Positions 1 through 64,000 of a DNA stretch of 64,000 bases are shown here, one piece after another (within the stretch, counting starts at the first letter, position 1; each line of letters starts with the position of its first letter). The stretch lies in contig NZ_JAHCST010000008.1 of the NCBI RefSeq assembly GCF_018476525.1, positions 124,001 through 188,000 on the forward strand, written 5' to 3'. The DNA comes from Acrocarpospora catenulata. GTDB lineage: Bacteria; Actinomycetota; Actinomycetes; Streptosporangiales; Streptosporangiaceae. The position numbers and the translations under genes were made by a program. Under the pieces are notes generated by a model. That model did not search any database and had not been told where the DNA came from. It saw only the letters and a program-made list of their open reading frames with translations.

Positions 1-862
1 GCGCGGGCGAGAGGCCGATGGCCTCCGTGCGGGAGGGGTGTCCCATGAGCAGACGGATGATCTCCGTGAAGAAACGGATTTCGGTTTCCGTTCTCGGTGA
101 GTCGTACCAGCGGTCAAAAACGGCGATCAGCCAGTCGGCGTACGGCGTCGCCGTCGATTCCGGATCGCGGAACGGCGGCGGCCGGGACCAGTTGCCGTGC
201 GGCAGTAGCAGGTCGATCGCCGGAGGGTCGAACTCGATCAGCGCCTCGTAGGTGGCGACGGGGTCGTTGCGGATGTCGACGGTGCAGAGGATCCCCGAGA
301 ACAGCCGGTGGTGCCGCCCTCTGGCCAGCCGGTTCAGCGCCGCGACCACCTGCGGGTGGCTGCTCCTGCCGCTGGCGAAGACCCGGTGCCGGTCGTTGGC
401 GGCCTGGTATCCGTCCAGGCTCACCCCGACCCGGACCTCCAGCTCCTCGAAGAGGTCGAGGAAATTCTGGTCGAGCAGAATGGCGTTGGTCTGCACGGCA
501 ATGTGTATCCGGGTTCCGACGTCGGCCGCGCGCCGGATCGCTTTTACCGCGTAGCCGATGAGTTCCGGTCCCGCCAGCAGTGGTTCGCCGCCGTGCAGAA
601 TTACCTCGATTTCCGCGAGGTCGTGGATTCTGGCGTGGTCGCCGATCCGCCGGGCGATCCGGTCGAGGGTGGCATGCGTCATGTTGATCGGCTGAGTGCG
701 CCAGGATTGGTCGGCCATCTGGTACATGTAGCAATAGCGGCAGGCCAGGTTGCACCGGCTGTTGATCTTCAAGATGAACTGCCTGAAGGCGAGTGCCTTC
801 CCGGCAGGCCCATGGTGCTGGAGTGATCCCTCCGTTTTGCCATCTCCAGACAAGTGCGCCAT
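1..862 (-). CDS. FxsB-family radical SAM/SPASM peptide-modifying enzyme, 3' end outside window
   Basis: The reading frame runs from ATG at 862 off the left edge (287 codons visible). Near residues 30-50 it has a CxxxCxxCY cluster (CNLACRYCY) that binds the SAM-cleaving [4Fe-4S] cluster. Downstream are a GGEPLL motif and VGVSLDG, both typical of radical SAM barrels. The stretch FILKINSRCNLAC, the segment ADQSW after the cluster and LLPHGNW near residue 230 match the FxsB family, which installs crosslinks in FxSxx-type RiPP precursors. The SPASM domain would lie beyond position 1. No FxSxx precursor is seen upstream in this window. The start has only a weak ribosome site; an overlapping open frame to 905 is a shadow. 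Confidence 0.85.
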   Translation of the reverse strand, partial: MAHLSGDGKTEGSLQHHGPAGKALAFRQFILKINSRCNLACRYCYMYQMADQSWRTQPINMTHATLDRIARRIGDHARIHDLAEIEVILHGGEPLLAGPELIGYAVKAIRRAADVGTRIHIAVQTNAILLDQNFLDLFEELEVRVGVSLDGYQAANDRHRVFASGRSSHPQVVAALNRLARGRHHRLFSGILCTVDIRNDPVATYEALIEFDPPAIDLLLPHGNWSRPPPFRDPESTATPYADWLIAVFDRWYDSPRTETEIRFFTEIIRLLMGHPSRTEAIGLSPA

Positions 863-1049
863 CCCCAAGGCGGTCAATGTTTTTGTCACGGAATGCACCT
901 TCCATCTGGCCTTAGTTCTCATCCGGAGTCAAGATTCGCTGTTGCCTGGGCCGCGCGGATGAGGCAAACGGAGCTTTGTCGGCGCTTTGTTGTCCGCCAA
1001 TCAGGGCCAGGGGAAGGCTGGAAATCAGCCGTAGAGCGTCAGGGGGGCG

Positions 1050-2786
1050 ATGATGATGGGCCACCACAGGGCCGGTCACCACAGGACGACCTTCGCGGAG
1101 AGCCCGGACGGCGGCTACGTCACCTCGGAGGGCGGTCTGGCCGTACTGGAGAATCCTCTGCTCAACAAGGACACGGCGTTCAGTCATGAGGAGCGGGTGC
1201 GGCTCGGGCTTGACGGGCTGATTCCGCCGGTGGTGGAGACGCTCGACGAGCAGGAGGCCCGGGCGTACGCGCAGTATCTGGCGCAGCCGACCGACCTGCT
1301 GAAGAACGTCTTCCTGACGGCGCTGCAGGACCGCAACGAGGTGCTCTTCTACCGGCTGCTCTCCGACCACCTGCGGGAGATGCTGCCCATCGTGTACGAC
1401 CCCACGGTGGCCCAGGCCATCAAGAACTACAGCCACGAGTACCGCCGTCCGCGCGGCGTCTACCTGTCCATCGACGACATGGACGGCATCGAGCAGGCCT
1501 TCCGGAACTTCGGCCTGGCCGCCGACGAGGTGGATCTGATCGTGGCCTCCGACGCCGAGGAGATCCTGGGCATCGGCGACTGGGGCGTGGGCGGCGGGGC
1601 GGGGATCGCCGCCGGGAAGCTGGCCGTCTACACGGCCGCCGCCGGCATCGACCCCGGCCGCGTCATCCCGGTGGCCCTGGACGTCGGCACCAACAACGAA
1701 GCCCTGCTCAACGACCCCTTCTACCTCGGGGTACGGCATTCGCGGGCGCGCGGGCGGCGCTATGACGAGTTCATCGACGCGTACGTCTCGACGGCCACCC
1801 GCCTGTTCCCGGACGCGATGCTGCACTGGGAGGATTTCGGCCCCTCCAACGCCAGGCGCATCCTGGAGAAGTACACCCCGCGCATCCCCACCTTCAACGA
1901 CGACATGCAGGGCACGGGCGCGATCGTGCTGGCCGCCATGCTGGGCGCCGCCCGCATCGCCGGCACCCCCATGCGCCACCAGCGCGTCGTCGTCTTCGGC
2001 GCGGGCACGGCCGGCATCGGCGTCGCCGACCAGCTCTGCGACGCGATGGTCCGGGACGGCGTGGCCGAGGAGACGGCCGTCCGCCAGATCTGGGCGGTCG
2101 ACAAGCAGGGCCTGCTCACCGCCGACATGCCGGATCTGCGTGACTTCCAGGTGCGCTACGCCCGGCCGCCGTCGGAGGTGGCCGACTGGCGCAAAACCGT
2201 GCAGGGCATCGAGCTGGGCGAGGTGGTCAGCCGGGTCAGGCCGACCATGCTGCTCGGCACCTCCACCGTGCACGGCGCCTTCACCGAGGAGATCGTCCGG
2301 ACCATGGCGGGGAACGTGGAGCGGCCGATCATCTTTCCCATCTCCAACCCGACCGACCGGATCGAGGCGATGCCGGAGGACCTGCTCCGCTGGACCGAGG
2401 GCCGCGCCCTGATCGCCACCGGCATCCCGATCAACCCGATCACCTACCACGGCGTCACCTACGCCATCGGGCAGGCCAACAACGCCCTGCTCTATCCGGG
2501 GCTGGGGCTGGGCGCGGTGGTCGCGCACGCGAGCCGGATCAGCAAGGGCATGTTGCACGCCGCCGCCGACGCCGTGGGCGGGCTGGTGGACGTCACCACT
2601 CCCGGCGCCTCGCTGCTGCCGCAGGTGGAGAACCTCCGCGAGGTCTCGGCCACGGTGGCGGTGGCGGTGGCCCGGCAGGCCGCGGTGGAGGGGCTGGCCC
2701 GGGTCGATCTCGCCGACCCCGTACAGCGGGTGCAGGACGCGATGTGGCAGCCGGAGTACCGGCCGATTCGGAGCGAGGCGGCATGA
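1050..2786 (+). CDS. maeA: NAD-dependent malic enzyme
   Basis: 578 residues, the length of the long malic enzyme class. It oxidatively decarboxylates malate to pyruvate. Visible motifs are GTNNEALLNDPFYLG, HWEDFGPSNARRILEKY, the metal-site segment PTFNDDMQGTGAIVLAA, the Rossmann loop VVVFGAGTAGIGVA and the substrate-site segment IFPISNPTDRIEA. A purine-rich AGGGGGG lies a few bases before the ATG at 1050. The stop overlaps the fumarase start in an ATGA, so the two genes form an operon handling C4 acids: fumarase makes malate and this enzyme turns it into pyruvate. NAD rather than NADP preference is inferred from the family, not seen directly. Confidence 0.93.
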   Translation: MMMGHHRAGHHRTTFAESPDGGYVTSEGGLAVLENPLLNKDTAFSHEERVRLGLDGLIPPVVETLDEQEARAYAQYLAQPTDLLKNVFLTALQDRNEVLFYRLLSDHLREMLPIVYDPTVAQAIKNYSHEYRRPRGVYLSIDDMDGIEQAFRNFGLAADEVDLIVASDAEEILGIGDWGVGGGAGIAAGKLAVYTAAAGIDPGRVIPVALDVGTNNEALLNDPFYLGVRHSRARGRRYDEFIDAYVSTATRLFPDAMLHWEDFGPSNARRILEKYTPRIPTFNDDMQGTGAIVLAAMLGAARIAGTPMRHQRVVVFGAGTAGIGVADQLCDAMVRDGVAEETAVRQIWAVDKQGLLTADMPDLRDFQVRYARPPSEVADWRKTVQGIELGEVVSRVRPTMLLGTSTVHGAFTEEIVRTMAGNVERPIIFPISNPTDRIEAMPEDLLRWTEGRALIATGIPINPITYHGVTYAIGQANNALLYPGLGLGAVVAHASRISKGMLHAAADAVGGLVDVTTPGASLLPQVENLREVSATVAVAVARQAAVEGLARVDLADPVQRVQDAMWQPEYRPIRSEAA

Positions 2787-4225
2787 GCACCCAACCCCAC
2801 GACGTCCCGATCGGCCTGTCGGCCACCGGCACCCGGACCGAACGCGACTCGCTCGGCGCCGTCGAGGTGCCCGCCGACCACTACTGGGGCGCGCAGACCC
2901 AGCGCTCGCTCATCCACTTCGACATCGGCGACGACCGCATGCCCAAGGCCGTCTACCACGCGTACGGATACATCAAGAAGGCGGCGGCGATCGTGAACGG
3001 GCGGGCCGGGCGGTTGCCGCGGTGGCAGGCCGACCTGATCGGCCGGGTCGCCGACGAGGTCGTCAGCGGCGCGCTGGACAGCGAGTTCCCCCTGTACGTC
3101 TGGCAGACCGGGTCCGGCACGCAGTCCAACATGAACGTCAACGAGGTGATCTCCAACCGGGCCATTCAGCTGCTGGGCGGCCGGCTCGGCAGCAAGGAGC
3201 CGATCCACCCCAACGACCAGGTGAACATGGGTCAGTCGTCGAACGACACCTTCGTCACCGCCATGCACATCGCGGCGACGCTGGCCGTGGCCCGCGAGGT
3301 GCTGCCCGCGCTGGCCCGGCTACGGCAGGCCACCGCCGCCCGGAGCGAGGAGTGGGCGCACACCGTCAAGATCGGTCGTACCCACCTGGAGGACGCCACC
3401 CCCCTCACGGTCGGCCAGGAGTGGTCAGGCTACGCCGCCCAGCTGGACGACGCCTCCGGCCATCTCGAACACACCCTCACCGGCCTCTACCCGCTGGCCA
3501 TCGGCGGCACCGCGGTCGGCACCGGCCTGAACGCGCCCCCCGGTTTCGGCGACGAGGTCGCCGCCGAACTGGCCGACCTCACCGGCCACCCCTTCACCAG
3601 CGCCCCCAACAAGTTCGCCGCCCAGGCCTCCTGCGACGCCCTGGTACGCCTGTCGGCGGCGCTCCGCGCCCTGGCGGTCTGCCTCTTCAAGTTCGCCAAC
3701 GACATGCGCTGGCTCGGCTCGGGCCCCCGGGCAGGCCTGCACGAACTGATCCTGCCGTCCAACGAGCCCGGCTCCTCGATCATGCCGGGCAAGGTCAACC
3801 CCACCCAGGCCGAGGCGATGCTGATGGTCGCCATCCAGGTGATCGCCGACGACGGCGCGGTCGCCATGGCCGGCGCCGAGGGCAACTTCGAACTGAACGC
3901 CTTCCGCCCCATCATCATCAACAACGTCCTGCACTCAGCCCGCCTACTCGCCGACATGATGCACCACTTCCGCACCTACCTAATCGAAGGCACCCAGCTC
4001 AACACCCCCCAACTCAAACAGAACATCGACCGCTCCCTCATGATGGTCACCGCCCTCACCCCCGTAATCGGCTACGACAAAGCAGCCCAAATAGCCCACC
4101 ACGCCCTCAAAGAAAACCTCACCCTCAAAGCCGCCGCCCTACAGTCCGGCGTCCCCGAGGACCTGTACGACAAAGTCGTCAACCCCGAAGCCCTGACCAC
4201 CCCCGGAGTCGCCTCCACCCGCTGA
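2783..4225 (+). CDS. fumC: class II fumarate hydratase
   Basis: 480 residues; interconverts fumarate and malate in the TCA cycle as a cytosolic homotetramer. The start chosen is the ATG overlapping the malic enzyme stop (ATGA); a longer open frame from 2744 lies inside maeA and is not needed. Diagnostic motifs are GQSSNDTFVTAMHIA, GRTHLEDATPLTVGQEW and the superfamily signature GSSIMPGKVNPTQAEA, whose loop carries the catalytic Ser. Translational coupling with maeA suggests co-expression. The last 200 bases are unusually rich in C-ending codons and CCC runs compared with the start of the gene, a local bias with no visible effect on the protein. Confidence 0.95.
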   Translation: MSTQPHDVPIGLSATGTRTERDSLGAVEVPADHYWGAQTQRSLIHFDIGDDRMPKAVYHAYGYIKKAAAIVNGRAGRLPRWQADLIGRVADEVVSGALDSEFPLYVWQTGSGTQSNMNVNEVISNRAIQLLGGRLGSKEPIHPNDQVNMGQSSNDTFVTAMHIAATLAVAREVLPALARLRQATAARSEEWAHTVKIGRTHLEDATPLTVGQEWSGYAAQLDDASGHLEHTLTGLYPLAIGGTAVGTGLNAPPGFGDEVAAELADLTGHPFTSAPNKFAAQASCDALVRLSAALRALAVCLFKFANDMRWLGSGPRAGLHELILPSNEPGSSIMPGKVNPTQAEAMLMVAIQVIADDGAVAMAGAEGNFELNAFRPIIINNVLHSARLLADMMHHFRTYLIEGTQLNTPQLKQNIDRSLMMVTALTPVIGYDKAAQIAHHALKENLTLKAAALQSGVPEDLYDKVVNPEALTTPGVASTR

Positions 4226-4288
4226 ACTAGCCGTAGCGCGGTCGGCGCGTTCCCCGTGGATGGTCATGGGGCCATCGTGGCGGAACCG

Positions 4289-4708
4289 TCAGAGGTTGCG
4301 CAGGCGTCGTCCGGTGATCTGGGTGGGCACGATGCGGAGGTAGTGGTCGCGTTCGCCGCCTGCCCAGGTCTCCAGGGGGGTGCCCGCGATGGCGGACCTG
4401 GGGATGCTCCGGACGGGGCCCTGGATGAGCACGCTCCAGCCGGAACGGGTCGTCTCGTTGATGGAGTCGATCTCGAAGGCGATGCACATGTCCAGGTCCT
4501 TGATGCCCGTGCGCAGGTCCTCGTCCATGACGCCGCCGCTGCGGGTGCGGAAGACGATCGCGCCCTGGTGCATGCGGTAGTTGACGGGCAGCACGGTGGG
4601 CCCGTGCGAGCCGCTGAAGGAGACCCGGCCGATCCCGCCACCGGAGATGAGGTCCAGGCACTCCTGCACGCTGAGCGTGTCGAGTACGGAGCCAGTGGAT
4701 TCGCTCAT
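4289..4708 (-). CDS. pyridoxamine 5'-phosphate oxidase-like split-barrel protein
   Basis: 139 residues. The segment LDLISGGGIGRVSFSGSHGPTVLPVNYRMHQGAIVFRT is the start of a flavin/F420-binding split barrel of the PNPOx-like superfamily, which ends here with IVPTQITGRRLRNL. GGAAGG precedes the ATG at 4708. The gene is divergent from a universal stress protein gene, and two DevR/OsdR-like palindromes lie between them. Such small split-barrel proteins are frequent members of dormancy or hypoxia regulons in actinobacteria. True PNPOx activity is unlikely, since the family is broad; a flavin- or F420-linked reductase role is an inference. Confidence 0.8.
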   Translation of the reverse strand: MSESTGSVLDTLSVQECLDLISGGGIGRVSFSGSHGPTVLPVNYRMHQGAIVFRTRSGGVMDEDLRTGIKDLDMCIAFEIDSINETTRSGWSVLIQGPVRSIPRSAIAGTPLETWAGGERDHYLRIVPTQITGRRLRNL

Positions 4709-4743
4709 CGGAGCGTCCTTCCTTTCTGTCCGCGGTCCGCGCA

Positions 4744-4760
4744 GGGGGCCAACGTCCCCA
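4744..4760. promoter_or_regulatory. DevR/OsdR-like box 1
   Basis: Core GGGGCCAACGTCCCC, an imperfect palindrome of the form GGRCCAANGKCCY. It lies 36 bases upstream of the PNPOx-like gene and shares its core with the other three boxes in the window. The layout resembles the DosR/DevR half-site arrangement (GGGAC...GTCCC). No dosR-type regulator gene is in the window. Confidence 0.55.
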
Positions 4761-4809
4761 GTATCGGCAGGTCCCGGCTCCGCCGACACGGCCCATGGAC
4801 CCCCCTGGT

Positions 4810-4826
4810 GAGGACCAATGGCCCTG
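4810..4826. promoter_or_regulatory. DevR/OsdR-like box 2
   Basis: Core AGGACCAATGGCCCT, 54 bases upstream of the universal stress protein start, in the usual place for an activator of that promoter. It shares the GGACCAAnG core with the boxes at 7026 and 7086. Confidence 0.55.
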
Positions 4827-4879
4827 TGTCCGGGTAGCGGCTCCGAAGTCCACTCAAGGTGGAAACGAAGGAGGATGCC

Positions 4880-5737
4880 ATGCGTGAGGTCATCGTGGTC
4901 GGTGTGGACGGCTCCCCGGCCGCCCTGCAGGCGGTGGAGTGGGCGGCCGAGGACGCCGTCCGGGCCCGGCTGCCGTTGCGGATCGTGTACGCCGTGGACC
5001 GCTCGCCGTACCAGATTGTGAAATTTCCGGATTCGCGGTTGGAGGATCTGCTCGACCAGCACGCCCGGCGGGTGCTCACCGACGCCGAGGAGGCGGCCCA
5101 CCTGCGGTATCCCGGACTGGCCGTCACCATTGAGACGATCAACGGCCGGCCGGCCGACGTCCTCCGCGCCGAGGCCGCGGAGGCCACCGAACTGGTGGTC
5201 GGCAGCCGGGGACTGGGCGGCTTCGCCGGCACCCTGGTCGGCTCGGTCTCCATGCACGTGGCCGGGCAGACGCCCGGCGCCGTCGTGGTGGTGCGGTCCC
5301 GCCCCGAGCATGAGCGCGGCGAGGTGGTCGTCGGCGTGGACGACTCCCCGATCTGCGAACCGGCCCTCACCTACGCCTTCACCCAGGCGCGGCAGCGCGG
5401 CTGCACCCTGCGCGCCCTGCACGCCTGGCAACTGCCCGTCTACGCGTACGCCCCCGAGATCGCCTACGAGCTAGACGAGATCGCCAAGACCCGCCAGGAG
5501 GCCGTCAACGCCTCGCTCGCGTCCTGCCGGGAGAAGTATCCCGAGGTGAAGGTGGCGGAGGACATCCGCCACGAGCACCCCGTGGGCGCGCTGGTGGCGG
5601 CCTCGGCCAAGGCGGACCTGGTCGTGGTCGGCTCGCACGGGCGCTCCACGCTGGGCGCGGTGGTGCTGGGCTCGGTCAGCCGGGGCGTGCTGCACCACGC
5701 CAAGTGCCCGGTGGCCGTGGTCCGGGCCACCGAGTAA
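4880..5737 (+). CDS. tandem universal stress protein (UspA family)
   Basis: 285 residues containing two Usp domains, roughly 1-145 and 150-285. Each has the ATP-binding pattern GxxGxxxxxxxxxGS: VVGSRGLGGFAGTLVGSVS in the first and VVGSHGRSTLGAVVLGSVS in the second; each begins with VVGVD(G/D)SP. The start was set at 4880 because AAGGAGG lies 5 bases upstream; the frame is open to 4859 but that ATG lacks a site. Two-domain ATP-binding Usp proteins are typical of actinobacterial dormancy regulons. The gene is divergent from the PNPOx-like gene across two shared operator-like boxes. Confidence 0.92.
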   Translation: MREVIVVGVDGSPAALQAVEWAAEDAVRARLPLRIVYAVDRSPYQIVKFPDSRLEDLLDQHARRVLTDAEEAAHLRYPGLAVTIETINGRPADVLRAEAAEATELVVGSRGLGGFAGTLVGSVSMHVAGQTPGAVVVVRSRPEHERGEVVVGVDDSPICEPALTYAFTQARQRGCTLRALHAWQLPVYAYAPEIAYELDEIAKTRQEAVNASLASCREKYPEVKVAEDIRHEHPVGALVAASAKADLVVVGSHGRSTLGAVVLGSVSRGVLHHAKCPVAVVRATE

Positions 5738-5750
5738 AGCCGAGGAAAGG

Positions 5751-6944
5751 CTAGGCCCGGGAGACCAGCCGGATGGCGGTGTCCGTCACGACAGCCCCGT
5801 CAGCGGTGACGGTGACGGGGCTGAGTTCGAGTTCCGCCACCTCCGGCAGGGTGAGGATGAGCTGGCCGACCGCGCGGACCAGGGCGGCCAGCGCCTCGGT
5901 GTCGGCTTTGCGGCGGCCGCGGTAGCCGTACAGCAGGGGAGAGCAGTGCAGGTCGGCGATCATTTCGGCGGCGGTGGCGATGCCGAAGGGCGGCACCCGG
6001 AAGGAACGGTCGACGAGCAGGTCGGCGATGGGGCCGCCGGTCTGCACCATCACGAGCGGGCCGTAGACCAGGTGGTTGACGGCCCCGACGATGACCTCCA
6101 CGCCCGGGGGTGTGGCGGCGGTGACGGAGATGCCGAACCCGTTGAGGAGGGCCACGGGATCCGGCAGGCCGCACGCCACGGGCGCGGGGGCCGGGGGCTC
6201 GTGGGAGCAGCGCCGCCATTCGGCGTAGCGCGCGGCCCGGGCGAGCGCGCGGATGGCCTGGTCCGGATACGGATAGTGGGGAACAGGGCCGTCGGCCCCC
6301 TGCCGCCCGAGCGAGCAGGCGACCATGGTCTTCCCGGGGTGGGCGGCCAGGCCCGGAGACACGGCGAGCAGGGCGTCCGCGTCGGCGGCGCTCCCGGCCA
6401 CCACCAGTCCCGCGCGTTCGCAGGCGGCGGCGATCAGCGTCCCGGCGTCGGCGGGGTCGCCGACGAGGGCGACGCGCCGCCCGCGGGGCAGCGGCTGGGC
6501 GGCCAGCAGCCGGGCGGTGTCCACGAGTTCCCCCAGGGTGGTGAACCTGAGCAGCCCGGTCGCCGCGGCGAGGGCGCCCATGGCGACGCCGGGGGTGACG
6601 GCCGAGGCGAGCCGGGAGCCGGACTCCCCGTCCGGGAGCGGCCGGCCGGTCTCGAACAGCAGGACGGGTTTGCGGCGGCCGACGCGGGACGCGACCGCGG
6701 CGAACCTGCGCGGATCGCCGAGCGCGTCCAGGCAGAGCACGACGAGCCGCACCCGCTCGTCGTCCTCCCAGCGTTCGAGCAGGTCGGCGGCGTCGAGCCC
6801 GCTCCCGGCCGGCTCGTAGGCCGCCAGGGCCAGCCGCTCGCACAGCGCGTCCGCCACGGTGGCCGACTGGGAATACAGGCCGGTGCTGCCCTCCGGGCGT
6901 CGGGACGTGACCGTACGCGGGTGAGCGACGCATTCCTCGGACAT
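5751..6944 (-). CDS. shortened NDP-forming acyl-CoA synthetase-like protein
   Basis: 397 residues, against about 700-900 for a full NDP-forming acyl-CoA (acetate-CoA) ligase. The N-terminal 200 residues resemble the flavodoxin-like ligase-CoA domain (ADLLERWEDDERVRLVVLCLDAL, RRKPVLLFETG, VALVGDPADAGTLIAAACERAGL). The last 110 residues resemble only the C-terminal end of an ATP-grasp domain (GVEVIVGAVNHLVYGPLVMVQTGG, ELELSPVTV). The N-terminal CoA-binding Rossmann domain and most of the ATP-grasp are absent, so a full ligase reaction is doubtful. GGAGG precedes the ATG at 6944. It is divergent from phosphoketolase across two DevR/OsdR-like boxes, so it probably belongs to the same stress regulon. 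Scaffold, regulatory or subunit roles are possible. Confidence 0.7.
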   Translation of the reverse strand: MSEECVAHPRTVTSRRPEGSTGLYSQSATVADALCERLALAAYEPAGSGLDAADLLERWEDDERVRLVVLCLDALGDPRRFAAVASRVGRRKPVLLFETGRPLPDGESGSRLASAVTPGVAMGALAAATGLLRFTTLGELVDTARLLAAQPLPRGRRVALVGDPADAGTLIAAACERAGLVVAGSAADADALLAVSPGLAAHPGKTMVACSLGRQGADGPVPHYPYPDQAIRALARAARYAEWRRCSHEPPAPAPVACGLPDPVALLNGFGISVTAATPPGVEVIVGAVNHLVYGPLVMVQTGGPIADLLVDRSFRVPPFGIATAAEMIADLHCSPLLYGYRGRRKADTEALAALVRAVGQLILTLPEVAELELSPVTVTADGAVVTDTAIRLVSRA

Positions 6945-7025
6945 GTGGGGGCGGGCCTCCTTCGCAGCTCTGGCGTCACCTTGACGGGAGGACGGCGGGC
7001 CGGGTAAGGGTCGGACGGCATGCCG

Positions 7026-7047
7026 GGAAAGGACCAAGGTCCTTTCC
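7026..7047. promoter_or_regulatory. DevR/OsdR-like box 3, near-perfect palindrome
   Basis: Core AAGGACCAAGGTCCTT, extended by matching bases on both sides and symmetric except for the central AA. It lies between the divergent acyl-CoA synthetase-like and phosphoketolase genes and is the most symmetric of the four copies. Confidence 0.6.
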
Positions 7048-7085
7048 CCAGGGCGAACGCGCGGCGGCGAGGAACCACGCCAACT

Positions 7086-7103
7086 AGTGACCAACGTCCC
7101 TAT
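7086..7103. promoter_or_regulatory. DevR/OsdR-like box 4 at the phosphoketolase promoter
   Basis: Core GTGACCAACGTCCCT, centred about 42 bases before the phosphoketolase ATG. No Shine-Dalgarno sequence precedes that ATG, so the box would sit near the -35 region of a leaderless transcript, the position expected for a DosR-type activator. Confidence 0.55.
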
Positions 7104-7136
7104 TTCCCGGCGCACTCCGGCTTGACGATCAGAACT

Positions 7137-9461
7137 ATGGACACCCTGGAGAGAATCGACGCGTACTGGCGTGCGGCCAACTACCTGTCCGTGGGGCAGA
7201 TCTACCTGCTGGACAACCCGCTGCTGACCGAGCCGCTCAAGCCCGAGCACATCAAGCCGAGACTGCTGGGCCACTGGGGAACCACACCGGGCCTGAACTT
7301 CTGTTTCGCCCACCTGAACCGCGTGATCTCCGAACGCGGGCAGGACATGATCTACATCGCCGGTCCCGGGCACGGCGGCCCGGCGGCGGTGGCCCACGCC
7401 TGGCTGGAGGGCACCTATTCCGAGGTATATCCGTATGTGTCGCAGGATGTCGTCGGGATGCGCCGCCTGTTCCGCCAGTTCTCCTTCCCTGGCGGCATTC
7501 CCAGCCACGTCGCCCCGGAGACCCCCGGTTCCATCCATGAGGGCGGCGAACTGGGCTACTCCCTCGCCCACGCGTACGGCGCCGCGTTCGACAACCCGGA
7601 CCTGGTGGTGGCCTGTGTGATCGGCGACGGCGAGGCGGAGACCGGCCCGCTGGCCGCCAGCTGGCACTCCAACAAGTTCACCGACCCCGCCAAAGACGGC
7701 GTCGTGCTGCCGATCCTGCACCTCAACGGCTACAAGATCGCCAACCCCACGGTGCTCGCCCGCATCCCCACCCCCGAACTGATCGCCCTGCTCGAAGGGT
7801 ACGGTTACCGGCCGTACCTGATGGAGAGCGCCGACCCGGTGGCCGCCCACTCGCTGATGGCCGACACCCTGGACCAGGTCTTCGACGAGATCGCCGCCTA
7901 CAAGCAGGGCCGGGCCGAGCGGCTGCCGATGATCGTGCTGCGCACGCCCAAGGGCTGGACCGGCCCGCACGAGGTCGACGGCAAACCGGTGGAGGGAACC
8001 TGGCGCTCCCACCAGGTGCCGCTGGCCACGGTACGGGAGAACCCGGCCCACCTGGCCATGCTGGAGGAGTGGATGCGCTCCTACCGGCCGGAGGAGCTCT
8101 TCGACGCCGGCGGCCGCCCGGTGCCCGAGGTCCTGCAGACCGTACCGGCCGGGAACCTGCGGATGAGCGCCAACCCGCACGCCAACGGCGGCATCCTGCT
8201 CCGCCCGCTGGCGCTGCCCGACTTCCGCGACTACGCCGTCGAAGTGCCGGAACCGGGGGTCCAGCTGAGCGAGCCCACCCGGGTGCTCGGCCGCTGGGTC
8301 CGCGACGTCATCACCGCCAACCCGGACAACTTCCGCCTGATGGGCCCCGACGAGACCGACTCCAACCGGCTGTCGGCCGTCTTCGAAGTCACCGACCGGG
8401 CCTGGCACGCCCAGATCCTGCCCACCGACCAGAACCTGGCGCTCGGCGGCCGGGTCATGGAGGTGCTCAGCGAGCACCTCTGCCAGGGCTGGCTGGAGGG
8501 CTACCTGCTGACCGGCCGGCACGGCCTGTTCAACTGCTACGAGGCGTTCATCCACATCGTGGACGCGATGTTCAACCAGCACGCGAAATGGCTGGACATC
8601 GCGAGGGAGATCCCCTGGCGCCGCCCGGTGGCCTCGCTCAACTACCTGCTCTCCTCGCACGTCTGGCGCCAGGACCACAACGGCTTCAGCCACCAGGACC
8701 CGGGCTTCCTGGACGTGGTGGTGAACAAGAAGGCCGCGGTCGTCCGCGTCTACCTGCCCCCGGACGCCAACACGCTGCTCTCGGTGGCCGACCACTGCTT
8801 CCGGTCGCGCGACTACGTCAACGTGGTGGTCGCCGGGAAGCAGCCCGTGCTGGACCTGTTCAGCATGGAGGAGGCGATCACGCACTGCACCCGCGGCCTG
8901 GGCATCGTGGAGTTCGCCTCCAACGACGCCGGCACCGAACCCGACGTGGTGCTGGCCTGCGCCGGGGACGTGCCCACCCTGGAGACGCTGGCCGCCGCCG
9001 CGCTGCTCCGCGACCGCCTGCCCGAGCTGAAGGTCCGGGTGGTCAACGTGGTCGACCTGATGCGCCTCCAGCCGCCCACCGAGCACCCGCACGGTCTGCC
9101 GGACGCCGAGTTCGACGCGCTGTTCACCGCCGACCGGCCGATCATCTTCAACTTCCACGGCTACCCGTGGCTGATCCACCGGCTCGCCTACCGGCGCAAC
9201 GGCCACCACAACATGCACGTGCGCGGCTACAAGGAGGAGGGCACCACCACCACGCCCTTCGACATGGCCATGCTCAACGACATCGACCGCTTCCACCTGG
9301 TCATGGACGTGATCGACCGGGTCCCCGGGCTGGCCAGGACGGCGGCCCACCTGCGCCAGGAGATGGTGGACGCCCGGCTGCGGGCTCGCGCGTACACCCG
9401 GGCGCATGGGGAAGACCTGCCCGAGATCCGCGACTGGACCTGGCAGGTCACCGGAGCATAA
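7137..9461 (+). CDS. xfp: xylulose-5-phosphate/fructose-6-phosphate phosphoketolase
   Basis: 774 residues, slightly under the usual 790-800. A TPP enzyme that splits xylulose-5-P or fructose-6-P with phosphate to acetyl phosphate. It starts [20 protein letters not shown], matching the family N-terminus, which supports ATG 7137; the open frame to 7020 runs through the promoter. TPP-site motifs include [28 protein letters not shown] and [19 protein letters not shown]. No ribosome site is visible, so leaderless translation is likely. Its 3' end overlaps selD on the other strand by 14 bases. The neighbouring acyl-CoA synthetase-like protein and shared operator boxes suggest stress or low-oxygen control. 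Confidence 0.95.
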
Positions 9462-10431
9462 GGGGGTGTTCCCCCGGGGGCGTGAGCTCGCCGATGACCG
9501 GCGCCCCCGGGATCTCCCCGGCGATCAGCAGGCCCCCGGAGGTCTGCGCGTCGGCCAGCAGGAGCAGGGTCTCCTCGTCCACGCCGCCCGGGTCGAGGTG
9601 CTCGGCCACCCAGCCGAGATTGCGCCGGGAACCGCCGGGCACGAACCCGTCCCGTACGGCCTGGCGGGCCCCGTCCAGCAACGGAATCGCGCCAGTGTCG
9701 AGCACCGCGGTGACCCCGGAGGCGCGGGCCAGCTTGAACAGGTGGCCGAGCAGCCCGAAACCGGTCACGTCGGTGGCGCAGGCCACGCCCGCCGCCAGCG
9801 CGGCGGCGCTCGCGTTCGCGTTGAGCGCGGTCATGGTGGCGACGGCCTGCGGGAAGACCTCGCCGGTCGCCTTGTGGCGGTTGTTGAGCACGCCCAGGCC
9901 GAGCGGCTTGGTGAGGGAGAGCGGCAACCCCGGCCGGCCCGCGTCGTTGCGCATCAGGCGGGCGGGGTCGGCCAGGCCGGTGACCGCCATGCCGTACTTG
10001 GGCTCGGTGTCGGTGACGCTGTGGCCGCCCGCGACGTGGCAGCCCGCACTGGCGGCCACCGCCGCGCCGCCGCGCAGCACTTCGCGGGCGAGTTCGTACG
10101 GGAGGGTCTCGCGGGGCCAGCAGAGCAGGTTGAGCGCCACCAGGGGGCGGCCGCCCATCGCGTACACGTCGGAGAGCGCGTTGGCGGCGGCGATGCGGCC
10201 CCAGTCGTACGGGTCGTCCACGACCGGCGTGAAGAAGTCGGCGGTGCTGACGACGGCGGTGCCGTGCTCGATCCGTACCACGGCCGCGTCGTCCCCCGAC
10301 TCAAGGCCGACGAGCAGGTCGTCGCCGCCGGGAGTGGTCAGACCCGCGTCGGCCAGCACGTCCTCCAGCTCACCGGGTGGGATCTTGCAGGCGCAGCCGC
10401 CGCCCTGGGCGTACTGGGTCAGCCTCATCAT
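9448..10431 (-). CDS. selD: selenide, water dikinase
   Basis: 327 residues. Makes selenophosphate, the selenium donor for selenocysteine, from selenide and ATP. The N-terminus [13 protein letters not shown] carries the essential Cys-x-Cys-Lys motif; the catalytic position is Cys rather than Sec. Other signatures are [59 protein letters not shown] and DAQTSGGLL. The start is one of two adjacent ATG codons at 10431/10428. It is divergent from selA with only 47 bases between starts, so the promoters face away from one compact region. A complete sel gene set shows that this genome makes selenoproteins. Confidence 0.96.
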
Positions 10432-10478
10432 GATCCAATCATTGCGCCCGCCCCCAGATTGCGATATCCCGATTTATC

Positions 10479-11765
10479 GTGACTGATCCGCGTCGGCAGA
10501 TTCCCCGGACGGACGCCGTGCTGGCCGATCCCCGGTTCGCCGGGCCCACGGAGGTGCACGGGCGGGAGCGGGTGAAAGCCGCGGTCACCACGGCGCAGCG
10601 GCGGGCCAGGGACGGGGAGATCGACCCGGCCCGGGTGCCGGAGGCGGCGCTGGCCGCGCTGGCGGGCGGCGGGCCGCGCCGCGTGATCAACGCCACGGGG
10701 GTGCTGCTCCACACCAACCTGGGCCGGGCGGCGCTCTCCGCGCCCGCGCTGGCGGCGGTCCGCACGGCGGCGGGGGCGACCGACGTGGAGCTGGACCTGG
10801 CGACCGGGCGGCGCGGCCGCCGCGGCCGGGGCGCACTGGCCGCGCTCGCGGAGGCGGTCCCGGCGGCCGAGGCGGTGCACGTGGTCAACAACAACGCGGC
10901 GGCGCTGGTGCTGGCCGCCACCGCGCTGGCCAGGAACCGCGAGATCATCATCAGCCGGGGCGAGCTGGTGGAGATCGGCGCGGGCTTCCGCCTTCCCGAG
11001 CTGCTGGCCTCCACCGGCGCCCGATTACGCGAGGTCGGCACCACCAACCGCACCTCCGTCGCCGACTACACCGCCGCGATCGGCCCCAGGACCGCGTTCG
11101 TCCTGAAGATCCACCCGTCCAACTACCGGGTCGAGGGCTTCGCGGGCACGCCGCCGGTGCACGAGCTGGCCGGGCTTGGCGTGCCGCTGGTCGGCGACAT
11201 CGGCTCCGGCCTGCTCCGCCCCGAACCCCTCCTCCCCGACGAACCGGACGCGGCCACCTGGCTGAAGGCCGGGGCCGACCTGGTGACCGCCAGCGGCGAC
11301 AAGCTGCTCGGCGGCCCCCAGGCCGGGCTGCTGCTCGGCCGCGCCGACCTGGTGGAACGCCTGCGCTCGCACCCGCTGGCCAGGGCGCTCCGGGTGGACA
11401 AGCTCACGCTCGCGGCCCTGGAGGCCACTCTCACCCACACCGCCAACCCCACCCGCGCCGCACTCACGGCGGACCCGGGCACGCTCCGCCGCCGCGCCGA
11501 CGCCCTGGTGGTACGGCTGGGCGCGGCCGGGGTGACCGCCCAGGCCGTCGACACCACGGCGGCGGTCGGCGGCGGGGGCGCCCCCGGGGTCGCCCTGCCC
11601 AGCGCGGCCGTCGCCCTGCCGATCGCCCTGGCCGACCCGCTGCGGGCCGCCACCCCCGCCGTGCTGGGGCGTGCCGACGGCGGGCGTTACCTGCTCGACC
11701 TGCGGGCGGTCGCCCCGGAGGAGGACGACGAGCTGTTCGCGGTGGTGACCGGCGTATGCGGGTGA
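10479..11765 (+). CDS. selA: L-seryl-tRNA(Sec) selenium transferase
   Basis: 428 residues. A PLP enzyme that converts Ser-tRNA(Sec) to Sec-tRNA(Sec) with selenophosphate. The family start pattern (RQIPRTDAVL), RVINATGVLLHTNLGRA, VHVVNNNAAALVLA and the PLP-lysine segment SGDKLLGGPQAG are all present. The start is GTG 10479, with little room for a leader after the divergent selD promoter. The last 10 bases overlap selB, so the two are translationally coupled. Confidence 0.96.
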   Translation: MTDPRRQIPRTDAVLADPRFAGPTEVHGRERVKAAVTTAQRRARDGEIDPARVPEAALAALAGGGPRRVINATGVLLHTNLGRAALSAPALAAVRTAAGATDVELDLATGRRGRRGRGALAALAEAVPAAEAVHVVNNNAAALVLAATALARNREIIISRGELVEIGAGFRLPELLASTGARLREVGTTNRTSVADYTAAIGPRTAFVLKIHPSNYRVEGFAGTPPVHELAGLGVPLVGDIGSGLLRPEPLLPDEPDAATWLKAGADLVTASGDKLLGGPQAGLLLGRADLVERLRSHPLARALRVDKLTLAALEATLTHTANPTRAALTADPGTLRRRADALVVRLGAAGVTAQAVDTTAAVGGGGAPGVALPSAAVALPIALADPLRAATPAVLGRADGGRYLLDLRAVAPEEDDELFAVVTGVCG

Positions 11766-13453
11766 TCGCCACCGCCGGACACGTCGATCACGGGAAGTCC
11801 ACGCTGCTGCGGGCGCTCACCGGGATGGAGCCGGATCGCTGGGAGGAGGAGCGGCGGCGGGGGCTCACCATCGACCTCGGGTTCGTGTGGCGCGGCGGGC
11901 TGGCCTTCGTGGACGTGCCCGGGCACGAGCGGTTCATCGGGAACATGCTGGCCGGGGTGGGGCCGGCGCCCGCGGTGCTGTTCGTGGTGGCGGCCGACGC
12001 CGGATGGTCCGTGCAGTCCGGGGAGCATCTGGCGATCATCAACGGGCTGGGCATCTCCCGGGGGGTGCTCGCGGTGACCAGGGCCGATCTGGCGGATCCG
12101 GGGCCGGTACTGGCCGACTGCCGGGAGCGGCTGCGCGGGACCAGCCTGGCGGGCGTTCCCGCGCTCGCGGTCAGCGCGGTCACCGGGGACGGGCTCAACG
12201 AGCTGCGGGCGGCGCTGGAAGGGCTGCCGGTGCCTGAGCAGGATCCGGGCGCGGAGGTGAGGCTCTGGATCGATCGGGCGTTCACCGTCGAAGGCCGGGG
12301 AACCGTGGTGACGGGGACGTTGGGCGCGGGCGTCATCCGGGTGGGCGACCGGCTCACCCTCCGGGGCGAGTCCGTATATGTCAGGGGATTGCACAGCCTG
12401 AACCAGCCGTGCGAGGAGGTGGCCGGGCTCGCGAGGGTCGCCGTGAACCTCCGGGGGTCCAGCCGTCCCCGTCGAGGGGACACGCTGGTCACCCCGGACC
12501 GATGGCTGGCCGTCTCCCAAGCCGATGTCCGGATTTATCCTGCCGAAAAGGTTCCCGAGCAGGTGATCTGGCACATCGGGACGGCGGCGGGAGCGGCCAG
12601 GGTGCGACCGCTGGGCGACGACGTCGCGCGGGTCGCGCTCGGCGAGGCCCTCCCCCTGCGCATCGGCGACCGGGCCCTGCTGCGCGACCCGGGCAGCCGC
12701 CGCGTCTGGGCGGTCACCGTACTCGACGTACGGCCACCGGAACTGCGGCGGCGCGGGGCCGCGCGGGCGAGGGCGGCCGAGCTGGCCGAGGTGGACGGCA
12801 CCCCGGACGGCGCGGCCGAACTGCGGCGGCGCGGCCTGGCCAGGCGGGACGAACTGGCCGCGATGGGCGCCCCCGTCGCGGCGGAACCCGTGATCGGCGA
12901 ATGGGTGGCCGACCCCGGGCACTGGGCGAGGCTGCGCGCACGGCTGGTCGAGATCGTGACGGCGCACGCCGCGAACGATCCGCGCGACCCGGGCCTGCCC
13001 GCGGAAACCGTCCGGCAGGCGCTCAACCTGCCGGACCGTGCGCTGGTGGACGCCCTCGCCGACGGCACGCCGCTTGGCCGCTCCCGGGGTCGGCTCACCG
13101 CCGCCGCGCCGACCTTGGCCCCCGGCATTGCCCGCCTGCACCAGGACTGGGCCGACCATCCGTTCGCGGCTCCCGACAGCACCCGGCTGGCCGAGCTCGG
13201 CCTGGACATCCGCGCCCTGGCCGCCGCCGAGGCGGCCGGACGGCTCACCCGGCTCACCCCCGAGGTGGTGCTCCCGCCCGGTGCCGTGGACCGGGCGCTG
13301 GCCGTCCTGGCCGGGCTGCCCCAGCCGTTCACGGCGGCCGACGCCCGCAAGGCGCTGGCCACCTCGCGGCGGGTGGTCATCCCCCTGCTCGAACATCTGG
13401 ACGGCAGGGGGCACACCCGCCGGATCGACGGCAGTCTGCGGGAGATCGTCTGA
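11756..13453 (+). CDS. selB: selenocysteine-specific translation elongation factor
   Basis: 565 residues. A GTPase that delivers Sec-tRNA(Sec) to UGA codons marked by a SECIS hairpin. G1 is AGHVDHGKSTLL, the switch region RRGLTIDLGFVW precedes G3 DVPGHERFIGNML, and G4 reads TRAD, a variant of NKxD common in SelB. EF-Tu-like domains 2 and 3 follow, then winged-helix repeats that bind the SECIS (last 200 residues, ending SRRVVIPLLEHLDGRGHTRRIDGSLREIV in several short motifs). It overlaps selA by 10 bases and is followed 15 bases later by the tRNA-Sec gene. Confidence 0.95.
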   Translation: MRVIATAGHVDHGKSTLLRALTGMEPDRWEEERRRGLTIDLGFVWRGGLAFVDVPGHERFIGNMLAGVGPAPAVLFVVAADAGWSVQSGEHLAIINGLGISRGVLAVTRADLADPGPVLADCRERLRGTSLAGVPALAVSAVTGDGLNELRAALEGLPVPEQDPGAEVRLWIDRAFTVEGRGTVVTGTLGAGVIRVGDRLTLRGESVYVRGLHSLNQPCEEVAGLARVAVNLRGSSRPRRGDTLVTPDRWLAVSQADVRIYPAEKVPEQVIWHIGTAAGAARVRPLGDDVARVALGEALPLRIGDRALLRDPGSRRVWAVTVLDVRPPELRRRGAARARAAELAEVDGTPDGAAELRRRGLARRDELAAMGAPVAAEPVIGEWVADPGHWARLRARLVEIVTAHAANDPRDPGLPAETVRQALNLPDRALVDALADGTPLGRSRGRLTAAAPTLAPGIARLHQDWADHPFAAPDSTRLAELGLDIRALAAAEAAGRLTRLTPEVVLPPGAVDRALAVLAGLPQPFTAADARKALATSRRVVIPLLEHLDGRGHTRRIDGSLREIV

Positions 13454-13468
13454 GATAGGGTGCCGGAC

Positions 13469-13564
13469 GGAGGCGTGCAGGTGCCTGGTGGCCCTCCCGG
13501 TCTTCAAAACCGGTGGCGCCGAGTAGCTCGGCGCGGCGGGTTCGATTCCCGTCCGCCTCCGCCA
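13469..13564 (+). tRNA. selC: tRNA-Sec (anticodon UCA)
   Basis: About 96 bases including an encoded CCA end. The acceptor stem pairs GGAGGCG (13469-13475) with CGCCTCC (13554-13560), followed by discriminator G and CCA. The anticodon arm CCGGT-CTTCAAA-ACCGG carries TCA at 13504-13506. A long variable arm (CGCCGAG/CTCGGCG) and the T arm CGGG-TTCGATT-CCCG follow. The long variable arm and UCA anticodon are specific to tRNA-Sec. Its position just after selB completes the selAB-selC unit. Confidence 0.97.
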
Positions 13565-13569
13565 CCTAA

Positions 13570-13660
13570 AGAAGGTTATTCAAAAGCTCGCCCGTTGATC
13601 GTGTCACCCGAGGCAGGTGGCTCGCTTCAAGGGCGCCGGGCTCCTTTTGAATAACCTTCT
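13570..13660. terminator. large AT-rich inverted repeat, bidirectional terminator or small mobile remnant
   Basis: Perfect 17-base arms: AGAAGGTTATTCAAAAG (13570-13586) and its complement (13644-13660), separated by 57 GC-rich bases. The arms sit between the 3' end of selC and the stop codon of the convergent membrane protein gene, whose TGA begins at the arm's outer edge. The AT-rich arms stand out from their surroundings. A shared terminator is the simple reading; a miniature element with terminal repeats is possible. Confidence 0.55.
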
Positions 13661-14718
13661 CAGTGCCGGGCGCTGCCAGGCAGGGCGATCTCCGCCATGC
13701 CTGGGTACTCGCCGATGACCTGGTCGCCGACGCGTACCTGCTGCCGCCCGTTCTCCTGGTCGCCCGGCATCCGCACGGTCGCGTAGCCGTCCCTGGTCGG
13801 GCCCATGGCGTAGTCCCCGTCCGGCAGGACGGTGTACTGGACACGGTTGCCCGTGGTGTCGAATTCGGCCACGGCGACCTTCTGCTCGTCGGTGTACTCC
13901 AGGACGAAGATGCGGCCGCCGCTGACCTGGACGGACAGGCCGTGGTCGGCGTCGGCGAACACCCCGGCGGGGGAGGCCGTGAGGGTGATGTCCGTCCTGT
14001 CGACGCGCAGGGTCACCCGTTTCCGTTCGGCGTCGCCGTACTGGGACTCGTCGAGGAGCACCAGCGCGCCGGACGGGAGGATGCCGACCGGTTCGTACCC
14101 GGCGGACGGGGTGAGCGTGGTCTGCTTGCCGGTGGACAGATCCACCTGCAGGTACCCGCTGACGTCGCCGCTCTGGTGGTAGCCGAGGATCAGGCGCCGC
14201 GAGTCGGCCGACCAGACCCAGGGGCTGAACGCGCCGCCGGTCCCGATGGCGGGGACCTGGACGACCGTGTCCCCCAGCAGGTCCCTGAGCTGGTAGCCCG
14301 CCAGGGTGGGCAACCCCAGCCAGCGCCCGTCGGGGGAGAGCGTCATGTTCCCGGACGGGGTGACCGTATGGGGGCCCAGCGCGAACTCCCGTCCGTCGGT
14401 GAGGGACAGCAGGGTGGGGCAGGTCGCCCGGCAGGGTGTGTAGACCGCCGCCCCCTGCCCCACCGGGCCGCTCACGGGCAGCGCGGCGTAACCGGGGGTG
14501 GTGGCGACGCTGAGTGTCGGCGAGGCGGCGATCTCGCCGCCGTTCCCGCCGGTCTGGAGCAGCAGCGTGGCCACCACGAGACCGGCCGCGGCCAGCCCGG
14601 CGGCCCCGGCGCTCTGCCGTACCGTACGGCGACGGCGGAGCGTGGCCAGGGCGCGGTCGGCGTCGGCGTAGTCGCGGGACTCCCGCTCCAACTGAAGGTA
14701 CGTGTCACGCAGGTTCAC
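13660..14718 (-). CDS. membrane-anchored beta-propeller protein, probable sigma-factor partner
   Basis: 352 residues. The N-terminal 35 residues are charged and cytosolic (YLQLERESRDYADADRALATLRRRR), followed by one membrane span around 37-57 (GAAGLAAAGLVVATLLLQ) and an extracytoplasmic domain. That domain has WD40/TolB-like blades: MTLSPDGRWLGLP, WVWSADSRRLILGYH, YLQVDLSTGKQTTLTP, TRDGYATVRMPGDQ. The start overlaps the stop of a SigE-family sigma factor (ATGA). Genes in this place usually encode sensors or anti-sigma proteins of the paired sigma factor. No zinc-finger anti-sigma motif is seen, so the partner role rests on context. Confidence 0.7.
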   Translation of the reverse strand: MNLRDTYLQLERESRDYADADRALATLRRRRTVRQSAGAAGLAAAGLVVATLLLQTGGNGGEIAASPTLSVATTPGYAALPVSGPVGQGAAVYTPCRATCPTLLSLTDGREFALGPHTVTPSGNMTLSPDGRWLGLPTLAGYQLRDLLGDTVVQVPAIGTGGAFSPWVWSADSRRLILGYHQSGDVSGYLQVDLSTGKQTTLTPSAGYEPVGILPSGALVLLDESQYGDAERKRVTLRVDRTDITLTASPAGVFADADHGLSVQVSGGRIFVLEYTDEQKVAVAEFDTTGNRVQYTVLPDGDYAMGPTRDGYATVRMPGDQENGRQQVRVGDQVIGEYPGMAEIALPGSARH

Positions 14719-15218
14719 GAGTGCACCCTTTCCAGCAGCTGAGGCGCCACTCTCTTCAGACGTTTGAGCGCGTCGTGTTTGTGTCGCTTGACCGTGCCGA
14801 CCGAGCAGCCCATCCGCACGGCGACCTCCGCCTCAGGCAGGTCCTCGTAGAAGGTCAGATAGAGCGCGATGCGCTGTTTGGCGGTGAGCACGCCCAGCGC
14901 CTTCCGCAGCACGATCTTCAGGTCGGTCTCGGCGGCCGGATCCTCGTGGTCCCGGGTCTCCGGCAGTTCGGCGGTCGGCAGGATGACCAGCCGCCGGGGG
15001 CGCCGCCAGGTGCGCAGCTGGTTGAGCATGATCTTGCGCACGTACGCCTCGTGGTCGGCCACGTGGGTCAGCTTGCGCCACCGGGCCGCCGCCTTGACCA
15101 GGGTCTCCTGGAGGAGTTCCTCGGCCTCGCCGTGGTCGCCGGTGAGCAGGTAGGCGGTCCGCGACAGGGCCAGGCCGCGCGCGGCGACGAACTCTCGGAA
15201 ACTGTCGGCGTCGGTCAC
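14715..15218 (-). CDS. SigE-family RNA polymerase sigma factor
   Basis: 167 residues from the preferred GTG at 15218, which has AAGGAG 12 bases upstream; the frame is open to a GTG at 15248 without a site. Region 2 reads FREFVAARGLALSRTAYLLTGDHGEAEELLQETLVKAAARW. Region 4 reads LTAKQRIALYLTFYEDLPEAEVAVRMGCSVGTVKRHKHDALKRL, with a helix-turn-helix. It belongs to the short SigE-type (SCO-like) group of extracytoplasmic-function sigma factors in actinomycetes. Its stop overlaps the start of a membrane beta-propeller gene, its likely regulator. Confidence 0.9.
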   Translation of the reverse strand: MTDADSFREFVAARGLALSRTAYLLTGDHGEAEELLQETLVKAAARWRKLTHVADHEAYVRKIMLNQLRTWRRPRRLVILPTAELPETRDHEDPAAETDLKIVLRKALGVLTAKQRIALYLTFYEDLPEAEVAVRMGCSVGTVKRHKHDALKRLKRVAPQLLERVHS

Positions 15219-15285
15219 CCCGGCTGGCCTCTCCTTGGACGGCGTCACCCAATGAAGACTCCGGCTCCGTCCAGAAGGTTGAGGA

Positions 15286-15651
15286 TCAGACCGTGACCAG
15301 CGCCAGGCCGAGCACGAGCACCGCCGCCGCCCGGGACCAGGTCCACGCGGACGCCTTCTCCTGGACGCCGAAACACTGGCAGGACGCCGACTCCCCGGCC
15401 ACCAGCAGATACGTCTGCGCCGCCGTGAAGCCCAGCCCGAGCAGCAGGCCCGCGATCCCCGCGAGCAGATTCGGCAACGGGGAGAAGGCGACGGCCGCGG
15501 TTCCGGCCTCCGCGATCACGATGGCCACGGGGGCGGTCCAGCCGCGCACCCCGAACACCGCCAGGCTGTCGCGGAAGCCGCGGAAGGCACGGAGCTTGCC
15601 CGTGACGGCGAGCAGGAGGATCGCCCCCAGGGCGTACCTGACCAGGATCAT
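15286..15651 (-). CDS. MauE-type membrane protein (DoxX-like redox-associated)
   Basis: 121 residues, with four predicted membrane spans (3-20, 40-56, 62-82, 104-120). It carries the C-x-C-F-G motif (SCQCFG) characteristic of MauE-like proteins, which with MauD are needed to form disulfides in the methylamine dehydrogenase small subunit. The start overlaps the stop of the upstream selenoprotein candidate (15648-15651, ATGA). It is the last gene of a five-gene operon that includes a TlpA/MauD-like thioredoxin. Substrate is presumably the Cys-rich exported protein encoded at 16377-16901. Confidence 0.8.
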   Translation of the reverse strand: MILVRYALGAILLLAVTGKLRAFRGFRDSLAVFGVRGWTAPVAIVIAEAGTAAVAFSPLPNLLAGIAGLLLGLGFTAAQTYLLVAGESASCQCFGVQEKASAWTWSRAAAVLVLGLALVTV

Positions 15652-16376
15652 GGGAGCACCAGCGGCACCAGCATCGGGATGATCAGCAGCACGAAGAGCG
15701 GGCGGAGCCGGGGCAGCGTGAAGTAGAAGGCGGTGTCGGCGGACATCTTGCTCCGGGCCGTCACGAAGGTGAGCAGCATCACCGTCCGGCCGAGCGCGAA
15801 TCCGGCGCCGGCCAGCAGCGCCTCGGGCCAGGAGGCCAGGAACATGACGGCGATCGCCATGACGTGCGGCAGCGCGGTCGGGGAGTAGGTCCGCATTCCG
15901 GTGCCCATTTCCATGCCGAACTGCACCGAGCCCCAGAAAGGAATCCTGGTCACGAACTGCGGCACCAGCCGGGCGTTCTGCGGAATGGGGAACTTGAGCA
16001 CCCCGATTTCCTGGAGTAAAAGCACCACCGCCGCCGCGGCCACGAATATCCGCAGCCAGAGAATCGGGAACGGCGCGCGCAGCAGCGAGCCGAGGAGCAG
16101 GAAACCGAAAGCGGTCGCCATCGCTCCGATGAACAATCCGGCGACGAAGCCGGAAACGTCAGAGCCCCGCCGGACCGACGAGGACAGCACCCAGGCGCTG
16201 TTGAGGCTTCAAACGGAGCCGGACAGCGAGAACCCGGCCACCAGCGCGGCCACCAGCCAGGTGAAGCCGCTGGTCCCGGCGGCGTGCGCCCCCGCCGCGA
16301 GCAGGGCCGCCTCCGCCGCCACGATCAGCACCAGACCTGGTGCCAGCAGGCGTACGGAGGCGGTCGCGTTGCCCAT
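15648..16376 (-). CDS. candidate selenocysteine-containing integral membrane protein (in-frame UGA at codon 56)
   Basis: A 242-residue frame from ATG 16376, which follows the upstream TAG stop with no gap. Codon 56 is UGA (16209-16211); the same frame then continues for 187 codons to the overlap with the mauE-like gene. Residues 10-30 and 37-55 are hydrophobic, so the Sec would sit at the end of span 2 (SLSGSV-U-SLNSAWVL); further spans lie near 70-92, 100-118, 158-180 and 220-240. The protein has no Cys at all, so Sec would be its only redox residue. A SECIS-like hairpin lies 25 bases after the UGA and selABCD is within 3 kb. A GTG at 16190 could start a shorter protein, but it has no ribosome site and would leave the coupled 55-residue piece pointless. 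A nonsense mutation is the main alternative. Family not recognised. Confidence 0.72.
16165..16183 (-). promoter_or_regulatory. candidate bacterial SECIS hairpin
   Basis: On the coding strand CCTCGTC-GGTCC-GGCGGGG forms a 7-bp stem (two G-U pairs) with a 5-base loop starting GG, beginning 25 bases after the UGA. The loop GGUCC resembles the GGUCU loop of E. coli fdhF, and the 32-base UGA-to-loop distance fits the usual 16-37 range for bacterial SECIS elements. A second hairpin (ACAGC/GCTGT, 16184-16201) lies directly between the UGA and this stem. Confidence 0.6.
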
Positions 16377-16901
16377 CTAGATGGCGGTCCGGCAGATGGA
16401 GAACCGGCCGGAGCCGCTGCTGCCGCAGGTCACGGAGTAGTAGTAGCCGTCCGAGCACTTCCGGCGGAGGCTGGAGGTGCTGCCGCCGGTCCAGCGCCAG
16501 GCGTTCCTGCCGTCGCAGGTGTTGGAGTAGGAGGTGTAGTTGATGCTGACGCAGGTCCCGGAGTAGCCGTCGTCCCGGTGCCAGGTGTTGGTGCAGTTGT
16601 CCGAGCCGTAGTACGCGCTGGACGGTGTGCACACCGAGGTGGCGTTGGCGTACCCGTGGCAGCCGTCGGTCCAGATGGTGGTGTAGACGACGGCGGCGGC
16701 GCTGCGCGGGCGGGCGCCCGGCAGCAGGTCCAGCGCGCCGAGCCCGGCGGCCGTGGCGGCGCCGAACGCCATCCCGATCATGCGGCGACGGCTCCAGCGG
16801 GGGTTGACCACGCCCATCCGGGACGGCAGCGCCCCCTCTGGCCGCTCGTCCGCGCTCGGGATCTGGTCGAGAATCGAGCTTGCAGGACCGGTCATGGTCA
16901 C
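16377..16901 (-). CDS. Tat-exported Cys-rich small protein, methylamine-dehydrogenase light-chain-like
   Basis: 174 residues. A cytosolic leader is followed by SRRRMIGMAFGAATAAGLGALDLL, a twin-arginine signal, with likely cleavage after ARPRSAAA (about residue 70). The mature 105 residues hold 8 Cys, several Trp and many Ser/Thr/Tyr (WTDGC, NTWHRDD, NAWRW, SICRTAI). Size, Tat signal, many disulfides and the flanking MauD- and MauE-like genes recall MauA, the methylamine dehydrogenase small subunit, but sequence likeness is weak and no heavy-chain gene is present. GTG 16901 overlaps the TlpA stop and has AAAGGA upstream. It is probably the client of the operon's redox proteins. Confidence 0.6.
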   Translation of the reverse strand: MTMTGPASSILDQIPSADERPEGALPSRMGVVNPRWSRRRMIGMAFGAATAAGLGALDLLPGARPRSAAAVVYTTIWTDGCHGYANATSVCTPSSAYYGSDNCTNTWHRDDGYSGTCVSINYTSYSNTCDGRNAWRWTGGSTSSLRRKCSDGYYYSVTCGSSGSGRFSICRTAI

Positions 16902-17407
16902 GTGAGTGATTCCTTTCGTCTCGCTACCGCCCGTTCCACCAGTTCACCCAGGGCCTCCCCGGACCCGACCGGGGTGGTGAAGACCACCAGGCCGTCCGGC
17001 CCGACCACCAGCAGGGCGGGGGTGTAGGGCACCGTGATCGACCGCCAGACGGCCGGATCCTTGATCACCCGTACCGTCTCGGGCAGGTTCCTGTCGAAGC
17101 CGGGGTCGTCGGAGACCACGGTGAAGGAGTGGTCGGCGGGCAGGCCGGGCGCCAGCTTGCCGATGGCCAGCAGCAGGTCCTCACAGACCGGGCACTGCCT
17201 GTTGATCTTCACGACCAGGGTGGTGCCGTCCGTTGTGGCCAGGCTGGATTTGGCCTGCTCCTCCTGGCCGGCGCCGAGCCGCAGCCCGACCCCGTGGTAG
17301 GTGGCCAGCTCCAGCTCGCGCACCCGGCGGTAGAGGCCCGCCCCGGCCGCGAACATCAACGCGACCAGCAGGCCAAGGACGATGACGGCGGCCGTCAGCG
17401 GATCCAT
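16898..17407 (-). CDS. membrane-anchored TlpA/MauD-like thioredoxin
   Basis: 169 residues. An N-terminal span (AAVIVLGLLVALMFAAGAGLY, 5-25) anchors a thioredoxin-like domain outside the membrane. The active site is CPVC (NRQCPVCEDLLLAI, about residue 92), matching the CPxC of MauD; the cis-Pro region is VPYTPALLVVGPDGLVVF. It would form or rearrange disulfides in exported proteins. It starts one base after the stop of the 252-residue gene and its stop overlaps the Cys-rich gene. The order MauD-like, MauA-like, membrane protein, MauE-like resembles a reduced mau operon. Confidence 0.82.
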   Translation of the reverse strand: MDPLTAAVIVLGLLVALMFAAGAGLYRRVRELELATYHGVGLRLGAGQEEQAKSSLATTDGTTLVVKINRQCPVCEDLLLAIGKLAPGLPADHSFTVVSDDPGFDRNLPETVRVIKDPAVWRSITVPYTPALLVVGPDGLVVFTTPVGSGEALGELVERAVARRKESLT

Positions 17408-17408
17408 G

Positions 17409-18167
17409 TCAGCCGTTCCAGTCGATACGCCTGACCTTGGTCAGGAATCCGGCCGCGGCCTCGCTCGGATTGGCCGCCGCGGCGAGCGTGCGGACCGAGA
17501 CGCCCGGCCGGGACTCCCTCGGGGCGTCCCACGGGCTCAGCGTGGCCACCACGGTCGGGGTGACCATGAGCAGGGGCTGGGCGGTGGCGTTGGGGGTGCT
17601 GGTGATCCGCCAGATCTCGCCCGCCTGGGCGACGTAACCCCGCCATTTGGGGACGCTGCCGGCCGCGGCCTGTTTGGACTGGACCTGGAGGGTGCCGACG
17701 CCCGCGATGGTCTGCAGGTACATGGACGACTGCAGGTCGAACCTGGCGCCGGGGTCGGCGGTCATGCCCTCGGGCGTGTCGGTGAAGGCGACTCTGCTGA
17801 AGGTCTCCACGATGTCGGAGGATTCCCACTGCGGCGCGTAGAACATCCCGTGCGCCATGTGCCAGGGCCCCAGCCAGGCCGCCCAGCGGGCATCCGACGG
17901 CTTGTCGCAGTCGTAGACCACCACTTCCCCACCGGCCAGCGAGAATCGTTCCCGCTCCCGGCCGCCGACCGACCAGATCGCCGATCCCAGCGACGTGATC
18001 GGGGCGAGTTCCAGCGCCCAGACATCGGCCGTGGTATTACGCCCCCCGTATTTGGGCGTGTAACGCACGTGCCCGCACCAGGTGTTCAGCGCGTCTTTCT
18101 CGGAATCGTCTACTTCGAGTTGGATGACGGAGTTGTCGATAGCGCGTACTTGCGATACATGGGCCAT
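17409..18167 (-). CDS. hypothetical protein, first gene of the mau-like operon
   Basis: 252 residues, no signal peptide or membrane span, so probably cytosolic. It begins MAHVSQVRAIDNSVIQLEVDD and ends GFLTKVRRIDWNG; it holds few Cys (WCGHVRY, VYDCDKP), several aromatic clusters (GPWHMAHGMFYAPQWESSD) and a C-terminal part with VATLSPWDAPRES. I do not recognise the family. AGGGG lies 8 bases before the ATG. It is separated by one base from the next gene, so it is co-translated with the exported redox proteins. It could be an enzyme, a binding protein or a structural partner of the Cys-rich protein; nothing in the sequence decides this. Confidence 0.75.
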   Translation of the reverse strand: MAHVSQVRAIDNSVIQLEVDDSEKDALNTWCGHVRYTPKYGGRNTTADVWALELAPITSLGSAIWSVGGRERERFSLAGGEVVVYDCDKPSDARWAAWLGPWHMAHGMFYAPQWESSDIVETFSRVAFTDTPEGMTADPGARFDLQSSMYLQTIAGVGTLQVQSKQAAAGSVPKWRGYVAQAGEIWRITSTPNATAQPLLMVTPTVVATLSPWDAPRESRPGVSVRTLAAAANPSEAAAGFLTKVRRIDWNG

Positions 18168-18180
18168 GCAGTGTCCCCTG

Positions 18181-18235
18181 ATGTAAAGCCGGACAGATCG
18201 GGCTTAACATGCGCGCAGGCCCCGAGCTTTACATG
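18181..18235. promoter_or_regulatory. three-copy ATGTNAAGC motif in the mau-like operon promoter
   Basis: ATGTAAAGCC at 18181-18190, its inverted form GGCTTAACAT at 18201-18210 and another inverted copy AGCTTTACAT at 18226-18235, all within 70 bases upstream of the first gene of the operon. Inverted and repeated sites of this kind usually bind a dimeric regulator. The regulator is unknown. Confidence 0.5.
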
Positions 18236-18360
18236 ATCGAATCAACCCGTCAAGACCCTTTTGTCATGCTTCGGAAAAGATCCTGCTCAACGAGAGGATT
18301 ACTCGAATTCGCTCACTTAACCGAGCGTGTCCCGTGCAGGACGGTACGCGGCGACCGGCT

Positions 18361-18915
18361 TCAGGTGTTCGGAGGAGAGGTGTCGAGGAGTTCCAGCATG
18401 TACTTGATTTGGGCGGTGCGGGAGGTGTCGATTTTGGTGGCCAGGTCGAGGGTGCCGGGGTTGGTGCCGCCGCCCTTCTCGTAGCGGGCCAGTTGGACGC
18501 CGTCGTCCTGGTGGGCGATCAGGGTGTTGAGGAGGCGGCGTTCGAAGTCGGAGGGCTTGGCGTCGCGGAGGCGGGCCAGTTCGGACTTGGTGGTCTGGGG
18601 CATGCCGCCGTGGGCGTGGTGGTCGTCCGGGTTGGCGGTGAGGGGTTGGTCCCAGTCGCGGAGCCAGCGGATCATGGTTTGGACTTCGGTGTCCTGGGTG
18701 GCGGCGATGGCGGCGGCCAGGGTTCGTACCTCGGGGCGTACCTCGCGGGCTTCGGCGAGTTTGGTGATGTCCAGGCCCTGGCGGTTGTGGGCGACCATCA
18801 TCTGCAGAAACATCACGTCCGAGGCGTTGACGGCCGGTTCCGGCTGGTCGGTCCCGCAACCGGAGCTCAGCAGGGCGGTGGTGGCCAGGGCAACGAGCGC
18901 GACGTACCGCCGCAT
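18361..18915 (-). CDS. DUF305 lipoprotein
   Basis: 184 residues. A signal peptide (MRRYVALVALATTALLSSGC) ends in a lipobox-like SSGC, so it is probably a lipoprotein. The DUF305 fold is a ferritin-like four-helix bundle; visible motifs are MFLQMMVAHNRQGLDITKLA, the His-rich DDHHAHGGMP and LLNTLIAHQDDGVQLARYE. DUF305 proteins are often found with copper proteins. A second DUF305 gene lies at 22758-23300, on the other side of the LPMO and chitinase genes. It is downstream of the LPMO gene on the same strand but a strong hairpin separates them. Confidence 0.88.
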   Translation of the reverse strand: MRRYVALVALATTALLSSGCGTDQPEPAVNASDVMFLQMMVAHNRQGLDITKLAEAREVRPEVRTLAAAIAATQDTEVQTMIRWLRDWDQPLTANPDDHHAHGGMPQTTKSELARLRDAKPSDFERRLLNTLIAHQDDGVQLARYEKGGGTNPGTLDLATKIDTSRTAQIKYMLELLDTSPPNT

Positions 18916-18932
18916 GGGGTCCTCCCGGAGGA

Positions 18933-18957
18933 CCCGCGCCCGGGGGCCGGGCGCGGG
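18933..18957 (-). terminator. GC-rich hairpin downstream of the LPMO gene
   Basis: Perfect 11-base inverted repeat CCCGCGCCCGG / CCGGGCGCGGG with a 3-base loop, 16 bases past the LPMO stop. There is no U-tract, common for actinomycete terminators. Confidence 0.6.
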
Positions 18958-18972
18958 CCAGGATCGATCAGG

Positions 18973-19833
18973 TCAGACGCGCTTCCAGAGCGCGGGCACG
19001 TTGGGCGGCTCCCAGCCGACCAGCGAGGTGTGCGCCTGGAGGCACTGGTAGCTCAGGCCGCCGTAGGTGACCCGGGCGCCGACCGCGTACGCCACGCCGG
19101 GAGCCCAGGTGCCGCCCGGCTGCTGGGTCGTCGTCGGGGTCGGGGTGGGCGTCGGGGTCGGGTTGCTGGGGGTCGGGGTGGGCGTCGGAGTCGGGTTGGT
19201 ACCGCCGCCGAAGTCCACGTCCGAGCAGGTGTAGAAGGCCTCGTTGCTGCCGACCACGCGCTGCCAGATGGAGTAGAGGATGTGCCGACCGGTCCGCTGC
19301 GGGATGTTGATCGTCCAGTTGGTGAACGTGGTCGGGTTGAAGTTGGTGAACGTCTGGATGTGCACCAGGTCCGACCACTTCAGCGGCATGCTGGGGTTCC
19401 ACCCCGCGCGGGTGATGTAGAACTCGAAGTTGCTGTTGGAGTGCGGCGCGGTGGCGTGGTAGGTGATCGTTCGCGGTCCGGCCGAGAACGGCGTGGCCGG
19501 CCAGTCCGAGCGAACCAGGTCAAGACCGCGGTACTTGTCGCGGCCCGCGCTGCACAGCTTCCCGTCCGGGATGAGCGTGCGGTGCTGGCCACCGGCCTCC
19601 AGCAGGGAGACCTCGTTCCAGTCGTAGAACGCCTGGGTGCCCCCCGCCGCCACGGCGGCCTTGCAGGCGGCGGACTTCGGGTTCTCCGGGCCTTCGTTCT
19701 TGCAGACGTAGACACGGCTCGGCGGGTTGGACATGGTGCCGTGGGCGGTTGCCGGGCTGGACGGCAGCACCACGAGGATCGTGCCGGCCATCAGGCCGAC
19801 GGCGGCGGACGCCACCCTTTTGCGTAGGTACAC
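18973..19833 (-). CDS. AA10 lytic polysaccharide monooxygenase with C-terminal CBM5/12, chitin-active type
   Basis: 286 residues. The signal peptide is 1-30 (ends SSPATA), so mature His31 becomes the N-terminus and, with His131 (ATAPHSNSNFEFY), forms the copper histidine brace. The AA10 domain runs about 31-208 and includes HGTMSNPPSRVYVC and FYTCSDVDFGG. A TPTPTP linker joins it to a CBM5/12 domain (about 243-286, WAPGVAYAVGARVTYGGLSYQC ... WEPPNVPALWKRV) that binds chitin. It oxidatively cleaves crystalline polysaccharide outside the cell. The GH19 chitinase upstream on the same strand is a natural partner. A palindrome at 19950-19966 lies in its promoter. Confidence 0.93.
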   Translation of the reverse strand: MYLRKRVASAAVGLMAGTILVVLPSSPATAHGTMSNPPSRVYVCKNEGPENPKSAACKAAVAAGGTQAFYDWNEVSLLEAGGQHRTLIPDGKLCSAGRDKYRGLDLVRSDWPATPFSAGPRTITYHATAPHSNSNFEFYITRAGWNPSMPLKWSDLVHIQTFTNFNPTTFTNWTINIPQRTGRHILYSIWQRVVGSNEAFYTCSDVDFGGGTNPTPTPTPTPSNPTPTPTPTPTTTQQPGGTWAPGVAYAVGARVTYGGLSYQCLQAHTSLVGWEPPNVPALWKRV

Positions 19834-19949
19834 CTGACTTTCCTCCTTGGGAGGTCTTCCGGGTACGCGGGCCTGGCCCGTAGGCCGGGCCCATGACGAA
19901 GGTTCGCCTTTGCCGAGCGGGGTGACGCCGCCAGCTTCAGCATCTATTG

Positions 19950-19966
19950 AAAGGAAACCTTCCTAA
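19950..19966. promoter_or_regulatory. TTAGGAAGGTTTCCTTT-type palindrome in the LPMO promoter
   Basis: AAAGGAAACCTTCCTAA on the + strand, 117 bases upstream of the LPMO start. It resembles the TTAGGAAAGTTTCCTAA palindromes known upstream of secreted polysaccharide-degrading genes in Streptomyces and relatives. The cognate repressor is not in the window. Confidence 0.5.
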
Positions 19967-20010
19967 GAATTAAATAGAACATGAGCCTCCCGACCGGCGC
20001 AAGAGCCGGT

Positions 20011-21087
20011 TCAGCAGGACAGGTTGTTGCCCGGGGAGACCCCCAGGATGCCGACGAACCGCTGGTAGGCGTTGATCCGGCTCTGCACCTGGGCCGGGTT
20101 GCGCCCGTTGCACTCCAGGCTGCCGTTGATGCTCCGGATGGTCTCGCCGAAGCCCGCGCCGTTCACCATCGCGTTGTGCGGGGTCATCGTGCCGGGGCCG
20201 CTCTGGGTGTTCCAGTACCAGAGCGCGGTCTTCCAGGCCACCGCGGCGTCGTTCTGCACCAGCCAGGGGTTGCCGAGCAGGTTGAGGCCGAGCGCGTCGC
20301 CGGCCGCCTTGTAGTTGAAGTTCCAGCTCAGCTGGATCGGCCCGCGCCCGTAGTAGGCCGCCTGTCCGGCCGGGCACCCGTACGGCTGGCTCAGGTCACA
20401 GTAGTGCGGGTAGTTCGCGGTGTTCTGCTCGACGATGTGCACGAGACCTCCGGTCTCGTGGTACGCGTTCGCCAGGAAGGCCGCCGCCTCCTGCTTCCGC
20501 ACCGTGTCGCTCCCGGTCTTGGCGAAGGCCGGGTACGCGCTGAGCGCCGCCACCAGTCCGCTGTAGGTGTAGAAGGAGTTCCGGCCCGGGAACATCTGGT
20601 TGAACTGCGCCTCGCTGACCACGAAACCGCCGGTCGGGGGCGGGTTGGTGGGCGGCGGGGTGCTGCCGCAGGTGTAGGGGTCCCAGTACCAGGTGCTGAT
20701 GGTCGGGTCGTACCCCGGGTTGTCGTGCTCGGCGATGTAGTACTGGCCGTTGGTGTAGCGCACGATGCTGCCGGCGGGATACCAGGTCCCGGCCTGCCAG
20801 TTCGGATGGTTGCAGCCACCGCTGGGCGGCGGGGTGGTGCCGCCGCCGCAGGCGCCCTGGTCGGCCCAGACGCCGGTGGTGCCGGGGGGCGCCTCGTTCT
20901 GGGTCCACCACTTGGCCAGCCAGTTCCGGCCGTTGTGGGAGGCCGTCATGCCGCCGGTGTACACCGCGGTGGCGTTCCAGGGGGTGGCGCAGGCCGCCGC
21001 GGCGGCCGGGGAGGATGGCAGGATCGTCGCCATCGCGCCCGCCGTCAGCAGGGCGGCGAACCATGCCATGATCCGTCTTCTCGTCAC
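20011..21087 (-). CDS. GH19 chitinase with two N-terminal CBM5/12-like domains
   Basis: 358 residues. Signal peptide about 1-31 (SSPAAAA), then two chitin-binding modules: 33-78 (WNATAVYTGGMTASHNGRNWLAKWWTQNE) and 91-141 (WQAGTWYPAGSIVRYTNGQYYIAEHD), each followed by Pro/Gly-rich linkers. The GH19 catalytic domain spans about 156-358, with the catalytic segment FLANAYHETGGL, YYGRGPIQLSWNFNYKAAG and a C-terminal cysteine. It hydrolyses chitin outside the cell with inversion. The start is GTG 21087, with GGAAAGG 12 bases upstream. The LPMO gene lies 177 bases downstream, so the two probably act together. Confidence 0.94.
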   Translation of the reverse strand: MTRRRIMAWFAALLTAGAMATILPSSPAAAAACATPWNATAVYTGGMTASHNGRNWLAKWWTQNEAPPGTTGVWADQGACGGGTTPPPSGGCNHPNWQAGTWYPAGSIVRYTNGQYYIAEHDNPGYDPTISTWYWDPYTCGSTPPPTNPPPTGGFVVSEAQFNQMFPGRNSFYTYSGLVAALSAYPAFAKTGSDTVRKQEAAAFLANAYHETGGLVHIVEQNTANYPHYCDLSQPYGCPAGQAAYYGRGPIQLSWNFNYKAAGDALGLNLLGNPWLVQNDAAVAWKTALWYWNTQSGPGTMTPHNAMVNGAGFGETIRSINGSLECNGRNPAQVQSRINAYQRFVGILGVSPGNNLSC

Positions 21088-21324
21088 GTGTCACCAATGC
21101 CTTTCCGGCGGCCAGGCCGCTCGGGGGGTGGCCTTGCGCAGGTCAAGGCGCCGGTCGATGTCCGGAAATTTCGTACGTTGCCATCAGCCAGGTGACGGGT
21201 CGGCAGATGTTGCTGCCAGACGGCGATGGCCCTGCGGATGCCGTTACGGTAGCGGGCTTGACTGGTTTGTGACATTAAGCGCGACTCAAGGGAGTCATAA
21301 GAGCGGCATGAGTCAGGCTCGCGT

Positions 21325-22761
21325 TCAGAAGTCGAAGCATTCGACGTGGATGCGGCGGGCGGGCACACCCGCGCGGCGCAGGGCGCTCCTGGCCGCTCTG
21401 GTCATGCCGCCGGGGCCGCAGATGTACACGTCGTGCTCGGTGAGGTCGGGGACCAGCGCGCGCAGGCCCCGGCCGGTGAGCGGCACCGACCTGGTCTCGT
21501 CCAGGGTGTAGTGCACGGTGGCGTTCCGCCGGGCGGCGATCACGTCCAGCTCGTCGCGGAGCACCAGGTCCTCGTCCCTGCGGACCATGTAGACCAGGGT
21601 GAGCTGCCCCGGCAGGGTCTCGAAGAGCGTGCGGAGCGGGCTGATCCCCACTCCACCGCCGATCAGCAGCACCCGCCGCCGACTCCGCCGCGCCGCCGTC
21701 AGGGCGCCGTACGGACCCTCGGCGCAGACCCGGGTGCCCGGGCGGAGGCGGGCCAGGGCGCGGCTGTGGTCGCCGACCGTTCTGACCGTGATGCGGAGGA
21801 ACTTCGGGTTGGCGGGGGCGGAGAGGGAGTACGGGTTGGCGGTCCACCACATGCCCGGGGCCAGGAATCGCCAGCGGAAGAATTGGCCGGGCTCGGCGCC
21901 GAGTTCCTCCAGGTACGACCCTGACAGGTACACCGAGACGATGCTCGGTGACTCCCACTGGATCTCCTCGATGCGGAGCCGGTGGCGGAGGGCGCGCCGT
22001 ACCGGGGTGAGGAAACGCCACCAGAGCAGGGCGATCGCCACTGTGATGTACAAGGTGACCCAGAGGGCGCGGGCCACGCCGCCGCCCGCGAAGTCGGGGC
22101 CGGTCAGCTGGTGGCTGAAGCCTGCGAAGACGGCTACGTAGGTGAAGAAGTGGAGGTAGTGCCAGATTTCGTACTTCATTAGGCGGCGGATGGCGCGGGT
22201 GGAGACCACGCCCACGCCGACCAGGAGCACCAGGCCGATCGTCGCCTCGGCGATATGGCGGCCGTCCACGATGAGGCCGATCGTTCCGGCGGCAAGCCCT
22301 GACTTCACCGAATGCGCGCCCATCACGAAGATCATGTGCAGGACGGAGAGCCCGACCGTCCACCGCCCGCCGAACGCGTGCCACCGTGCCAGCCGGTCGG
22401 TCCCCACACCCCGGTCGAGCACCGGCACCCGGGCCATCAGCCCCAGCAGCACCGCGCACCCGTACCCGGCCAGCAACCCCGCCAGTCGCCCCGCCCACGC
22501 CAGCCACTCCCCGAGTCCCGAAATTTCGGGTAAGTCGGCCCAACAGCCGAGGGTGGCGGCGAGCGCGCCACTCCAGATGACCGCGAGCACGACCGCCGGG
22601 TTCGCCTGACTCCGCCCCGACCGCCGCGCGACAGCCGGGATTCCCCACCTCGCGACATCCGAGTCCCCCCGCTGCGCGGCAGCCGAACCCCTCCGCGGGG
22701 CAGCCGGACCCCTTCGCGGGGCAGCCGAGTCTCTCCGCCGTGGGAGTGCACGGGCCGTCAT
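21325..22761 (-). CDS. ferric-reductase-like transmembrane flavocytochrome
   Basis: 478 residues. Residues 1-55 are low-complexity (RRG/SAAP repeats). Six spans follow (60-260), with heme-type His residues in the ferric-reductase domain (WHAFGGRWTVGLSVLHMIFV, HYLHFFTYVAVFAGFSHQ). The C-terminal half is an FAD/NAD-binding domain: FRWRFLAPGMWWTANPYSLS is the FAD site, RVLLIGGGVGISPLRTLFE the NAD-binding loop and DVYICGPGGM the terminal motif. It would move electrons from NAD(P)H across the membrane. The start overlaps the stop of a DUF305 lipoprotein gene (ATGA), so the two share an operon. Substrate (iron, copper or quinone) is not evident. Confidence 0.85.
   Translation of the reverse strand: MTARALPRRRDSAAPRRGPAAPRRGSAAAQRGDSDVARWGIPAVARRSGRSQANPAVVLAVIWSGALAATLGCWADLPEISGLGEWLAWAGRLAGLLAGYGCAVLLGLMARVPVLDRGVGTDRLARWHAFGGRWTVGLSVLHMIFVMGAHSVKSGLAAGTIGLIVDGRHIAEATIGLVLLVGVGVVSTRAIRRLMKYEIWHYLHFFTYVAVFAGFSHQLTGPDFAGGGVARALWVTLYITVAIALLWWRFLTPVRRALRHRLRIEEIQWESPSIVSVYLSGSYLEELGAEPGQFFRWRFLAPGMWWTANPYSLSAPANPKFLRITVRTVGDHSRALARLRPGTRVCAEGPYGALTAARRSRRRVLLIGGGVGISPLRTLFETLPGQLTLVYMVRRDEDLVLRDELDVIAARRNATVHYTLDETRSVPLTGRGLRALVPDLTEHDVYICGPGGMTRAARSALRRAGVPARRIHVECFDF
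22630..22740. repeat. degenerate 21-base tandem repeats inside the flavocytochrome 5' end
   Basis: Two adjacent 21-base units (TCCGCGGGGCAGCCGGACCCC and TTCGCGGGGCAGCCGAGTCTC) follow weaker copies of the same GCGGCAGCCG core. In frame, they encode the repeated RRGPAAP/RRGSAAA residues before the first membrane span, so length could vary without a frameshift. Confidence 0.6.
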
Positions 22762-23300
22762 GACGGATCGCTCCGCGGTAGCTTGCCAAGTTCGTCCTGC
22801 CGGGACCGCGCCATGCTCGCCGCGAATTCCTTTGTGTCGGGATCGGCTCCGGAGTTCTGCTCCCCGTCCGCGACCAGCACCGACTGGCGGAGATACTCGC
22901 TGACGTGCACGGCGAATAGCCGGTCGAACGCGCGCTCCTTCACCTTGCCGAGAATCACCAGATCGTCCGGCGTCACCATGCCCGGAAGGTCATGACCGTC
23001 ATGGATGTCGGTCTCCGCGTTCCCACTCCGCCGCAGCAGTTCCCTGAGCCGCTCCAGCTGACTCTGGTGATCGCCACGCATCACCCGCGCGACCTCGACC
23101 ACCTGCGGATTGCCAGTCCGCTCCGGCACCGTGTCAAAGAGCCTGACCGCCTGCTCGGTCATCGGAATCAGCAGCTGCAACCAGGCCACGTCCGTCGCGT
23201 TGTACGACGAGACCGCAGCACTCGGCGCGGGAGGCGGAACCGCGGCCGCGGAACAGCCGGTGACCAGCACCAGCACCGCGCCGACCACGATCCATCGCAT
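22758..23300 (-). CDS. DUF305 lipoprotein, co-transcribed with flavocytochrome
   Basis: 180 residues. The signal MRWIVVGAVLVLVTGC ends in the lipobox VTGC. DUF305 features: TDVAWLQLLIPMTEQAVRL, VARVMRGDHQSQLERLRELL, a His-poor middle (DIHDGHDLPGMV) and the C-terminal helix FAASMARSRQDEL. It differs from the paralogue at 18361 by replacing the usual MMxxHNxQ with LLIPMTEQ, so some predicted metal ligands are lost. It precedes the ferric-reductase-like gene by a 4-base overlap, suggesting a surface redox or metal unit. Confidence 0.82.
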   Translation of the reverse strand: MRWIVVGAVLVLVTGCSAAAVPPPAPSAAVSSYNATDVAWLQLLIPMTEQAVRLFDTVPERTGNPQVVEVARVMRGDHQSQLERLRELLRRSGNAETDIHDGHDLPGMVTPDDLVILGKVKERAFDRLFAVHVSEYLRQSVLVADGEQNSGADPDTKEFAASMARSRQDELGKLPRSDPS

Positions 23301-23330
23301 GTCAACCTCCGAAAATCGGCCGATGGGTGG

Positions 23331-23364
23331 GGGCGAGGTCCGGAGCGGGACCCGGACCTCGCCC
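23331..23364 (-). terminator. hairpin terminator downstream of the DUF1996 gene
   Basis: Perfect 13-base inverted repeat GGGCGAGGTCCGG / CCGGACCTCGCCC with an 8-base loop, 17 bases past the DUF1996 stop and just upstream of the DUF305 gene. Confidence 0.7.
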
Positions 23365-23381
23365 GCAGGGGATGGCTTGTG

Positions 23382-24770
23382 TTACGGGGTGCCGTCGGTG
23401 CCGCACTTCACCTTCGGGCGGATGCAGTCGCGGATCCGGCGCTCCAGTTCCTGTTCCGGCCAGGCGTTGAAGAAGTCGCCGTGCATCGTGTAGCCGGGCC
23501 CGGAGGAGAGGCGGAAGTTGGCCGGGTCGCCGTTGAGGGTGTAGCGGATCACCATGCGGAGCTTGGGCACCACCACCGGGTGGGTGGGCGGGCAGCCGTT
23601 GCCCACCGGGTAGGACATGTGGCTCTTGTGGTCGGGCGAGTCCAGGTCCGTGCCGTTCCAGCAGTGCGGGAAGTCCAGGTAGGTCTCCAGCTTGGTGCCG
23701 GCCGGGCAGTTCACGAAGTTCTTGGACGCCCCGACCTGCCCGGCGTGCAGACACGACCACCGCGCGCTGCTGGTGCCGTCGGGACCGGTCGCCTTGGCGT
23801 TGCCCGCCACCACCCGGAGCCCTTGCGGGAACGCCCGAGTCTGGGCGGCCAGCTCATCCCGTACGCCTTCGCCCAGGTAGTAGAAGGTGGCGCTGCTGGG
23901 CTCGACGGGAGTGTCGCCGTTGTAGAGGGTCGGCACCCAGTACGAGGACAGGTCCACCTTGGGTTCGCAGGTCGTGGAGCCCTTGAGCAGGCTGCCCAGG
24001 TTGGTGTTCGCGTTGGTGGTCTCGTTGCCCATGAAGCTGTGCATGTGCGAGCCGCCGGGAAGCCCGGGCATCACGATCGGATCGTCCGGCAGCCGGTGAC
24101 TGAACGGGCACTCGGCCGCGAACTCCGCGACCCGCACCGCCCCCGGCGGAACCGGGCCCTTGGGGAGTTCACCGGTCGGCTCGGCGCTCGGCGTGGGCTT
24201 CGGGGAGGTCGTCGGAGTCGGGGAGGGCTTGGTCGGCGTGGGAGTCGGGGTCGGGCTGGGGCTCGGGGTGGGGGTCGCGCCGGCCGGGCCGTACACCTGG
24301 AACTCCCAGATGGAGACGCCCCACTGGGTGGCGCGTTTGGTGGCGTGCAGGCGGACGTACCGGCCGCTGGTGGACAGGTCGATGGTCTGCACGCCGTCGA
24401 TCCCGGCGCCGGACTTCACGGTCTGCCAGGTCCCGCTGCCGTTGGAGACCTGGATCGTGTACGCGGCCGCGTAGGCGTGCTCCCAGTTGATGACCAGCTT
24501 CTTGATCGTGCGTACCGCGCCCAGGTCCACCTGGAGCCACTGGGGGTCGCTGAACTTGCTGGACCAGCGGGTGTTCGCCTTGCCGTCCACGGCGAAGGCG
24601 GGGGCGAGGTCGCCGCGCTCGGCCGAGGAGGCGGCGGCCGGGCGGAGCTGCGACAGCGGCGCTTCGGCCGCGGCGGCCGGGCTGACCCCGCTCACCAGGG
24701 AGGCGCCCAGAACCGCCGCGAGGGCGCTTCCGAGCGCAAGGCGGGAAACTCTGGTACTCGTCTCACTCAT
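23382..24770 (-). CDS. secreted discoidin-type CBM plus DUF1996 protein
   Basis: 462 residues. Signal peptide about 1-35 (VSPAAAA). Residues 40-165 form an F5/8 type C (discoidin, CBM32-like) domain: AFAVDGKANTRWSSKFSDPQWLQVDLGA and RYVRLHATKRATQWGVSIWEFQVYG. A TPTPSP-type linker (170-205) leads to DUF1996 (about 215-462), recognisable by HMHSFMGNETTNANT, SSYWVPTLYN, WSCLHAG, DFPHCWNGTDLDSPDHKSHMSYP and GCPPTHPVVVPKL. DUF1996 proteins are secreted, of uncertain activity, frequent in fungi and actinomycetes. The start ATG 24770 was chosen at the signal peptide; the longer frame to 25010 overlaps the divergent gene. Confidence 0.88.
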   Translation of the reverse strand: MSETSTRVSRLALGSALAAVLGASLVSGVSPAAAAEAPLSQLRPAAASSAERGDLAPAFAVDGKANTRWSSKFSDPQWLQVDLGAVRTIKKLVINWEHAYAAAYTIQVSNGSGTWQTVKSGAGIDGVQTIDLSTSGRYVRLHATKRATQWGVSIWEFQVYGPAGATPTPSPSPTPTPTPTKPSPTPTTSPKPTPSAEPTGELPKGPVPPGAVRVAEFAAECPFSHRLPDDPIVMPGLPGGSHMHSFMGNETTNANTNLGSLLKGSTTCEPKVDLSSYWVPTLYNGDTPVEPSSATFYYLGEGVRDELAAQTRAFPQGLRVVAGNAKATGPDGTSSARWSCLHAGQVGASKNFVNCPAGTKLETYLDFPHCWNGTDLDSPDHKSHMSYPVGNGCPPTHPVVVPKLRMVIRYTLNGDPANFRLSSGPGYTMHGDFFNAWPEQELERRIRDCIRPKVKCGTDGTP

Positions 24771-24837
24771 TACGGATGAGGTCCTTTGTCCGAGAGGTTT
24801 GAGGCCTTCTGCACTGGGAGACCTCGCACGGACGGCC

Positions 24838-24868
24838 GGACAACACAAATCCCCAAAAAATGTTGTCC
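24838..24868. promoter_or_regulatory. inverted repeat between divergent DUF1996 and sigma-glucanase genes
   Basis: Perfect 8-base arms GGACAACA (24838-24845) and TGTTGTCC (24861-24868) flank an A-rich 15-base spacer. It is the only AT-rich part of the intergenic region and lies 61 bases from the sigma-fusion start; it could be an operator or a promoter recognised by that sigma factor itself. Confidence 0.5.
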
Positions 24869-24928
24869 GAGCCTGCGCCGTCCGTCTCCATTGGTGAGGG
24901 TTGGTCCGGAGACGGAGAGAGGGAGCCG

Positions 24929-26722
24929 ATGCGGGGAGCAGCCAGGAGCGGTCCGGACACTGCCGTGGTGGCCGCCGCCAGGGACGGGGACCAGCGCGCC
25001 CTGGACGCACTGGTGGCCGACTCGCTCCCGCTCGTCTACAACATCGTCGGCCGGGCGCTGAACGGGCACACCGACGTGGACGACGTGGTGCAGGAGACGC
25101 TGATCCGGGTGGTGCGCGGGCTGCCGGGGCTGCGGGACCTGGAGGCGTACCGGTCGTGGCTGGTGGCCATCGCGGTCCGGCAGGTACGCGACCACGAGGC
25201 GGACCGGCGCACGGCGCGCTATCGCAGCGCGGAACTGGACGTGGCCAGCGAGCTCCCCGATCCCGCCTCGGACTTCGCGACCGTCACCATTCTCCAGCTG
25301 GGGCTGACCGACCAGCGGCGGGAGGTGGCGGAGGCGACCCGTTGGCTGGACCACGACGACCGGGCGCTGCTCGCGCTCTGGTGGCTGGAGGAGACCGGGG
25401 AGCTGGGGCGGGCCGATCTGGCCGGGGCGCTCGGCCTGTCGGCGCGGCACGCCGCCGTACGGGTGCAGCGGATGAAGGAGCAGGTGCAGACCGCGCACAC
25501 CGTCGTACGGGCGTTGCAGCACCTGGCGTCCTGCCCGGAGTTGCGGGAGCTGAGCTGGGACTGGGACGGGGTCCCCAGCCCGCTCTGGCGCAAACGGTTC
25601 GCCCGGCACATCCGGTCCTGCCCGAACTGCACACCCCGGACGCGCGGGCTCATCCCCCTGGACCGGCTGCTCTCCGGCCTCCCCCTCATCGTCGTCCCGG
25701 CGGGGTTCGCCCTCCACAAGCTCTGGTCGGCGCCCGTACGACCCGAACTCGCGCTCTCCTCGGCAGGTTCGCCCGGGCGCACTGTCGCCACCGCGGCGGC
25801 GGCCGGGGTCACCACCATCGCGATCACCGTTCTCGTGATCACCCAGGTGGTCCCGGGCGATCCACCCCCACCACCCCAGGCAGCCCCTTCCTCGATTTCC
25901 CCGACGCCTTCCCCCTCACCCTCCCGGACCCTCGCCCTCGACCCGGTCGCCCCCACCCGATCCGCCTCGCCCCCGGTGGCCGCGCCCCCGGAGAAGAAGG
26001 GGGTCGCCGTCTGGAACGCCCCCAATGTCAGCGCGGCCCTCGCCAAGTCCGGGGCCAGCTGGTACTACACCTGGGCCAGCCACCACGACGGCATCGCCAC
26101 CCCCCGGAACGCCACCTTCATCCCGATGATCAGGGCCGCCGAGAACGTCAACCCGCAGGCCCTGGCCCAGGCCGGTAGCGCGGGGCCGTACCTGCTGAGT
26201 TTCAACGAGCCCGACCTGCCCGCCCAGGCGAACATGACCGTCGAGGAGGCCCTCTCCCACTGGCCCAAGCTCATGCGGGCCGGAAAGATCCTCGGCAGTC
26301 CCGGCGTGGCCTTCGGCGGCGACACCCCCGGCGGCTGGCTGGACCGCTTCATGACGGGCGCGAAAGAACGCGGCTACCGCGTGGATTTCATCACCCTGCA
26401 CTGGTACGGGGCCGACTTCCGCACCCAGCCCGCCGTCTCCCATCTGAAGACGTACCTGAACGCGGTCTACAAACGCTACGGAAAACCGATCTGGCTCACC
26501 GAGTACGCATTGATCGACTTCTCCAACGGCACCCGCTACGCCTCCGACGCCGAACAGGCCGCCTTCATCACCGCTTCGGCGAAGATGTTGTCCACCCTCC
26601 CTTACGTGCACCGATACGCCTGGTTCGGGCTTCCTGCCGCCACCGGGAAACCGGGCAGCGGTCTGTTCGACGAGAACGGCGCCCCCACCGAGTCCGGTCG
26701 CGCCTTCCAGGCGGCTAAGTGA
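24929..26722 (+). CDS. sigma factor fused through a membrane span to an extracellular GH128-like glucanase domain
   Basis: 597 residues. Region 2 of an ECF sigma factor lies at about 18-95 (ALDALVADSLPLVYNIVGRAL, VDDVVQETLIRVVRGL) and region 4 at about 145-195. A Cys-poor zinc-finger-like segment (RHIRSCPNC) is near 225. A single span (about 283-306) is followed by a Pro/Ser-rich linker (310-360) and a glycoside hydrolase domain (360-597) of the GH128/Asl1 type, with LLSFNEPDLP and KPIWLTEYALID carrying the two likely catalytic Glu residues. GGGAG precedes ATG 24929. One chain joins transcription control inside to a wall- or glucan-acting domain outside, so it may act as a sensor released by cleavage. 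No frameshift separates the parts. Confidence 0.87.
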   Translation: MRGAARSGPDTAVVAAARDGDQRALDALVADSLPLVYNIVGRALNGHTDVDDVVQETLIRVVRGLPGLRDLEAYRSWLVAIAVRQVRDHEADRRTARYRSAELDVASELPDPASDFATVTILQLGLTDQRREVAEATRWLDHDDRALLALWWLEETGELGRADLAGALGLSARHAAVRVQRMKEQVQTAHTVVRALQHLASCPELRELSWDWDGVPSPLWRKRFARHIRSCPNCTPRTRGLIPLDRLLSGLPLIVVPAGFALHKLWSAPVRPELALSSAGSPGRTVATAAAAGVTTIAITVLVITQVVPGDPPPPPQAAPSSISPTPSPSPSRTLALDPVAPTRSASPPVAAPPEKKGVAVWNAPNVSAALAKSGASWYYTWASHHDGIATPRNATFIPMIRAAENVNPQALAQAGSAGPYLLSFNEPDLPAQANMTVEEALSHWPKLMRAGKILGSPGVAFGGDTPGGWLDRFMTGAKERGYRVDFITLHWYGADFRTQPAVSHLKTYLNAVYKRYGKPIWLTEYALIDFSNGTRYASDAEQAAFITASAKMLSTLPYVHRYAWFGLPAATGKPGSGLFDENGAPTESGRAFQAAK

Positions 26723-27290
26723 AGGGCTTCTCCATCTCGTCCAGGACCTGTTCGATGATGTCCGCCGGATGGGCGGTCAGCTCCTCCTGGATCCAGCGAC
26801 GCAGGGCGATCCGCAGCCCGGCCAGGAAGGCGGTGGCCAGCACCTGGGCTCGTACGGGATCGACGCCGTCGCGTTCGGCCACCACGCCCGCCAGGTCGCG
26901 CTCCAGCGCCGCGTGTTTCCCCAGCTGTACGGCGAGGATCGCCGGATGCTGGAGTGCGAGCCTGGTGCGGATCGCCCAGCCCTGCACGGTCTGCTCGTCC
27001 TCCCGGACGATGCCCCGGATGACCGCGCGCATCGCGGCCCAGGCCGGTTCGCCGGGCGGGCGGGTCCGGACGGCGTCCACGATCGCGCGGATCTGCTGGC
27101 CGTCGGGGTGGATGAGGGCGTCTTCCTTGCCGGTGAAATAGTTGGAGAACGAACGGCGGGAGATGCCCGCGGCTTCGGCGATCTCGTCGATGGTGACGTT
27201 GTCGATGCCGCGCTCGACCGCCAGCCGCAGCGCGGTCTCGTGTACCGCCTGCCGGATGGCGGCCTTCTTACGCTCACGTAGCCCAGTCAT
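26715..27290 (-). CDS. TetR-family transcriptional regulator
   Basis: 191 residues. The N-terminal helix-turn-helix is ALRLAVERGIDNVTIDEIAEAAGISRRSFSNYFTGKEDAL (21-60); the rest is a helical ligand-binding domain. It overlaps the 3' end of the sigma-glucanase gene by 8 bases on the opposite strand and is divergent from a cytochrome P450 gene. Palindromes in the 115-base intergenic region (27308-27341) are probable operators, so it likely represses itself and the P450. The ligand is unknown. Confidence 0.9.
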   Translation of the reverse strand: MTGLRERKKAAIRQAVHETALRLAVERGIDNVTIDEIAEAAGISRRSFSNYFTGKEDALIHPDGQQIRAIVDAVRTRPPGEPAWAAMRAVIRGIVREDEQTVQGWAIRTRLALQHPAILAVQLGKHAALERDLAGVVAERDGVDPVRAQVLATAFLAGLRIALRRWIQEELTAHPADIIEQVLDEMEKPFT

Positions 27291-27307
27291 CGTGTCACCG
27301 CCCTCTA

Positions 27308-27341
27308 AGGTAAATATACCTACCCCTCCGGCATACTTGCC
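27308..27341. promoter_or_regulatory. probable TetR operator between regulator and P450
   Basis: AGGTAAATATACCT (27308-27321; arms AGGTA/TACCT) and GGCATACTTGCC (27330-27341; arms GGCA/TGCC). They lie in an AT-rich stretch between the divergent starts, where a TetR dimer would block both promoters. Confidence 0.6.
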
Positions 27342-27405
27342 TAATGCGCATTTTTGCCTGAACGGCAGCTAGCGTGGGTTGTACCGAGACAGGGGGGGCA
27401 TTCTG

Positions 27406-28587
27406 ATGATCGGTACACCGCGATTTCCCATCCGGCCCGCCGAGGGCGACCCGCTGGCCGTGCCGCGGATCGACTTCCCGGATGGCATCGGGCAGGTGGA
27501 ACTCCCCAGCGGGGATACGGCCTGGCTGGTCACCCGGCACGAGCTGGTCCGCCAGGTGCTGCGCGACCCGAACTTCTCCAGCGACGTGACCCGGCCGGGA
27601 TTTCCCATAGTGCGCCGCCTGCCTCCGCAGCAGATGGCCCCCAGCCCGGGCTCGTTCATCCGCATGGACGGGCCCGACCACGCCCGGCTGCGGCGCATGC
27701 TCACCCCCGAGTTCATGATCAAGCGTATCCGGTTGATGGAGCCGCTCATCCGGGAGATCGTGGTGGACGCGCTCGACGCCATGTGCGCCGAAGGGCCACC
27801 GGCCGATCTGGTCCAGGGGTTCGCGCTGCCGGTGCCGTCGATGGTGATCTGCCGGCTGCTCGGGGTGCCCTACCAGGATCATGCCTTCTTCCAGGAGCGG
27901 ACCCGGACCATGCTGGCCTGGGCCAGCTCGATGGAGGCGATCCTGGCCGCCAGGGACGAGCTCATCGCGTATATGACCGAGCTGGTCGCGGCCAAGCAGC
28001 GGGACGGCGGCGACGACCTGCTCAGCCGGCTGGTCGCCGAGCGGGTCGCGACCGGGGAGATGGACGCCGCGGAGCTGATCGGCGTCGCCATGCTGCTGCT
28101 GGTGGCCGGGCACGAGACCACCGCCAACATGATCGGCCTGAGTGTGCTGATCCTGCTCCGCCACCCCGACCAGTTGGAACGGCTCCGCAAGGACCCGGAG
28201 TCGATGGAGGACGCGGTGGAGGAGCTGCTCCGCTACCTGACCATCGTGCGCACCGGGCTGCCCCGGGCGGTGGTCGCCGACACCGAGATCAACGGGCAGC
28301 TGGTCAGGGCCGGGGAAGGCGTGATCGCCTGGCTGGACGCCGCCAACCACGACCCTTCGGTCTTCCCCGGCCCCGGCGAGCTCGATCTCGGCCGCGGCTC
28401 GCACCAGCATGTGGCCTTCGGCTTCGGCGTGCACCAGTGCCTCGGCCAGCCGCTGGCCCGGGCCGAACTGCGGATCGCGCTCCAGGAACTGATCGACCGG
28501 CTACCCGGCCTCGCCCTGGCCGTGGACGGGGTCGAGTACCGCGACTCCTTCATCCTGGGAGTGCAGCGACTGCCGGTGACCTGGTGA
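27406..28587 (+). CDS. cytochrome P450
   Basis: 393 residues, the size of a soluble bacterial class I P450. I-helix LLLVAGHETTANM (acid-Thr pair for oxygen activation), K-helix EELLRYLT (ExxR), and the heme-binding loop FGFGVHQCLGQPLAR with the Cys ligand are all present. It needs separate ferredoxin and reductase, none of which is adjacent. ATG 27406 was chosen for the preceding GGGGGG; the frame is open to 27379. It is divergent from a TetR gene with operator-like palindromes between. The substrate cannot be inferred. Confidence 0.94.
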   Translation: MIGTPRFPIRPAEGDPLAVPRIDFPDGIGQVELPSGDTAWLVTRHELVRQVLRDPNFSSDVTRPGFPIVRRLPPQQMAPSPGSFIRMDGPDHARLRRMLTPEFMIKRIRLMEPLIREIVVDALDAMCAEGPPADLVQGFALPVPSMVICRLLGVPYQDHAFFQERTRTMLAWASSMEAILAARDELIAYMTELVAAKQRDGGDDLLSRLVAERVATGEMDAAELIGVAMLLLVAGHETTANMIGLSVLILLRHPDQLERLRKDPESMEDAVEELLRYLTIVRTGLPRAVVADTEINGQLVRAGEGVIAWLDAANHDPSVFPGPGELDLGRGSHQHVAFGFGVHQCLGQPLARAELRIALQELIDRLPGLALAVDGVEYRDSFILGVQRLPVTW

Positions 28588-28627
28588 GTCAGTCGGCGAC
28601 CAGACGCGGCTCGCCCGGACGCCGCGG

Positions 28628-29287
28628 TCACGGCAGCTGTGCGGCGGCCGGGCGGGAGGGGAGTCGCCAGAGCGCGACGGCCAGCCAGACGCAGCCGATC
28701 GCCACGAGGACACCGTGGGCCACCCGGCCCGCGGGCGGGGCGAAGAACTGCGGGATGAACAGGGCGAAGCCGGCGGCGAAGAGGATCCCGCTGAACCGCG
28801 GCAGCGCTCCCGAGCGCCAGATCGCCGTGGCCGCGAGCACCGGGCCGATGCCCAGCAGCAGCAGGCCGATCAGGAAGGTCGTGACCGCCGCTGGGTGATA
28901 GCGGATGCTGTCAGCGAGGTCGAGCAGGTCGAGGGGCTGACCGTCGGCGACCTTCGTCGCGATCGTGTTCAGCGCGAAGTCCTCCGCGCCGTAGTACGGC
29001 AGGGTCAGGCCGGCGCCGATCCAGGTGGTGACGGCGGCGGTTACAGCGAGTCGTTCGGACCGCGTCGCCTCGACGACTCGGCGTACGGCCAGCAGCGCCA
29101 GCGGCACCAGGATGAAGCCGATCATCGCGAACAGGTGGGTCGCCACCCACCATGGCGAGGACATCGCCTGTAATGCTCCTTCCCTTGTGGACTCCTCACG
29201 CCAGGGGCGTAGCGCGGGGTAGAGGAAGAAGAGGACTCCGGCCAGGGCGAGGCCGCCGGCGGCGAGGCGGACACGGGCGAGGGGCAT
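28628..29287 (-). CDS. hypothetical multi-span membrane protein
   Basis: 219 residues with about six hydrophobic segments (8-24, 48-68, 83-99, 135-160, 166-182, 190-206). No catalytic motif is visible; a PYYGAEDFALN stretch sits between spans 3 and 4. It lies 15 bases downstream of a TetR gene on the same strand, so it is probably in that regulator's operon and under its control. Family not recognised. Confidence 0.75.
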   Translation of the reverse strand: MPLARVRLAAGGLALAGVLFFLYPALRPWREESTREGALQAMSSPWWVATHLFAMIGFILVPLALLAVRRVVEATRSERLAVTAAVTTWIGAGLTLPYYGAEDFALNTIATKVADGQPLDLLDLADSIRYHPAAVTTFLIGLLLLGIGPVLAATAIWRSGALPRFSGILFAAGFALFIPQFFAPPAGRVAHGVLVAIGCVWLAVALWRLPSRPAAAQLP

Positions 29288-29302
29288 CGGTCTTCTCCAG
29301 TT

Positions 29303-29860
29303 TCAGAGTTCGGGAAGGTCCGCGAGGAACATGCGGATCACGCGTTCGAAGGTCTCGTCGAGGTCGTGCGGCAGTCCGAAGCCGCCGGCCGCCTCCAGTG
29401 AGGCGAAGCCGTGGACGATCACCCTGGCCGCTCGGATGGCGTGAATCAGGTTCGGCTGGTCGAAGCCCCAGGGGCGCAGGGCGGCCTGGATGACCTCCAG
29501 CATGCGTAGCCCGGCCTCGGCGAACTCCGGTTGGTGCAGCGGGTCGACCGGCATCGCCGCGTAGCGTGCCGGGTGCTCGGTCACGTAGTCACGGTAGGCC
29601 CGCATCAGGGAGGCCACGGCGTCGGCGCCACTGCGGCCGGAAATGGCGGTGGCCAATTGCCCCGTCATTTCGTGAATTACGCGTACGCCGACCAGGGTGC
29701 GTAGGTCGGCGAGGTTGCTGACGTGTTTGTAGAGGGAGGGGGCGGCGACCCCGCAGCGTTCGGCGACGGCGGCGAGGGTCAGGGCGGCCAGGCCGCGTTC
29801 GTCGACGAGGGCGACCGCTGCGTCGACGACCCGGGCCTGGGTCAGGCCCGCCCTAGGCAT
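29303..29860 (-). CDS. TetR-family regulator with WHG-type ligand domain
   Basis: 185 residues from ATG 29860, which has GGAG 7 bases upstream; a TTG further upstream at 29872 is not preferred. Helix-turn-helix: DERGLAALTLAAVAERCGVAAPSLYKHVSNLADL. The C-terminal part (RAARVIVHGFASLEAAGGFG, TFERVIRMFLADL) is typical of WHG/TetR_C_33 regulators. A palindrome (29878-29896) lies 18 bases upstream of the start, consistent with autoregulation and control of the downstream membrane protein. Confidence 0.88.
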   Translation of the reverse strand: MPRAGLTQARVVDAAVALVDERGLAALTLAAVAERCGVAAPSLYKHVSNLADLRTLVGVRVIHEMTGQLATAISGRSGADAVASLMRAYRDYVTEHPARYAAMPVDPLHQPEFAEAGLRMLEVIQAALRPWGFDQPNLIHAIRAARVIVHGFASLEAAGGFGLPHDLDETFERVIRMFLADLPEL

Positions 29861-29877
29861 CGCAGGCTCCAAGGCCG

Positions 29878-29896
29878 AAGCTATCGTCCATAGCTT
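29878..29896. promoter_or_regulatory. probable TetR operator
   Basis: AAGCTAT-CGTCC-ATAGCTT, a perfect 7-base inverted repeat with a 5-base spacer in the promoter of the TetR gene; a third ATAGCT half-site (CAATAGCTAATG) follows at about 29910. Confidence 0.6.
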
Positions 29897-30019
29897 TTAT
29901 GCTAATGGCAATAGCTAATGCCTGGCTAGCCGGGATTCACCCGCGCCCAGTTGCTCGCCGCCCCCAAGGTTTGAGTCCGGGGACAAAGTCCCTGCCAACA
30001 CTCGCCGCCGATCCAGCCG

Positions 30020-30076
30020 CCGAAGTGCCGGCGATCCGGGCCCCTGGGCAGTCGAAGTGCCAGCGATCCGGGGCCC
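30020..30076. repeat. 24-base direct repeat in a gene-free stretch
   Basis: CGAAGTGCCGGCGATCCGGG (30021-30040) recurs as CGAAGTGCCAGCGATCCGGG (30053-30072), period 32. The stretch 29897-30116 holds no gene I can support. Confidence 0.6.
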
Positions 30077-30116
30077 TAAGCGGCGTTCAGCTCGTAGATC
30101 GCGCGGGCCGTAGCTC

Positions 30117-30620
30117 TTAGACGGAGACGCCTACGCCGCCGCGGGTTTCGGCGCCGAAGCGGGCCTTTTCGCGGGGGATGTCGAGGGGCTTGATGGCGGT
30201 GCGGCCATTGATGATGTCTTCGGTCAGGAGGTGGGAGGGGACCAGCCAGGAGACCTCGAATTCGAGGCCGTCGGGGTCCTTGGCGTACAGGGCCTTGGTG
30301 GTGGAGTGGTCGGAGGCGCCGACCAGGGCGCCCAGTTGGGTGAGTTTGGTGGCGACGCGTTCTAGTTCGGCGAGGGTGTCTACCTCCCAGGCGAGGTGGT
30401 AGAGGCCGACCGAGGTACGGCCGGCGCCGGAGGCGGTCGCGTCCGGGCCGATCTGGAACAGGCCCAGGTCGTGGTCGTTGCTGGAGCCCTCAGCCTGGAG
30501 GAAGGCGGCGCCGGGGAAGCCCATGACCACCCGGAATCCCAGCGCCTCCCGGTAGAAGGCGACGCTGCGGTCGACGTCGCGCACGTAGAGCACGGCATGG
30601 TTCAGACGCTGGACTGGCAT
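30117..30620 (-). CDS. VOC-family (glyoxalase/dioxygenase-like) metalloprotein
   Basis: 167 residues with one complete vicinal-oxygen-chelate fold: LNHAVLYVRDVDRSVAFYREALGFRVV begins the first module and YHLAWEVDTLAELERVATKL the second. Candidate metal ligands are His8, His in YHLAW and Glu in GLEFEVSW. The ending has DIPREKARFGAE. It resembles the catechol 2,3-dioxygenase-like branch, but substrate is not evident. It is monocistronic here, with no partner enzyme. Confidence 0.85.
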   Translation of the reverse strand: MPVQRLNHAVLYVRDVDRSVAFYREALGFRVVMGFPGAAFLQAEGSSNDHDLGLFQIGPDATASGAGRTSVGLYHLAWEVDTLAELERVATKLTQLGALVGASDHSTTKALYAKDPDGLEFEVSWLVPSHLLTEDIINGRTAIKPLDIPREKARFGAETRGGVGVSV

Positions 30621-30769
30621 GTTTCCTCCCAGGAACGCTCTCTTTCGGCTTCAGCGATTTCCCGGGCCGAAGTTGTTCCCGCCCGCGAGCCCCGAGTGAT
30701 CCGGGAAACTGTCGGTGGCGCCGCGTACGGTGTCCGGTGGACTCGCGGGACTCATGGGGGGACAGCTTG

Positions 30770-30982
30770 ATGATCGTTGACCAGGTGGCCAGGGAGCACG
30801 AGGCCAATCGTGAGCTCTTCCGGATCGTGCACGAGGTGGCCGTGCGCTACGCGGGCCGCCCACTGGACGAGATCGTCACCGTCCTCCACCGTGACCTCCC
30901 CGGCACACCCCCGCTCTCCTATGACGAGATCCTCCGCATCGCGGAGCAGATCACGGTGGGACGTGACCCCTCCGGGTTGTGA
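30770..30982 (+). CDS. small hypothetical protein
   Basis: 70 residues from ATG 30770, with a GGGGGGA purine run just upstream. Mostly helical: VAREHEANRELFRIVHEVAVRYAGRPLDEIVTVLHRDL, then PPLSYDEILRIAEQI. No motif or membrane span is visible. It precedes a 540-base gap, so no operon partner. Acceptable codon bias and a good start suggest a real gene; function unknown. Confidence 0.6.
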   Translation: MIVDQVAREHEANRELFRIVHEVAVRYAGRPLDEIVTVLHRDLPGTPPLSYDEILRIAEQITVGRDPSGL

Positions 30983-31524
30983 CACCCAGGATCGAAGGCG
31001 CGGCAGGTCTCAGGGCTGGCGCCAGGCCTGAAGTAGCGATAGGCCCACAACTGCTTAAAGCAGACATTAAGGACCGAACGCGAAGGATGCGTGGTAGGTC
31101 CGTGGGACGGGCATCGCCATGATCAAACCTAGCAAGGTCATACACGCCACCTCCGAGACGGGTCATTCTGGCGCTGGGACAGCCACCGAGCGCATTCGCA
31201 ATCGCCTCTAGCGACCTGTTTAGCGGCAGCGTCCGCCCAGATCGTGATCAGTGCACCCCAAGCGTGATCATCCAGGACGGACGCAGCGCCAAAGTCGTGG
31301 TCACCCATGATGGGCACAGTGCCAAGTCATGGCCATCGCGGACTTTGTGCCGGAGCCGGCAGGGCTAGCCACGAACCATGGCGATGCTCGCCCTTCTAAA
31401 TATGGCTTGTGAATGACATTCACAGATGCTTTACTTGTGGGTGCCTCGAGCATAACGCTGACCGCTCGCCGCTTCCGTCGTGCGTGCCGCACGTGCTCTG
31501 ACGACCTTCCCCCAGGAGACCGCT
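30983..31524. other. gene-poor stretch before the defence island
   Basis: No supported gene. The composition is less GC-rich than the flanks and short phrases recur (GTGATCA, CCAAAGTCGTGG / CCAAGTCATGG). The only clear element is the perfect palindrome at 31408-31424. It marks the left border of the defence island. Confidence 0.6.
31408..31424. promoter_or_regulatory. perfect palindrome in the ATPase promoter
   Basis: TGTGAATG-A-CATTCACA, perfect 8-base arms about a central A, 101 bases upstream of the ATPase start. Likely an operator or regulator site for the ATPase/HEPN pair. Confidence 0.6.
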
Positions 31525-33888
31525 GTGTCCACTTCCTCGGCATATGTCACGCTCCACGACGAGGTTCGCGCTCGGCTCGCGGCCTCGGCGCTCACGGTCG
31601 ACGTGCAAAGACTGATCCTGGACGCACTGGGGGCTGTGGCCCAGCCTGAAGAGATCCCTGCTCCGAGCGGCATATATCTGGGCGCGGTCAGCGTCCGCGC
31701 GTTCCGAGGAATCGGCCGGGCGATCCGCCTCCCGCTCACCCCAGGTAACGGGCTGACCGTCGTAACGGGCCGGAATGGTTCGGGTAAGTCCAGCTTCGCC
31801 GAAGCCATCGAGATAGCCCTGACCGGCGAGAACTCTCGGTGGAAGGGCCGGACCCAAGCATGGACTGGTGGCTATGCCAACCTCCACGAGAGTGTGCCGC
31901 CGGAGATCGAGGTCGAACTGGCGATCTCCGGCGAAACCGAGCCCAGTCTGGTGAACCTCACTTGGACGGGTGACAAGTACCCCCAGAACATCGCCACTGT
32001 CACCCGCCCGGGACGAGGACCGGCACCGCTGTCCAGTCTCGGGCTGGGCCGGGCGTTGGCCGACCACCGGCCTTTCCTTCCGTACGCCGAACTGGGCACG
32101 GCGTTGGACAGCGCCGTGGATACGCATGACAAGATCTCTGCGATCCTCGGCCTGGGGCCGCTGGCCGAGGCGTGCAAGAACCTGCACGATCAGACGCTGT
32201 CACTGACCAAGACGGCGAAGAAGGCCAAACTGAGTCTCCCCGCGCTGGTGGACAGGCTGGCGGCCGTCGACGATCCTCGTGCCAGGGCCGCCCTGGTTGA
32301 GCTCAACCAGGCACTGCCGGATTTTTCCGCCCTCGAAGCCCTCCTGTCGGATGCCCGGAGGGACGAGCACCTGCACCGCGCCGCCAACCTCACCGGTCCG
32401 GACATCCAGGCCATCCGGCAAGCGGCCAATCGGCTGTACTCCGCCCGCAAGGCCGTGCGGCAGCTGCGGGAAACCGCTGCGGAAGACGCCAGAGCCAGGG
32501 CGGACCTGCTCGGCCTGGTCCTGGCACACCGCGACAGGAACTCGGGCGACCCTGCCTGTCCGGTCTGCGCGACTCCGGCCAAACTAGATGGAGAATGGGC
32601 GGCTCGCGCGGCCGAGGAGATCACACGCCTCCGTGGTGAGGCCGCCGCCGCGGAATCGGCCCAGCAAGAGCTGAACGCGGCCACCGAGGGTGTCAGACGG
32701 CTCATCATCGATCCTCCGGCAGACATCCCGGAGCAGATCGCCACCGCTTGGCAGGAGTGGACGGCCGCGGGTTCTCTCGCGGACCTGAGCGTCTTCGTCG
32801 CAGCGGCCCAGCGGCTGGCCGACCAGTGCCAGGCCGTACGGGATGAAGCCCGCCAACGGCTTTCCGAGCAGGATGGGCAGTGGCAGCAGATCGTTCCTGA
32901 GGTGGCGGCGTGGTGCCGGGACGCCCGGGAGGCCATCGATGCCAGGACTCGGTTGGCCACCGTGAAGAAGGCCGACGACGGAGCTCGGGCGCTCCACGAC
33001 AGCCTGCGCGCTGAGCGAATGGCTGCCCAGGGCCAGGAGGCTCGGATCTACTGGCAGATCATGCGGGGTCAGAGCAACGTCTCCCTGGGCGAGATCCGGC
33101 TGGGCGGTCAGGGACGAACGCGCCACGCCGATCTGAACGTGAGCGTCGACGACATCAGCGGCTCCGCGCTCGGTGTCATGAGTCAGGGCGAACTACACGC
33201 GCTGGCGCTGTCCTTGTTCCTGCCACGCGCGCTCGTGGCGGACAGCCCGTTCCAGTTCCTCGTCATCGACGACCCGGTTCAGTCGATGGACCCGGAGAAG
33301 GTCGACGGCCTCGCCCAACTGCTCGACGCGGTGGCCAAACGCCGCCAGGTCGTGGTCTTCACCCACGACAGTCGGCTCCCCGAGGCGATCCGCAGGCTGA
33401 ACGTCCAGGCCACGATCCTGGAGGTGATCCGCAAGGAGCGCTCCGAGGTGGCGGTGGAGGTCAGCGACGATCCGGTGGAGCGGGCGCTGAAGAACGCGCG
33501 CGGTATCGCCGGCAACCCTCGGCTCCCCACGCAGGCAGGTGCCGCCGTACTGCCCGGAATGTGCAGGGTGGCGTTGGAGACCGCCTTCGTCGAGGTCGCC
33601 CGCCGCAGGCTGCTGGCCGACGGCGTCGACCACGCCACGACCGAGAAGCAGATCGCCGATGCCCGCTCGACCGGGGAGATGGCCGTGATCGCCCTGGGCG
33701 TACCGCAGCAGAAGGACGTGTCCGGCGAGCTGAGCCGGAGGTTCGGCGCCTGGGCCGCCGATGTCTACGAGGCCTGTAACCAGGGGAGTCACGAGCCGCA
33801 GCGTTTCTACGCGCGCCTGCGCGGATCTGGTAGTGATCCCATCGCGCAGGTCACCAAGCTGGTCCGCAAGGTGCGGGAGATGAACTGA
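31525..33888 (+). CDS. Rad50/SMC-like AAA ATPase of a defence island
   Basis: 787 residues. Walker A GRNGSGKSSF (82-91) opens the N-terminal half-ATPase. A long helical middle has a CPVC zinc-hook-like pair (DPACPVCATP, about 350). The C-terminal half carries the ABC signature-like MSQGELHALALSLFLPRAL and Walker B FLVIDDPVQSMDPEKV, followed by a D-loop-like H (VFTHDSRL). The last 110 residues (VALETAFVEVARRRLL, EACNQGSHEPQ) look like a helical effector domain. GTG 31525 was chosen for AGGAG 7 bases upstream. The next gene begins one base after the stop. RloC-type anticodon nucleases and other RecF-like defence ATPases are the nearest analogies. Confidence 0.82.
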   Translation: MSTSSAYVTLHDEVRARLAASALTVDVQRLILDALGAVAQPEEIPAPSGIYLGAVSVRAFRGIGRAIRLPLTPGNGLTVVTGRNGSGKSSFAEAIEIALTGENSRWKGRTQAWTGGYANLHESVPPEIEVELAISGETEPSLVNLTWTGDKYPQNIATVTRPGRGPAPLSSLGLGRALADHRPFLPYAELGTALDSAVDTHDKISAILGLGPLAEACKNLHDQTLSLTKTAKKAKLSLPALVDRLAAVDDPRARAALVELNQALPDFSALEALLSDARRDEHLHRAANLTGPDIQAIRQAANRLYSARKAVRQLRETAAEDARARADLLGLVLAHRDRNSGDPACPVCATPAKLDGEWAARAAEEITRLRGEAAAAESAQQELNAATEGVRRLIIDPPADIPEQIATAWQEWTAAGSLADLSVFVAAAQRLADQCQAVRDEARQRLSEQDGQWQQIVPEVAAWCRDAREAIDARTRLATVKKADDGARALHDSLRAERMAAQGQEARIYWQIMRGQSNVSLGEIRLGGQGRTRHADLNVSVDDISGSALGVMSQGELHALALSLFLPRALVADSPFQFLVIDDPVQSMDPEKVDGLAQLLDAVAKRRQVVVFTHDSRLPEAIRRLNVQATILEVIRKERSEVAVEVSDDPVERALKNARGIAGNPRLPTQAGAAVLPGMCRVALETAFVEVARRRLLADGVDHATTEKQIADARSTGEMAVIALGVPQQKDVSGELSRRFGAWAADVYEACNQGSHEPQRFYARLRGSGSDPIAQVTKLVRKVREMN

Positions 33889-33889
33889 C

Positions 33890-34237
33890 GTGACGCGATC
33901 CGCGCAGTACCTGACCGACGCAGACGGCCTGCTCCGCACCGGCGAGCAAGGGCTCTGGCCACGTGCCACCGCGTTCCTCATCCGGCTGGCGCTGGAGTCC
34001 TGCCTGGACGACTACTGGCGGCGTGTTCAGCCAGGGGTCGAAAGGTGCGACACGCGGACCCAGATTCTGTGCCTTACCCACTACCGGGGCCAGGAGACCT
34101 CCCGGCTGGCGGCCCGCGCCTGGGCGGGCCTGAGCCGGGCGTGCCACTACCACGGCTATGAGCTCAGCCCTACCGCGAGCGAGCTGCGCGCCCTGCACAA
34201 CGAGGTCGGCGCACTGCTCAGCCGACTCAGCTCGTGA
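33890..34237 (+). CDS. small HEPN-like protein paired with the ATPase
   Basis: 115 residues, mostly helical. It holds RACHYH (Arg83-His88), which fits the RX4-6H active motif of HEPN RNases, within a late helix followed by TASELRALHNEVGALL. The GTG start is one base after the ATPase stop, so the two are translated together. The last 11 bases overlap the kinase gene on the other strand. An ATPase that activates a HEPN RNase on infection is a plausible reading, but family membership rests on this motif, size and context only. Confidence 0.62.
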   Translation: MTRSAQYLTDADGLLRTGEQGLWPRATAFLIRLALESCLDDYWRRVQPGVERCDTRTQILCLTHYRGQETSRLAARAWAGLSRACHYHGYELSPTASELRALHNEVGALLSRLSS

Positions 34238-35732
34238 GCATGCCTGCGACGCGTACGGTCGCGGGATGGTCCGGCCCGTAGAGCCTGGTGAGGTCGTCGA
34301 GCAGGGCCGTCAAGGTACGGCGGGCCTGTTCGACGTCACCGGAACTCTGCTCAAGCTCCCCGATCTGGCGTCGCAGTTCCAGCGGCCGTGGGTCGTCCTC
34401 CGGGTAGACCCGCAACTCGTCGGCGAGCAACTCGCCCATGATTCGCAGCGCTGATCCGGCGTCCCCGAGATGAACTCGGCAGAGCGCCTCCTGAGTCCGC
34501 AGCTGGAAGCCGTTCTCATCGCCGGCGTCGAGACGGGCCGCGAGTTGCTGGAACGCCTGCGCGGCCGCCTGGTAGTCACCGCCCTCGAACAGCACGTCCG
34601 CGAGGTGTCCGCGCAGGTCCAGCACCTCGTGGTCGTCCAGCCCGAGAACGCGGCCCGCTGGCTCGACCATGGCGGCGAGCACTTCGGCGGCTTCGCCGTA
34701 TCGGTCTTCCCTGACGAGCGAGGCCGCGCGGCGTCGCGCCCTGCCGAGGTCTCCCCGACTGAACGCCGCTGTCGCCTGGACCGAGTTGATCGCCACGAGA
34801 TGTGGGCCACGGGCCGTCAAGGTACGGCTGACCGCGTGAGCGTACCTGCGGATCGGACTCGGCTCTGGCGATGTCACTCCCGGCAGTAGGCCGGTCCCCG
34901 ACAAGTACGGCATGAGCCGATCATGGACTTCGGCCGCGGTCGCGGGACGGTCCTCCGGCCGCTTGGCAAGCATGGACAGCACCAGTTCGTCGAGCTCCCG
35001 AGGCACATCAGGCCGGATCTTGCCGATGGCATCCGGCAGCGTACTCACCTGCTTGGCCATGACGTCGAACTCGGTCGACCCGGTGAACGGCCCCCGCCCG
35101 ACGAGCAACTCATAGAGCACACAACCCAGCGAGTAGATGTCGCTGCCCGGAGTGGGCTCCTTTGCTTCGACTTGTTCCGGCGACATGTACGAGGCGGTGC
35201 CCAGGATCTGCCCTGCGCCGGTCAGCTTGGTGAGTTTGGGGTCCCGCAGCACCGCCAGCCCAAAATCGACCACCTGGATGGATCCGTCGGATCGCAGCAT
35301 CAAGTTGGCGGGCTTGAGGTCCCGGTGCAGGATGCCCTGTTCATGCGCCGCCTCCAGTACGGCCGCGACCTGTGCCCCCACCGATGCCACCCACCCCACG
35401 GGAAGCGGCCCCTGCTCGGCGACGACATCGTCGAGGCCAACCCCGTCGACGAATTCCATGACCAGGAAGAGCCGACGGCCGCGAACGGGATCTTCGTACG
35501 CTCCTATGTCATGGATCACGGGAGCGCCAGGATGCCGCAGCCTCGCCATGATCTGGGCTTCACGGTGAAATCGTGCCTCAAGCTGCTCGTCCGGCTTGCC
35601 GTCCGGGAACCTGATGAACTTGATCGCGACATGCCGCGCGAGCTTCAGGTCGGAGGCTCTCCACACCTCACCCATGCCGCCGCCGCCCAGCGGAGTGGCG
35701 TCCAGCACGTACCGATCGAGGATGGGGTCCAC
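34227..35732 (-). CDS. Ser/Thr protein kinase with C-terminal TPR-like region, in defence island
   Basis: 501 residues. Eukaryotic-type kinase: LGGGGMGEVWRA (P-loop), VAIKF (Lys), HRDLKPANL (catalytic loop), DFGLAVL (Mg loop) and GTASYMSPEQ (activation/APE-like). Residues about 300-501 are helical repeats (VREDRYGEAAEVLAAM, LADVLFEGGDYQAAAQAFQQL) of TPR type; there is no membrane span, so it is cytosolic. GTG 35732 is preferred because GGAGG lies 5 bases upstream; ATG 35780, overlapping the methylase end, is the alternative. It follows a DNA methylase gene, recalling kinase-methylase pairs such as PglW/PglX. Confidence 0.88.
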   Translation of the reverse strand: MDPILDRYVLDATPLGGGGMGEVWRASDLKLARHVAIKFIRFPDGKPDEQLEARFHREAQIMARLRHPGAPVIHDIGAYEDPVRGRRLFLVMEFVDGVGLDDVVAEQGPLPVGWVASVGAQVAAVLEAAHEQGILHRDLKPANLMLRSDGSIQVVDFGLAVLRDPKLTKLTGAGQILGTASYMSPEQVEAKEPTPGSDIYSLGCVLYELLVGRGPFTGSTEFDVMAKQVSTLPDAIGKIRPDVPRELDELVLSMLAKRPEDRPATAAEVHDRLMPYLSGTGLLPGVTSPEPSPIRRYAHAVSRTLTARGPHLVAINSVQATAAFSRGDLGRARRRAASLVREDRYGEAAEVLAAMVEPAGRVLGLDDHEVLDLRGHLADVLFEGGDYQAAAQAFQQLAARLDAGDENGFQLRTQEALCRVHLGDAGSALRIMGELLADELRVYPEDDPRPLELRRQIGELEQSSGDVEQARRTLTALLDDLTRLYGPDHPATVRVAGMLTS

Positions 35733-35757
35733 CCGCGCCTCCGCGACGAGCAGGGAA

Positions 35758-37665
35758 TCATTCGGGTCGCAACGTCCCATCAAACAGGCCGTCGAATCCC
35801 GCCGCCACCAGTTTGTCGTTGATCTCACGCAGCGCTCGCGAAGTGTCTTCGAAGGCGAGCAATCGGCGATACGCCTCGCCGTATCTACGTTGCTCCTCGA
35901 TGGGAAGACGAGGAAGCTGCGCACGCCGTGGGTCCAAACGCATCGAAGACCCGCGTCGGACGCTCGATCCGGATGCCGCGCGCAGACAACCGGCCAGAAA
36001 ATGGGGGTCGAGGCGGTCAGGGTCGGCTCGGATCAGCAGCAGCCGCTCGCCCAGGGCCGCTCCCGATTCGGTCATGACCCGCGGCGCCGACTCGCCCCCG
36101 GTCACCAGTGGCGCGACTACGTCGCCGGCCGCGACGGTGATGAGGCCTGGTATGTCCTCGGTCCGGCCGGTGCAGGGTCGGCCGAGTAGGAGATCTTTCG
36201 CGGTGAGCACCGGCCGATCCCCCTCCGGCGACAGTTTCAGCGGCCCTTGGAGAATCGCCACCACCCCGGCCCGGGAAAGCTCGCCGAGATTGGTCATCGG
36301 CACCTCGCGGTGCTCGGCCTCGGTGAGCCGCGGGATATCCGCGAGCACGGCCTTGGCCAACGAGACGACCTTCTGCCGAAGCGCGGCGAACCCGGCCGAA
36401 TCCACGTGTTCCTGAATCGCCAACCGATGGCCGGTCGCCAGGTCGATCTCCTCATCGAGAAGATCGATGATCCTCACCGTACGGCTACCGCCGGGCAGTT
36501 GCCCCCCGGTCGAGAACGCCTGCCACGCCTGCTCCGCGAGTGACAGATCCGCACCGGCGTTGACCATGAGCACCTCGGAGAGGGGCGGGTCACCCGTCTC
36601 GGGACGGCGGAGCACCCACAGGTCAGGTGCCCCGCTGGATGCCGGGGCGGCGCCCGTGGAAAGCGTGATGACCGCCCGCAGCGCTCCCGCGCGGAGCAGG
36701 TTTCCGCGCACGCGCCGTCCGGCGCGACGGCTCGCCGCGACTCCCGGCATCATGATGACCACCAGGCCTCCTGGCCGGACGTGTGCCAGGCAGTGTTGCA
36801 CCCACGCCAGCTCCGATTCGCCACGAGGCGGAAGACCGTACTCCCAGCGAACGTCGTAGGTCAGGTCTTCGTAGCCCCACGTACGGTCGTTGAACGGTGG
36901 GTTGCAGACGACGGCGTCCACCCGCTCCGCGGGGAACGCGTCCGCGCGTAGCGAGTCGCCCGATTTGATGGTCGCCCTAAGCCCGTGGAGTCGCAGGCGA
37001 ACAGCTGTCAGCCGGGCCGCCGTCTCGTTCAGTTCCTGGCCGAATACGCGTGAGGCGTCAGAGGCCAGCAGCAGAGTGCCGATCCCGCAGGCCGGATCTA
37101 GCATCCTCGCTCCGGCCGTGGCGCCGATCCTGACCATCAGCTGGGCCACGTTCAGTGGTGTGGCCAGCAGCCGCCGGGAGTGGCTCTCGACGTAGCGTTC
37201 GCAGATGACGTCGAAGGCGTCGACCGGCCCTTGAGTCAGCCCCACTTCGGCGATGACCCTGATCAGCCCCGCGTCGATGGCGACACCGGCGGGAACCCGC
37301 ACGGGAAGCCGGGCGAGCAGCTGATCGTCAGCCAGTCCCGCGAGCCTCGGCCAGCCGGCAGGGTCGCCCTGGATGTACAGGAGGAGTGCCCCCACGTAGC
37401 CGACCGCGTCACCCAAGCGAAGATCGTCATTTGTGGCGCGTAGCCGCTGCCACACACGCTCCAGCGGGGCCACCTCGACATACCGGTCATGGCGGCGCAA
37501 CCATTCTTCGATGTCCGCCAACGAGAACGCCGGGCTACTCGCCGTCCCGCCCACAGGTTGCGGGAAGTCGTCGAACCGCTTACGCCAGTTGCTAACCGCG
37601 GCTCTTCCGACGTCGGCCAGTCGCGCGATGTCCGCAGCGCTGACCGTCACGTCGTCCTGCCTCAT
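35758..37665 (-). CDS. N6-adenine DNA methylase with N-terminal HTH and S-subunit-like C-terminus
   Basis: 635 residues. An N-terminal helix-turn-helix (AADIARLADVGRAAVSNWRKRF, 8-30). The methylase core has motif I MLDPACGIGTLLL and motif IV CNPPFN, as in type I M subunits. The final 200 residues (ELSRAGVVAILQGPLKL, PHFLAGCLRAASGSSVRRG, LPRLPIEEQRRYGEAYRRL) resemble a target-recognition half of an S subunit. So recognition and methylation seem to be in one chain, with no nuclease domain. ATG 37665 overlaps the DUF45 stop, after a GGAGGAAGG. It appears distinct from the type I M subunit at 42890. Confidence 0.87.
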   Translation of the reverse strand: MRQDDVTVSAADIARLADVGRAAVSNWRKRFDDFPQPVGGTASSPAFSLADIEEWLRRHDRYVEVAPLERVWQRLRATNDDLRLGDAVGYVGALLLYIQGDPAGWPRLAGLADDQLLARLPVRVPAGVAIDAGLIRVIAEVGLTQGPVDAFDVICERYVESHSRRLLATPLNVAQLMVRIGATAGARMLDPACGIGTLLLASDASRVFGQELNETAARLTAVRLRLHGLRATIKSGDSLRADAFPAERVDAVVCNPPFNDRTWGYEDLTYDVRWEYGLPPRGESELAWVQHCLAHVRPGGLVVIMMPGVAASRRAGRRVRGNLLRAGALRAVITLSTGAAPASSGAPDLWVLRRPETGDPPLSEVLMVNAGADLSLAEQAWQAFSTGGQLPGGSRTVRIIDLLDEEIDLATGHRLAIQEHVDSAGFAALRQKVVSLAKAVLADIPRLTEAEHREVPMTNLGELSRAGVVAILQGPLKLSPEGDRPVLTAKDLLLGRPCTGRTEDIPGLITVAAGDVVAPLVTGGESAPRVMTESGAALGERLLLIRADPDRLDPHFLAGCLRAASGSSVRRGSSMRLDPRRAQLPRLPIEEQRRYGEAYRRLLAFEDTSRALREINDKLVAAGFDGLFDGTLRPE

Positions 37666-38378
37666 CGTCCTTCCTCCGGAAGCCACAGGTTGTTTCCCGC
37701 GCGGCGGAGCCGTTCCCGATGCTCCGCGTAACCGGGGAGCGTGCGATCGACGATCCGCCAGAAGTCCGGACCGTGGTCAGGCCGTTGGAGATGGGCCAGT
37801 TCGTGAACGAGGACGTAGTCGATCAGGCTGGGAGGCAGTTGCATGGTGGCCCAGTGGATGTTGATCTGCCCGTCCTGGGAACAGGACCCCCATCGGTAGC
37901 CGAGAGGCCGGACCCGCAGGCCGGTCAACTCGGCGCCCATCCGGGAGGCCCATGACGGAACGCGCCTGCGTAGCCAAGGATCTCCGACGCGCCGATACCA
38001 GTCGACCAGTTCCTTGGCCCCGCCGCCTTTGGGAAGTTCAAGGCGCCCGCGAATGAGCTTTACGCAGCCCGATTCGATGATTCGCAGCCGGTATGACCGT
38101 CCCAGGTAGAGGAACCCTTCGCCTGAGATGTACTCCTTCGCAGGTGGCGGAACGCCCAGGTCGCGCTTCTCGGCGAGCTTTCCGTACAGCCAGGTTCGCT
38201 TGTTCTCGACCATCCGCACCAGTTCGGCCTTGGAGACCTGGGGTGGCACGATCGCGACGACCGAGGAGTCCCGCTCGACAGTGAGCCGCACGCTCTTGCG
38301 CCGCTCGCTCACCGACACGGCGACCTCGAGGTCGCCTACCCGCAGAACCCCCGGAAACTCACTCACGGCCACCAGCAT
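37662..38378 (-). CDS. M48/YgjP-like (DUF45) metalloprotease
   Basis: 238 residues. The metal-binding HELAHLQRPDHGPDF supplies HExxH and a third His; GYRWGSCSQDGQINIHWATMQLP and the early RRKSVRLTVERDSSVVAIVPP are family hallmarks. Such proteases are commonly encoded beside type I restriction genes. It lies 7 bases after hsdR and its stop overlaps the next methylase gene (ATGA), so the four genes are one operon. Its role in restriction is unknown; turnover of the restriction subunit is one idea. Confidence 0.9.
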   Translation of the reverse strand: MLVAVSEFPGVLRVGDLEVAVSVSERRKSVRLTVERDSSVVAIVPPQVSKAELVRMVENKRTWLYGKLAEKRDLGVPPPAKEYISGEGFLYLGRSYRLRIIESGCVKLIRGRLELPKGGGAKELVDWYRRVGDPWLRRRVPSWASRMGAELTGLRVRPLGYRWGSCSQDGQINIHWATMQLPPSLIDYVLVHELAHLQRPDHGPDFWRIVDRTLPGYAEHRERLRRAGNNLWLPEEGR

Positions 38379-38385
38379 GCCAGGC

Positions 38386-41300
38386 TCACCCCCTGGGAAC
38401 GTCCTTCTGGTTGCTCTTGATCAGATCGCGGACGCGGGTGGCCAGGGCATCCAGCCGCGTGACATCACCGAGATCGTGGGCGATGAGGATGCTGAAGATG
38501 TCCCGCCGGAAGTCCTCGACATCCGTGCGTTTCGCCCAGAAGTCTCTGCGGTGAATGATCGTGTACGCCATTCCGTAGATCTGCCGGGTGGCGTCAACGT
38601 ACCGTTCGTCGCGGATGCCCTCATCGGAGGTGGCCAACTCGTCCACGAGGAGGCGGTGAAGCCGCTGTTCCACAGCGCTCAGACCGTGGGGATTATCCTC
38701 ATCGTTCTCTTCGACGATATCCGTGACCAGCTCTTCCAGGGCGAGCAGTTGCTGATCCCATTCGTCCTTCAGCTCCACGAGGATCTTTTCCAGGCGTTCG
38801 CTCAGCCGCTGGTAGCGGACCGGGTCCGTGCCGCGGTGCACGGTGATGTGATGCCGGATGGCGTTCTCCATCTCCGACGCCTTCGCCCGCGATCCGCCGG
38901 TCATCGCCTCGACCGAGGCCGCGAAGTTCGCCGCGGTCAGCTTGATCGGCGGTAGCTGCTGCTCGATGCCGAGCGAGGTGATGTGCTCGTCGATCAGCAA
39001 ACGGATCTTCGCCCCGTACGCCCCCGGATCGAACTCGCCGCCGTCGACCCGGTAGCGCCGCGTCGCGGTCACCCTGACGACCACGAAACGCTTGAGATCC
39101 GGCAGGTACGGCTTCGCCGCCGGATCGGGAAGCACGGTGTTGACGGTCCTGGCGAACCGGGAGAGCTCGGCGTTGAACCGATCCCGCAGCTCGACGTCGG
39201 CCAACTCCTGCACGCAGCGCTCGATGTCCTCCGGGTGGCGGAACATCATCCGGAGCCGCTGGAGCCGCGGCTCCAGCTTGGCGATCTCCGTACGAGCGTC
39301 CCGGAGCGCACCTGACACGTCCACGCCCTCGTCGGGATCGAAGTCCTCCGCCGCGAAGATCCGCAGCGCGTCGAGCAGGTGCTGCCCCACGCCCCGGTAG
39401 TCGACGACCCAGCCGCACTCCTTGCCGTCAGCGGTCCGGTTGACCCTGGCGACCGCCTGTAGCAGATCATGCTCGGCCAGCTTGGCGTCCAGGTACATGA
39501 CCTGCTCGATCGGCGCGTCGAATCCGGTGAGCAGCATCGACTTGACGATGACGAACGCGATGTCGTTCTCGCCGAACGGCTGGGTGAACCCGTCGATCCT
39601 GGCCTTCCGCTTGGCCTCGTCGGTCCACTCGTCGTAGTTGCTCTCGTTCTCTGCCGTGCCCTTGGAGATAATCGGAACGAAGTCCATCCGCTTGATCAGG
39701 TCCAGCTGCCTGTGCGCTTTGACCAGCGGAACCTGCCGGGGCCGCAGCTCGTCGAGCGGCTTGGCCAGGACGCTGTTCGGGAGCTTCTCGATCTCCGCGA
39801 CCAACTCGTCGCGGGCGGCCAGCAGCGCTTCGCGGTAGCGGATCGTGCTGGCCCGGTCATGCGCCACCACCTGCGCCTTGAACCCTTCGGGCAGCACCTT
39901 GTCCACGTAGTGGCGCAGCATGTGCTTGGCCTTGGCGTCGATCAGCTTCTCCGCGGAGGACACGTGGCCCTTGGTAGCCCAGCGCCGCTGTAACTGCTCC
40001 CGTTCGTCCTCACTGAGGCTCTCGAACTCCTCGTCGAAGAGCTCGTCCATGTCCTGGCCGTCCCGCAGCGCGCCCTTCACCCAGAAGCACTCGTAGAGGA
40101 TCGGCACGATCACGCCGTCCTCCTCGGCCTCGCGGAGCCGGTAGGTGTCGATGAACGAGCCGAACAGCTCGACGCTGGTCTTCCGCCGCCCCTTCTTCGT
40201 CATGATCGGTGTGCCGGTGAAGCCGATTCTGGCCGCGTTCGGCAGCGCCTCGCGCAGGTTCGCGCCGAGACTCGCGGTGTGCGAACGATGAACCTCGTCG
40301 ATCAGCACCACGATCGACTCGTCGGTGTTGACCTCACCCAGATCGAGAGAATCCTGCAGAGATCCATCCCGGTTCTTCTGAATCATCACGAAGACGACTC
40401 CCGGACCCTGCCGGCCGAGGATCGTCCTCGCCCGCGCGGCCGTTCTGGCCGTGTCGACCTTCTCGTTGCTCAGCCCCATCGTGGCGGCCAGCTGGTCCTG
40501 AAGCTGGGTACGGTCGGTGACCACGACCACCTTGACGTTCAGCAGGTCGTCGCTGAACCGCAGCCGGCGAACCAGGAACGTCATGGTGAGGCTCTTGCCC
40601 GACCCCTGGGTGTGCCAGACGATCCCGCCCCGCCGGTCGGCCACGCCGTCCTGGCGGCGGGTCTTCCCGGTCCGCAGCCGGTTCACGGTCTTCTCGACCG
40701 CGCGGAACTGCTGGTAGCGGGGTGCGACCTTGATGGTCCTGCCCTGGTCGGTCGTCATGAACGTGACGAAGTTGTGCACGATGTTGAGCAGGTTGGCCCG
40801 GTCGAACACGCCCGCCGCCAGGATCTCCTGCCTGCTGAGCTGCTCCTCGGTCTTGCCCAGCCGCGCGGCGAGCGCCGCCTTCGTCAGGGGGTACGGGTCA
40901 CGCCACGGCACATAGTGCTCGAACTCGGCGGTGAACGTGCCGAGCCTGGCCTCCTCCCCGCTGGTCACCATCGTGAGCTGGACCGTGTGGAAGAGCTTCT
41001 GATTTCCGGTACGGCTCTCGCCGCCTGTCTGCTCGGCGTACTTGCGGAGCTGGTGGACGGCGCCGGCCAGGCTGCTCTCGGTGGTCGACTTACACTCGAT
41101 GACGACAAGCGGGATACCGTTCACGAACAACACCAGGTCCGGGACGATCGGCCCCTGTCCGCCGCCGGGGATGTCCAGGCGGAACTGGTTGACCACGGTG
41201 AACTCGTTGTTGTCCGGGTTCTTCCAGTCGATGTAGTGGACGACGCGGGTCTTGCCACCGTCCCAGCCCGCCACGCCCTCCACGGCGGTGCCCTTGATCA

Positions 41301-41610
41301 GGAGCTCTGTGACGTGCTGGTTGGCTTCGAGGAGTTTCGTCACCGGGACGCGGGTCAGCGCGTTGACGGCGGAGCTGATCCGGGTGTCGTCCAGCCACTC
41401 CTCACCCTGATCGTTGAGGTTGATCCGAACGAGCGCGTCCCGTAAGCGGCTTTCGAGAATCACCTCGTCAAAACCACGACGTCCAGAATTGCGAGCGACG
41501 GTCGGAATCACAGCGTAGTAGGGCGCACCCTCCAGGTGCTTCCACCCCATCCCTTTGAGCTGCTCGATCAGTGGCTTCTCCACCAACGTGTATTCCAACT
41601 CGTTCGCCAC
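38386..41610 (-). CDS. hsdR: type I restriction endonuclease, R subunit
   Basis: 1074 residues from GTG 41610. The N-terminal PD-(D/E)xK nuclease shows PDLVLFVNGIPLVVIECKS. The SF2 translocase follows with Walker A WHTQGSGKSLTM, VTDRTQLQDQL, DEAH-like VLIDEVHRSH, GFTGTPIM and motif VI-like QAVARVNRTADGK. A C-terminal helical region (VEQRLHRLLVDEL) binds the methylase core. The start at 41610 matches the usual ANELEYTLVEKPLIEQL beginning; the frame is open to 41652. It translocates and cuts DNA lacking hsdM modification. Confidence 0.95.
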   Translation of the reverse strand: MANELEYTLVEKPLIEQLKGMGWKHLEGAPYYAVIPTVARNSGRRGFDEVILESRLRDALVRINLNDQGEEWLDDTRISSAVNALTRVPVTKLLEANQHVTELLIKGTAVEGVAGWDGGKTRVVHYIDWKNPDNNEFTVVNQFRLDIPGGGQGPIVPDLVLFVNGIPLVVIECKSTTESSLAGAVHQLRKYAEQTGGESRTGNQKLFHTVQLTMVTSGEEARLGTFTAEFEHYVPWRDPYPLTKAALAARLGKTEEQLSRQEILAAGVFDRANLLNIVHNFVTFMTTDQGRTIKVAPRYQQFRAVEKTVNRLRTGKTRRQDGVADRRGGIVWHTQGSGKSLTMTFLVRRLRFSDDLLNVKVVVVTDRTQLQDQLAATMGLSNEKVDTARTAARARTILGRQGPGVVFVMIQKNRDGSLQDSLDLGEVNTDESIVVLIDEVHRSHTASLGANLREALPNAARIGFTGTPIMTKKGRRKTSVELFGSFIDTYRLREAEEDGVIVPILYECFWVKGALRDGQDMDELFDEEFESLSEDEREQLQRRWATKGHVSSAEKLIDAKAKHMLRHYVDKVLPEGFKAQVVAHDRASTIRYREALLAARDELVAEIEKLPNSVLAKPLDELRPRQVPLVKAHRQLDLIKRMDFVPIISKGTAENESNYDEWTDEAKRKARIDGFTQPFGENDIAFVIVKSMLLTGFDAPIEQVMYLDAKLAEHDLLQAVARVNRTADGKECGWVVDYRGVGQHLLDALRIFAAEDFDPDEGVDVSGALRDARTEIAKLEPRLQRLRMMFRHPEDIERCVQELADVELRDRFNAELSRFARTVNTVLPDPAAKPYLPDLKRFVVVRVTATRRYRVDGGEFDPGAYGAKIRLLIDEHITSLGIEQQLPPIKLTAANFAASVEAMTGGSRAKASEMENAIRHHITVHRGTDPVRYQRLSERLEKILVELKDEWDQQLLALEELVTDIVEENDEDNPHGLSAVEQRLHRLLVDELATSDEGIRDERYVDATRQIYGMAYTIIHRRDFWAKRTDVEDFRRDIFSILIAHDLGDVTRLDALATRVRDLIKSNQKDVPRG

Positions 41611-41691
41611 GATCCTGCTCCCGTCTCGAACTACAATCACGAACGTGAACAAATCGTCCCTACACCAGGACAGACCCGCTCCGCCTAAGCC

Positions 41692-42897
41692 CTAAAGATC
41701 TTCTAGGACGGCTTCTGCCTCCGGAGTCCGAACCCGTCCGCTTAGCAGGTCATCCATGAGGCCCTGCTTAAGAAGCTGAAGTTTCTTGAGCTCCAACTCC
41801 CGTAGGTGTTTTTGCGCGCGGATACCGTCAACAATTCGAATCACGTCTCCCTGGCGATTGAGATCCGCAATGGGAACCGGGCATGCGCGGATGTCTCGCT
41901 GATTAACGCTTGCTTGGGCAATGGCACTCTTTGCCGAGCTTCGGAAGTGGCGCATTGCATGAGATGTTCCTAGCCAGGTCGCGACAAACTTAGGTATGGC
42001 AACATTGCGATTAACGCGACATCGCATCATATTTGATTCGAATACGGTGGTTTCTTGGAGGTCTCGAATCAGTGCAGATTTGCCGACGTAGTCTATGCTG
42101 TTAACTCGATTAATCAAAATGTCGTCTGCCTGGAGGGCGAACTGAACCTCTTCGCTCTTAGATAGCTTTACGCGTGGAAGAGTCTCCTGTGACTGAATCT
42201 CGCCCCGCTGGATTCTATCGATCCTGATGATTGGCGTTCCGCTGTCAGCATAGTCTGACGAAGGTTTGTATATTCCGTTCTTGGGCGTTCCAGTAAGAAG
42301 TTCGCCGATGCAGCCATTAGGAGAAATTTCAGAAAATATGCTTTCGATTACACCATCTTGCAACAACGTGACCTTCTCTACCAGGAGTTGTGAGCTCTTG
42401 ATCTGGGCATCGAGAGTGTCGAGGATCTCCGCGATCCGCTGTTGCTCTACCAGGGAGGGAAGAACAATTCGAAACTTCGAGACATCTGACTCATTTACTG
42501 CAGGATAACTCGATCCAACGGCCAAGGCATCGGACTGCGTAAGGGCAGAGGAACTTAGCATCCAGTGGTAGATGAACCGAGAATTTGCTATGCCGGGTTT
42601 AGCTCTCAGAACTGCGAATCCTGTGGATGCCACTAGCAGGTCGACATTCTTATCGATATAGCCGTGCGACTGCTGTAAAGGTCTGACAGTGCCAAACAAG
42701 CAGTCGCCTCGCCTCACTCTACGCTGAGCTCGAGACGGAGCTGTGGATCGTTTATGAATATCAAGTTGATGCCACGATATAGTTCCTCGACTGACGGCGC
42801 TTAGGTCGATGTAGCGAAAATTTAGGGAGCTGGGTGTGCCAGCCCCGAGAACTTCTGGGTTGACTTCAACCACTTCTTCCAGGCGCATTTCACGCAT
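41692..42897 (-). CDS. hsdS: type I restriction specificity subunit
   Basis: 401 residues with two target-recognition domains, each followed by a conserved helix: [28 protein letters not shown] in the middle and [46 protein letters not shown] at the end. Together they read the two halves of the target. Its start overlaps the hsdM stop by 8 bases. The gene is visibly richer in A and T than its neighbours, with codons such as AAA, ATT and TTA, so it was probably exchanged from another source. Confidence 0.95.
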
Positions 42898-45334
42898 AGC
42901 CGAGCTCCTCCAGGAAGGACTCCAAGCCAGCGGCAGCTACGTTGCGTTGGAGCTCAAGCTCACGGAGGGTGACTGCGTATTTGTCGGACCAGCCGAAGAA
43001 GGCTGATTCGAGCATTCTACGAGTGGTAGCCGTACGAGAATCGATGCGGCTGGAAAGCTGAATGCGGAGAACTTCGAGGACCAAGCCACGAAGGCCATCA
43101 CGGTCAAGGGCTCCGGCAGCCATGCGGAGGCGAGGGAGAAAGTGAGTCTCCAGGGCAGCGACTCTTTTGCGGACCGCGGCCATAGCGGATCTCAGCTTCC
43201 GGAGGTCGGCCTCAGAGAGTTGGTAATCCGAGTCCGCAGACTCGTCCTCATCATCCTCGGCAGGCTTGGTCGTAGCGGCCTTGACTTGGGCGTTCAGGTC
43301 GGCGTACTGAGATTCGGCTGCCTCGAGTTCAGCGAGATAGTCGGGGATGAGCGCCGGGACGATGCGGTGCTCGCGGGCCTTGCGCTTCTCTGCTGCGATC
43401 TTCTGCTTGTCCCAGTACTCGGCCTCTTCCTCATCCAGAGCAAAAGCGGACTCGATCGTGGTGAGCCACCCTTCCACGACTCCCTCGAAGCCGTTCAGGC
43501 CCAGCGCCTTGATGTCGTACTGCGTCTCGCCCCACCAGGCGGCCACCACACCGGCCAACTCGAAACGGTCTAGGAGCTTAAGTGGCTGCAACTCCGCGAC
43601 GAACGAGTCGAGCAGTTCGGCCCGGATTTCCATGACCTTCTTGGACTCGGGCAGTTCGATCAGGCGTTTGCTGTGACGCGACCACCAGTCGGAGAACGTC
43701 TCGCGGAGCCGTACCTCCGCGGGGTTGGCGAGCGACGGAAGGCGGTTGGCGGTGGACTGCCAGCCTTCGGGGAGGAAGGCGTAGTAGGCGGAGTCCTTCT
43801 CCGTGAACAGCGTGGCGGGGTCGATGTCGAAGGCCTCGAACAGGTGGGCCTTGGCGGTTACCTCGGATTTGGGGACGCCGCCGTGCAGGTGGGCGCGGAC
43901 GTCCTGGGGTTCGGGCGGGGGAGTGTTGTCGACGTAGCGGCGGATGTTGAGGTTGAAGTCGTTCTCCCTCAATTCTTTGATGTCGACGACGCGGGCGAAG
44001 CCGGGGATGTCGCGGTACTCCTCGTAGGCGCCCACGATCTTCTCGGCGTGCTGCGGGTCGAGGTAGTTCTGCGCCCGGCTAGCGGTGAACTCGCGGTCGG
44101 CGTTGATGAACAGGACCTGGCCGCGGCGTTCCTTCGGCCGGGGATTCGTGCCGCGCAGGACGAGGATGCAGGCGGGGATGCCGGTGCCGTAGAAGAGGTT
44201 GGGGGCGAGGCCGATGACTGCCTCCAGGCGGTCGTCCTTGATGATGCCCTCGCGGATGTCCTTCTCCTTGCCGCCACGGAATAGGACGCCGTGCGGTAGG
44301 ACGGTGGCGCCGACACCGTCCGGGGTCAGCACGGCGAGCACGTGCTGGGCGAACATGAGGTCCGCCTTCTTGCCGCTCTCGGGCGCGAAGCCGTACTTGA
44401 AGCGTTCCTTGTGCTTCATGTCGTCGGCCGAATAGTTGAGCGAGAACGGCGGATTGGTGAGCACCCGGTCGAAACGCATCAGTTCGCCGCCCTCCAGGTG
44501 CCTGGGCTCGGCGAGGGTATCGTCGTTCTCCAACTCGGCGTTGAGAATGCCGTGCAGGATCATGTTCATCTTCGAGATGGCCCAGGTGCCGCCGTTGTAC
44601 TCCTGACCGGCGAGGGTCAGGTCGCGGTGGTCCCGGCCGTGCTCCTCCACGTACTCCTTGGCGTGGATGAGCATGCCGCCCGAGCCGGAGCACGGGTCGT
44701 AGATTCGCATTCCCGGCCCCGGCCTGACCAGGCGGACCATCATGCGGACTACACCACGCGGGGTGTAGAACTCGCCGCCCTTCTTGCCCGCGGAGTCGGC
44801 GAACTGGCCGATCAGGTACTCATACGCGGCGCCGAGCAGATCCGGGAACTCGAAGTCCTCGTTGCCGAGCCGTACCCGGTGGAAGTGGTCGACGAGCTTC
44901 TGGAGCCGGCTGTCGGGAATGGTCGACTGGCCGACCTTCCTCATGAAGTCAATGTGTTCCAGCACGCCCTCAAGCGCGTGGGTGTTGTGCTCTTCCAACT
45001 GGCTGAGCGCGGTATTGAGCAGGTTGCCGACGTTCTTCTCGCGGGAGTGGTCCTTGATGTACTTCCAGCGGGCCTTCTCCGGGACGTAGAAGCTGTCACC
45101 ACGGTAGAAGCCGGGAGCGGCGGCCATCTGCTCGGCCTCTGTCTTTGGCTTGCCGTCAGAGACCAGCTTCTTGATGAGCTCGTCCCGGACCACGTCGAAC
45201 TGGTCGGAGGCCCGCTTCAGGAAGAGCATCCCGAAGATGTACTCCTTGAACTCCGAAGCGTCCATCTTGCCGCGGAGAATGTCCGCCGCCCCGAACAGAT
45301 GCCGCTCAAGCTGCGGCAACGTCAGCTTCGCCAC
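42890..45334 (-). CDS. hsdM: type I restriction DNA methylase subunit
   Basis: 814 residues from GTG 45334 (GAGAGG 8 bases upstream); the frame is open to 45391. It starts [21 protein letters not shown], and the early [16 protein letters not shown] is typical of HsdM. SAM motif [16 protein letters not shown] and catalytic motif [13 protein letters not shown] are present, as is [15 protein letters not shown]. The C-terminal 250 residues are an extra helical, charged region, making it longer than the usual 500. It modifies adenine in the hsdS target and forms the complex with HsdS and HsdR. Confidence 0.95.
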
Positions 45335-45803
45335 GTGGTGGCCTCTCTTGTCGACCGGTCGCACGGATCCGATGCGGTCATCCGCCGTCATCGCGAACAG
45401 TCTCCCAAACGTGTCACAGGCGGACGCTCACTTCTTTGGTATCAACACACAGACCGTTGACAGGGACCATATCAACACGAGCAGGTTATGACCACACCCT
45501 ACAAAGGAGTTGTGTCTCCTATTCACAAGATGTAGGCAGGGTGGGTCGCGAGCCCTTCAGCGGGGCTTCGCGCCGCGAAGCCCCGTGACTTCACGGGCCT
45601 TCTAACGGCCGGACATCCTGTTTGCTGTACTCCTGCCACGGGACGGCGTAGTGCTGCGCCAGGGAGCAGCCAGGTTGTACACGAGGAGAGCACAAGGTCC
45701 GCATTAGCTGCTCTCCTCACTGGCGGCGTCCCCGCATACGTCCTCCGCGCCGGGGACGTCGCCAGTACCCTCACCGTGCTAACTCAGACATGGTCAGCGC
45801 CGC
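45335..45803. other. gap between the restriction operon and the lanthipeptide cluster
   Basis: No gene supported; a 83-codon open frame (45523-45774) has poor bias. The hsdM promoter must lie here, near an AT-richer stretch around 45430-45530. It includes the perfect hairpin at 45561-45585, and the phrase CACGGG recurs just after it. The region may be a remnant of recombination at the border of two islands. Confidence 0.5.
45561..45585. repeat. perfect 12-base inverted repeat hairpin
   Basis: CGGGGCTTCGCG (45561-45572) and its complement (45574-45585) around one base. No U-tract. It could terminate the lanthipeptide operon (stop at 45804), although 219 bases away, or be a foot of an IS200/IS605-type element; no transposase is present. 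Confidence 0.55.
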
Positions 45804-46922
45804 TCAGTTAGACGATGAGGTGAGCGCGGCCATACTCACAGCCACACACTCGAAGACCTCGGACGGCAGTCTGCCCCGACCAAGCCCGGAGCCCCGCACT
45901 ACCGCGTCGAGCGCGGCGTTCTGCCCTTCGTCCAGATTCGCCGCGCAGATTGGGTGGGCGAGCACATCGCGAGCGGCGTAACTGCCCCCAGGGGACACGG
46001 CCAAGCCCACCAGCCGGTCATGTACCGCGGTTCGCGCGTCTGGCTCATCGAGTAAGTCGAGTACGGCCAATCCAAGCCGAGTCGTGAAAGCGGCCAACTC
46101 TGGCACTTCCTCGCGGCTGAACGCCAGGTAGCGGTTGATCAGCTGCCGGGCTTGAGCAGTCGCTGTTGTTCCTTCGGACCGAAGGCACAACACAGTCAGG
46201 CAGGAAACCACCGCTTCCTCCCAGGGTTCGGTGATGTGGCTGCCGGACAGCAAATTCAGCGCCTTGTCGGATCGGCCAGTGAGACATGTGGCGAGGATCG
46301 CGATCTGGCGTCCATCCCCCAGCCGCGTACCAATGCCGCGCAACTGTTCAGCCTGAGCGTGGGCCTGCTGCCAGCGGCTGGCACGGGCGAGAGCGCGCAG
46401 GCCGTCGTTCAGCAGCACCTCCCACAGCCATTGGCAGAGCTCCCCTAGTTCGTCGGAGCGGGTGAAGTCGTGGAAGGAGACGGGGCGGCCGTCCAGCTCG
46501 GTGTCGGCACGAGTCCGGATGGCGCTGAACAGATCCTCGAGAAGCCGCCAGGCGGCCTCGCCGTCACCGTCGCGGATACGCAGCCGGGCGAGGTTGATGA
46601 TGGGCTGGAGTGTCAGTTTGGCGGTGTCCAGCGGATGCGGGCGTGCCTGATGCAGGAGGTCGAACTGGTCCCAGCACCAGGCGCGGGCGAGGTCGGGCAG
46701 CCCGCAGTCGCTGGCCGTAAGAGCGGCGAGGTTGAGAGCCTCGCAGGCGCGTACGAGCATGTCCGGACCGCCTGCGGCAGCCTGGTCCGCGCGGGCCCGA
46801 ATCTGGTCGGTGCGAACTTGTAGAGGACGGCCGATGACCTGAGCTCGCGCGACCAGGGGGAAGCGCCGGGCGGCTATGTCGGACAGGTGCTGAAGGGATG
46901 AAGCGTCCGGGGCGGCGGTCAT
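45804..46922 (-). CDS. hypothetical helical-repeat protein of the lanthipeptide cluster
   Basis: 372 residues, all helical, with TPR-like periodicity (LVRACEALNLAALTASDCGLPDLARAW, IINLARLRIRDGDGEAAWRLLEDLF, ARQLINRYLAFSREEV). No signal peptide or catalytic motif. AAGGAGG precedes ATG 46922; it lies 27 bases after the methyltransferase gene and is the last gene of the cluster. Similar helper proteins of unknown role accompany FxLD-type lanthipeptide genes. Regulatory or scaffold function is possible. Confidence 0.75.
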   Translation of the reverse strand: MTAAPDASSLQHLSDIAARRFPLVARAQVIGRPLQVRTDQIRARADQAAAGGPDMLVRACEALNLAALTASDCGLPDLARAWCWDQFDLLHQARPHPLDTAKLTLQPIINLARLRIRDGDGEAAWRLLEDLFSAIRTRADTELDGRPVSFHDFTRSDELGELCQWLWEVLLNDGLRALARASRWQQAHAQAEQLRGIGTRLGDGRQIAILATCLTGRSDKALNLLSGSHITEPWEEAVVSCLTVLCLRSEGTTATAQARQLINRYLAFSREEVPELAAFTTRLGLAVLDLLDEPDARTAVHDRLVGLAVSPGGSYAARDVLAHPICAANLDEGQNAALDAVVRGSGLGRGRLPSEVFECVAVSMAALTSSSN

Positions 46923-46949
46923 CGGCTGTGCGCCTCCTTCAGGTGGGGG

Positions 46950-48992
46950 TCACCAGGTGATCGTCAAGCGGGTGTCCGGCCGGTCGATGCGGAATCCGGC
47001 GGGGAGCTGGTCCACCGGGGTGGTGGCGGGGTGGGTGATGATCCGAGGCCGGGCGGGCCGGTTGTGGTTCCACTGCGTCAGCAGGTCGGCCAGCCGGTCA
47101 GCGAGTGCGCGGGCGTCAGGACCATGGGCGATGACGCCCAGTTCTTTGCTGATGGGGCCGTGTTCACGTACTGCCAGGTAGGCGATGGTGCCGCCGTCAT
47201 GAAGGCACGCGCCCGCCCAGCGGAGAGCGGGGGTGAGGCGGCCATCCCGGCGGGCGGCCGGGGTGACGGCAAGGCGAGCGAAGCCGGTCGTGTGGGTGGC
47301 CAGCCAGAGGTCGAGGTGTTCGACGGGTTCATGGTCGCCGACGTTCAGGCCGGTCCACAGCTGCTCGGCTGGATGGGAGAGCGCGTGTGAGAGTACTTCG
47401 GCGTCGGGCTGGTCAGCGGTGTCGACGTTCAGTGTGGCGTCGTGACCGAGACTGATGCGCGCGGCGGTGTGGGCTGCGCTGCCCCGCAGCGGCACGAATC
47501 CGCAGACCCGGGCGTGGCTACCGGTCATGGACCGGCCGTCGGCGGCAAGGTCGAAGGCGATGGAGCGGGTCAGGCCGCTGCCGTGAAGGCGCAGCGGGAC
47601 GACGATGCGGCCGCCGGGAGCGAGCTGGGTCCACCAGGGCGTGGAGATGTCCCAGGCTCCGGCGGTGACCACCATCCGGTCGAAGGGAGCGGCAGGCTGC
47701 CATCCTTCGGCGCCGTCACCGCAGACGACCTCCACCCGCTCGTATCCGGCCCGCTGGAGGGCGGCGCGAGCGCGGTGGGTGAGATCTTCGTCGATCTCGA
47801 TGGTGACGACGTGACCGTCGGTCCCGGTCAATTCGGCGAGGAGCGCGGCGTTGATGCCGGTCGCGGCGCCGATTTCCAGCACCTTGTGTCCAGGCTGGAC
47901 GTCGAGGTCCTCGGCTTGGGTGGCTACCAGGTTCGGGTCGGAGGCCGATGAGAGGGCGCTGCCGTCTTCGGCGTACTTGGTGATCTGAACACGGGGCGCG
48001 TAGGCCTCGGCGGTGTCGACTTCGGGCAGGAACTTCTCGCGCGGCACCACGTTGAAGGCGTGTTCGACGGCCGCGGTGCGGAAGGTCCCGCGGCCTTTGA
48101 TGTGTTCGACGAGCTGTCGCCGAAAGTCAGCAGGGGTCGAGGCGGTGTCGGTGTTCACCGGGCTGAAGATAGCTTTCTGTGGAGGCCAGGTCTGGTCGTT
48201 CGACAGCTTGTGCAGGGCCGTGTCGGTGCCGAGGATGACGTCGGCCGCTGTGTGGGCCAGCGCCGCTTGCACCTGCTCAGAAAGGCCTAAGCGATTCCAG
48301 GCGTACAGGACGTGGTGCGTGAGGATGGCGTGGAGACCGCGCTGGGTAACACCGGCGCGGTCGAGGTCGAACAGGCGGCGGCCGGCGTCTTCAAATGCCT
48401 GAACCCAAGCGGATGGGGCAGACGCCGCAGCGGTGGCGTGGGCGATGTCGGCGGTCAGCAGGTCGTGAACGGCCGCAGCCTGCTCTGGGGTGGACGCTCC
48501 GGGTGTGGTCCGTTCGGCGGCGACCAACTTCCAAAGATGACCTTGGTCGTACCAATCGCGGGCGGCGCCGCGCGCCATCGCGGTAACCAGAAGAAGGCCG
48601 AGCTCACGGCGATGCCCTCCGCCCGCATGGATGTAGTCCAGGACGTGGCGGCTGTCGGCATAGAACAGCTCATGGGCGGCTTCCACGACCTCAGGACCGC
48701 CGAAGACATGGACAGGAGGCTCGTAGAGGGTGTGTGCCCACCGCTCGACCTGGTCGCTTGCACCCTCGCCGAACAGACGGGCGAGAGCGTCTGCCGCCTT
48801 CTGACCGCTGTCGATGGCGGGCAGGTAGCGGATACGCCATTCGCGCCCCTTCCGGATGAACCACCATCCGGCCAGGTCTCCGTTGGTTTTCATGGCGGTC
48901 AGATGCGGTGCCCATGTGTGGGTGGCGAGCTGTTCGGCGGCGAGCCATGTGGACGTCCATACGCTGACTTCGCGCCACTGATCTGCGATCAC
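46950..48992 (-). CDS. FxLD-system methyltransferase: SpaB_C-like domain fused to protein-L-isoaspartate O-methyltransferase
   Basis: 680 residues. The N-terminal 280 resemble the thiopeptide/lantibiotic dehydratase C-terminal domain (MIADQWREVSVWTSTWLA, the charged IRYLPAID segment). The C-terminal 350 form a protein-L-isoaspartate O-methyltransferase: PREKFLP, TQAEDLDVQPGHKVLEIGAATGINAALLAEL (SAM motif I), VVTIEIDEDLTHRARAAL, FDRMVVTAGAW. In FxLD lanthipeptides this enzyme methylates an Asp of the modified core, which can lead to isoaspartate. GTG 48992 has AAGGGG upstream. It is 18 bases after lanC. Confidence 0.88.
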   Translation of the reverse strand: MIADQWREVSVWTSTWLAAEQLATHTWAPHLTAMKTNGDLAGWWFIRKGREWRIRYLPAIDSGQKAADALARLFGEGASDQVERWAHTLYEPPVHVFGGPEVVEAAHELFYADSRHVLDYIHAGGGHRRELGLLLVTAMARGAARDWYDQGHLWKLVAAERTTPGASTPEQAAAVHDLLTADIAHATAAASAPSAWVQAFEDAGRRLFDLDRAGVTQRGLHAILTHHVLYAWNRLGLSEQVQAALAHTAADVILGTDTALHKLSNDQTWPPQKAIFSPVNTDTASTPADFRRQLVEHIKGRGTFRTAAVEHAFNVVPREKFLPEVDTAEAYAPRVQITKYAEDGSALSSASDPNLVATQAEDLDVQPGHKVLEIGAATGINAALLAELTGTDGHVVTIEIDEDLTHRARAALQRAGYERVEVVCGDGAEGWQPAAPFDRMVVTAGAWDISTPWWTQLAPGGRIVVPLRLHGSGLTRSIAFDLAADGRSMTGSHARVCGFVPLRGSAAHTAARISLGHDATLNVDTADQPDAEVLSHALSHPAEQLWTGLNVGDHEPVEHLDLWLATHTTGFARLAVTPAARRDGRLTPALRWAGACLHDGGTIAYLAVREHGPISKELGVIAHGPDARALADRLADLLTQWNHNRPARPRIITHPATTPVDQLPAGFRIDRPDTRLTITW

Positions 48993-49010
48993 AGCCGGGC
49001 CCCTTCTCGG

Positions 49011-50270
49011 TCAGGCGATCAAAAGGCTGGTTTCCCAACCTCGTCGGCTGTGCGGGGTGGCTATGGAGTGCAGGACGAGCGCGGCCCCGGCGGTGCCGTC
49101 GATCAGCCCCGTCGGCTGGGCTGGGGCACGCGCCAAATGTTGGAGGAGCGCGTCGACGACGGTCGGGAGCGACTGCCGCACGGCGGGAGATGCGGCGTCG
49201 CCTGCCGCAGCTCGCGCGGTGGCGAGCAACCCGGCCCAGCCGTGGCAGAGCCCGGCGGTGTCCAGATGCGCCAGTTGGGCGGTGTCGGCGATGCAGTCGA
49301 TCAGTGCCTGCTCCGCGGCCTGAGCCTGGCTGGGGTCGTCGAGAGCGAGGGCGGCGAGTTGCAGCGCGCGGGCTATGCCCGGCGTGCCGTAGCACCACGA
49401 CGGCCGTGCGGGCCCGTCGTGATGGGGACGTCCTCGCCGCAGTTCACCGAGGGTGACGCGCTCCGGCCACCACCAGCCAGCCGTGCCGTCTTGCCGCCAT
49501 CGGGTCAGCCAGGCGCAGACCGTCTTCATCGCGTCGATGTGGCCATCGATGGTGACGCCGGTGTGGGCGGCGAGTGCCAGCAGCGCCAGAGGCCCGCAGA
49601 TGCCGTGAGCCATGCCCTGATCAGAGTGGCCGTCGGCGAACGATTCGGCAGGCCGGGCTTCGGGCAGTCGCGAAGTCCACCAGCCGGGGGCGTCCACTCC
49701 AGCCTGGTCACGGGCGGGCATGGGCTGAGTCAGACGAACCAGATAAGAGAGGATCTCGCGCAGGTGGATGCTGTCTGGGTCACGGCGGAGCAAGTAGGCG
49801 CCGATTCCGCTCAGGCCGCGGATCAGGTCGAACTCATCCGGCTGCGGCCGCAGGCAGGCGTCCATACGACGCCTGGCCTCTTCCAGACGCCGCTCGGTGA
49901 TTGCCAGGACAGCGGTGTCCAGGCGCTCCAGCAGGTCACGCGACTGATCGGCGGGAACGCCGGTAAGAAGGGCGAAAGCGATGGCGGGCGCCCCGTGCCA
50001 AAGGCCGACGCCCCCGCCGCTGGCGACGTCTTCGCGCAGCGCAACAGCGAGCCAGGCTTTCACGGGTTCCCATCCCGCTATCTGATCGAGTGCACGGACA
50101 CCATGAAGGATGACGATGCCGGCGGCACCGTGAGCGAGTGACTGGCCGTCCCAGCGGGAGCTGTCCGGCCCGTACCCTGCCTCAGGGTCAGGTTCCGGCG
50201 GCGTGGCCAAGACGGCCGCGAGGTGATCAGCGACGTCTCGGACGTCGGCCGGGCACATGATGGCGGTCAT
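49011..50270 (-). CDS. lanthipeptide cyclase LanC
   Basis: 419 residues. Joins dehydrated Ser/Thr to Cys thiols to form lanthionine rings. Zinc ligands are visible: Cys in PSWCYGTPGIARAL and Cys-His in LCHGWAGLLATA. Other LanC features: HGAAGIVILHG, GVGLWHGAPAIAF, QGMAHGICGPLALLALA and the late GLIDGTAGAALVLH. Its ATG overlaps the lanB stop by one base (TAATG). With one cyclase and a class I dehydratase, this is a class I lanthipeptide pathway. Confidence 0.94.
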   Translation of the reverse strand: MTAIMCPADVRDVADHLAAVLATPPEPDPEAGYGPDSSRWDGQSLAHGAAGIVILHGVRALDQIAGWEPVKAWLAVALREDVASGGGVGLWHGAPAIAFALLTGVPADQSRDLLERLDTAVLAITERRLEEARRRMDACLRPQPDEFDLIRGLSGIGAYLLRRDPDSIHLREILSYLVRLTQPMPARDQAGVDAPGWWTSRLPEARPAESFADGHSDQGMAHGICGPLALLALAAHTGVTIDGHIDAMKTVCAWLTRWRQDGTAGWWWPERVTLGELRRGRPHHDGPARPSWCYGTPGIARALQLAALALDDPSQAQAAEQALIDCIADTAQLAHLDTAGLCHGWAGLLATARAAAGDAASPAVRQSLPTVVDALLQHLARAPAQPTGLIDGTAGAALVLHSIATPHSRRGWETSLLIA

Positions 50271-53239
50271 TAGCTGCTTCCACGGTTGGTGAGGGTCAAG
50301 GCGATGGCGCGGGCGAGTCGATAGCAGCCCCGCTCACAGTCGCGGTCGATGCCGTGCACGCGGATGTGGTTCATATGAACCAGCGATCGGATCACCGCCA
50401 CCTGATACAGCCCGGCGGAGTCCATCTCATGACGGTAGGCGGCGGCTGCTTCGGAGCGGGCAGCCCATGTCTTCGCCAAACGATCAGGTGCGAGAGTGAG
50501 GTCGGCGGCGGCGTGGATGACCTCGCGTGGCGCTGCTTTGGCGGCTCCGATGTCGCCATGGTCGATCAGCCACCGGAGCCCGGCCTGCAGGCCGCCGGCC
50601 ACCCCGGCCACCAGATGAACTGTGCCCGCACCCGTCAGCTCAGACTGGGCGCCGCTGGTGCGGAGTTGTTCGAGGACGGCCGCCGAGTCGGCGGCGAACA
50701 GTTTCTCGGCGGCGGACTGGGCCGGGCCGTCGCCGTACCGGGCGGTTTCGGGATAGTGGGTGTCGAGCACAAGGTCGCCGGTAAGTCTGCTGTGGCGTAG
50801 TTGCTCAGCCCAGGTATGGAGACGGGCGATGCCCTCAGGCCCGACGTCGTGCAGGCGAAGTCGTAGATGCGGACGCGGGTCGCGGTAGCGGATGAACCAC
50901 CAAGGCGTGGTGGGCGTCAGGTCCTCCAGCAGACGAGGTAGGTGGGCGGTGAGGATCAGGTCCATGGCGTCGGGGTGGGTGTAGAGCTTCGCGTACACCA
51001 GTCGGCCGCCTGGCAACACTGGCCGTTCCGGTCGGGTCATCGGCCGGGCGAACAGGTTGGGTGTCGGTGTCGGGGGGCGAGTGGAGGCGACCGGGATGAC
51101 CACCTCATGAGCGCGGCCATCCAGCCAACCGTGGGTTTCGGGTGTGGACGCCTCCAGCACCGTCACCGCCTGGCCGCCTGCGGCGGCGTGGTCGAGGTAA
51201 TCGCGCAGGACCTGCAAGTCCATGGGCTCGTCGAGGTCCAGACGTAGCCGCAGGTCGGAGTCGCCCACCGACACCATCTTCGGCAGCCGCCTACGTTCGC
51301 GTAGCTCCGAGAACAGCTCATGCCAGCGAGCGGGCGACACATCGCGTGCGGGCAGGTCAGCGGCAGGGACGCGCCAGCGGGCTCGTGCCAGCACGGTCCG
51401 TCCGTAGACGACTCGCGGTAGGAACGGCAGACAGCGGGCCGCTCCCCACGCGAACGGAGACGAGGCAACCACGCGGGCACGAGGGGTCTCCGACAGCAGC
51501 CGCACGATCGGGGGCATCGTGTGGCGGGCACTCGCGTTGGCGACGAACGGTTCCACCAGTTGCCGCTCGGGCAGCGACACCACGTACATGCCGGCCTTGT
51601 CGGCGGTGACCGCCAGGTCCTGCACCGTGAGCCCATCGAGCCGATGATGCTCGCCCACGCTGATCAGCGCGGGCAGTAGACGCGGCGTGCGGGTGACGTT
51701 CTCCAGATGGGGATGGCAGGGCGGATAGGACAGTTGTGCCGTCACCGCGCCCGCCACCGCTACCGGCAATCGCCGGTAGGTGCCGATTCGACGGTGCTGC
51801 TCGGCCTCCGGAAACAGGCCTGTGAACCGGCCCGCCAGGCACAGCCCGCCGCGGCTGACTCCCGATACGACCAGCCGGAAGTCACCAGCGGCCAGTGAGT
51901 CCATGGACGACGCCCATACTTCGGCGAACATCTCCAGATGCGGCGGCACCTGGAGTTCTTCGACGATTCCAGGACGCAGGCCGTTGATGAACTCGTCGTC
52001 GATGCGGACCTCATCGTTGCGATCGAGAGCGGCTTGCTGGGCGAGTGCCAGCAGCGCGGCGTCGCGAGGTGACAGCCGCTCGGGCAGGTCCTGCTCCGTG
52101 TCGGTGTAGTGGTCGGGGAAGCCCAGCCCGGTGACCTCGTTGACGAGGTCCGCCACCGGCACGATCGCGCCCACCCCGTATCGCTCCAGGAACCGGCCAT
52201 GGTACGAGCGCCAGCCCGGGTGACCGTCCGGATGTGGACTGAGCCGGACCAGGGCGGACAAGCTGGCAGCCGCTTCCTCGGCCGCCGCATCCGGCAGGAC
52301 GACATCGCAGCCGAGTCGCAAATCCACAACCTGTGGATGTTCAGCCTCAGCGACCCGCCGCATCTGCTCGTCCACCCCGGCGCCTCGGCCCAGGTCGGCG
52401 TGGATGTCCTCCAGTTCGGCAACGAGCCGCTTGCACGAATCGGCAGCGCCGGTGGCATGAAGTTGCAGTAGAACGTGGGCCAGCACGTCCAAGCAGGTGA
52501 GCGAGGGCCGCAAGCTGGTGACGAGCACGCCCGCGCTGATCAGGCTCGCCAGCATCGCATCGGCGTCCGAGACCGCGACATCGAACTCGTCCGCGACCCT
52601 GATGGCAAGGTCGGCGACGGTGATCGGAGAACGTGCCTGCTGGCAAATCATCCGCATCGGGGCGATCAGCCGAACGGACACCTGCGCCTCGGACTGGGAT
52701 GGAGGCGAGGCATGGGGCTGTCCAGTCACGACCAGCCTGTCGCCGCGTTCCTCCGCAAGGTCGTTAAGGACCACCGGCAGACAAGCCCGAATCTTCGGGT
52801 CAGCCTCCAACTGCGCGATGATCCGTGCCAGCCACACCCCACCCGCCCGGGTATGGACCACGTGGTCCTGCGGTCGCCACTCAGCCGACGGCCGTTCGGC
52901 GAAGGCGAGAGGCGCGACCCCGGCGAACAGGCCGAACGGAGTAGCTCGGCCGCGCATCCGCAGAAGGTAGCGGGCCAGAGTCATCACCAGGCGACGAGCT
53001 TGGCGCGGACGAGGACGCCATCCGGCGACAGTCTTGGCGATGTCGGCCGCCAAACCCGGGCTGGCGATCGCGACAGCACGGGCCAGGCTGTCGTCCGCCC
53101 ACACCTGGGCCAACCACGCGCACCATGCATCGCTGTCGTCGCGGGTGGGCCATGCGGGCGCGGACGGGATGGTGGCCGTGGCGCGAAACAGGGCGGCGTC
53201 GACGGGGACGTACCACCGCCGGGGACGCTGTGCGGGCAT
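50270..53239 (-). CDS. class I lanthipeptide dehydratase LanB
   Basis: 989 residues, full length. The N-terminal two thirds form the glutamylation domain, which adds glutamate to Ser/Thr from Glu-tRNA; early markers are RATPFGLFAGVAPLAF and RRLPKMVSVGDSDLRLRLDL. The C-terminal elimination (SpaB_C) domain reads GRLVYAKLYTHPDAMDLILTAHLPRLLED ... WWFIRYRDPRPHLRLRLH. AAGGAG precedes ATG 53239. It acts with LanC (one-base overlap) on the precursor encoded just upstream. Confidence 0.95.
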   Translation of the reverse strand: MPAQRPRRWYVPVDAALFRATATIPSAPAWPTRDDSDAWCAWLAQVWADDSLARAVAIASPGLAADIAKTVAGWRPRPRQARRLVMTLARYLLRMRGRATPFGLFAGVAPLAFAERPSAEWRPQDHVVHTRAGGVWLARIIAQLEADPKIRACLPVVLNDLAEERGDRLVVTGQPHASPPSQSEAQVSVRLIAPMRMICQQARSPITVADLAIRVADEFDVAVSDADAMLASLISAGVLVTSLRPSLTCLDVLAHVLLQLHATGAADSCKRLVAELEDIHADLGRGAGVDEQMRRVAEAEHPQVVDLRLGCDVVLPDAAAEEAAASLSALVRLSPHPDGHPGWRSYHGRFLERYGVGAIVPVADLVNEVTGLGFPDHYTDTEQDLPERLSPRDAALLALAQQAALDRNDEVRIDDEFINGLRPGIVEELQVPPHLEMFAEVWASSMDSLAAGDFRLVVSGVSRGGLCLAGRFTGLFPEAEQHRRIGTYRRLPVAVAGAVTAQLSYPPCHPHLENVTRTPRLLPALISVGEHHRLDGLTVQDLAVTADKAGMYVVSLPERQLVEPFVANASARHTMPPIVRLLSETPRARVVASSPFAWGAARCLPFLPRVVYGRTVLARARWRVPAADLPARDVSPARWHELFSELRERRRLPKMVSVGDSDLRLRLDLDEPMDLQVLRDYLDHAAAGGQAVTVLEASTPETHGWLDGRAHEVVIPVASTRPPTPTPNLFARPMTRPERPVLPGGRLVYAKLYTHPDAMDLILTAHLPRLLEDLTPTTPWWFIRYRDPRPHLRLRLHDVGPEGIARLHTWAEQLRHSRLTGDLVLDTHYPETARYGDGPAQSAAEKLFAADSAAVLEQLRTSGAQSELTGAGTVHLVAGVAGGLQAGLRWLIDHGDIGAAKAAPREVIHAAADLTLAPDRLAKTWAARSEAAAAYRHEMDSAGLYQVAVIRSLVHMNHIRVHGIDRDCERGCYRLARAIALTLTNRGSS

Positions 53240-53257
53240 CGGTCACTCCTTGTAAGA

Positions 53258-53291
53258 GCGGGGTGGCTGCTCTTCCGAGGAGCCACCCCGC
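53258..53291 (-). terminator. hairpin between precursor and dehydratase genes, probable leaky terminator
   Basis: Perfect 11-base inverted repeat GCGGGGTGGCT (53258-53268) / AGCCACCCCGC (53281-53291) with a 12-base loop, between the precursor stop and the lanB ribosome site. Such leaky terminators often keep precursor mRNA in excess over enzyme mRNA. Confidence 0.65.
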
Positions 53292-53304
53292 GGTGCCCTC
53301 CAGG

Positions 53305-53466
53305 TCAGCAGTCGCCGCCGGCAACGGTGTCGCAGCCGTTGTCGGTGCTGCACCTTCGCGCCTCCGTGGCGGAGCCGGTCTCGACGAGCCTCAGGTCGAG
53401 GCCGGCGAGCAGCCCCGACGAGCCAGCCTGCTCGGAGGTCGTCGTGGTCGTGGCGGTCAGGGACAT
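53305..53466 (-). CDS. FxLD-type lanthipeptide precursor peptide
   Basis: A 53-residue peptide missed by ordinary gene calls. It has GGGAGGAA 7 bases before ATG 53466. The leader MSLTATTTTTSEQAGSSGLL precedes AGLDLRLVETG, a variant of the FxLD leader motif. The core is about 20 residues: RRCSTDNGCDTVAGGDC at the end, with Cys39, Cys45 and Cys53 as ring donors and Ser/Thr (Ser40, Thr41, Thr47) as acceptors. Asp residues near the end could be the methyltransferase targets. The pattern CSTDNGCDT resembles other FxLD cores. It is followed by a hairpin and lanB. Confidence 0.85.
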   Translation of the reverse strand: MSLTATTTTTSEQAGSSGLLAGLDLRLVETGSATEARRCSTDNGCDTVAGGDC

Positions 53467-53531
53467 CAGGGGTTCCTCCCTCTGTGACGGTGAACGCTCC
53501 TATCGGAACGCAGGCGAGGCGACGTCGGGAA

Positions 53532-53568
53532 TTGCCTCTTACTGGCAAGCCGGTTGTCAGAGAGGCAA
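53532..53568. promoter_or_regulatory. operator-like inverted repeat between regulator and precursor
   Basis: TTGCCTCT (53532-53539) and AGAGGCAA (53561-53568) are perfect 8-base arms 21 bases apart, with an extra GGCAA in between. They lie between the divergent starts and could bind the adjacent regulator. Candidate -35 TTGCAC (53584) and -10 TACGGT for the regulator follow. Confidence 0.5.
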
Positions 53569-53618
53569 GCCCCAAAGGGGGCCCTTGCACGGACGCGAAG
53601 CGGTGTTACGGTGCGCTC

Positions 53619-54992
53619 GTGGATTCCCAGTCACGTGACGTGATCTCTGCGGAACTGCGCGCGAGAGCTGCTTACGAAAACTGGACACTCTGGCAGCTCG
53701 TGCAGACGATTTCGGGCAAAGCCGAAACTCCGACGCTGCTGATGGCATGGCGGCTGGCCTGCGGTCAGACCCAGAATGAGGTCATCACCGGCGTGCGTGT
53801 TCTTGCCTCCGACGAAGGTCGCCCATGCTCCGACGGAACTCCGTCGATTTCCCAGTACTCCCGCTGGGAGAACGGCCACATCGTTCCGGGCCGGTTCTAC
53901 CGCCGGTACCTCGCGCTATGGTTCCGGGCGCCCCTGGTCCGGATGGGACTGGCGGATGAGGACCCGATCGTTACTCTGATGGGAGAGGTCCCAGAATCGC
54001 TGACCGAACCGGAGGACGCCGACGTGGATCGTCGCCACTTCTTGTCCCTCGCCGCCGCCACTCCGATCGTCTTCAGCCTCGACGGCACCCGATCACAGAT
54101 GGAAGCAGGGCTCCGTCGCGTCCTTCCAGCCACCGATCTGGAGCACTGGGCCGACGTCACCGCCGGTCACGTCGCCTCTTACGGCACCATGCCACCGCAG
54201 ACACTGCTCCAGGCGTTGACCCCCGACCTGCACGAGCTCGCAAACCTGACCGACCGCTACCCGCACCAGCGTGAACTCCATCTGATCGCTTCCCGGCTGT
54301 GTGGACTGGTCGGCGCCGTCAGTACTGACCTGGAGCAGGAGCGAGCCGCCCGGGACTGGCTGCACACCGCCAAGCGGTACGGCGAACTGTCAAGCAACGT
54401 CGCCCATCAGTACTGGATCGCGATGGCGCAGGCCATGAGCGCCTTCTACGGACCGACCCCTCAGACGGTGATCTCCATCGCCGACCGAGCCCGCACCAGC
54501 CTTGGCAGCGGCGCGAGCGCTCCGGCAGCACAACTCGCCGGCCTGGCTGCGCGAACGCATGCCCTTCTGGGTAAGCACGAGCAGGCAGCCCGAGAACTCG
54601 ATAGCGCTCGAAGCATCTTCGATCGGCTCACTCCGGAGCAGAAGAACGAGCCGTTCTTCGGCTTCCCGGACGGGGAGATGACGATGTACGGCTCACAGGT
54701 CCTGAGCCTGATCGGCGACGACAGCGCCTGGGAAGAACAGGAGCAGGCGCTGGCCGCCTATCCCGCCGACGACCCCATGGACAGACCGCTGATCCTGTTG
54801 GACCGCGCTCGATACCTCGCGAGGAAGAACGAGCCGGACGAGGCGGCATCCGTCGCCGTATCGGCAATCACTGCTGTGCCTGAACAGCTACGAGTGCCAC
54901 TTTTGATGACGCAGGTACGAAAATTAACCGACATCATCGAGCAACGTTCCGGCGACGCCGCAGACAGGCTGCGGGCGATGGTACTCGTCTGA
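53619..54992 (+). CDS. XRE-like transcriptional regulator with TPR region
   Basis: 457 residues from GTG 53619. The N-terminal part (LLMAWRLACGQTQNEVITGVR, SISQYSRWENGHIVPGRFYRRYLALWF) is an XRE-type DNA-binding domain, then a spacer with a DRRHFL motif and helical repeats (LAGLAARTHALLGKHEQAARELDSA, LLDRARYLARKNEPDEAASVAV). It is divergent from the lanthipeptide precursor, so it is a likely pathway regulator. TTGCAC...TACGGT just before the start suggests leaderless transcription; no ribosome site is seen. The open frame to 53484 runs through the promoter. Confidence 0.83.
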   Translation: MDSQSRDVISAELRARAAYENWTLWQLVQTISGKAETPTLLMAWRLACGQTQNEVITGVRVLASDEGRPCSDGTPSISQYSRWENGHIVPGRFYRRYLALWFRAPLVRMGLADEDPIVTLMGEVPESLTEPEDADVDRRHFLSLAAATPIVFSLDGTRSQMEAGLRRVLPATDLEHWADVTAGHVASYGTMPPQTLLQALTPDLHELANLTDRYPHQRELHLIASRLCGLVGAVSTDLEQERAARDWLHTAKRYGELSSNVAHQYWIAMAQAMSAFYGPTPQTVISIADRARTSLGSGASAPAAQLAGLAARTHALLGKHEQAARELDSARSIFDRLTPEQKNEPFFGFPDGEMTMYGSQVLSLIGDDSAWEEQEQALAAYPADDPMDRPLILLDRARYLARKNEPDEAASVAVSAITAVPEQLRVPLLMTQVRKLTDIIEQRSGDAADRLRAMVLV

Positions 54993-55035
54993 GGTCACGT
55001 CCACGCATGGTAGGCCTCGGCTGTTAGGGCGCCCA

Positions 55036-55371
55036 TCAGAGGAGTGCGGCTGGGTCGGCGATGATCTCTTCGATTACCTGGCCCGCCGCGCCCAGGGTGG
55101 CCGCTTCGGATCCGAGGCGGGAGACCATGATTGGTGGCACGGTTAGGCGCATCTGTCCGAGTCGGGCCTGGAGGGTTTCCGCGACCGCGCCGCCGATCCA
55201 CGGGAAGAGCGGCGCGAACACGCCTCCGAGCACGATCGTCTCGGGGTCGATCAGGTTGATCGCCGAGGAGAGCGCCACCCCTAGGGCCCAGCCGGCCTGG
55301 TCGCAGGCGCGGAGCGCCGCATCGTCCCGTGCCTTCAACCGCGCAATCAAGGCGCCCACCTCGGCCGACGT
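55036..55371 (-). pseudogene. C-terminal fragment of a ROK-family protein (kinase/repressor)
   Basis: 111 residues match the ROK C-terminus: AALRACDQAGWALGVALSSAINLIDPETIVLGGVFAPLF and RLGSEAATLGAAGQVIEEI. The N-terminal ATP-binding, ExGH and zinc motifs are missing. The frame stays open upstream to 55515, but that part is Pro/Gly-rich filler (PSVPAEPGPDPEGHEGG) without homology. It looks like a decayed gene with its 5' part lost. No other part of it was found in 54995-55642. Confidence 0.75.
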
Positions 55372-55642
55372 GCCAGCCCCTGCCGGGACGGCGGTCCTTG
55401 CGGGGGCGGATGGGGGTTGTCCCACCCACCCACCCTCGTGACCCTCCGGGTCCGGGCCCGGCTCCGCCGGGACGGATGGGTGCCGCGAAACTCCCCCACC
55501 AGATTCCAGGCCCACGGTTTCGACAGTGAGAACGAACAGCGGAGAAGTGGGCGACCGTCAACTTTGAGGCTGTGAACGACAGACGGCGGATGTGATCGGT
55601 ACATGGAGCCGCCAGGGCTGCGAGTTCAGCAGTACTCGTCGT

Positions 55643-56107
55643 TCACCTGTTCTCGGAACCTGTCTTCGGTGACCCTTTCGTGTGAAGATCCAGGACATCA
55701 TTCGAACCTGCCAGATCCTGCAGGATCCCATCGACGTCGGAAGCGGATCCGAATAGGCGACCATCCGCGAGCTCAGCCGTCGCGTCGATCGCCGTCGGCA
55801 ATGCCGGGACCATGGGCACCTCGGTCTTCGCGAATCCCCGTCCGTCGCCCAGCGTGATCCGCCCGCCGTGCCGCAGCGTGTCGTCTGGCTGTGACACCTT
55901 CCAGATCGGCTGCCGGCGCTCCCAGTCGCTCGCCGTCAACGGGGCGAGTCGCTCACCGGGACACAACACGACCACGAACCGAATCCGCCCGTCGCCGGTA
56001 CGGCCGAATCCCACCGGCCGCGGTGCCGGATCACCGAGAACCGGCAGGCACCCGGCCAGGAACAGCACGCAAATCGGCAGAACGAAGCATCCTCCGCCTG
56101 CGAGCAC
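55643..56107 (-). CDS. hypothetical lipoprotein
   Basis: 154 residues. The signal MLAGGGCFVLPICVLFLAGC ends in lipobox LAGC, so the mature protein starts at Cys20. The exported part has IRFVVVLCPGERLAPLTASDWE and a SQPDDTLRHGGRITLGDGRG segment; no recognisable domain. GTG 56107 is the only plausible start in frame; its ribosome site is poor. Not linked to the neighbours: it is upstream of the ROK fragment on the same strand and downstream of the gltX terminator. Confidence 0.6.
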   Translation of the reverse strand: MLAGGGCFVLPICVLFLAGCLPVLGDPAPRPVGFGRTGDGRIRFVVVLCPGERLAPLTASDWERRQPIWKVSQPDDTLRHGGRITLGDGRGFAKTEVPMVPALPTAIDATAELADGRLFGSASDVDGILQDLAGSNDVLDLHTKGSPKTGSENR

Positions 56108-56167
56108 GGCATCCGGGACTACGACCGCTCATTTGCCCGTCGATCCCACCCTCTCGCTGTCGGCCCG

Positions 56168-56196
56168 CCCCGGCCCCGTTCGATCGGTGGCCGGGG
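56168..56196 (-). terminator. hairpin terminator downstream of gltX
   Basis: CCCCGGCC (56168-56175) pairs with GGCCGGGG (56189-56196), with inner CCG/CGG pairs, 21 bases after the gltX stop. Confidence 0.65.
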
Positions 56197-56216
56197 TGGT
56201 TGGAGCATGTGGCGTG

Positions 56217-57587
56217 TCAGGGCAGCTTGGACAGGGCGGCGCGTAGGCGGTCCAGGGTGCGTTCGCGGCCCAGGGACTCGATGGATTCGAAGAGGGGGAG
56301 GCCCACGGTGCGGCCGGTTATCGCTACCCGGATGGGGGCCTGGGCCTTGCCTAGTTTGAGGCCGTGTTCGGTGCCGACCTCCTCCAGGGCGGTCTTCAGG
56401 GACTCGGGGTCCCAGTTGACGGTTTCCAGGCGGGAGGCGTAGCCGGAGAGGATGTCGGCGGCGCCGGGCTTCATCGCCTTGTCCCAGGAGGGCTGGTCGT
56501 GGACGGGCTCGGTCAGGAAGAGGAAGTCCACGTTGGCGGTGATTTCGGAGAGGACCGCAACGCGGGTCTGGGCCAGGGGGGCCACCTTGGCGAAGGTGGC
56601 GCGGTCCCAGCCGGGCTCCAGCCAGGGGGCGCAGCGGTCGATGAAGATCTCCAGCGGGAGGGCGCGGATGTACTCGCCGTTGAAGGCGCGGAGCTTCTTC
56701 TCGTCGAAGAAGGCCGGGGAGAGGTTGACGTTCTTGAGGTCGAACAGCGGGACCATCTCCGACCAGGGCATGATCTCGCGATCGTCACCGGGGCCCCAGC
56801 CGAGCAACATCAGGTAGTTGACCATGGCCTCGGCCAGGTAGCCCTCGGCCCGGTAGGACTCCAGGGCGACCTTGTCGCGCCGCTTGGAGAGCTTCTGCCG
56901 CTTCTCGTTGACGATCACCGGCACGTGCGCCCAGACCGGCGGGGTGTGGCCGAGTGCCTGCCAGAGCAGCTGCTGCTTGGGCGTGTTGGACAGGTGCTCC
57001 TCGGCCCGGACCACGTGGGTGATCCGCATCTCCACATCGTCCACCACGTTGGCCAGCACGAACAGCGGGGAGCCGTCGGCGCGGGCGATGACGAAGTCCT
57101 CCATCGCATCGTTGGGGAACTCGACGGTGCCGCGCACCAGGTCCTCCACCACGGTGATGCCGGTGTCGGGGGTGCGGAAGCGCAGGGCGCCCTCGGTGCG
57201 CCCCAGATCGCGGCAGTAGCCGTCGTAACCCCGGAACTCCGACCCGGTGCGCTCCTTGACGTCATCCCGGGTGCAGGTGCAGTGATAGGCACGGCCGTCC
57301 TTGCGGAGCAGCGCGGCCGCCTCCCGGTGCTGCGCCTCGTACGCCGACTGGAAGTAGGGGCCCTCGAAGTACGGCGAGTCGCCGTCGATGCCGATCCAGG
57401 CCAGCGCGGAGATGATGCCCTCGGTCCACTCCGGGCGGTTGCGGGCGGCGTCGGTGTCCTCGATGCGGAGCACGAACCGGCCCCCCGACTGCTGCGCCAG
57501 CGCCCAGTTGAACAGCGCGGAGCGGGCCCCGCCGACGTGGAACATGCCGGTCGGCGAGGGCGCGAAGCGCACCCGTACGTCAGTCAC
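56217..57587 (-). CDS. gltX: glutamyl-tRNA synthetase
   Basis: 456 residues, class I synthetase. Charges tRNA-Glu with glutamate (and possibly tRNA-Gln in organisms with Gat amidotransferase). The HIGH-type motif is [14 protein letters not shown] (9-22); the KMSKS-type motif is KLSKRR (about 245). [37 protein letters not shown] and [14 protein letters not shown] support the family. GTG 57587 overlaps the end of the FAH-family gene by 8 bases, so the two are an operon. Confidence 0.96.
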
Positions 57588-58350
57588 GTGAGATCACCCT
57601 GTTGGTGAGAGTTCCGATGCCTTCGATGCCCACGCTGACCTCGTCGCCGACCTGGAGCGGGCCGACCCCGGCGGGCGTGCCGGTCAGGATGATGTCGCCG
57701 GGAAGCAGCGTCATCACGGCGGTCACGTGGGCGATGAGCGCCGGGATGTCGAAGATCAGCTGGGAGGTGCGCCCGCTCTGCCTAAGTTCGCCGTTGACCG
57801 TGGTGGTCAGCGCCAGGTCGCTCGGGTCGAGGTCGGTCTCGATCCACGGCCCGATCGGGCAGAAGGTGTCGAAACCCTTGGCCCGGGTGAACTGCCCGTC
57901 GCGTTTCTGCAGGTCGCGAGCGGTGACGTCGTTGGCGCAGGTGTAGCCGAAGATGACGTCCCCAGCCCGCTCTACCGGCACCTCGCGGCAGAGCCGCCCG
58001 ATCACCACGGCCAGTTCGCCCTCGAAGTCCACCCGCTCGGAGAGCTTCTCCGGATAGGCGATGCCCTCGCCGTGGCCGATCACCGAAGTGGACGGCTTGA
58101 GGAAGATCAACGGCTCGGACGGGACCTCGTTGCCCAGCTCACGGGCATGTTCGGCGTAGTTGCGCCCGATCGCCACCACCTTGCTGGGCAGGATCGGCGG
58201 CACGATCCGCACCTCGGCCAGCGGGTAGCGCTCGCCGGTCAGCTGGATGCCGCCGAACGGGTGAGCGTCGATCTTCGCGACCACCTGGCCGCCCTCTTCG
58301 ACCACGCCGAAAGCGACCCCGTCGCCCGTGGTGAACCTCGCGATACGCAC
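57580..58350 (-). CDS. fumarylacetoacetate hydrolase family protein
   Basis: 256 residues from GTG 58350. FAH motifs: [15 protein letters not shown], the metal-binding Glu region [26 protein letters not shown] and [15 protein letters not shown]. It is a hydrolase, hydratase or decarboxylase of the FAHD type (for example acylpyruvase); the exact substrate is not shown. Conserved placement upstream of gltX is common in actinomycetes. No ribosome site precedes the start, so it may be leaderless. The open frame to 58407 extends into the promoter. Confidence 0.9.
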
Positions 58351-58493
58351 GACACCCAGGCTAGTGGTCGCCCGCCACCCCTCAGGCAGCCCTGTGGATA
58401 ACTCCACCCCACCACTTTCGTAGTGGAACTTGACCCAATTGACCGGATTCGGCCAGCATGATCCGCGCCCCCCGTGTGACGGAAGGAACAGGC

Positions 58494-60155
58494 GTGCCCG
58501 GCGGTTCCAGAGTGATTGGTGTGTTTCTACTGGCGGGAAGCCTGCTGACGGCCACCCCCGCGAGCGCGGTGGCGCGCACGCCCGAGTGCCAGGGGGACTG
58601 GTTACCCGCCACGCCCACGGCGGAGGAAGTGATGGCCGGTCAGCTCTCCTTCCTCGACCTGCCCCCCGTGAAGATCGGGGAGAAGGTCAACTGGCGCCTG
58701 GACCCGTACAAGAACCGGTCCTGGAAGATGGTCTTCCACTCGCTGCGGTGGGTGGGGCGGCTGGTGGCCGACTACGAGACCACCGGCAAGGCCACCTACC
58801 TGTCCCGGGCCACCGAGGTGGCCAAGGACTGGGTGGCCAAGAACCCGCCGGGGTCGCTGGGCACCTACGCCTGGGCCGAGCATCCGGTGGCGCTGCGGGC
58901 GCCCGCGCTGGTCTGCCTGAGCCGGCACGTGCCGGACAAGTGGCTGCGCGACAGCCTGGTCCAGCACGCCCGGATCCTGGACGACGACAAGCACTACGAG
59001 TGGGGTCACAACCACGGCCTGGACCAGGACATCGGCCTGCTCACCATCGCCTGCCGGTACGGCAACGCCGCCTGGCGCAAGAAGGCGGTCAGCCGCATGG
59101 AGAAGACCACCAAGCTGGACGTGGACGCCGAGGGCGCCCTGCGCGAGCAGGCCCCGCGGTACGCGGTGTACTTCCACGACCGCCTCCGGGTGGCCATGGA
59201 CAAGCTCAAGGACTGCGGCGTCAAGATCCCCGAGAGCCTGGCCAGGCGCTGGGACAAGCTGCCCGAGCACATCAGCGCGGCCACCCAGCCCGACGGCTTC
59301 CTGGTCCCGCTCGGGGACGGCCCCGCCGACGTGCAGCCGGCCGCCTACGACCGCCCCGACTCGCTGGTCCAGATCTACAAGGCCGGGTACGTCTTCGGCC
59401 GCACCGCCTGGGGCGACCGGGAGTCGGCCTACTACTCCATCAGGTTCGGCCCCGGCCTGAAGTTCCACGGCCACGAGGACCACCTGGGCGTCACCTACTA
59501 CGCCCAGGGCCGCAACATCCTCACCGAGGCCGGATTCCACTCCTACGAGAACACCGCCTACCGCCGCTGGACGATCACCCCGGAGGCGCACAACGTGCCC
59601 ATCGTGGCCGGGAAGAAGTTCAGGGGCCGGATGGCCACCGCGCTGATCCGCAGGTCGATCGGCAAGGACCGGCAGTCCTTCACACTCACCGACACCGCGT
59701 ACGGCACCCGCCGCACTCGGGCGGTCCTCGTCAACCATGACAAGAAGGACGTCATGGCCGTGTACGACACCGTCGCCTCGGGCAAGGTCCGCAACCTGTG
59801 GCACCTGGCCTCCGGCCTGAAGGTGGTCTCCAACGGCGGGGGCCGGGTCGTGGTCAGCCACGGCGACGGCGGCTGGAAGGCGTCGATCGTGCAGCTGGCC
59901 CTGCCCGGGTGCAAGCCCGTCTCCGGGCAGCAGGTGGTCAGCGGGCAGACCAACCCCTACCAGGGCTGGATCTCCTCCTCGTACATGAAGAAGGAGGCCG
60001 CCCCCGTGGTGCAGTCGCCGGCGGCGACCGGCCTGCTCACCATCGTGGTGCCGGGCACCGACGACCCCGCGGTGTCCTGCTCGGGCCGGACCGTCATCGT
60101 GCGCACTCCCAACGGCCCGGCCACGTTCAAGATGTCCGGCAAGGACCTGGTCTAG
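58494..60155 (+). CDS. secreted heparinase II/III-like alginate/polysaccharide lyase family protein
   Basis: 553 residues from GTG 58494, with GGAAGGA just upstream. Signal peptide about 1-26 (LLTATPASA). An alpha-toroid domain (50-270) includes HNHGLDQDIGLL, with the His/Tyr-rich surface typical of heparinase II/III family lyases. The C-terminal beta-sandwich begins at GPGLKFHGHEDHLGVTYYAQGRNILTEAGF, containing the His-rich catalytic HGHEDH motif, then YGTRRTRAVL. It would cleave acidic polysaccharides outside the cell. It stands alone; the next gene is convergent and 3 bases away. Confidence 0.88.
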   Translation: MPGGSRVIGVFLLAGSLLTATPASAVARTPECQGDWLPATPTAEEVMAGQLSFLDLPPVKIGEKVNWRLDPYKNRSWKMVFHSLRWVGRLVADYETTGKATYLSRATEVAKDWVAKNPPGSLGTYAWAEHPVALRAPALVCLSRHVPDKWLRDSLVQHARILDDDKHYEWGHNHGLDQDIGLLTIACRYGNAAWRKKAVSRMEKTTKLDVDAEGALREQAPRYAVYFHDRLRVAMDKLKDCGVKIPESLARRWDKLPEHISAATQPDGFLVPLGDGPADVQPAAYDRPDSLVQIYKAGYVFGRTAWGDRESAYYSIRFGPGLKFHGHEDHLGVTYYAQGRNILTEAGFHSYENTAYRRWTITPEAHNVPIVAGKKFRGRMATALIRRSIGKDRQSFTLTDTAYGTRRTRAVLVNHDKKDVMAVYDTVASGKVRNLWHLASGLKVVSNGGGRVVVSHGDGGWKASIVQLALPGCKPVSGQQVVSGQTNPYQGWISSSYMKKEAAPVVQSPAATGLLTIVVPGTDDPAVSCSGRTVIVRTPNGPATFKMSGKDLV

Positions 60156-60158
60156 AGG

Positions 60159-61733
60159 TCAGAGGCTGTAGCCGGCGCGGAGCAGGCCGAACGTCACGGC
60201 CTGCTCCAGGGCCTGCCAGGACGCCTCGATGATGTTCTCGTCCACGCCCACCGTGGCCCATTCGGCGCCCGCGTCGCTGGAGGTGACCAGGACCCGGGTG
60301 ACCGCGTCGGTGCCGTGCGTGCCCTCCAGGATGCGGACCTTGAAGTCGATCAGCTCCACCGCGGCCAGCTCGGGGTAGAGACCCTCCAGGGCGGTCCGCA
60401 CCGCCTTGTCCAGCGCGTTCACCGGGCCGTTGCCCTCACCGGTGGCGACGATGCGCTCGCCCTTGGCGTGCAGCTTGACGGTGGCCTCGCTGACCACCTC
60501 GCCGCCCGGGCGGCGCTCCACGATGACCCGCCAGGACTCCACCGAGAAGTGCCGGAGCCGCTCGCCGTGCACGCTGTCGCGCAGCAGCAGTTCGAAGGAG
60601 GCGTCGGCGGCCTCGAAGGTGTACCCGCGGGACTCCAGCTCCTTGACCCGCTCCACCAGGGTGCGGGCCTGGTCACCGGTGAGCTGGTAGCCCAGCTCGC
60701 GGCCCTTCAGCTCCACCGAGGCCCGCCCGGCCATGTCGGAGACCAGCATGCGCATGTCGTTGCCGACCTCGGCCGGGTCGATGTGCTGGTACAGGTTGGG
60801 GTCCACCTTGATGGCCGAGGCGTGCAGGCCGGCCTTGTGCGCGAACGCCGAGGTGCCGACGTACGGCTGGTGGGAGTTGGGGGTGACGTTGGTCACCTCG
60901 GTGATGGCGTGCGCGATCCGGGTCATCTCCCGCAGGGCCTGCGGCGGTACCAGCTGGAAGCCGCGCTTGAGCTGGAGGTTGGCGACCACGGTGAACAGGT
61001 TGGCGTTGCCGGAGCGCTCGCCGTACCCGTTGGCGCAGCCCTGCACGTGGCTGGCGCCGGCCCGGACGGCGGCCAGCGTGTTGGCGACCGCGCAGCCGGT
61101 GTCGTCGTGGCAGTGGATGCCGATCCGGGCCGAGGTCTGGACCGCCTGGTGCACCACGTCGGCCAGCTCGTCGGGGAGCATGCCGCCGTTGGTGTCGCAG
61201 AGCGCGATCACCGACGCGCCCGCCTCGGCCGCGGTGCGGATCACCTCCAGCGCGTACGCCGGGTTGGACTTGTAGCCGTCGAAGAAGTGCTCCGCGTCCA
61301 GGAACACCCGCTGGCCCTCCGCACGCAGGTGGGAGACCGTGTCGCGGATCATCGCGAGGTTCTCCTCAAGAGTGGTGCGGAGGGCCAGTTCCACGTGCCG
61401 GTCGTGACTCTTGGCAACCAGGGTCACGATCGGCGCGCCGGATTCGCGCAGTGCGGCGACCAGAGGGTCGTCGGCCGCCTTCACACCGGCTCGGCGGGTC
61501 GCGCCGAACGCGGCGAGCTGCGCGTGCTTCAGGTCGAGCTCGGTCTGAGCCCGCCGGAAGAATTCGGTGTCCTTGGGGTTGGCGCCCGGCCAGCCGCCCT
61601 CGATGAAGCCGACGCCGAGCGCGTCCAGATGCCGCGCGACGGCGAGCTTGTCGGCGACCGAAAGGTTCAGCCCCTCCTGCTGCGCACCGTCGCGGAGGGT
61701 GGTGTCGTACACGTGGAAAGTGTCATCAGCCAT
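60159..61733 (-). CDS. cimA: (R)-citramalate synthase
   Basis: 524 residues. Condenses acetyl-CoA with pyruvate to citramalate, opening a threonine-independent route to isoleucine. The catalytic barrel has YDTTLRDGAQQEGLNLSVADK, GIHCHDDTGCAVANT (metal ligands HxH) and NPYxTS-like PNSHQPYVGTSAFAHKAGLHA; the LeuA-type regulatory domain follows (ATGEGNGPVNALDKAVRTALEGLYP). It is distinct from 2-isopropylmalate synthase by the longer DTTLRDGAQQEG form. ATG 61733 has AGGAG 13 bases upstream. The leader (61780-61871) has a Leu-Leu-Ile-Ile peptide and a terminator. It is near ilvE and leuB. Confidence 0.93.
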   Translation of the reverse strand: MADDTFHVYDTTLRDGAQQEGLNLSVADKLAVARHLDALGVGFIEGGWPGANPKDTEFFRRAQTELDLKHAQLAAFGATRRAGVKAADDPLVAALRESGAPIVTLVAKSHDRHVELALRTTLEENLAMIRDTVSHLRAEGQRVFLDAEHFFDGYKSNPAYALEVIRTAAEAGASVIALCDTNGGMLPDELADVVHQAVQTSARIGIHCHDDTGCAVANTLAAVRAGASHVQGCANGYGERSGNANLFTVVANLQLKRGFQLVPPQALREMTRIAHAITEVTNVTPNSHQPYVGTSAFAHKAGLHASAIKVDPNLYQHIDPAEVGNDMRMLVSDMAGRASVELKGRELGYQLTGDQARTLVERVKELESRGYTFEAADASFELLLRDSVHGERLRHFSVESWRVIVERRPGGEVVSEATVKLHAKGERIVATGEGNGPVNALDKAVRTALEGLYPELAAVELIDFKVRILEGTHGTDAVTRVLVTSSDAGAEWATVGVDENIIEASWQALEQAVTFGLLRAGYSL

Positions 61734-61779
61734 GGTGGGATGTCGTCTCCTTGTAGGAGGTCCTGCCAGCTCGCTCAAA

Positions 61780-61810
61780 CAAAAAGACCCCTCACGGGCG
61801 TGAGAGGTCT
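61780..61810 (-). terminator. attenuator-type terminator upstream of cimA
   Basis: On the coding strand AGACCTCTCACG and CGTGAGGGGTCT pair as a stem with one mismatch, followed by TTTTT, ending 47 bases before the cimA ATG. A second perfect 10-base stem (GCGCGCCGGC, 61811-61820 with 61833-61842) lies just upstream and overlaps the end of the leader peptide. Confidence 0.75.
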
Positions 61811-61829
61811 GCGCGCCGGCGGTGTCCTG

Positions 61830-61871
61830 TCAGCCGGCGCGCCTGCCAATAATGAGCAGACAGTAAGACAT
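61830..61871 (-). CDS. cimA leader peptide with Leu-Leu-Ile-Ile control codons
   Basis: A 13-residue frame, MSYCLLIIGRRAG, from ATG 61871. Its Leu-Leu-Ile-Ile run (61848-61859) precedes the GC-rich stem and the terminator. This is the pattern of ribosome-mediated attenuation: with scarce Leu- or Ile-tRNA the ribosome would stall at the control codons and favour read-through into cimA. The ribosome site is weak (AGAGAA). Confidence 0.72.
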   Translation of the reverse strand: MSYCLLIIGRRAG

Positions 61872-61956
61872 GATTCTCTGGAGTCTGCCATACGATCCGC
61901 CATCCGGCACATTGATCTCAGGATCCGAGATGTGCGCGCGTCGTAGGCTGGCCGTC

Positions 61957-62616
61957 ATGACCACGTTGAAGGCGTCCTACACCGACCCCTCCGTGCCCGC
62001 GTACGTCGCCGCCCACGCCACGCAGCCCGACCAGCTGCTCCGCGAACTGGCGGTGGAGACGGCCGCGATCGCGCCGGACAACATCTCCATGCAGATCGCG
62101 CCCGAGCAGGGCGCCCTGCTGACCATGCTGGTCCAGCTCACCGGCGCCAGGCTGGCCGTGGAGGTGGGCACGTTCACCGGCTACTCCTCGATCTGCATCG
62201 CCCGCGGCCTGGCCCCGGACGGCAGGCTGATCTGCTGCGACGTGAGCCAGGAGTGGACGGCGGTGGCCCGGCGGTACTGGGAGCGCGCCGGGCTCACCGA
62301 CCGGGTGGAGCTGCGCCTGGGGCCCGCGCTCGGCACGCTCACCGCGCTGCCCGAGGACGAGCCGGTCGACTTCGCCTTCATCGACGCCGACAAGGCCGGG
62401 TACCCGGACTACTACCGGGAGCTGGTGCGCCGGCTCGCGCCCGGCGGCCTGATCTGCGTGGACAACACCCTGCAGGGCGGGCGCATCACCGACCCCGGGG
62501 CGGGGGGCAACGTGCCCGCCATGCGGGCCTTCAACGACCTGGTGACAGCCGATCCGCGGGTCGACTCCGTGCTGGTGCCGATCGCGGACGGGCTGACGCT
62601 GATCCGCAGGCGTTAG
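61957..62616 (+). CDS. SAM-dependent O-methyltransferase (caffeoyl-CoA OMT type)
   Basis: 219 residues. SAM motif [19 protein letters not shown], acidic loop [12 protein letters not shown] and [16 protein letters not shown] with the metal-binding Asp pair identify the cation-dependent O-methyltransferase family 3. ATG 61957 is the likely start; TAGGCT 7 bases upstream looks like a -10 hexamer, so the mRNA is probably leaderless. Its 3' end overlaps ilvE by 4 bases on the other strand. Substrate is unknown. Confidence 0.9.
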
Positions 62617-63701
62617 CAGATCTTGTGCACCCAGCCGTGGGGGTCGGGGCGGGTGCCGTACTGGATGCCCAGCAGTTCCTCGCGGACCCGCATGGTGACC
62701 GGGCCCGGCGTGCCGTCGCCGATCGTCCACTCCCGGTCGGCGCCCTTGACCGAGCCGACCGGGGTGACGATGGCGGCGGTGCCGCAGGCGAAGACCTCGG
62801 TGATCTCGCCGGAGGCGCAGCCCGCCTGCCACTCCTCGATGGTGATCTTGCCCTCTTCGGCGGTGAGGCCGAGGTCGGCGGCGAAGGTGAGGATGGAGTC
62901 GCGGGTGATGCCGGCCAGCAGGGTACCGGTCAGCGGCGGGGTCACCAGGCGGTCACCGCGGACGAAGAACAGGTTCATCCCGCCCATCTCCTCCACGTGG
63001 CGATGCTCGAAGGCGTCCAGCCAGACGACCTGGTCGCAGCCGTTCTGGACGGCCTGCCGCTGGGCCACGAAGGCCGCCGCGTAGTTGCCACCGCACTTGG
63101 CGAACCCGGTCCCGCCGGGGGCTGCCCTGGTGTACTCGGTGGACAGCCAGACCTTGACCGCCTTCACGCCGCTCGCGAAGTAGGAGGCCGACGGCGAGGC
63201 GATCACCATGTACCGGAAGGTCTTGGACGGGTAGTTCACCCCCATGCCCACCTGGGTGGCGATGGTGAACGGCCGCAGGTAGAGGCTGTGCCCCTCGGTG
63301 GTGGGCACCCAGTCGCGGTCGGCCTGCACCAGCAGCTCCAGCGACTCCACGAAGACCTCCTCCGGCAGTTCCGGCATGGCCAGCCGGGCGCAGGACCGGT
63401 TGAACCGGGCAGCGTTGGCCAGCGGCCGGAAGGCCACGATGGACCCGCCCGCCTGCCGGTACGCCTTGAGCCCCTCGAACACCTCCTGCGCGTAGTGGAA
63501 GACGGAGGTGGCCGGGTCAAGCACCAGCGGCCCGTACGGCTCGAGGCGCGCGTCGTGCCAGCCGACGCCCTCGGTGAAGTCGATGGAGACCATGTGGTCG
63601 GTGAAGGTCTGCCCGAAGCCCGGGTTCGCCAGCACCTGTTCCCGTTCTGCCGCGCTCCGCGCGTTCGGGTTGGACCGCTGGTCGAAGCTGAGCTGGCTCA
63701 T
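62613..63701 (-). CDS. ilvE: branched-chain amino acid aminotransferase
   Basis: 362 residues. A PLP class IV aminotransferase that completes leucine, isoleucine and valine synthesis. The PLP lysine is in [46 protein letters not shown] and [15 protein letters not shown] are family hallmarks. AAGGA precedes ATG 63701. It lies after leuB on the same strand with a strong terminator between, so it has its own promoter. Its function pairs with cimA and leuB. Confidence 0.96.
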
Positions 63702-63754
63702 GATTCCTTCTCTCTACACGCTGCTAAACGAAACTTAAGCCATATGGCGGGGAA

Positions 63755-63795
63755 CAAAAAAGCGCATGACGGCCCATTGTGGGCCATCATGCGCT
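63755..63795 (-). terminator. strong intrinsic terminator between leuB and ilvE
   Basis: AGCGCATGACGGCCC (63761-63775) and GGGCCATCATGCGCT (63781-63795) form a 15-bp stem with one mismatch, 5-base loop, followed on the coding strand by six Ts (63755-63760). It lies 23 bases past the leuB stop. It would end the leuB transcript; a short open frame after it is not BCAA-rich, so attenuation is not indicated. Confidence 0.82.
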
Positions 63796-63817
63796 GAGTC
63801 TGCTGGGGTGGCCGGGG

Positions 63818-64000
63818 CTACCCGGCTACTCGCGCGGCGATGTCGTCGCCGATCTCGCGGGTCTGCCGCCCGGTCCAGGCGCCCTGCCGTTCGACCAGGT
63901 CGTCGGCGACCGCCTGCTCCACCCGGGCCGCCGCCTCGGTGTGGCCGAGGTGGTCCAGGAGCATGGCGACGCTGAGGATGGTCGCGCTGGGGTCGGCCTT
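63818..64000 (-). CDS. leuB: 3-isopropylmalate dehydrogenase, C-terminal part only
   Basis: The last 60 residues are in the window: [30 protein letters not shown], then [27 protein letters not shown] and a TAG. The [18 protein letters not shown] motif is the typical C-terminal helix of LeuB, which oxidatively decarboxylates 3-isopropylmalate in leucine synthesis. The catalytic region lies beyond the right edge. Confidence 0.85.

What the first reader, a model, noticed from the sequence alone, without database searches (positions are those of the whole stretch)
15648..16376. In-frame UGA with SECIS-like hairpin: candidate new selenoprotein family, an integral membrane protein
Seen: the frame from ATG 16376 abuts the upstream TAG, is interrupted only by UGA at codon 56 (16209-16211) and then overlaps the next gene, so the UGA is the only flaw in a tightly coupled operon. 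The hairpin CCTCGTC-GGTCC-GGCGGGG lies 25 bases after it, with a GG-start loop like that of fdhF and 32 bases from UGA to loop. selA, selB, selC and selD lie within 3 kb. The chain has no Cys, so Sec would be its only redox residue, beside a CPVC thioredoxin and a MauE-like protein. Known bacterial selenoprotein families do not, to my knowledge, include a polytopic membrane protein of this kind.
Basis: partly seen in the sequence, partly recalled or inferred. Interest (0 to 1): 0.93.

Follow-up and report, generated by a model that had tools for sequence, protein, structure and literature searches.

The report
Selenocysteine form of MauF membrane protein
A gene that looks broken by a stop codon is almost certainly an intact selenium-containing membrane protein, a relative of the little-studied MauF, found with similar neighbours in many actinobacteria, where it probably helps cysteine-rich exported proteins form their disulfide bonds.

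Summary
The frame 15648-16376 (-) is open except for UGA at codon 56. Searches of 200, 394 and 198 genomes found relatives in 69 distinct genomes: 64 with an in-frame UGA, 4 with Cys, one truncated. The residue is Sec or Cys in 31 of 31 aligned rows. selA was found in all 64 UGA genomes (63 over cut-off, one contig-edge fragment) and in none of the 4 Cys genomes. A SECIS-like hairpin keeps six pairs in 31 of 31 sequences, with compensatory changes; codons there are constrained.

As a protein the family is not new: its profile matches Paracoccus denitrificans MauF (E 2e-23), U56 on MauF's WSPCG cysteine. A CxxC thioredoxin-like gene is nearby in 41 of 42 loci and a MauE-like gene in 36 of 42, usually with a Cys-rich protein gene (by eye). 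The own genome has no methylamine dehydrogenase light chain.

Best reading: a selenocysteine MauF in a thiol-disulfide system maturing an exported Cys-rich protein. Selenoprotein status is near certain; substrate and electron direction are inferred. I found no report of MauF as a selenoprotein.

The parts
15648..16376 (-). Sec-MauF: 242-aa multi-helix membrane protein with in-frame UGA (codon 56)
   Evidence: AlphaFold2 model pLDDT 87.4, pTM 0.88, nine helices
16209..16211 (-). UGA codon read as selenocysteine; Sec or Cys in 31 of 31 aligned rows
16165..16183 (-). SECIS-like hairpin, loop GGTCC, 25 nt after the UGA
   Evidence: covariation; codon constraint
16184..16201 (-). first hairpin between UGA and the SECIS-like hairpin; its register differs between subgroups
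   Evidence: predicted fold; counted only in the distant group
15286..15651 (-). MauE homologue with CxC motif (SCQCFG), overlaps the Sec gene by 4 nt
   Evidence: Pfam PF07291 E 6.7e-16
16377..16901 (-). probable Tat-exported Cys-rich protein (8 Cys), the likely substrate
   Evidence: no match in Pfam or NCBIfam, nothing significant in the PDB
16898..17407 (-). thioredoxin-like CPVC protein with N-terminal hydrophobic stretch, MauD-like
   Evidence: own profile; the related group A8 from other loci matches P. denitrificans MauD, E 8.7e-28; no Pfam match for the window protein itself
17409..18167 (-). 252-aa protein of unknown function, first gene of the run; genes of similar size at this place in some near relatives
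   Evidence: by eye; no significant family
9448..10431 (-). selD-like ORF (Cys form)
   Evidence: recognised by eye; no family search
10479..11765 (+). selA
   Evidence: TIGR00474, 410 bits, at G000:C160:134494-135747
11756..13453 (+). selB-like ORF
   Evidence: recognised by eye; no family search
13469..13564 (+). tRNA-Sec (selC)
   Evidence: ARAGORN; Rfam RF01852, 80.7 bits

Best explanation
The gene encodes a selenocysteine form of MauF. SHOWN by computation: UGA codon 56 lies where MauF has its conserved WSPCG cysteine; Sec forms occur with selA and Cys forms without it in the genomes examined; the mRNA just after the UGA keeps a hairpin of SECIS type; and the gene lies with a CxxC thioredoxin-like gene and, mostly, a MauE-like gene. 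SEEN BY EYE: a Tat-type Cys-rich protein gene at most loci. INFERRED: SelB and tRNA-Sec insert Sec at the UGA. The Sec, which the model places at the start of a short helix (55-65), is the single redox residue of the protein. It exchanges electrons, through mixed selenenylsulfides, with the CxxC of the MauD-like protein and the CxC of MauE, so that disulfides in the exported Cys-rich protein are formed or corrected. It would work like the MauD-MauE-MauF accessory set of methylamine dehydrogenase (role of MauF recalled), but on a different substrate.
For: UGA: 49 of 49 family copies have one TGA; its place was checked in 34 of these 49 and in the outer relatives. Position: C/U in 31 of 31 rows including MauF; Cys in 5 of 5 plasmid-borne MauF proteins aligned. 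selA in 46 of 46 family Sec genomes (45 over cut-off, G184 a contig-edge fragment) against 115 of 200 over cut-off, hypergeometric 3.8e-12 for the 45; in 13 of 13 further phylum-level genomes and 5 of 5 class-level genomes outside the family with the Sec form; in 0 of 4 Cys-form genomes. selA lies within 15 kb in 16 of 49 family copies. SECIS: (4 pairs with double changes; score 0.285, shuffled mean 0.154, 0 of 500 as high). Codon constraint in the 15 codons after the UGA: 10 of 14 against 20 of 95, 7 of 13 against 26 of 101, 8 of 11 against 8 of 56 single-codon sites in three hand-picked groups. Homology to MauF: E 3.6e-24 and 2.1e-23. Partners: thioredoxin-like 41 of 42, MauE-like 36 of 42; fusion with MauE in L071 and L072; MauD match of group A8, E 8.7e-28. 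dN below dS on both sides of the UGA in 8 of 9 pairs.
Against: No experiment. The Cys-rich partner matched the MADH light chain in no test made and its model is poor (pLDDT 52.5), so the substrate role rests on position and Cys content. No MauE-like gene within 6.5 kb in 6 of 42 loci, and the Cys-form locus L092 had neither partner; the profiles were seeded from these same loci and no unrelated regions were searched as a control. In one pair (L012/L014) dN is about equal to dS before the UGA. In the distant group the second hairpin as drawn pairs in only 70.8% of cells. Mean folding z of the 51-nt region is only -1.05. No Rfam SECIS match.
Confidence: 0.78

Rival explanations
1. The UGA is an ordinary stop: sequencing error, pseudogene, or two separate short genes.
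For: A TGA between open stretches is common in this GC-rich window (49 cases in six frames); a GTG at 16190 could start a second ORF of 180 aa.
Against: In-frame UGA in 64 of 68 scorable genomes and Cys in the other 4; selA pattern; covarying hairpin; dN below dS on both sides in 8 of 9 pairs.
Confidence: 0.01
2. The UGA is decoded, but as another residue by a suppressor tRNA or leaky stop, not as Sec.
For: Read-through as such is all that the open frame shows.
Against: The aligned residue is Cys in the non-UGA homologues, and the UGA form tracks selA in the genomes examined; TGA also ends this very gene.
Confidence: 0.02
3. Sec-MauF is the membrane step of a reductive path: like CcdA/DsbD it carries electrons from cytoplasmic thioredoxin outward, to keep the MauD-like protein reduced for disulfide correction, rather than taking part in oxidation.
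For: Distant relation to CcdA profiles (E 4.6e-6 and 9.8e-6), with SPU on CcdA's first SPC; DsbD_TM match of L068, E 6.7e-4, below the family cut-off.
Against: The second CcdA cysteine is missing (Thr163 invariant in 31 of 31); the near family alone does not match CcdA, nor does MauF alone. MauE/DoxX proteins are thought to be quinone-linked (recalled), which favours oxidation.
Confidence: 0.35
4. Sec-MauF acts on a small molecule (sulfur or selenium species, peroxide) and the Cys-rich protein is not its substrate.
For: A listed selenoprotein family, YeeE/YedE, is a thiosulfate transporter family (PMC13188914 Table 1); no direct link to the Cys-rich protein exists.
Against: Neighbourhood with thioredoxin-like and MauE-like genes, fusion to MauE, and the same set beside a Cys form in a genome without detected selA (L097 of G567).
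Confidence: 0.12

Closest known systems
MauF, Paracoccus denitrificans (WP_011750949.1, NC_008688.1; mauFBEDA cluster)
   Same: Profile homology over 186-194 columns (E 3.6e-24, 2.1e-23); shares the invariant positions G154, G158, T163, R197; its WSPCG Cys aligns with U56; lies with mauE and mauD.
   Different: Cys instead of Sec; there the cluster holds methylamine dehydrogenase (MauB, MauA), whose light chain is not found in the own genome.
MauD and MauE accessory proteins (van der Palen et al. 1997, known to me only through passages of PMC7794033)
   Same: A MauE homologue (PF07291) and a thioredoxin-like protein of the MauD kind flank the Sec gene.
   Different: Gene order and substrate differ; in L071 and L072 MauE is fused to the Sec-MauF domain.
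CcdA / DsbD transmembrane domain (PF02683)
   Same: Weak profile similarity, SPU aligned to CcdA's SPC; CcdA 5vkv is Foldseek rank 2.
   Different: One redox residue instead of two; Foldseek match not significant (E 0.63); the window protein itself has no Pfam DsbD hit.
TsoB, rhodanese/DsbD fusion-like selenoprotein (NF045694; PMC13188914 Table 1)
   Same: Also a selenoprotein named after DsbD.
   Different: Two Sec (UxxxxU) and a rhodanese domain by the review's table; no match of the window protein to it at E <= 1.

Membership tests
Bacterial selenoproteins | In-frame UGA conserved in homologues, aligned with Cys elsewhere | tested here: met
Bacterial selenoproteins | SECIS-type stem-loop just downstream of the UGA | tested here: met
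   near group, 31 of 33 distinct sequences used, six pairs kept in all; distant group, 12 of 13 used, first hairpin kept, second only partly. No Rfam SECIS match
Bacterial selenoproteins | Sec-decoding machinery in the genome | tested here: met
   tRNA-Sec; selA; selB and selD by eye only
Bacterial selenoproteins | Selenium actually present in the protein | not testable with these tools
   needs 75Se labelling or mass spectrometry
MauF | Profile homology over most of the protein and the WSPCG-type Cys/Sec position | tested here: met
MauF | Encoded beside mauD-like and mauE-like genes | tested here: met
MauF | Encoded with methylamine dehydrogenase subunits (mauB, mauA) | tested here: not met
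   no PF02975 match in the own genome; Cys-rich group A9 against MauA E 0.14. The heavy-chain family was not searched genome-wide; the operon genes scanned gave no such Pfam match. So: a MauF homologue, not shown to be a methylamine-utilisation MauF
DsbD/CcdA transmembrane domain (PF02683) | Sequence or fold similarity | tested here: inconclusive
   (below cut-off)
DsbD/CcdA transmembrane domain (PF02683) | Pair of redox cysteines, one in each half | tested here: not met
   one Sec only; Thr163 invariant in 31 of 31; no Cys in the window protein
Methylamine dehydrogenase light chain (PF02975), for the Cys-rich partner | Match to the family model or to MauA | tested here: not met

The most novel reading that the evidence does not exclude
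Actinobacteria run a selenium-based maturation line for a large, undescribed set of Tat-exported Cys-rich proteins: a one-residue (Sec) MauF membrane relay with MauD-like and MauE-like partners, perhaps with a protein-derived cofactor in the product, as in methylamine dehydrogenase (the near family keeps two Trp, W111 and W113, in an NAWRW-type motif, invariant in the 17 rows). In some aerobic actinobacteria it may be the main reason to keep the Sec machinery (the 10 formate dehydrogenase-like matches in the own genome have no in-frame stop).
Probability: 0.35. Interest if true: 0.9.

Novelty: new variant of a known kind. Interest (0 to 1): 0.8.

Why it matters
It adds a selenoprotein family that occurs in several actinobacterial classes and is not in the 119-family list of a 2026 review or matched by the Pfam and NCBIfam models searched here, so annotation may cut it short. 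It points to the residue on which MauF works, a protein for which I found no described mechanism. It suggests a use of selenium in soil actinobacteria without an evident Sec formate dehydrogenase, and makes a one-residue membrane thiol relay directly testable.

Tried and rejected
Rejected: pseudogene or sequencing error; other decoding of UGA (see rivals). Methylamine dehydrogenase light chain as the identity of the Cys-rich neighbour looked attractive by eye (Tat leader, CPPG and W motifs) but failed Pfam, PDB-profile and hhalign tests. CcdA/DsbD as the family: only a weak link; MauF is far closer. The model of the Cys-rich protein is too poor to use. Rfam gives no SECIS match.

Slips mended on the way: L029 was out of frame in A1, corrected in A2. 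A first ORF walk used the wrong strand for minus-strand loci, redone. The gene caller is my own and crude; neighbour names rest and the family searches.

Literature: searches listed no paper on a MauF selenoprotein. I saw listings only, cut at 20 of 324, 25 of 33 and 15 of 41. PMC13188914: passages, and parts 1 and 2 of 3 of section 7 with Table 1. PMC12013277, PMC9312934, PMC7794033: passages only.

Full report
OBSERVATION. The frame runs from ATG 16376 to TGA 15648 on the minus strand and is interrupted only by TGA at 16209-16211. It abuts the upstream TAG and overlaps the downstream ATG by 4 nt. The read-through product has 242 residues and no Cys. tRNA-Sec and selA are nearby; the selB-like and selD-like ORFs were recognised by eye. 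That all four lie within 3 kb is not exact (2.1 to 5.2 kb). Open stretches on both sides of a TGA are common by chance in this window (49 cases), so the test is conservation.

CONSERVATION OF THE UGA. In 200 genomes of the same family, searched with the single protein, 46 have a relative, in 49 copies, and each copy has exactly one TGA. I checked the place of the TGA in 30 of these copies (37 loci, of which seven are named loci and three of those look like contigs already counted) and in four more; for the other 15 I have only the count. A profile (A2, 19 rows) found relatives in 18 of 394 class-level and 16 of 198 phylum-level genomes. Over the three searches these are 69 distinct genomes by my tally: 64 with UGA, 4 with Cys (G212, G302, G567, G678; loci L052, L051, L064, L059), and one (G220, L053) cut at a contig end before this position. 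In the outer relatives the motif is SPUG, GPUG or SGUG followed by xSM. For many of them the local match began after the UGA, so the table says no stop inside although the UGA is there; L069 shows two TGA, one of them, by eye, the stop of the gene before.

SELENIUM MACHINERY. selA is found in all 46 family genomes with the gene (45 over the curated cut-off, G184 with a fragment at a contig edge) and over cut-off in 115 of 200 genomes; hypergeometric 3.8e-12 for the 45. It is in the other 13 phylum-level Sec-form genomes and in G208, G240, G368, G458 and G479. It is not among the matches of the four Cys-form genomes, which are listed as 98 to 100% complete. In 16 of 49 family copies selA is within 15 kb, and by the coordinates within 7 kb of a Sec copy in 4 of the 5 class-level genomes outside the family (G208, G240, G368, G458). 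The own genome has 10 formate dehydrogenase-like matches, all below the family cut-off and none with a stop inside.

SECIS. From 67 UGA contexts 57 are distinct. For the near group I aligned 31 of 33 distinct 48-nt stretches (L056 and L057 left out because of a 3-nt deletion). Six stem pairs form in 31 of 31, the outermost of seven in 14 of 31; four pairs show changes on both sides; covariation score 0.285 against a shuffled mean of 0.154, none of 500 shuffles as high, slid versions at most 0.154 (RNAalifold agrees). The tool warns that related sequences can exceed every shuffle. The loop is GGTCC, GGTCT or similar; the likeness to the fdhF loop is recalled. For the distant group I aligned 12 of 13 (L069 left out): the first hairpin pairs in 98.6% of cells with a C-G to G-C swap in 5 of 12; the second pairs in 70.8% as drawn, RNAalifold does not predict it, and by eye some rows fold it in another register. 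Single-codon sites are enriched in the 15 codons after the UGA in three hand-picked groups (Fisher p 3e-4, 0.04, 2e-4). As a control, a hairpin of 5 bp or more at about the right place is in 55 of 57 Sec forms, 4 of 9 Cys forms and 39% of shuffles; mean folding z of the Sec forms is only -1.05.

FAMILY. No significant Pfam, NCBIfam, PHROG or PDB sequence match for the window protein or its profile. I fetched the mau cluster of P. denitrificans. Profiles of the family match its MauF with E 3.6e-24 and 2.1e-23 over 186-194 columns. U56 aligns with the Cys of WSPCGYSS, which is Cys in 5 of 5 MauF proteins aligned. Over 31 rows C/U56, G154, G158, T163 and R197 are invariant. In a FastTree tree of these rows the Cys forms L051, L052 and L059 group together, apart from L064 and MauF; several nodes are weak. 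A weaker link leads to CcdA (Foldseek rank 2, not significant); searches are negative, and CcdA's second Cys is missing. The model of the window protein is good (pLDDT 87.4, pTM 0.88).

SURROUNDINGS. In 42 loci (window, 7 named, 34 others, two of them on one fetched stretch) with flanks up to 6.5 kb, profiles seeded from these loci find a thioredoxin-like protein in 41 (a CxxC in each) and a MauE-like protein in 36; no unrelated regions were searched as a control. One subgroup of the thioredoxin-like proteins matches MauD with E 8.7e-28. Pfam MauE matches in the window, L087, L100, L071 and L072; the last two are fused to the Sec domain. By eye, a Cys-rich protein with a twin-arginine leader is encoded at most of the loci, in at least three sequence types; of the third type L098 carries LGFP repeats and L091 FG-GAP repeats after the Cys-rich part. 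MauA has a similar leader but the third type did not match it.

MECHANISM. Shown: Sec/Cys position, machinery, RNA structure, homology, neighbours. Inferred: Sec insertion, thiol-disulfide exchange with the MauD-like and MauE-like partners, and the Cys-rich protein as substrate. The passages of PMC7794033 say that Mau proteins mature methylamine dehydrogenase, that MauE is speculated to help form disulfides of its beta subunit and that the function of MauD is unclear; they also report mauE and mauD homologues in Streptomyces RiPP candidate clusters without other mau genes. Direction of electron flow is open.

NOVELTY. The 2026 review lists 119 families, none named MauF, and its main text has no word beginning with Actino. 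Nine literature searches listed no report; only open-licence PMC papers are held. Beyond Actinomycetota I looked only at plasmid MauF records (15 records found; five proteins aligned).

Noticed in passing
window 13570-13660: 91-bp element with 17-nt perfect inverted ends just after tRNA-Sec; two other two-ended copies (C12, and C89 with one mismatch in an arm) and a single arm with one mismatch (C93) in the genome. MITE-like.
   Followed up: partly
L083 (G368:C38): Two Sec-MauF genes of different subgroups on opposite strands about 4.5 kb apart, each with a thioredoxin-like gene before it.
   Followed up: partly
L071, L072: Single ORFs fuse the Sec-MauF domain to a MauE domain.
   Followed up: yes
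L059 (G678, Cys form): Has a CTCCG-GTCG-CGGAG hairpin after its Cys codon although selA was not found in the genome, perhaps a SECIS remnant or chance.
   Followed up: no
L098, L091: The Cys-rich part is followed by LGFP repeats (L098) or FG-GAP repeats (L091) in the same protein, which hints at a place at the cell surface.
   Followed up: no
window 13660-15248 (-): SigE-family sigma factor and a 352-aa protein downstream of mauE; a sigma-factor-like gene also lies before one copy in L083 (by eye).
   Followed up: no
window 18361-18915 and 22758-23300 (-): Two DUF305 proteins.
   Followed up: no
window 18973-21087 (-): LPMO_10 with CBM5/12 and a GH19 chitinase with CBM5/12.
   Followed up: no
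window 7020-9461 (+): Phosphoketolase (XFP) whose end overlaps the end of the selD-like ORF.
   Followed up: no
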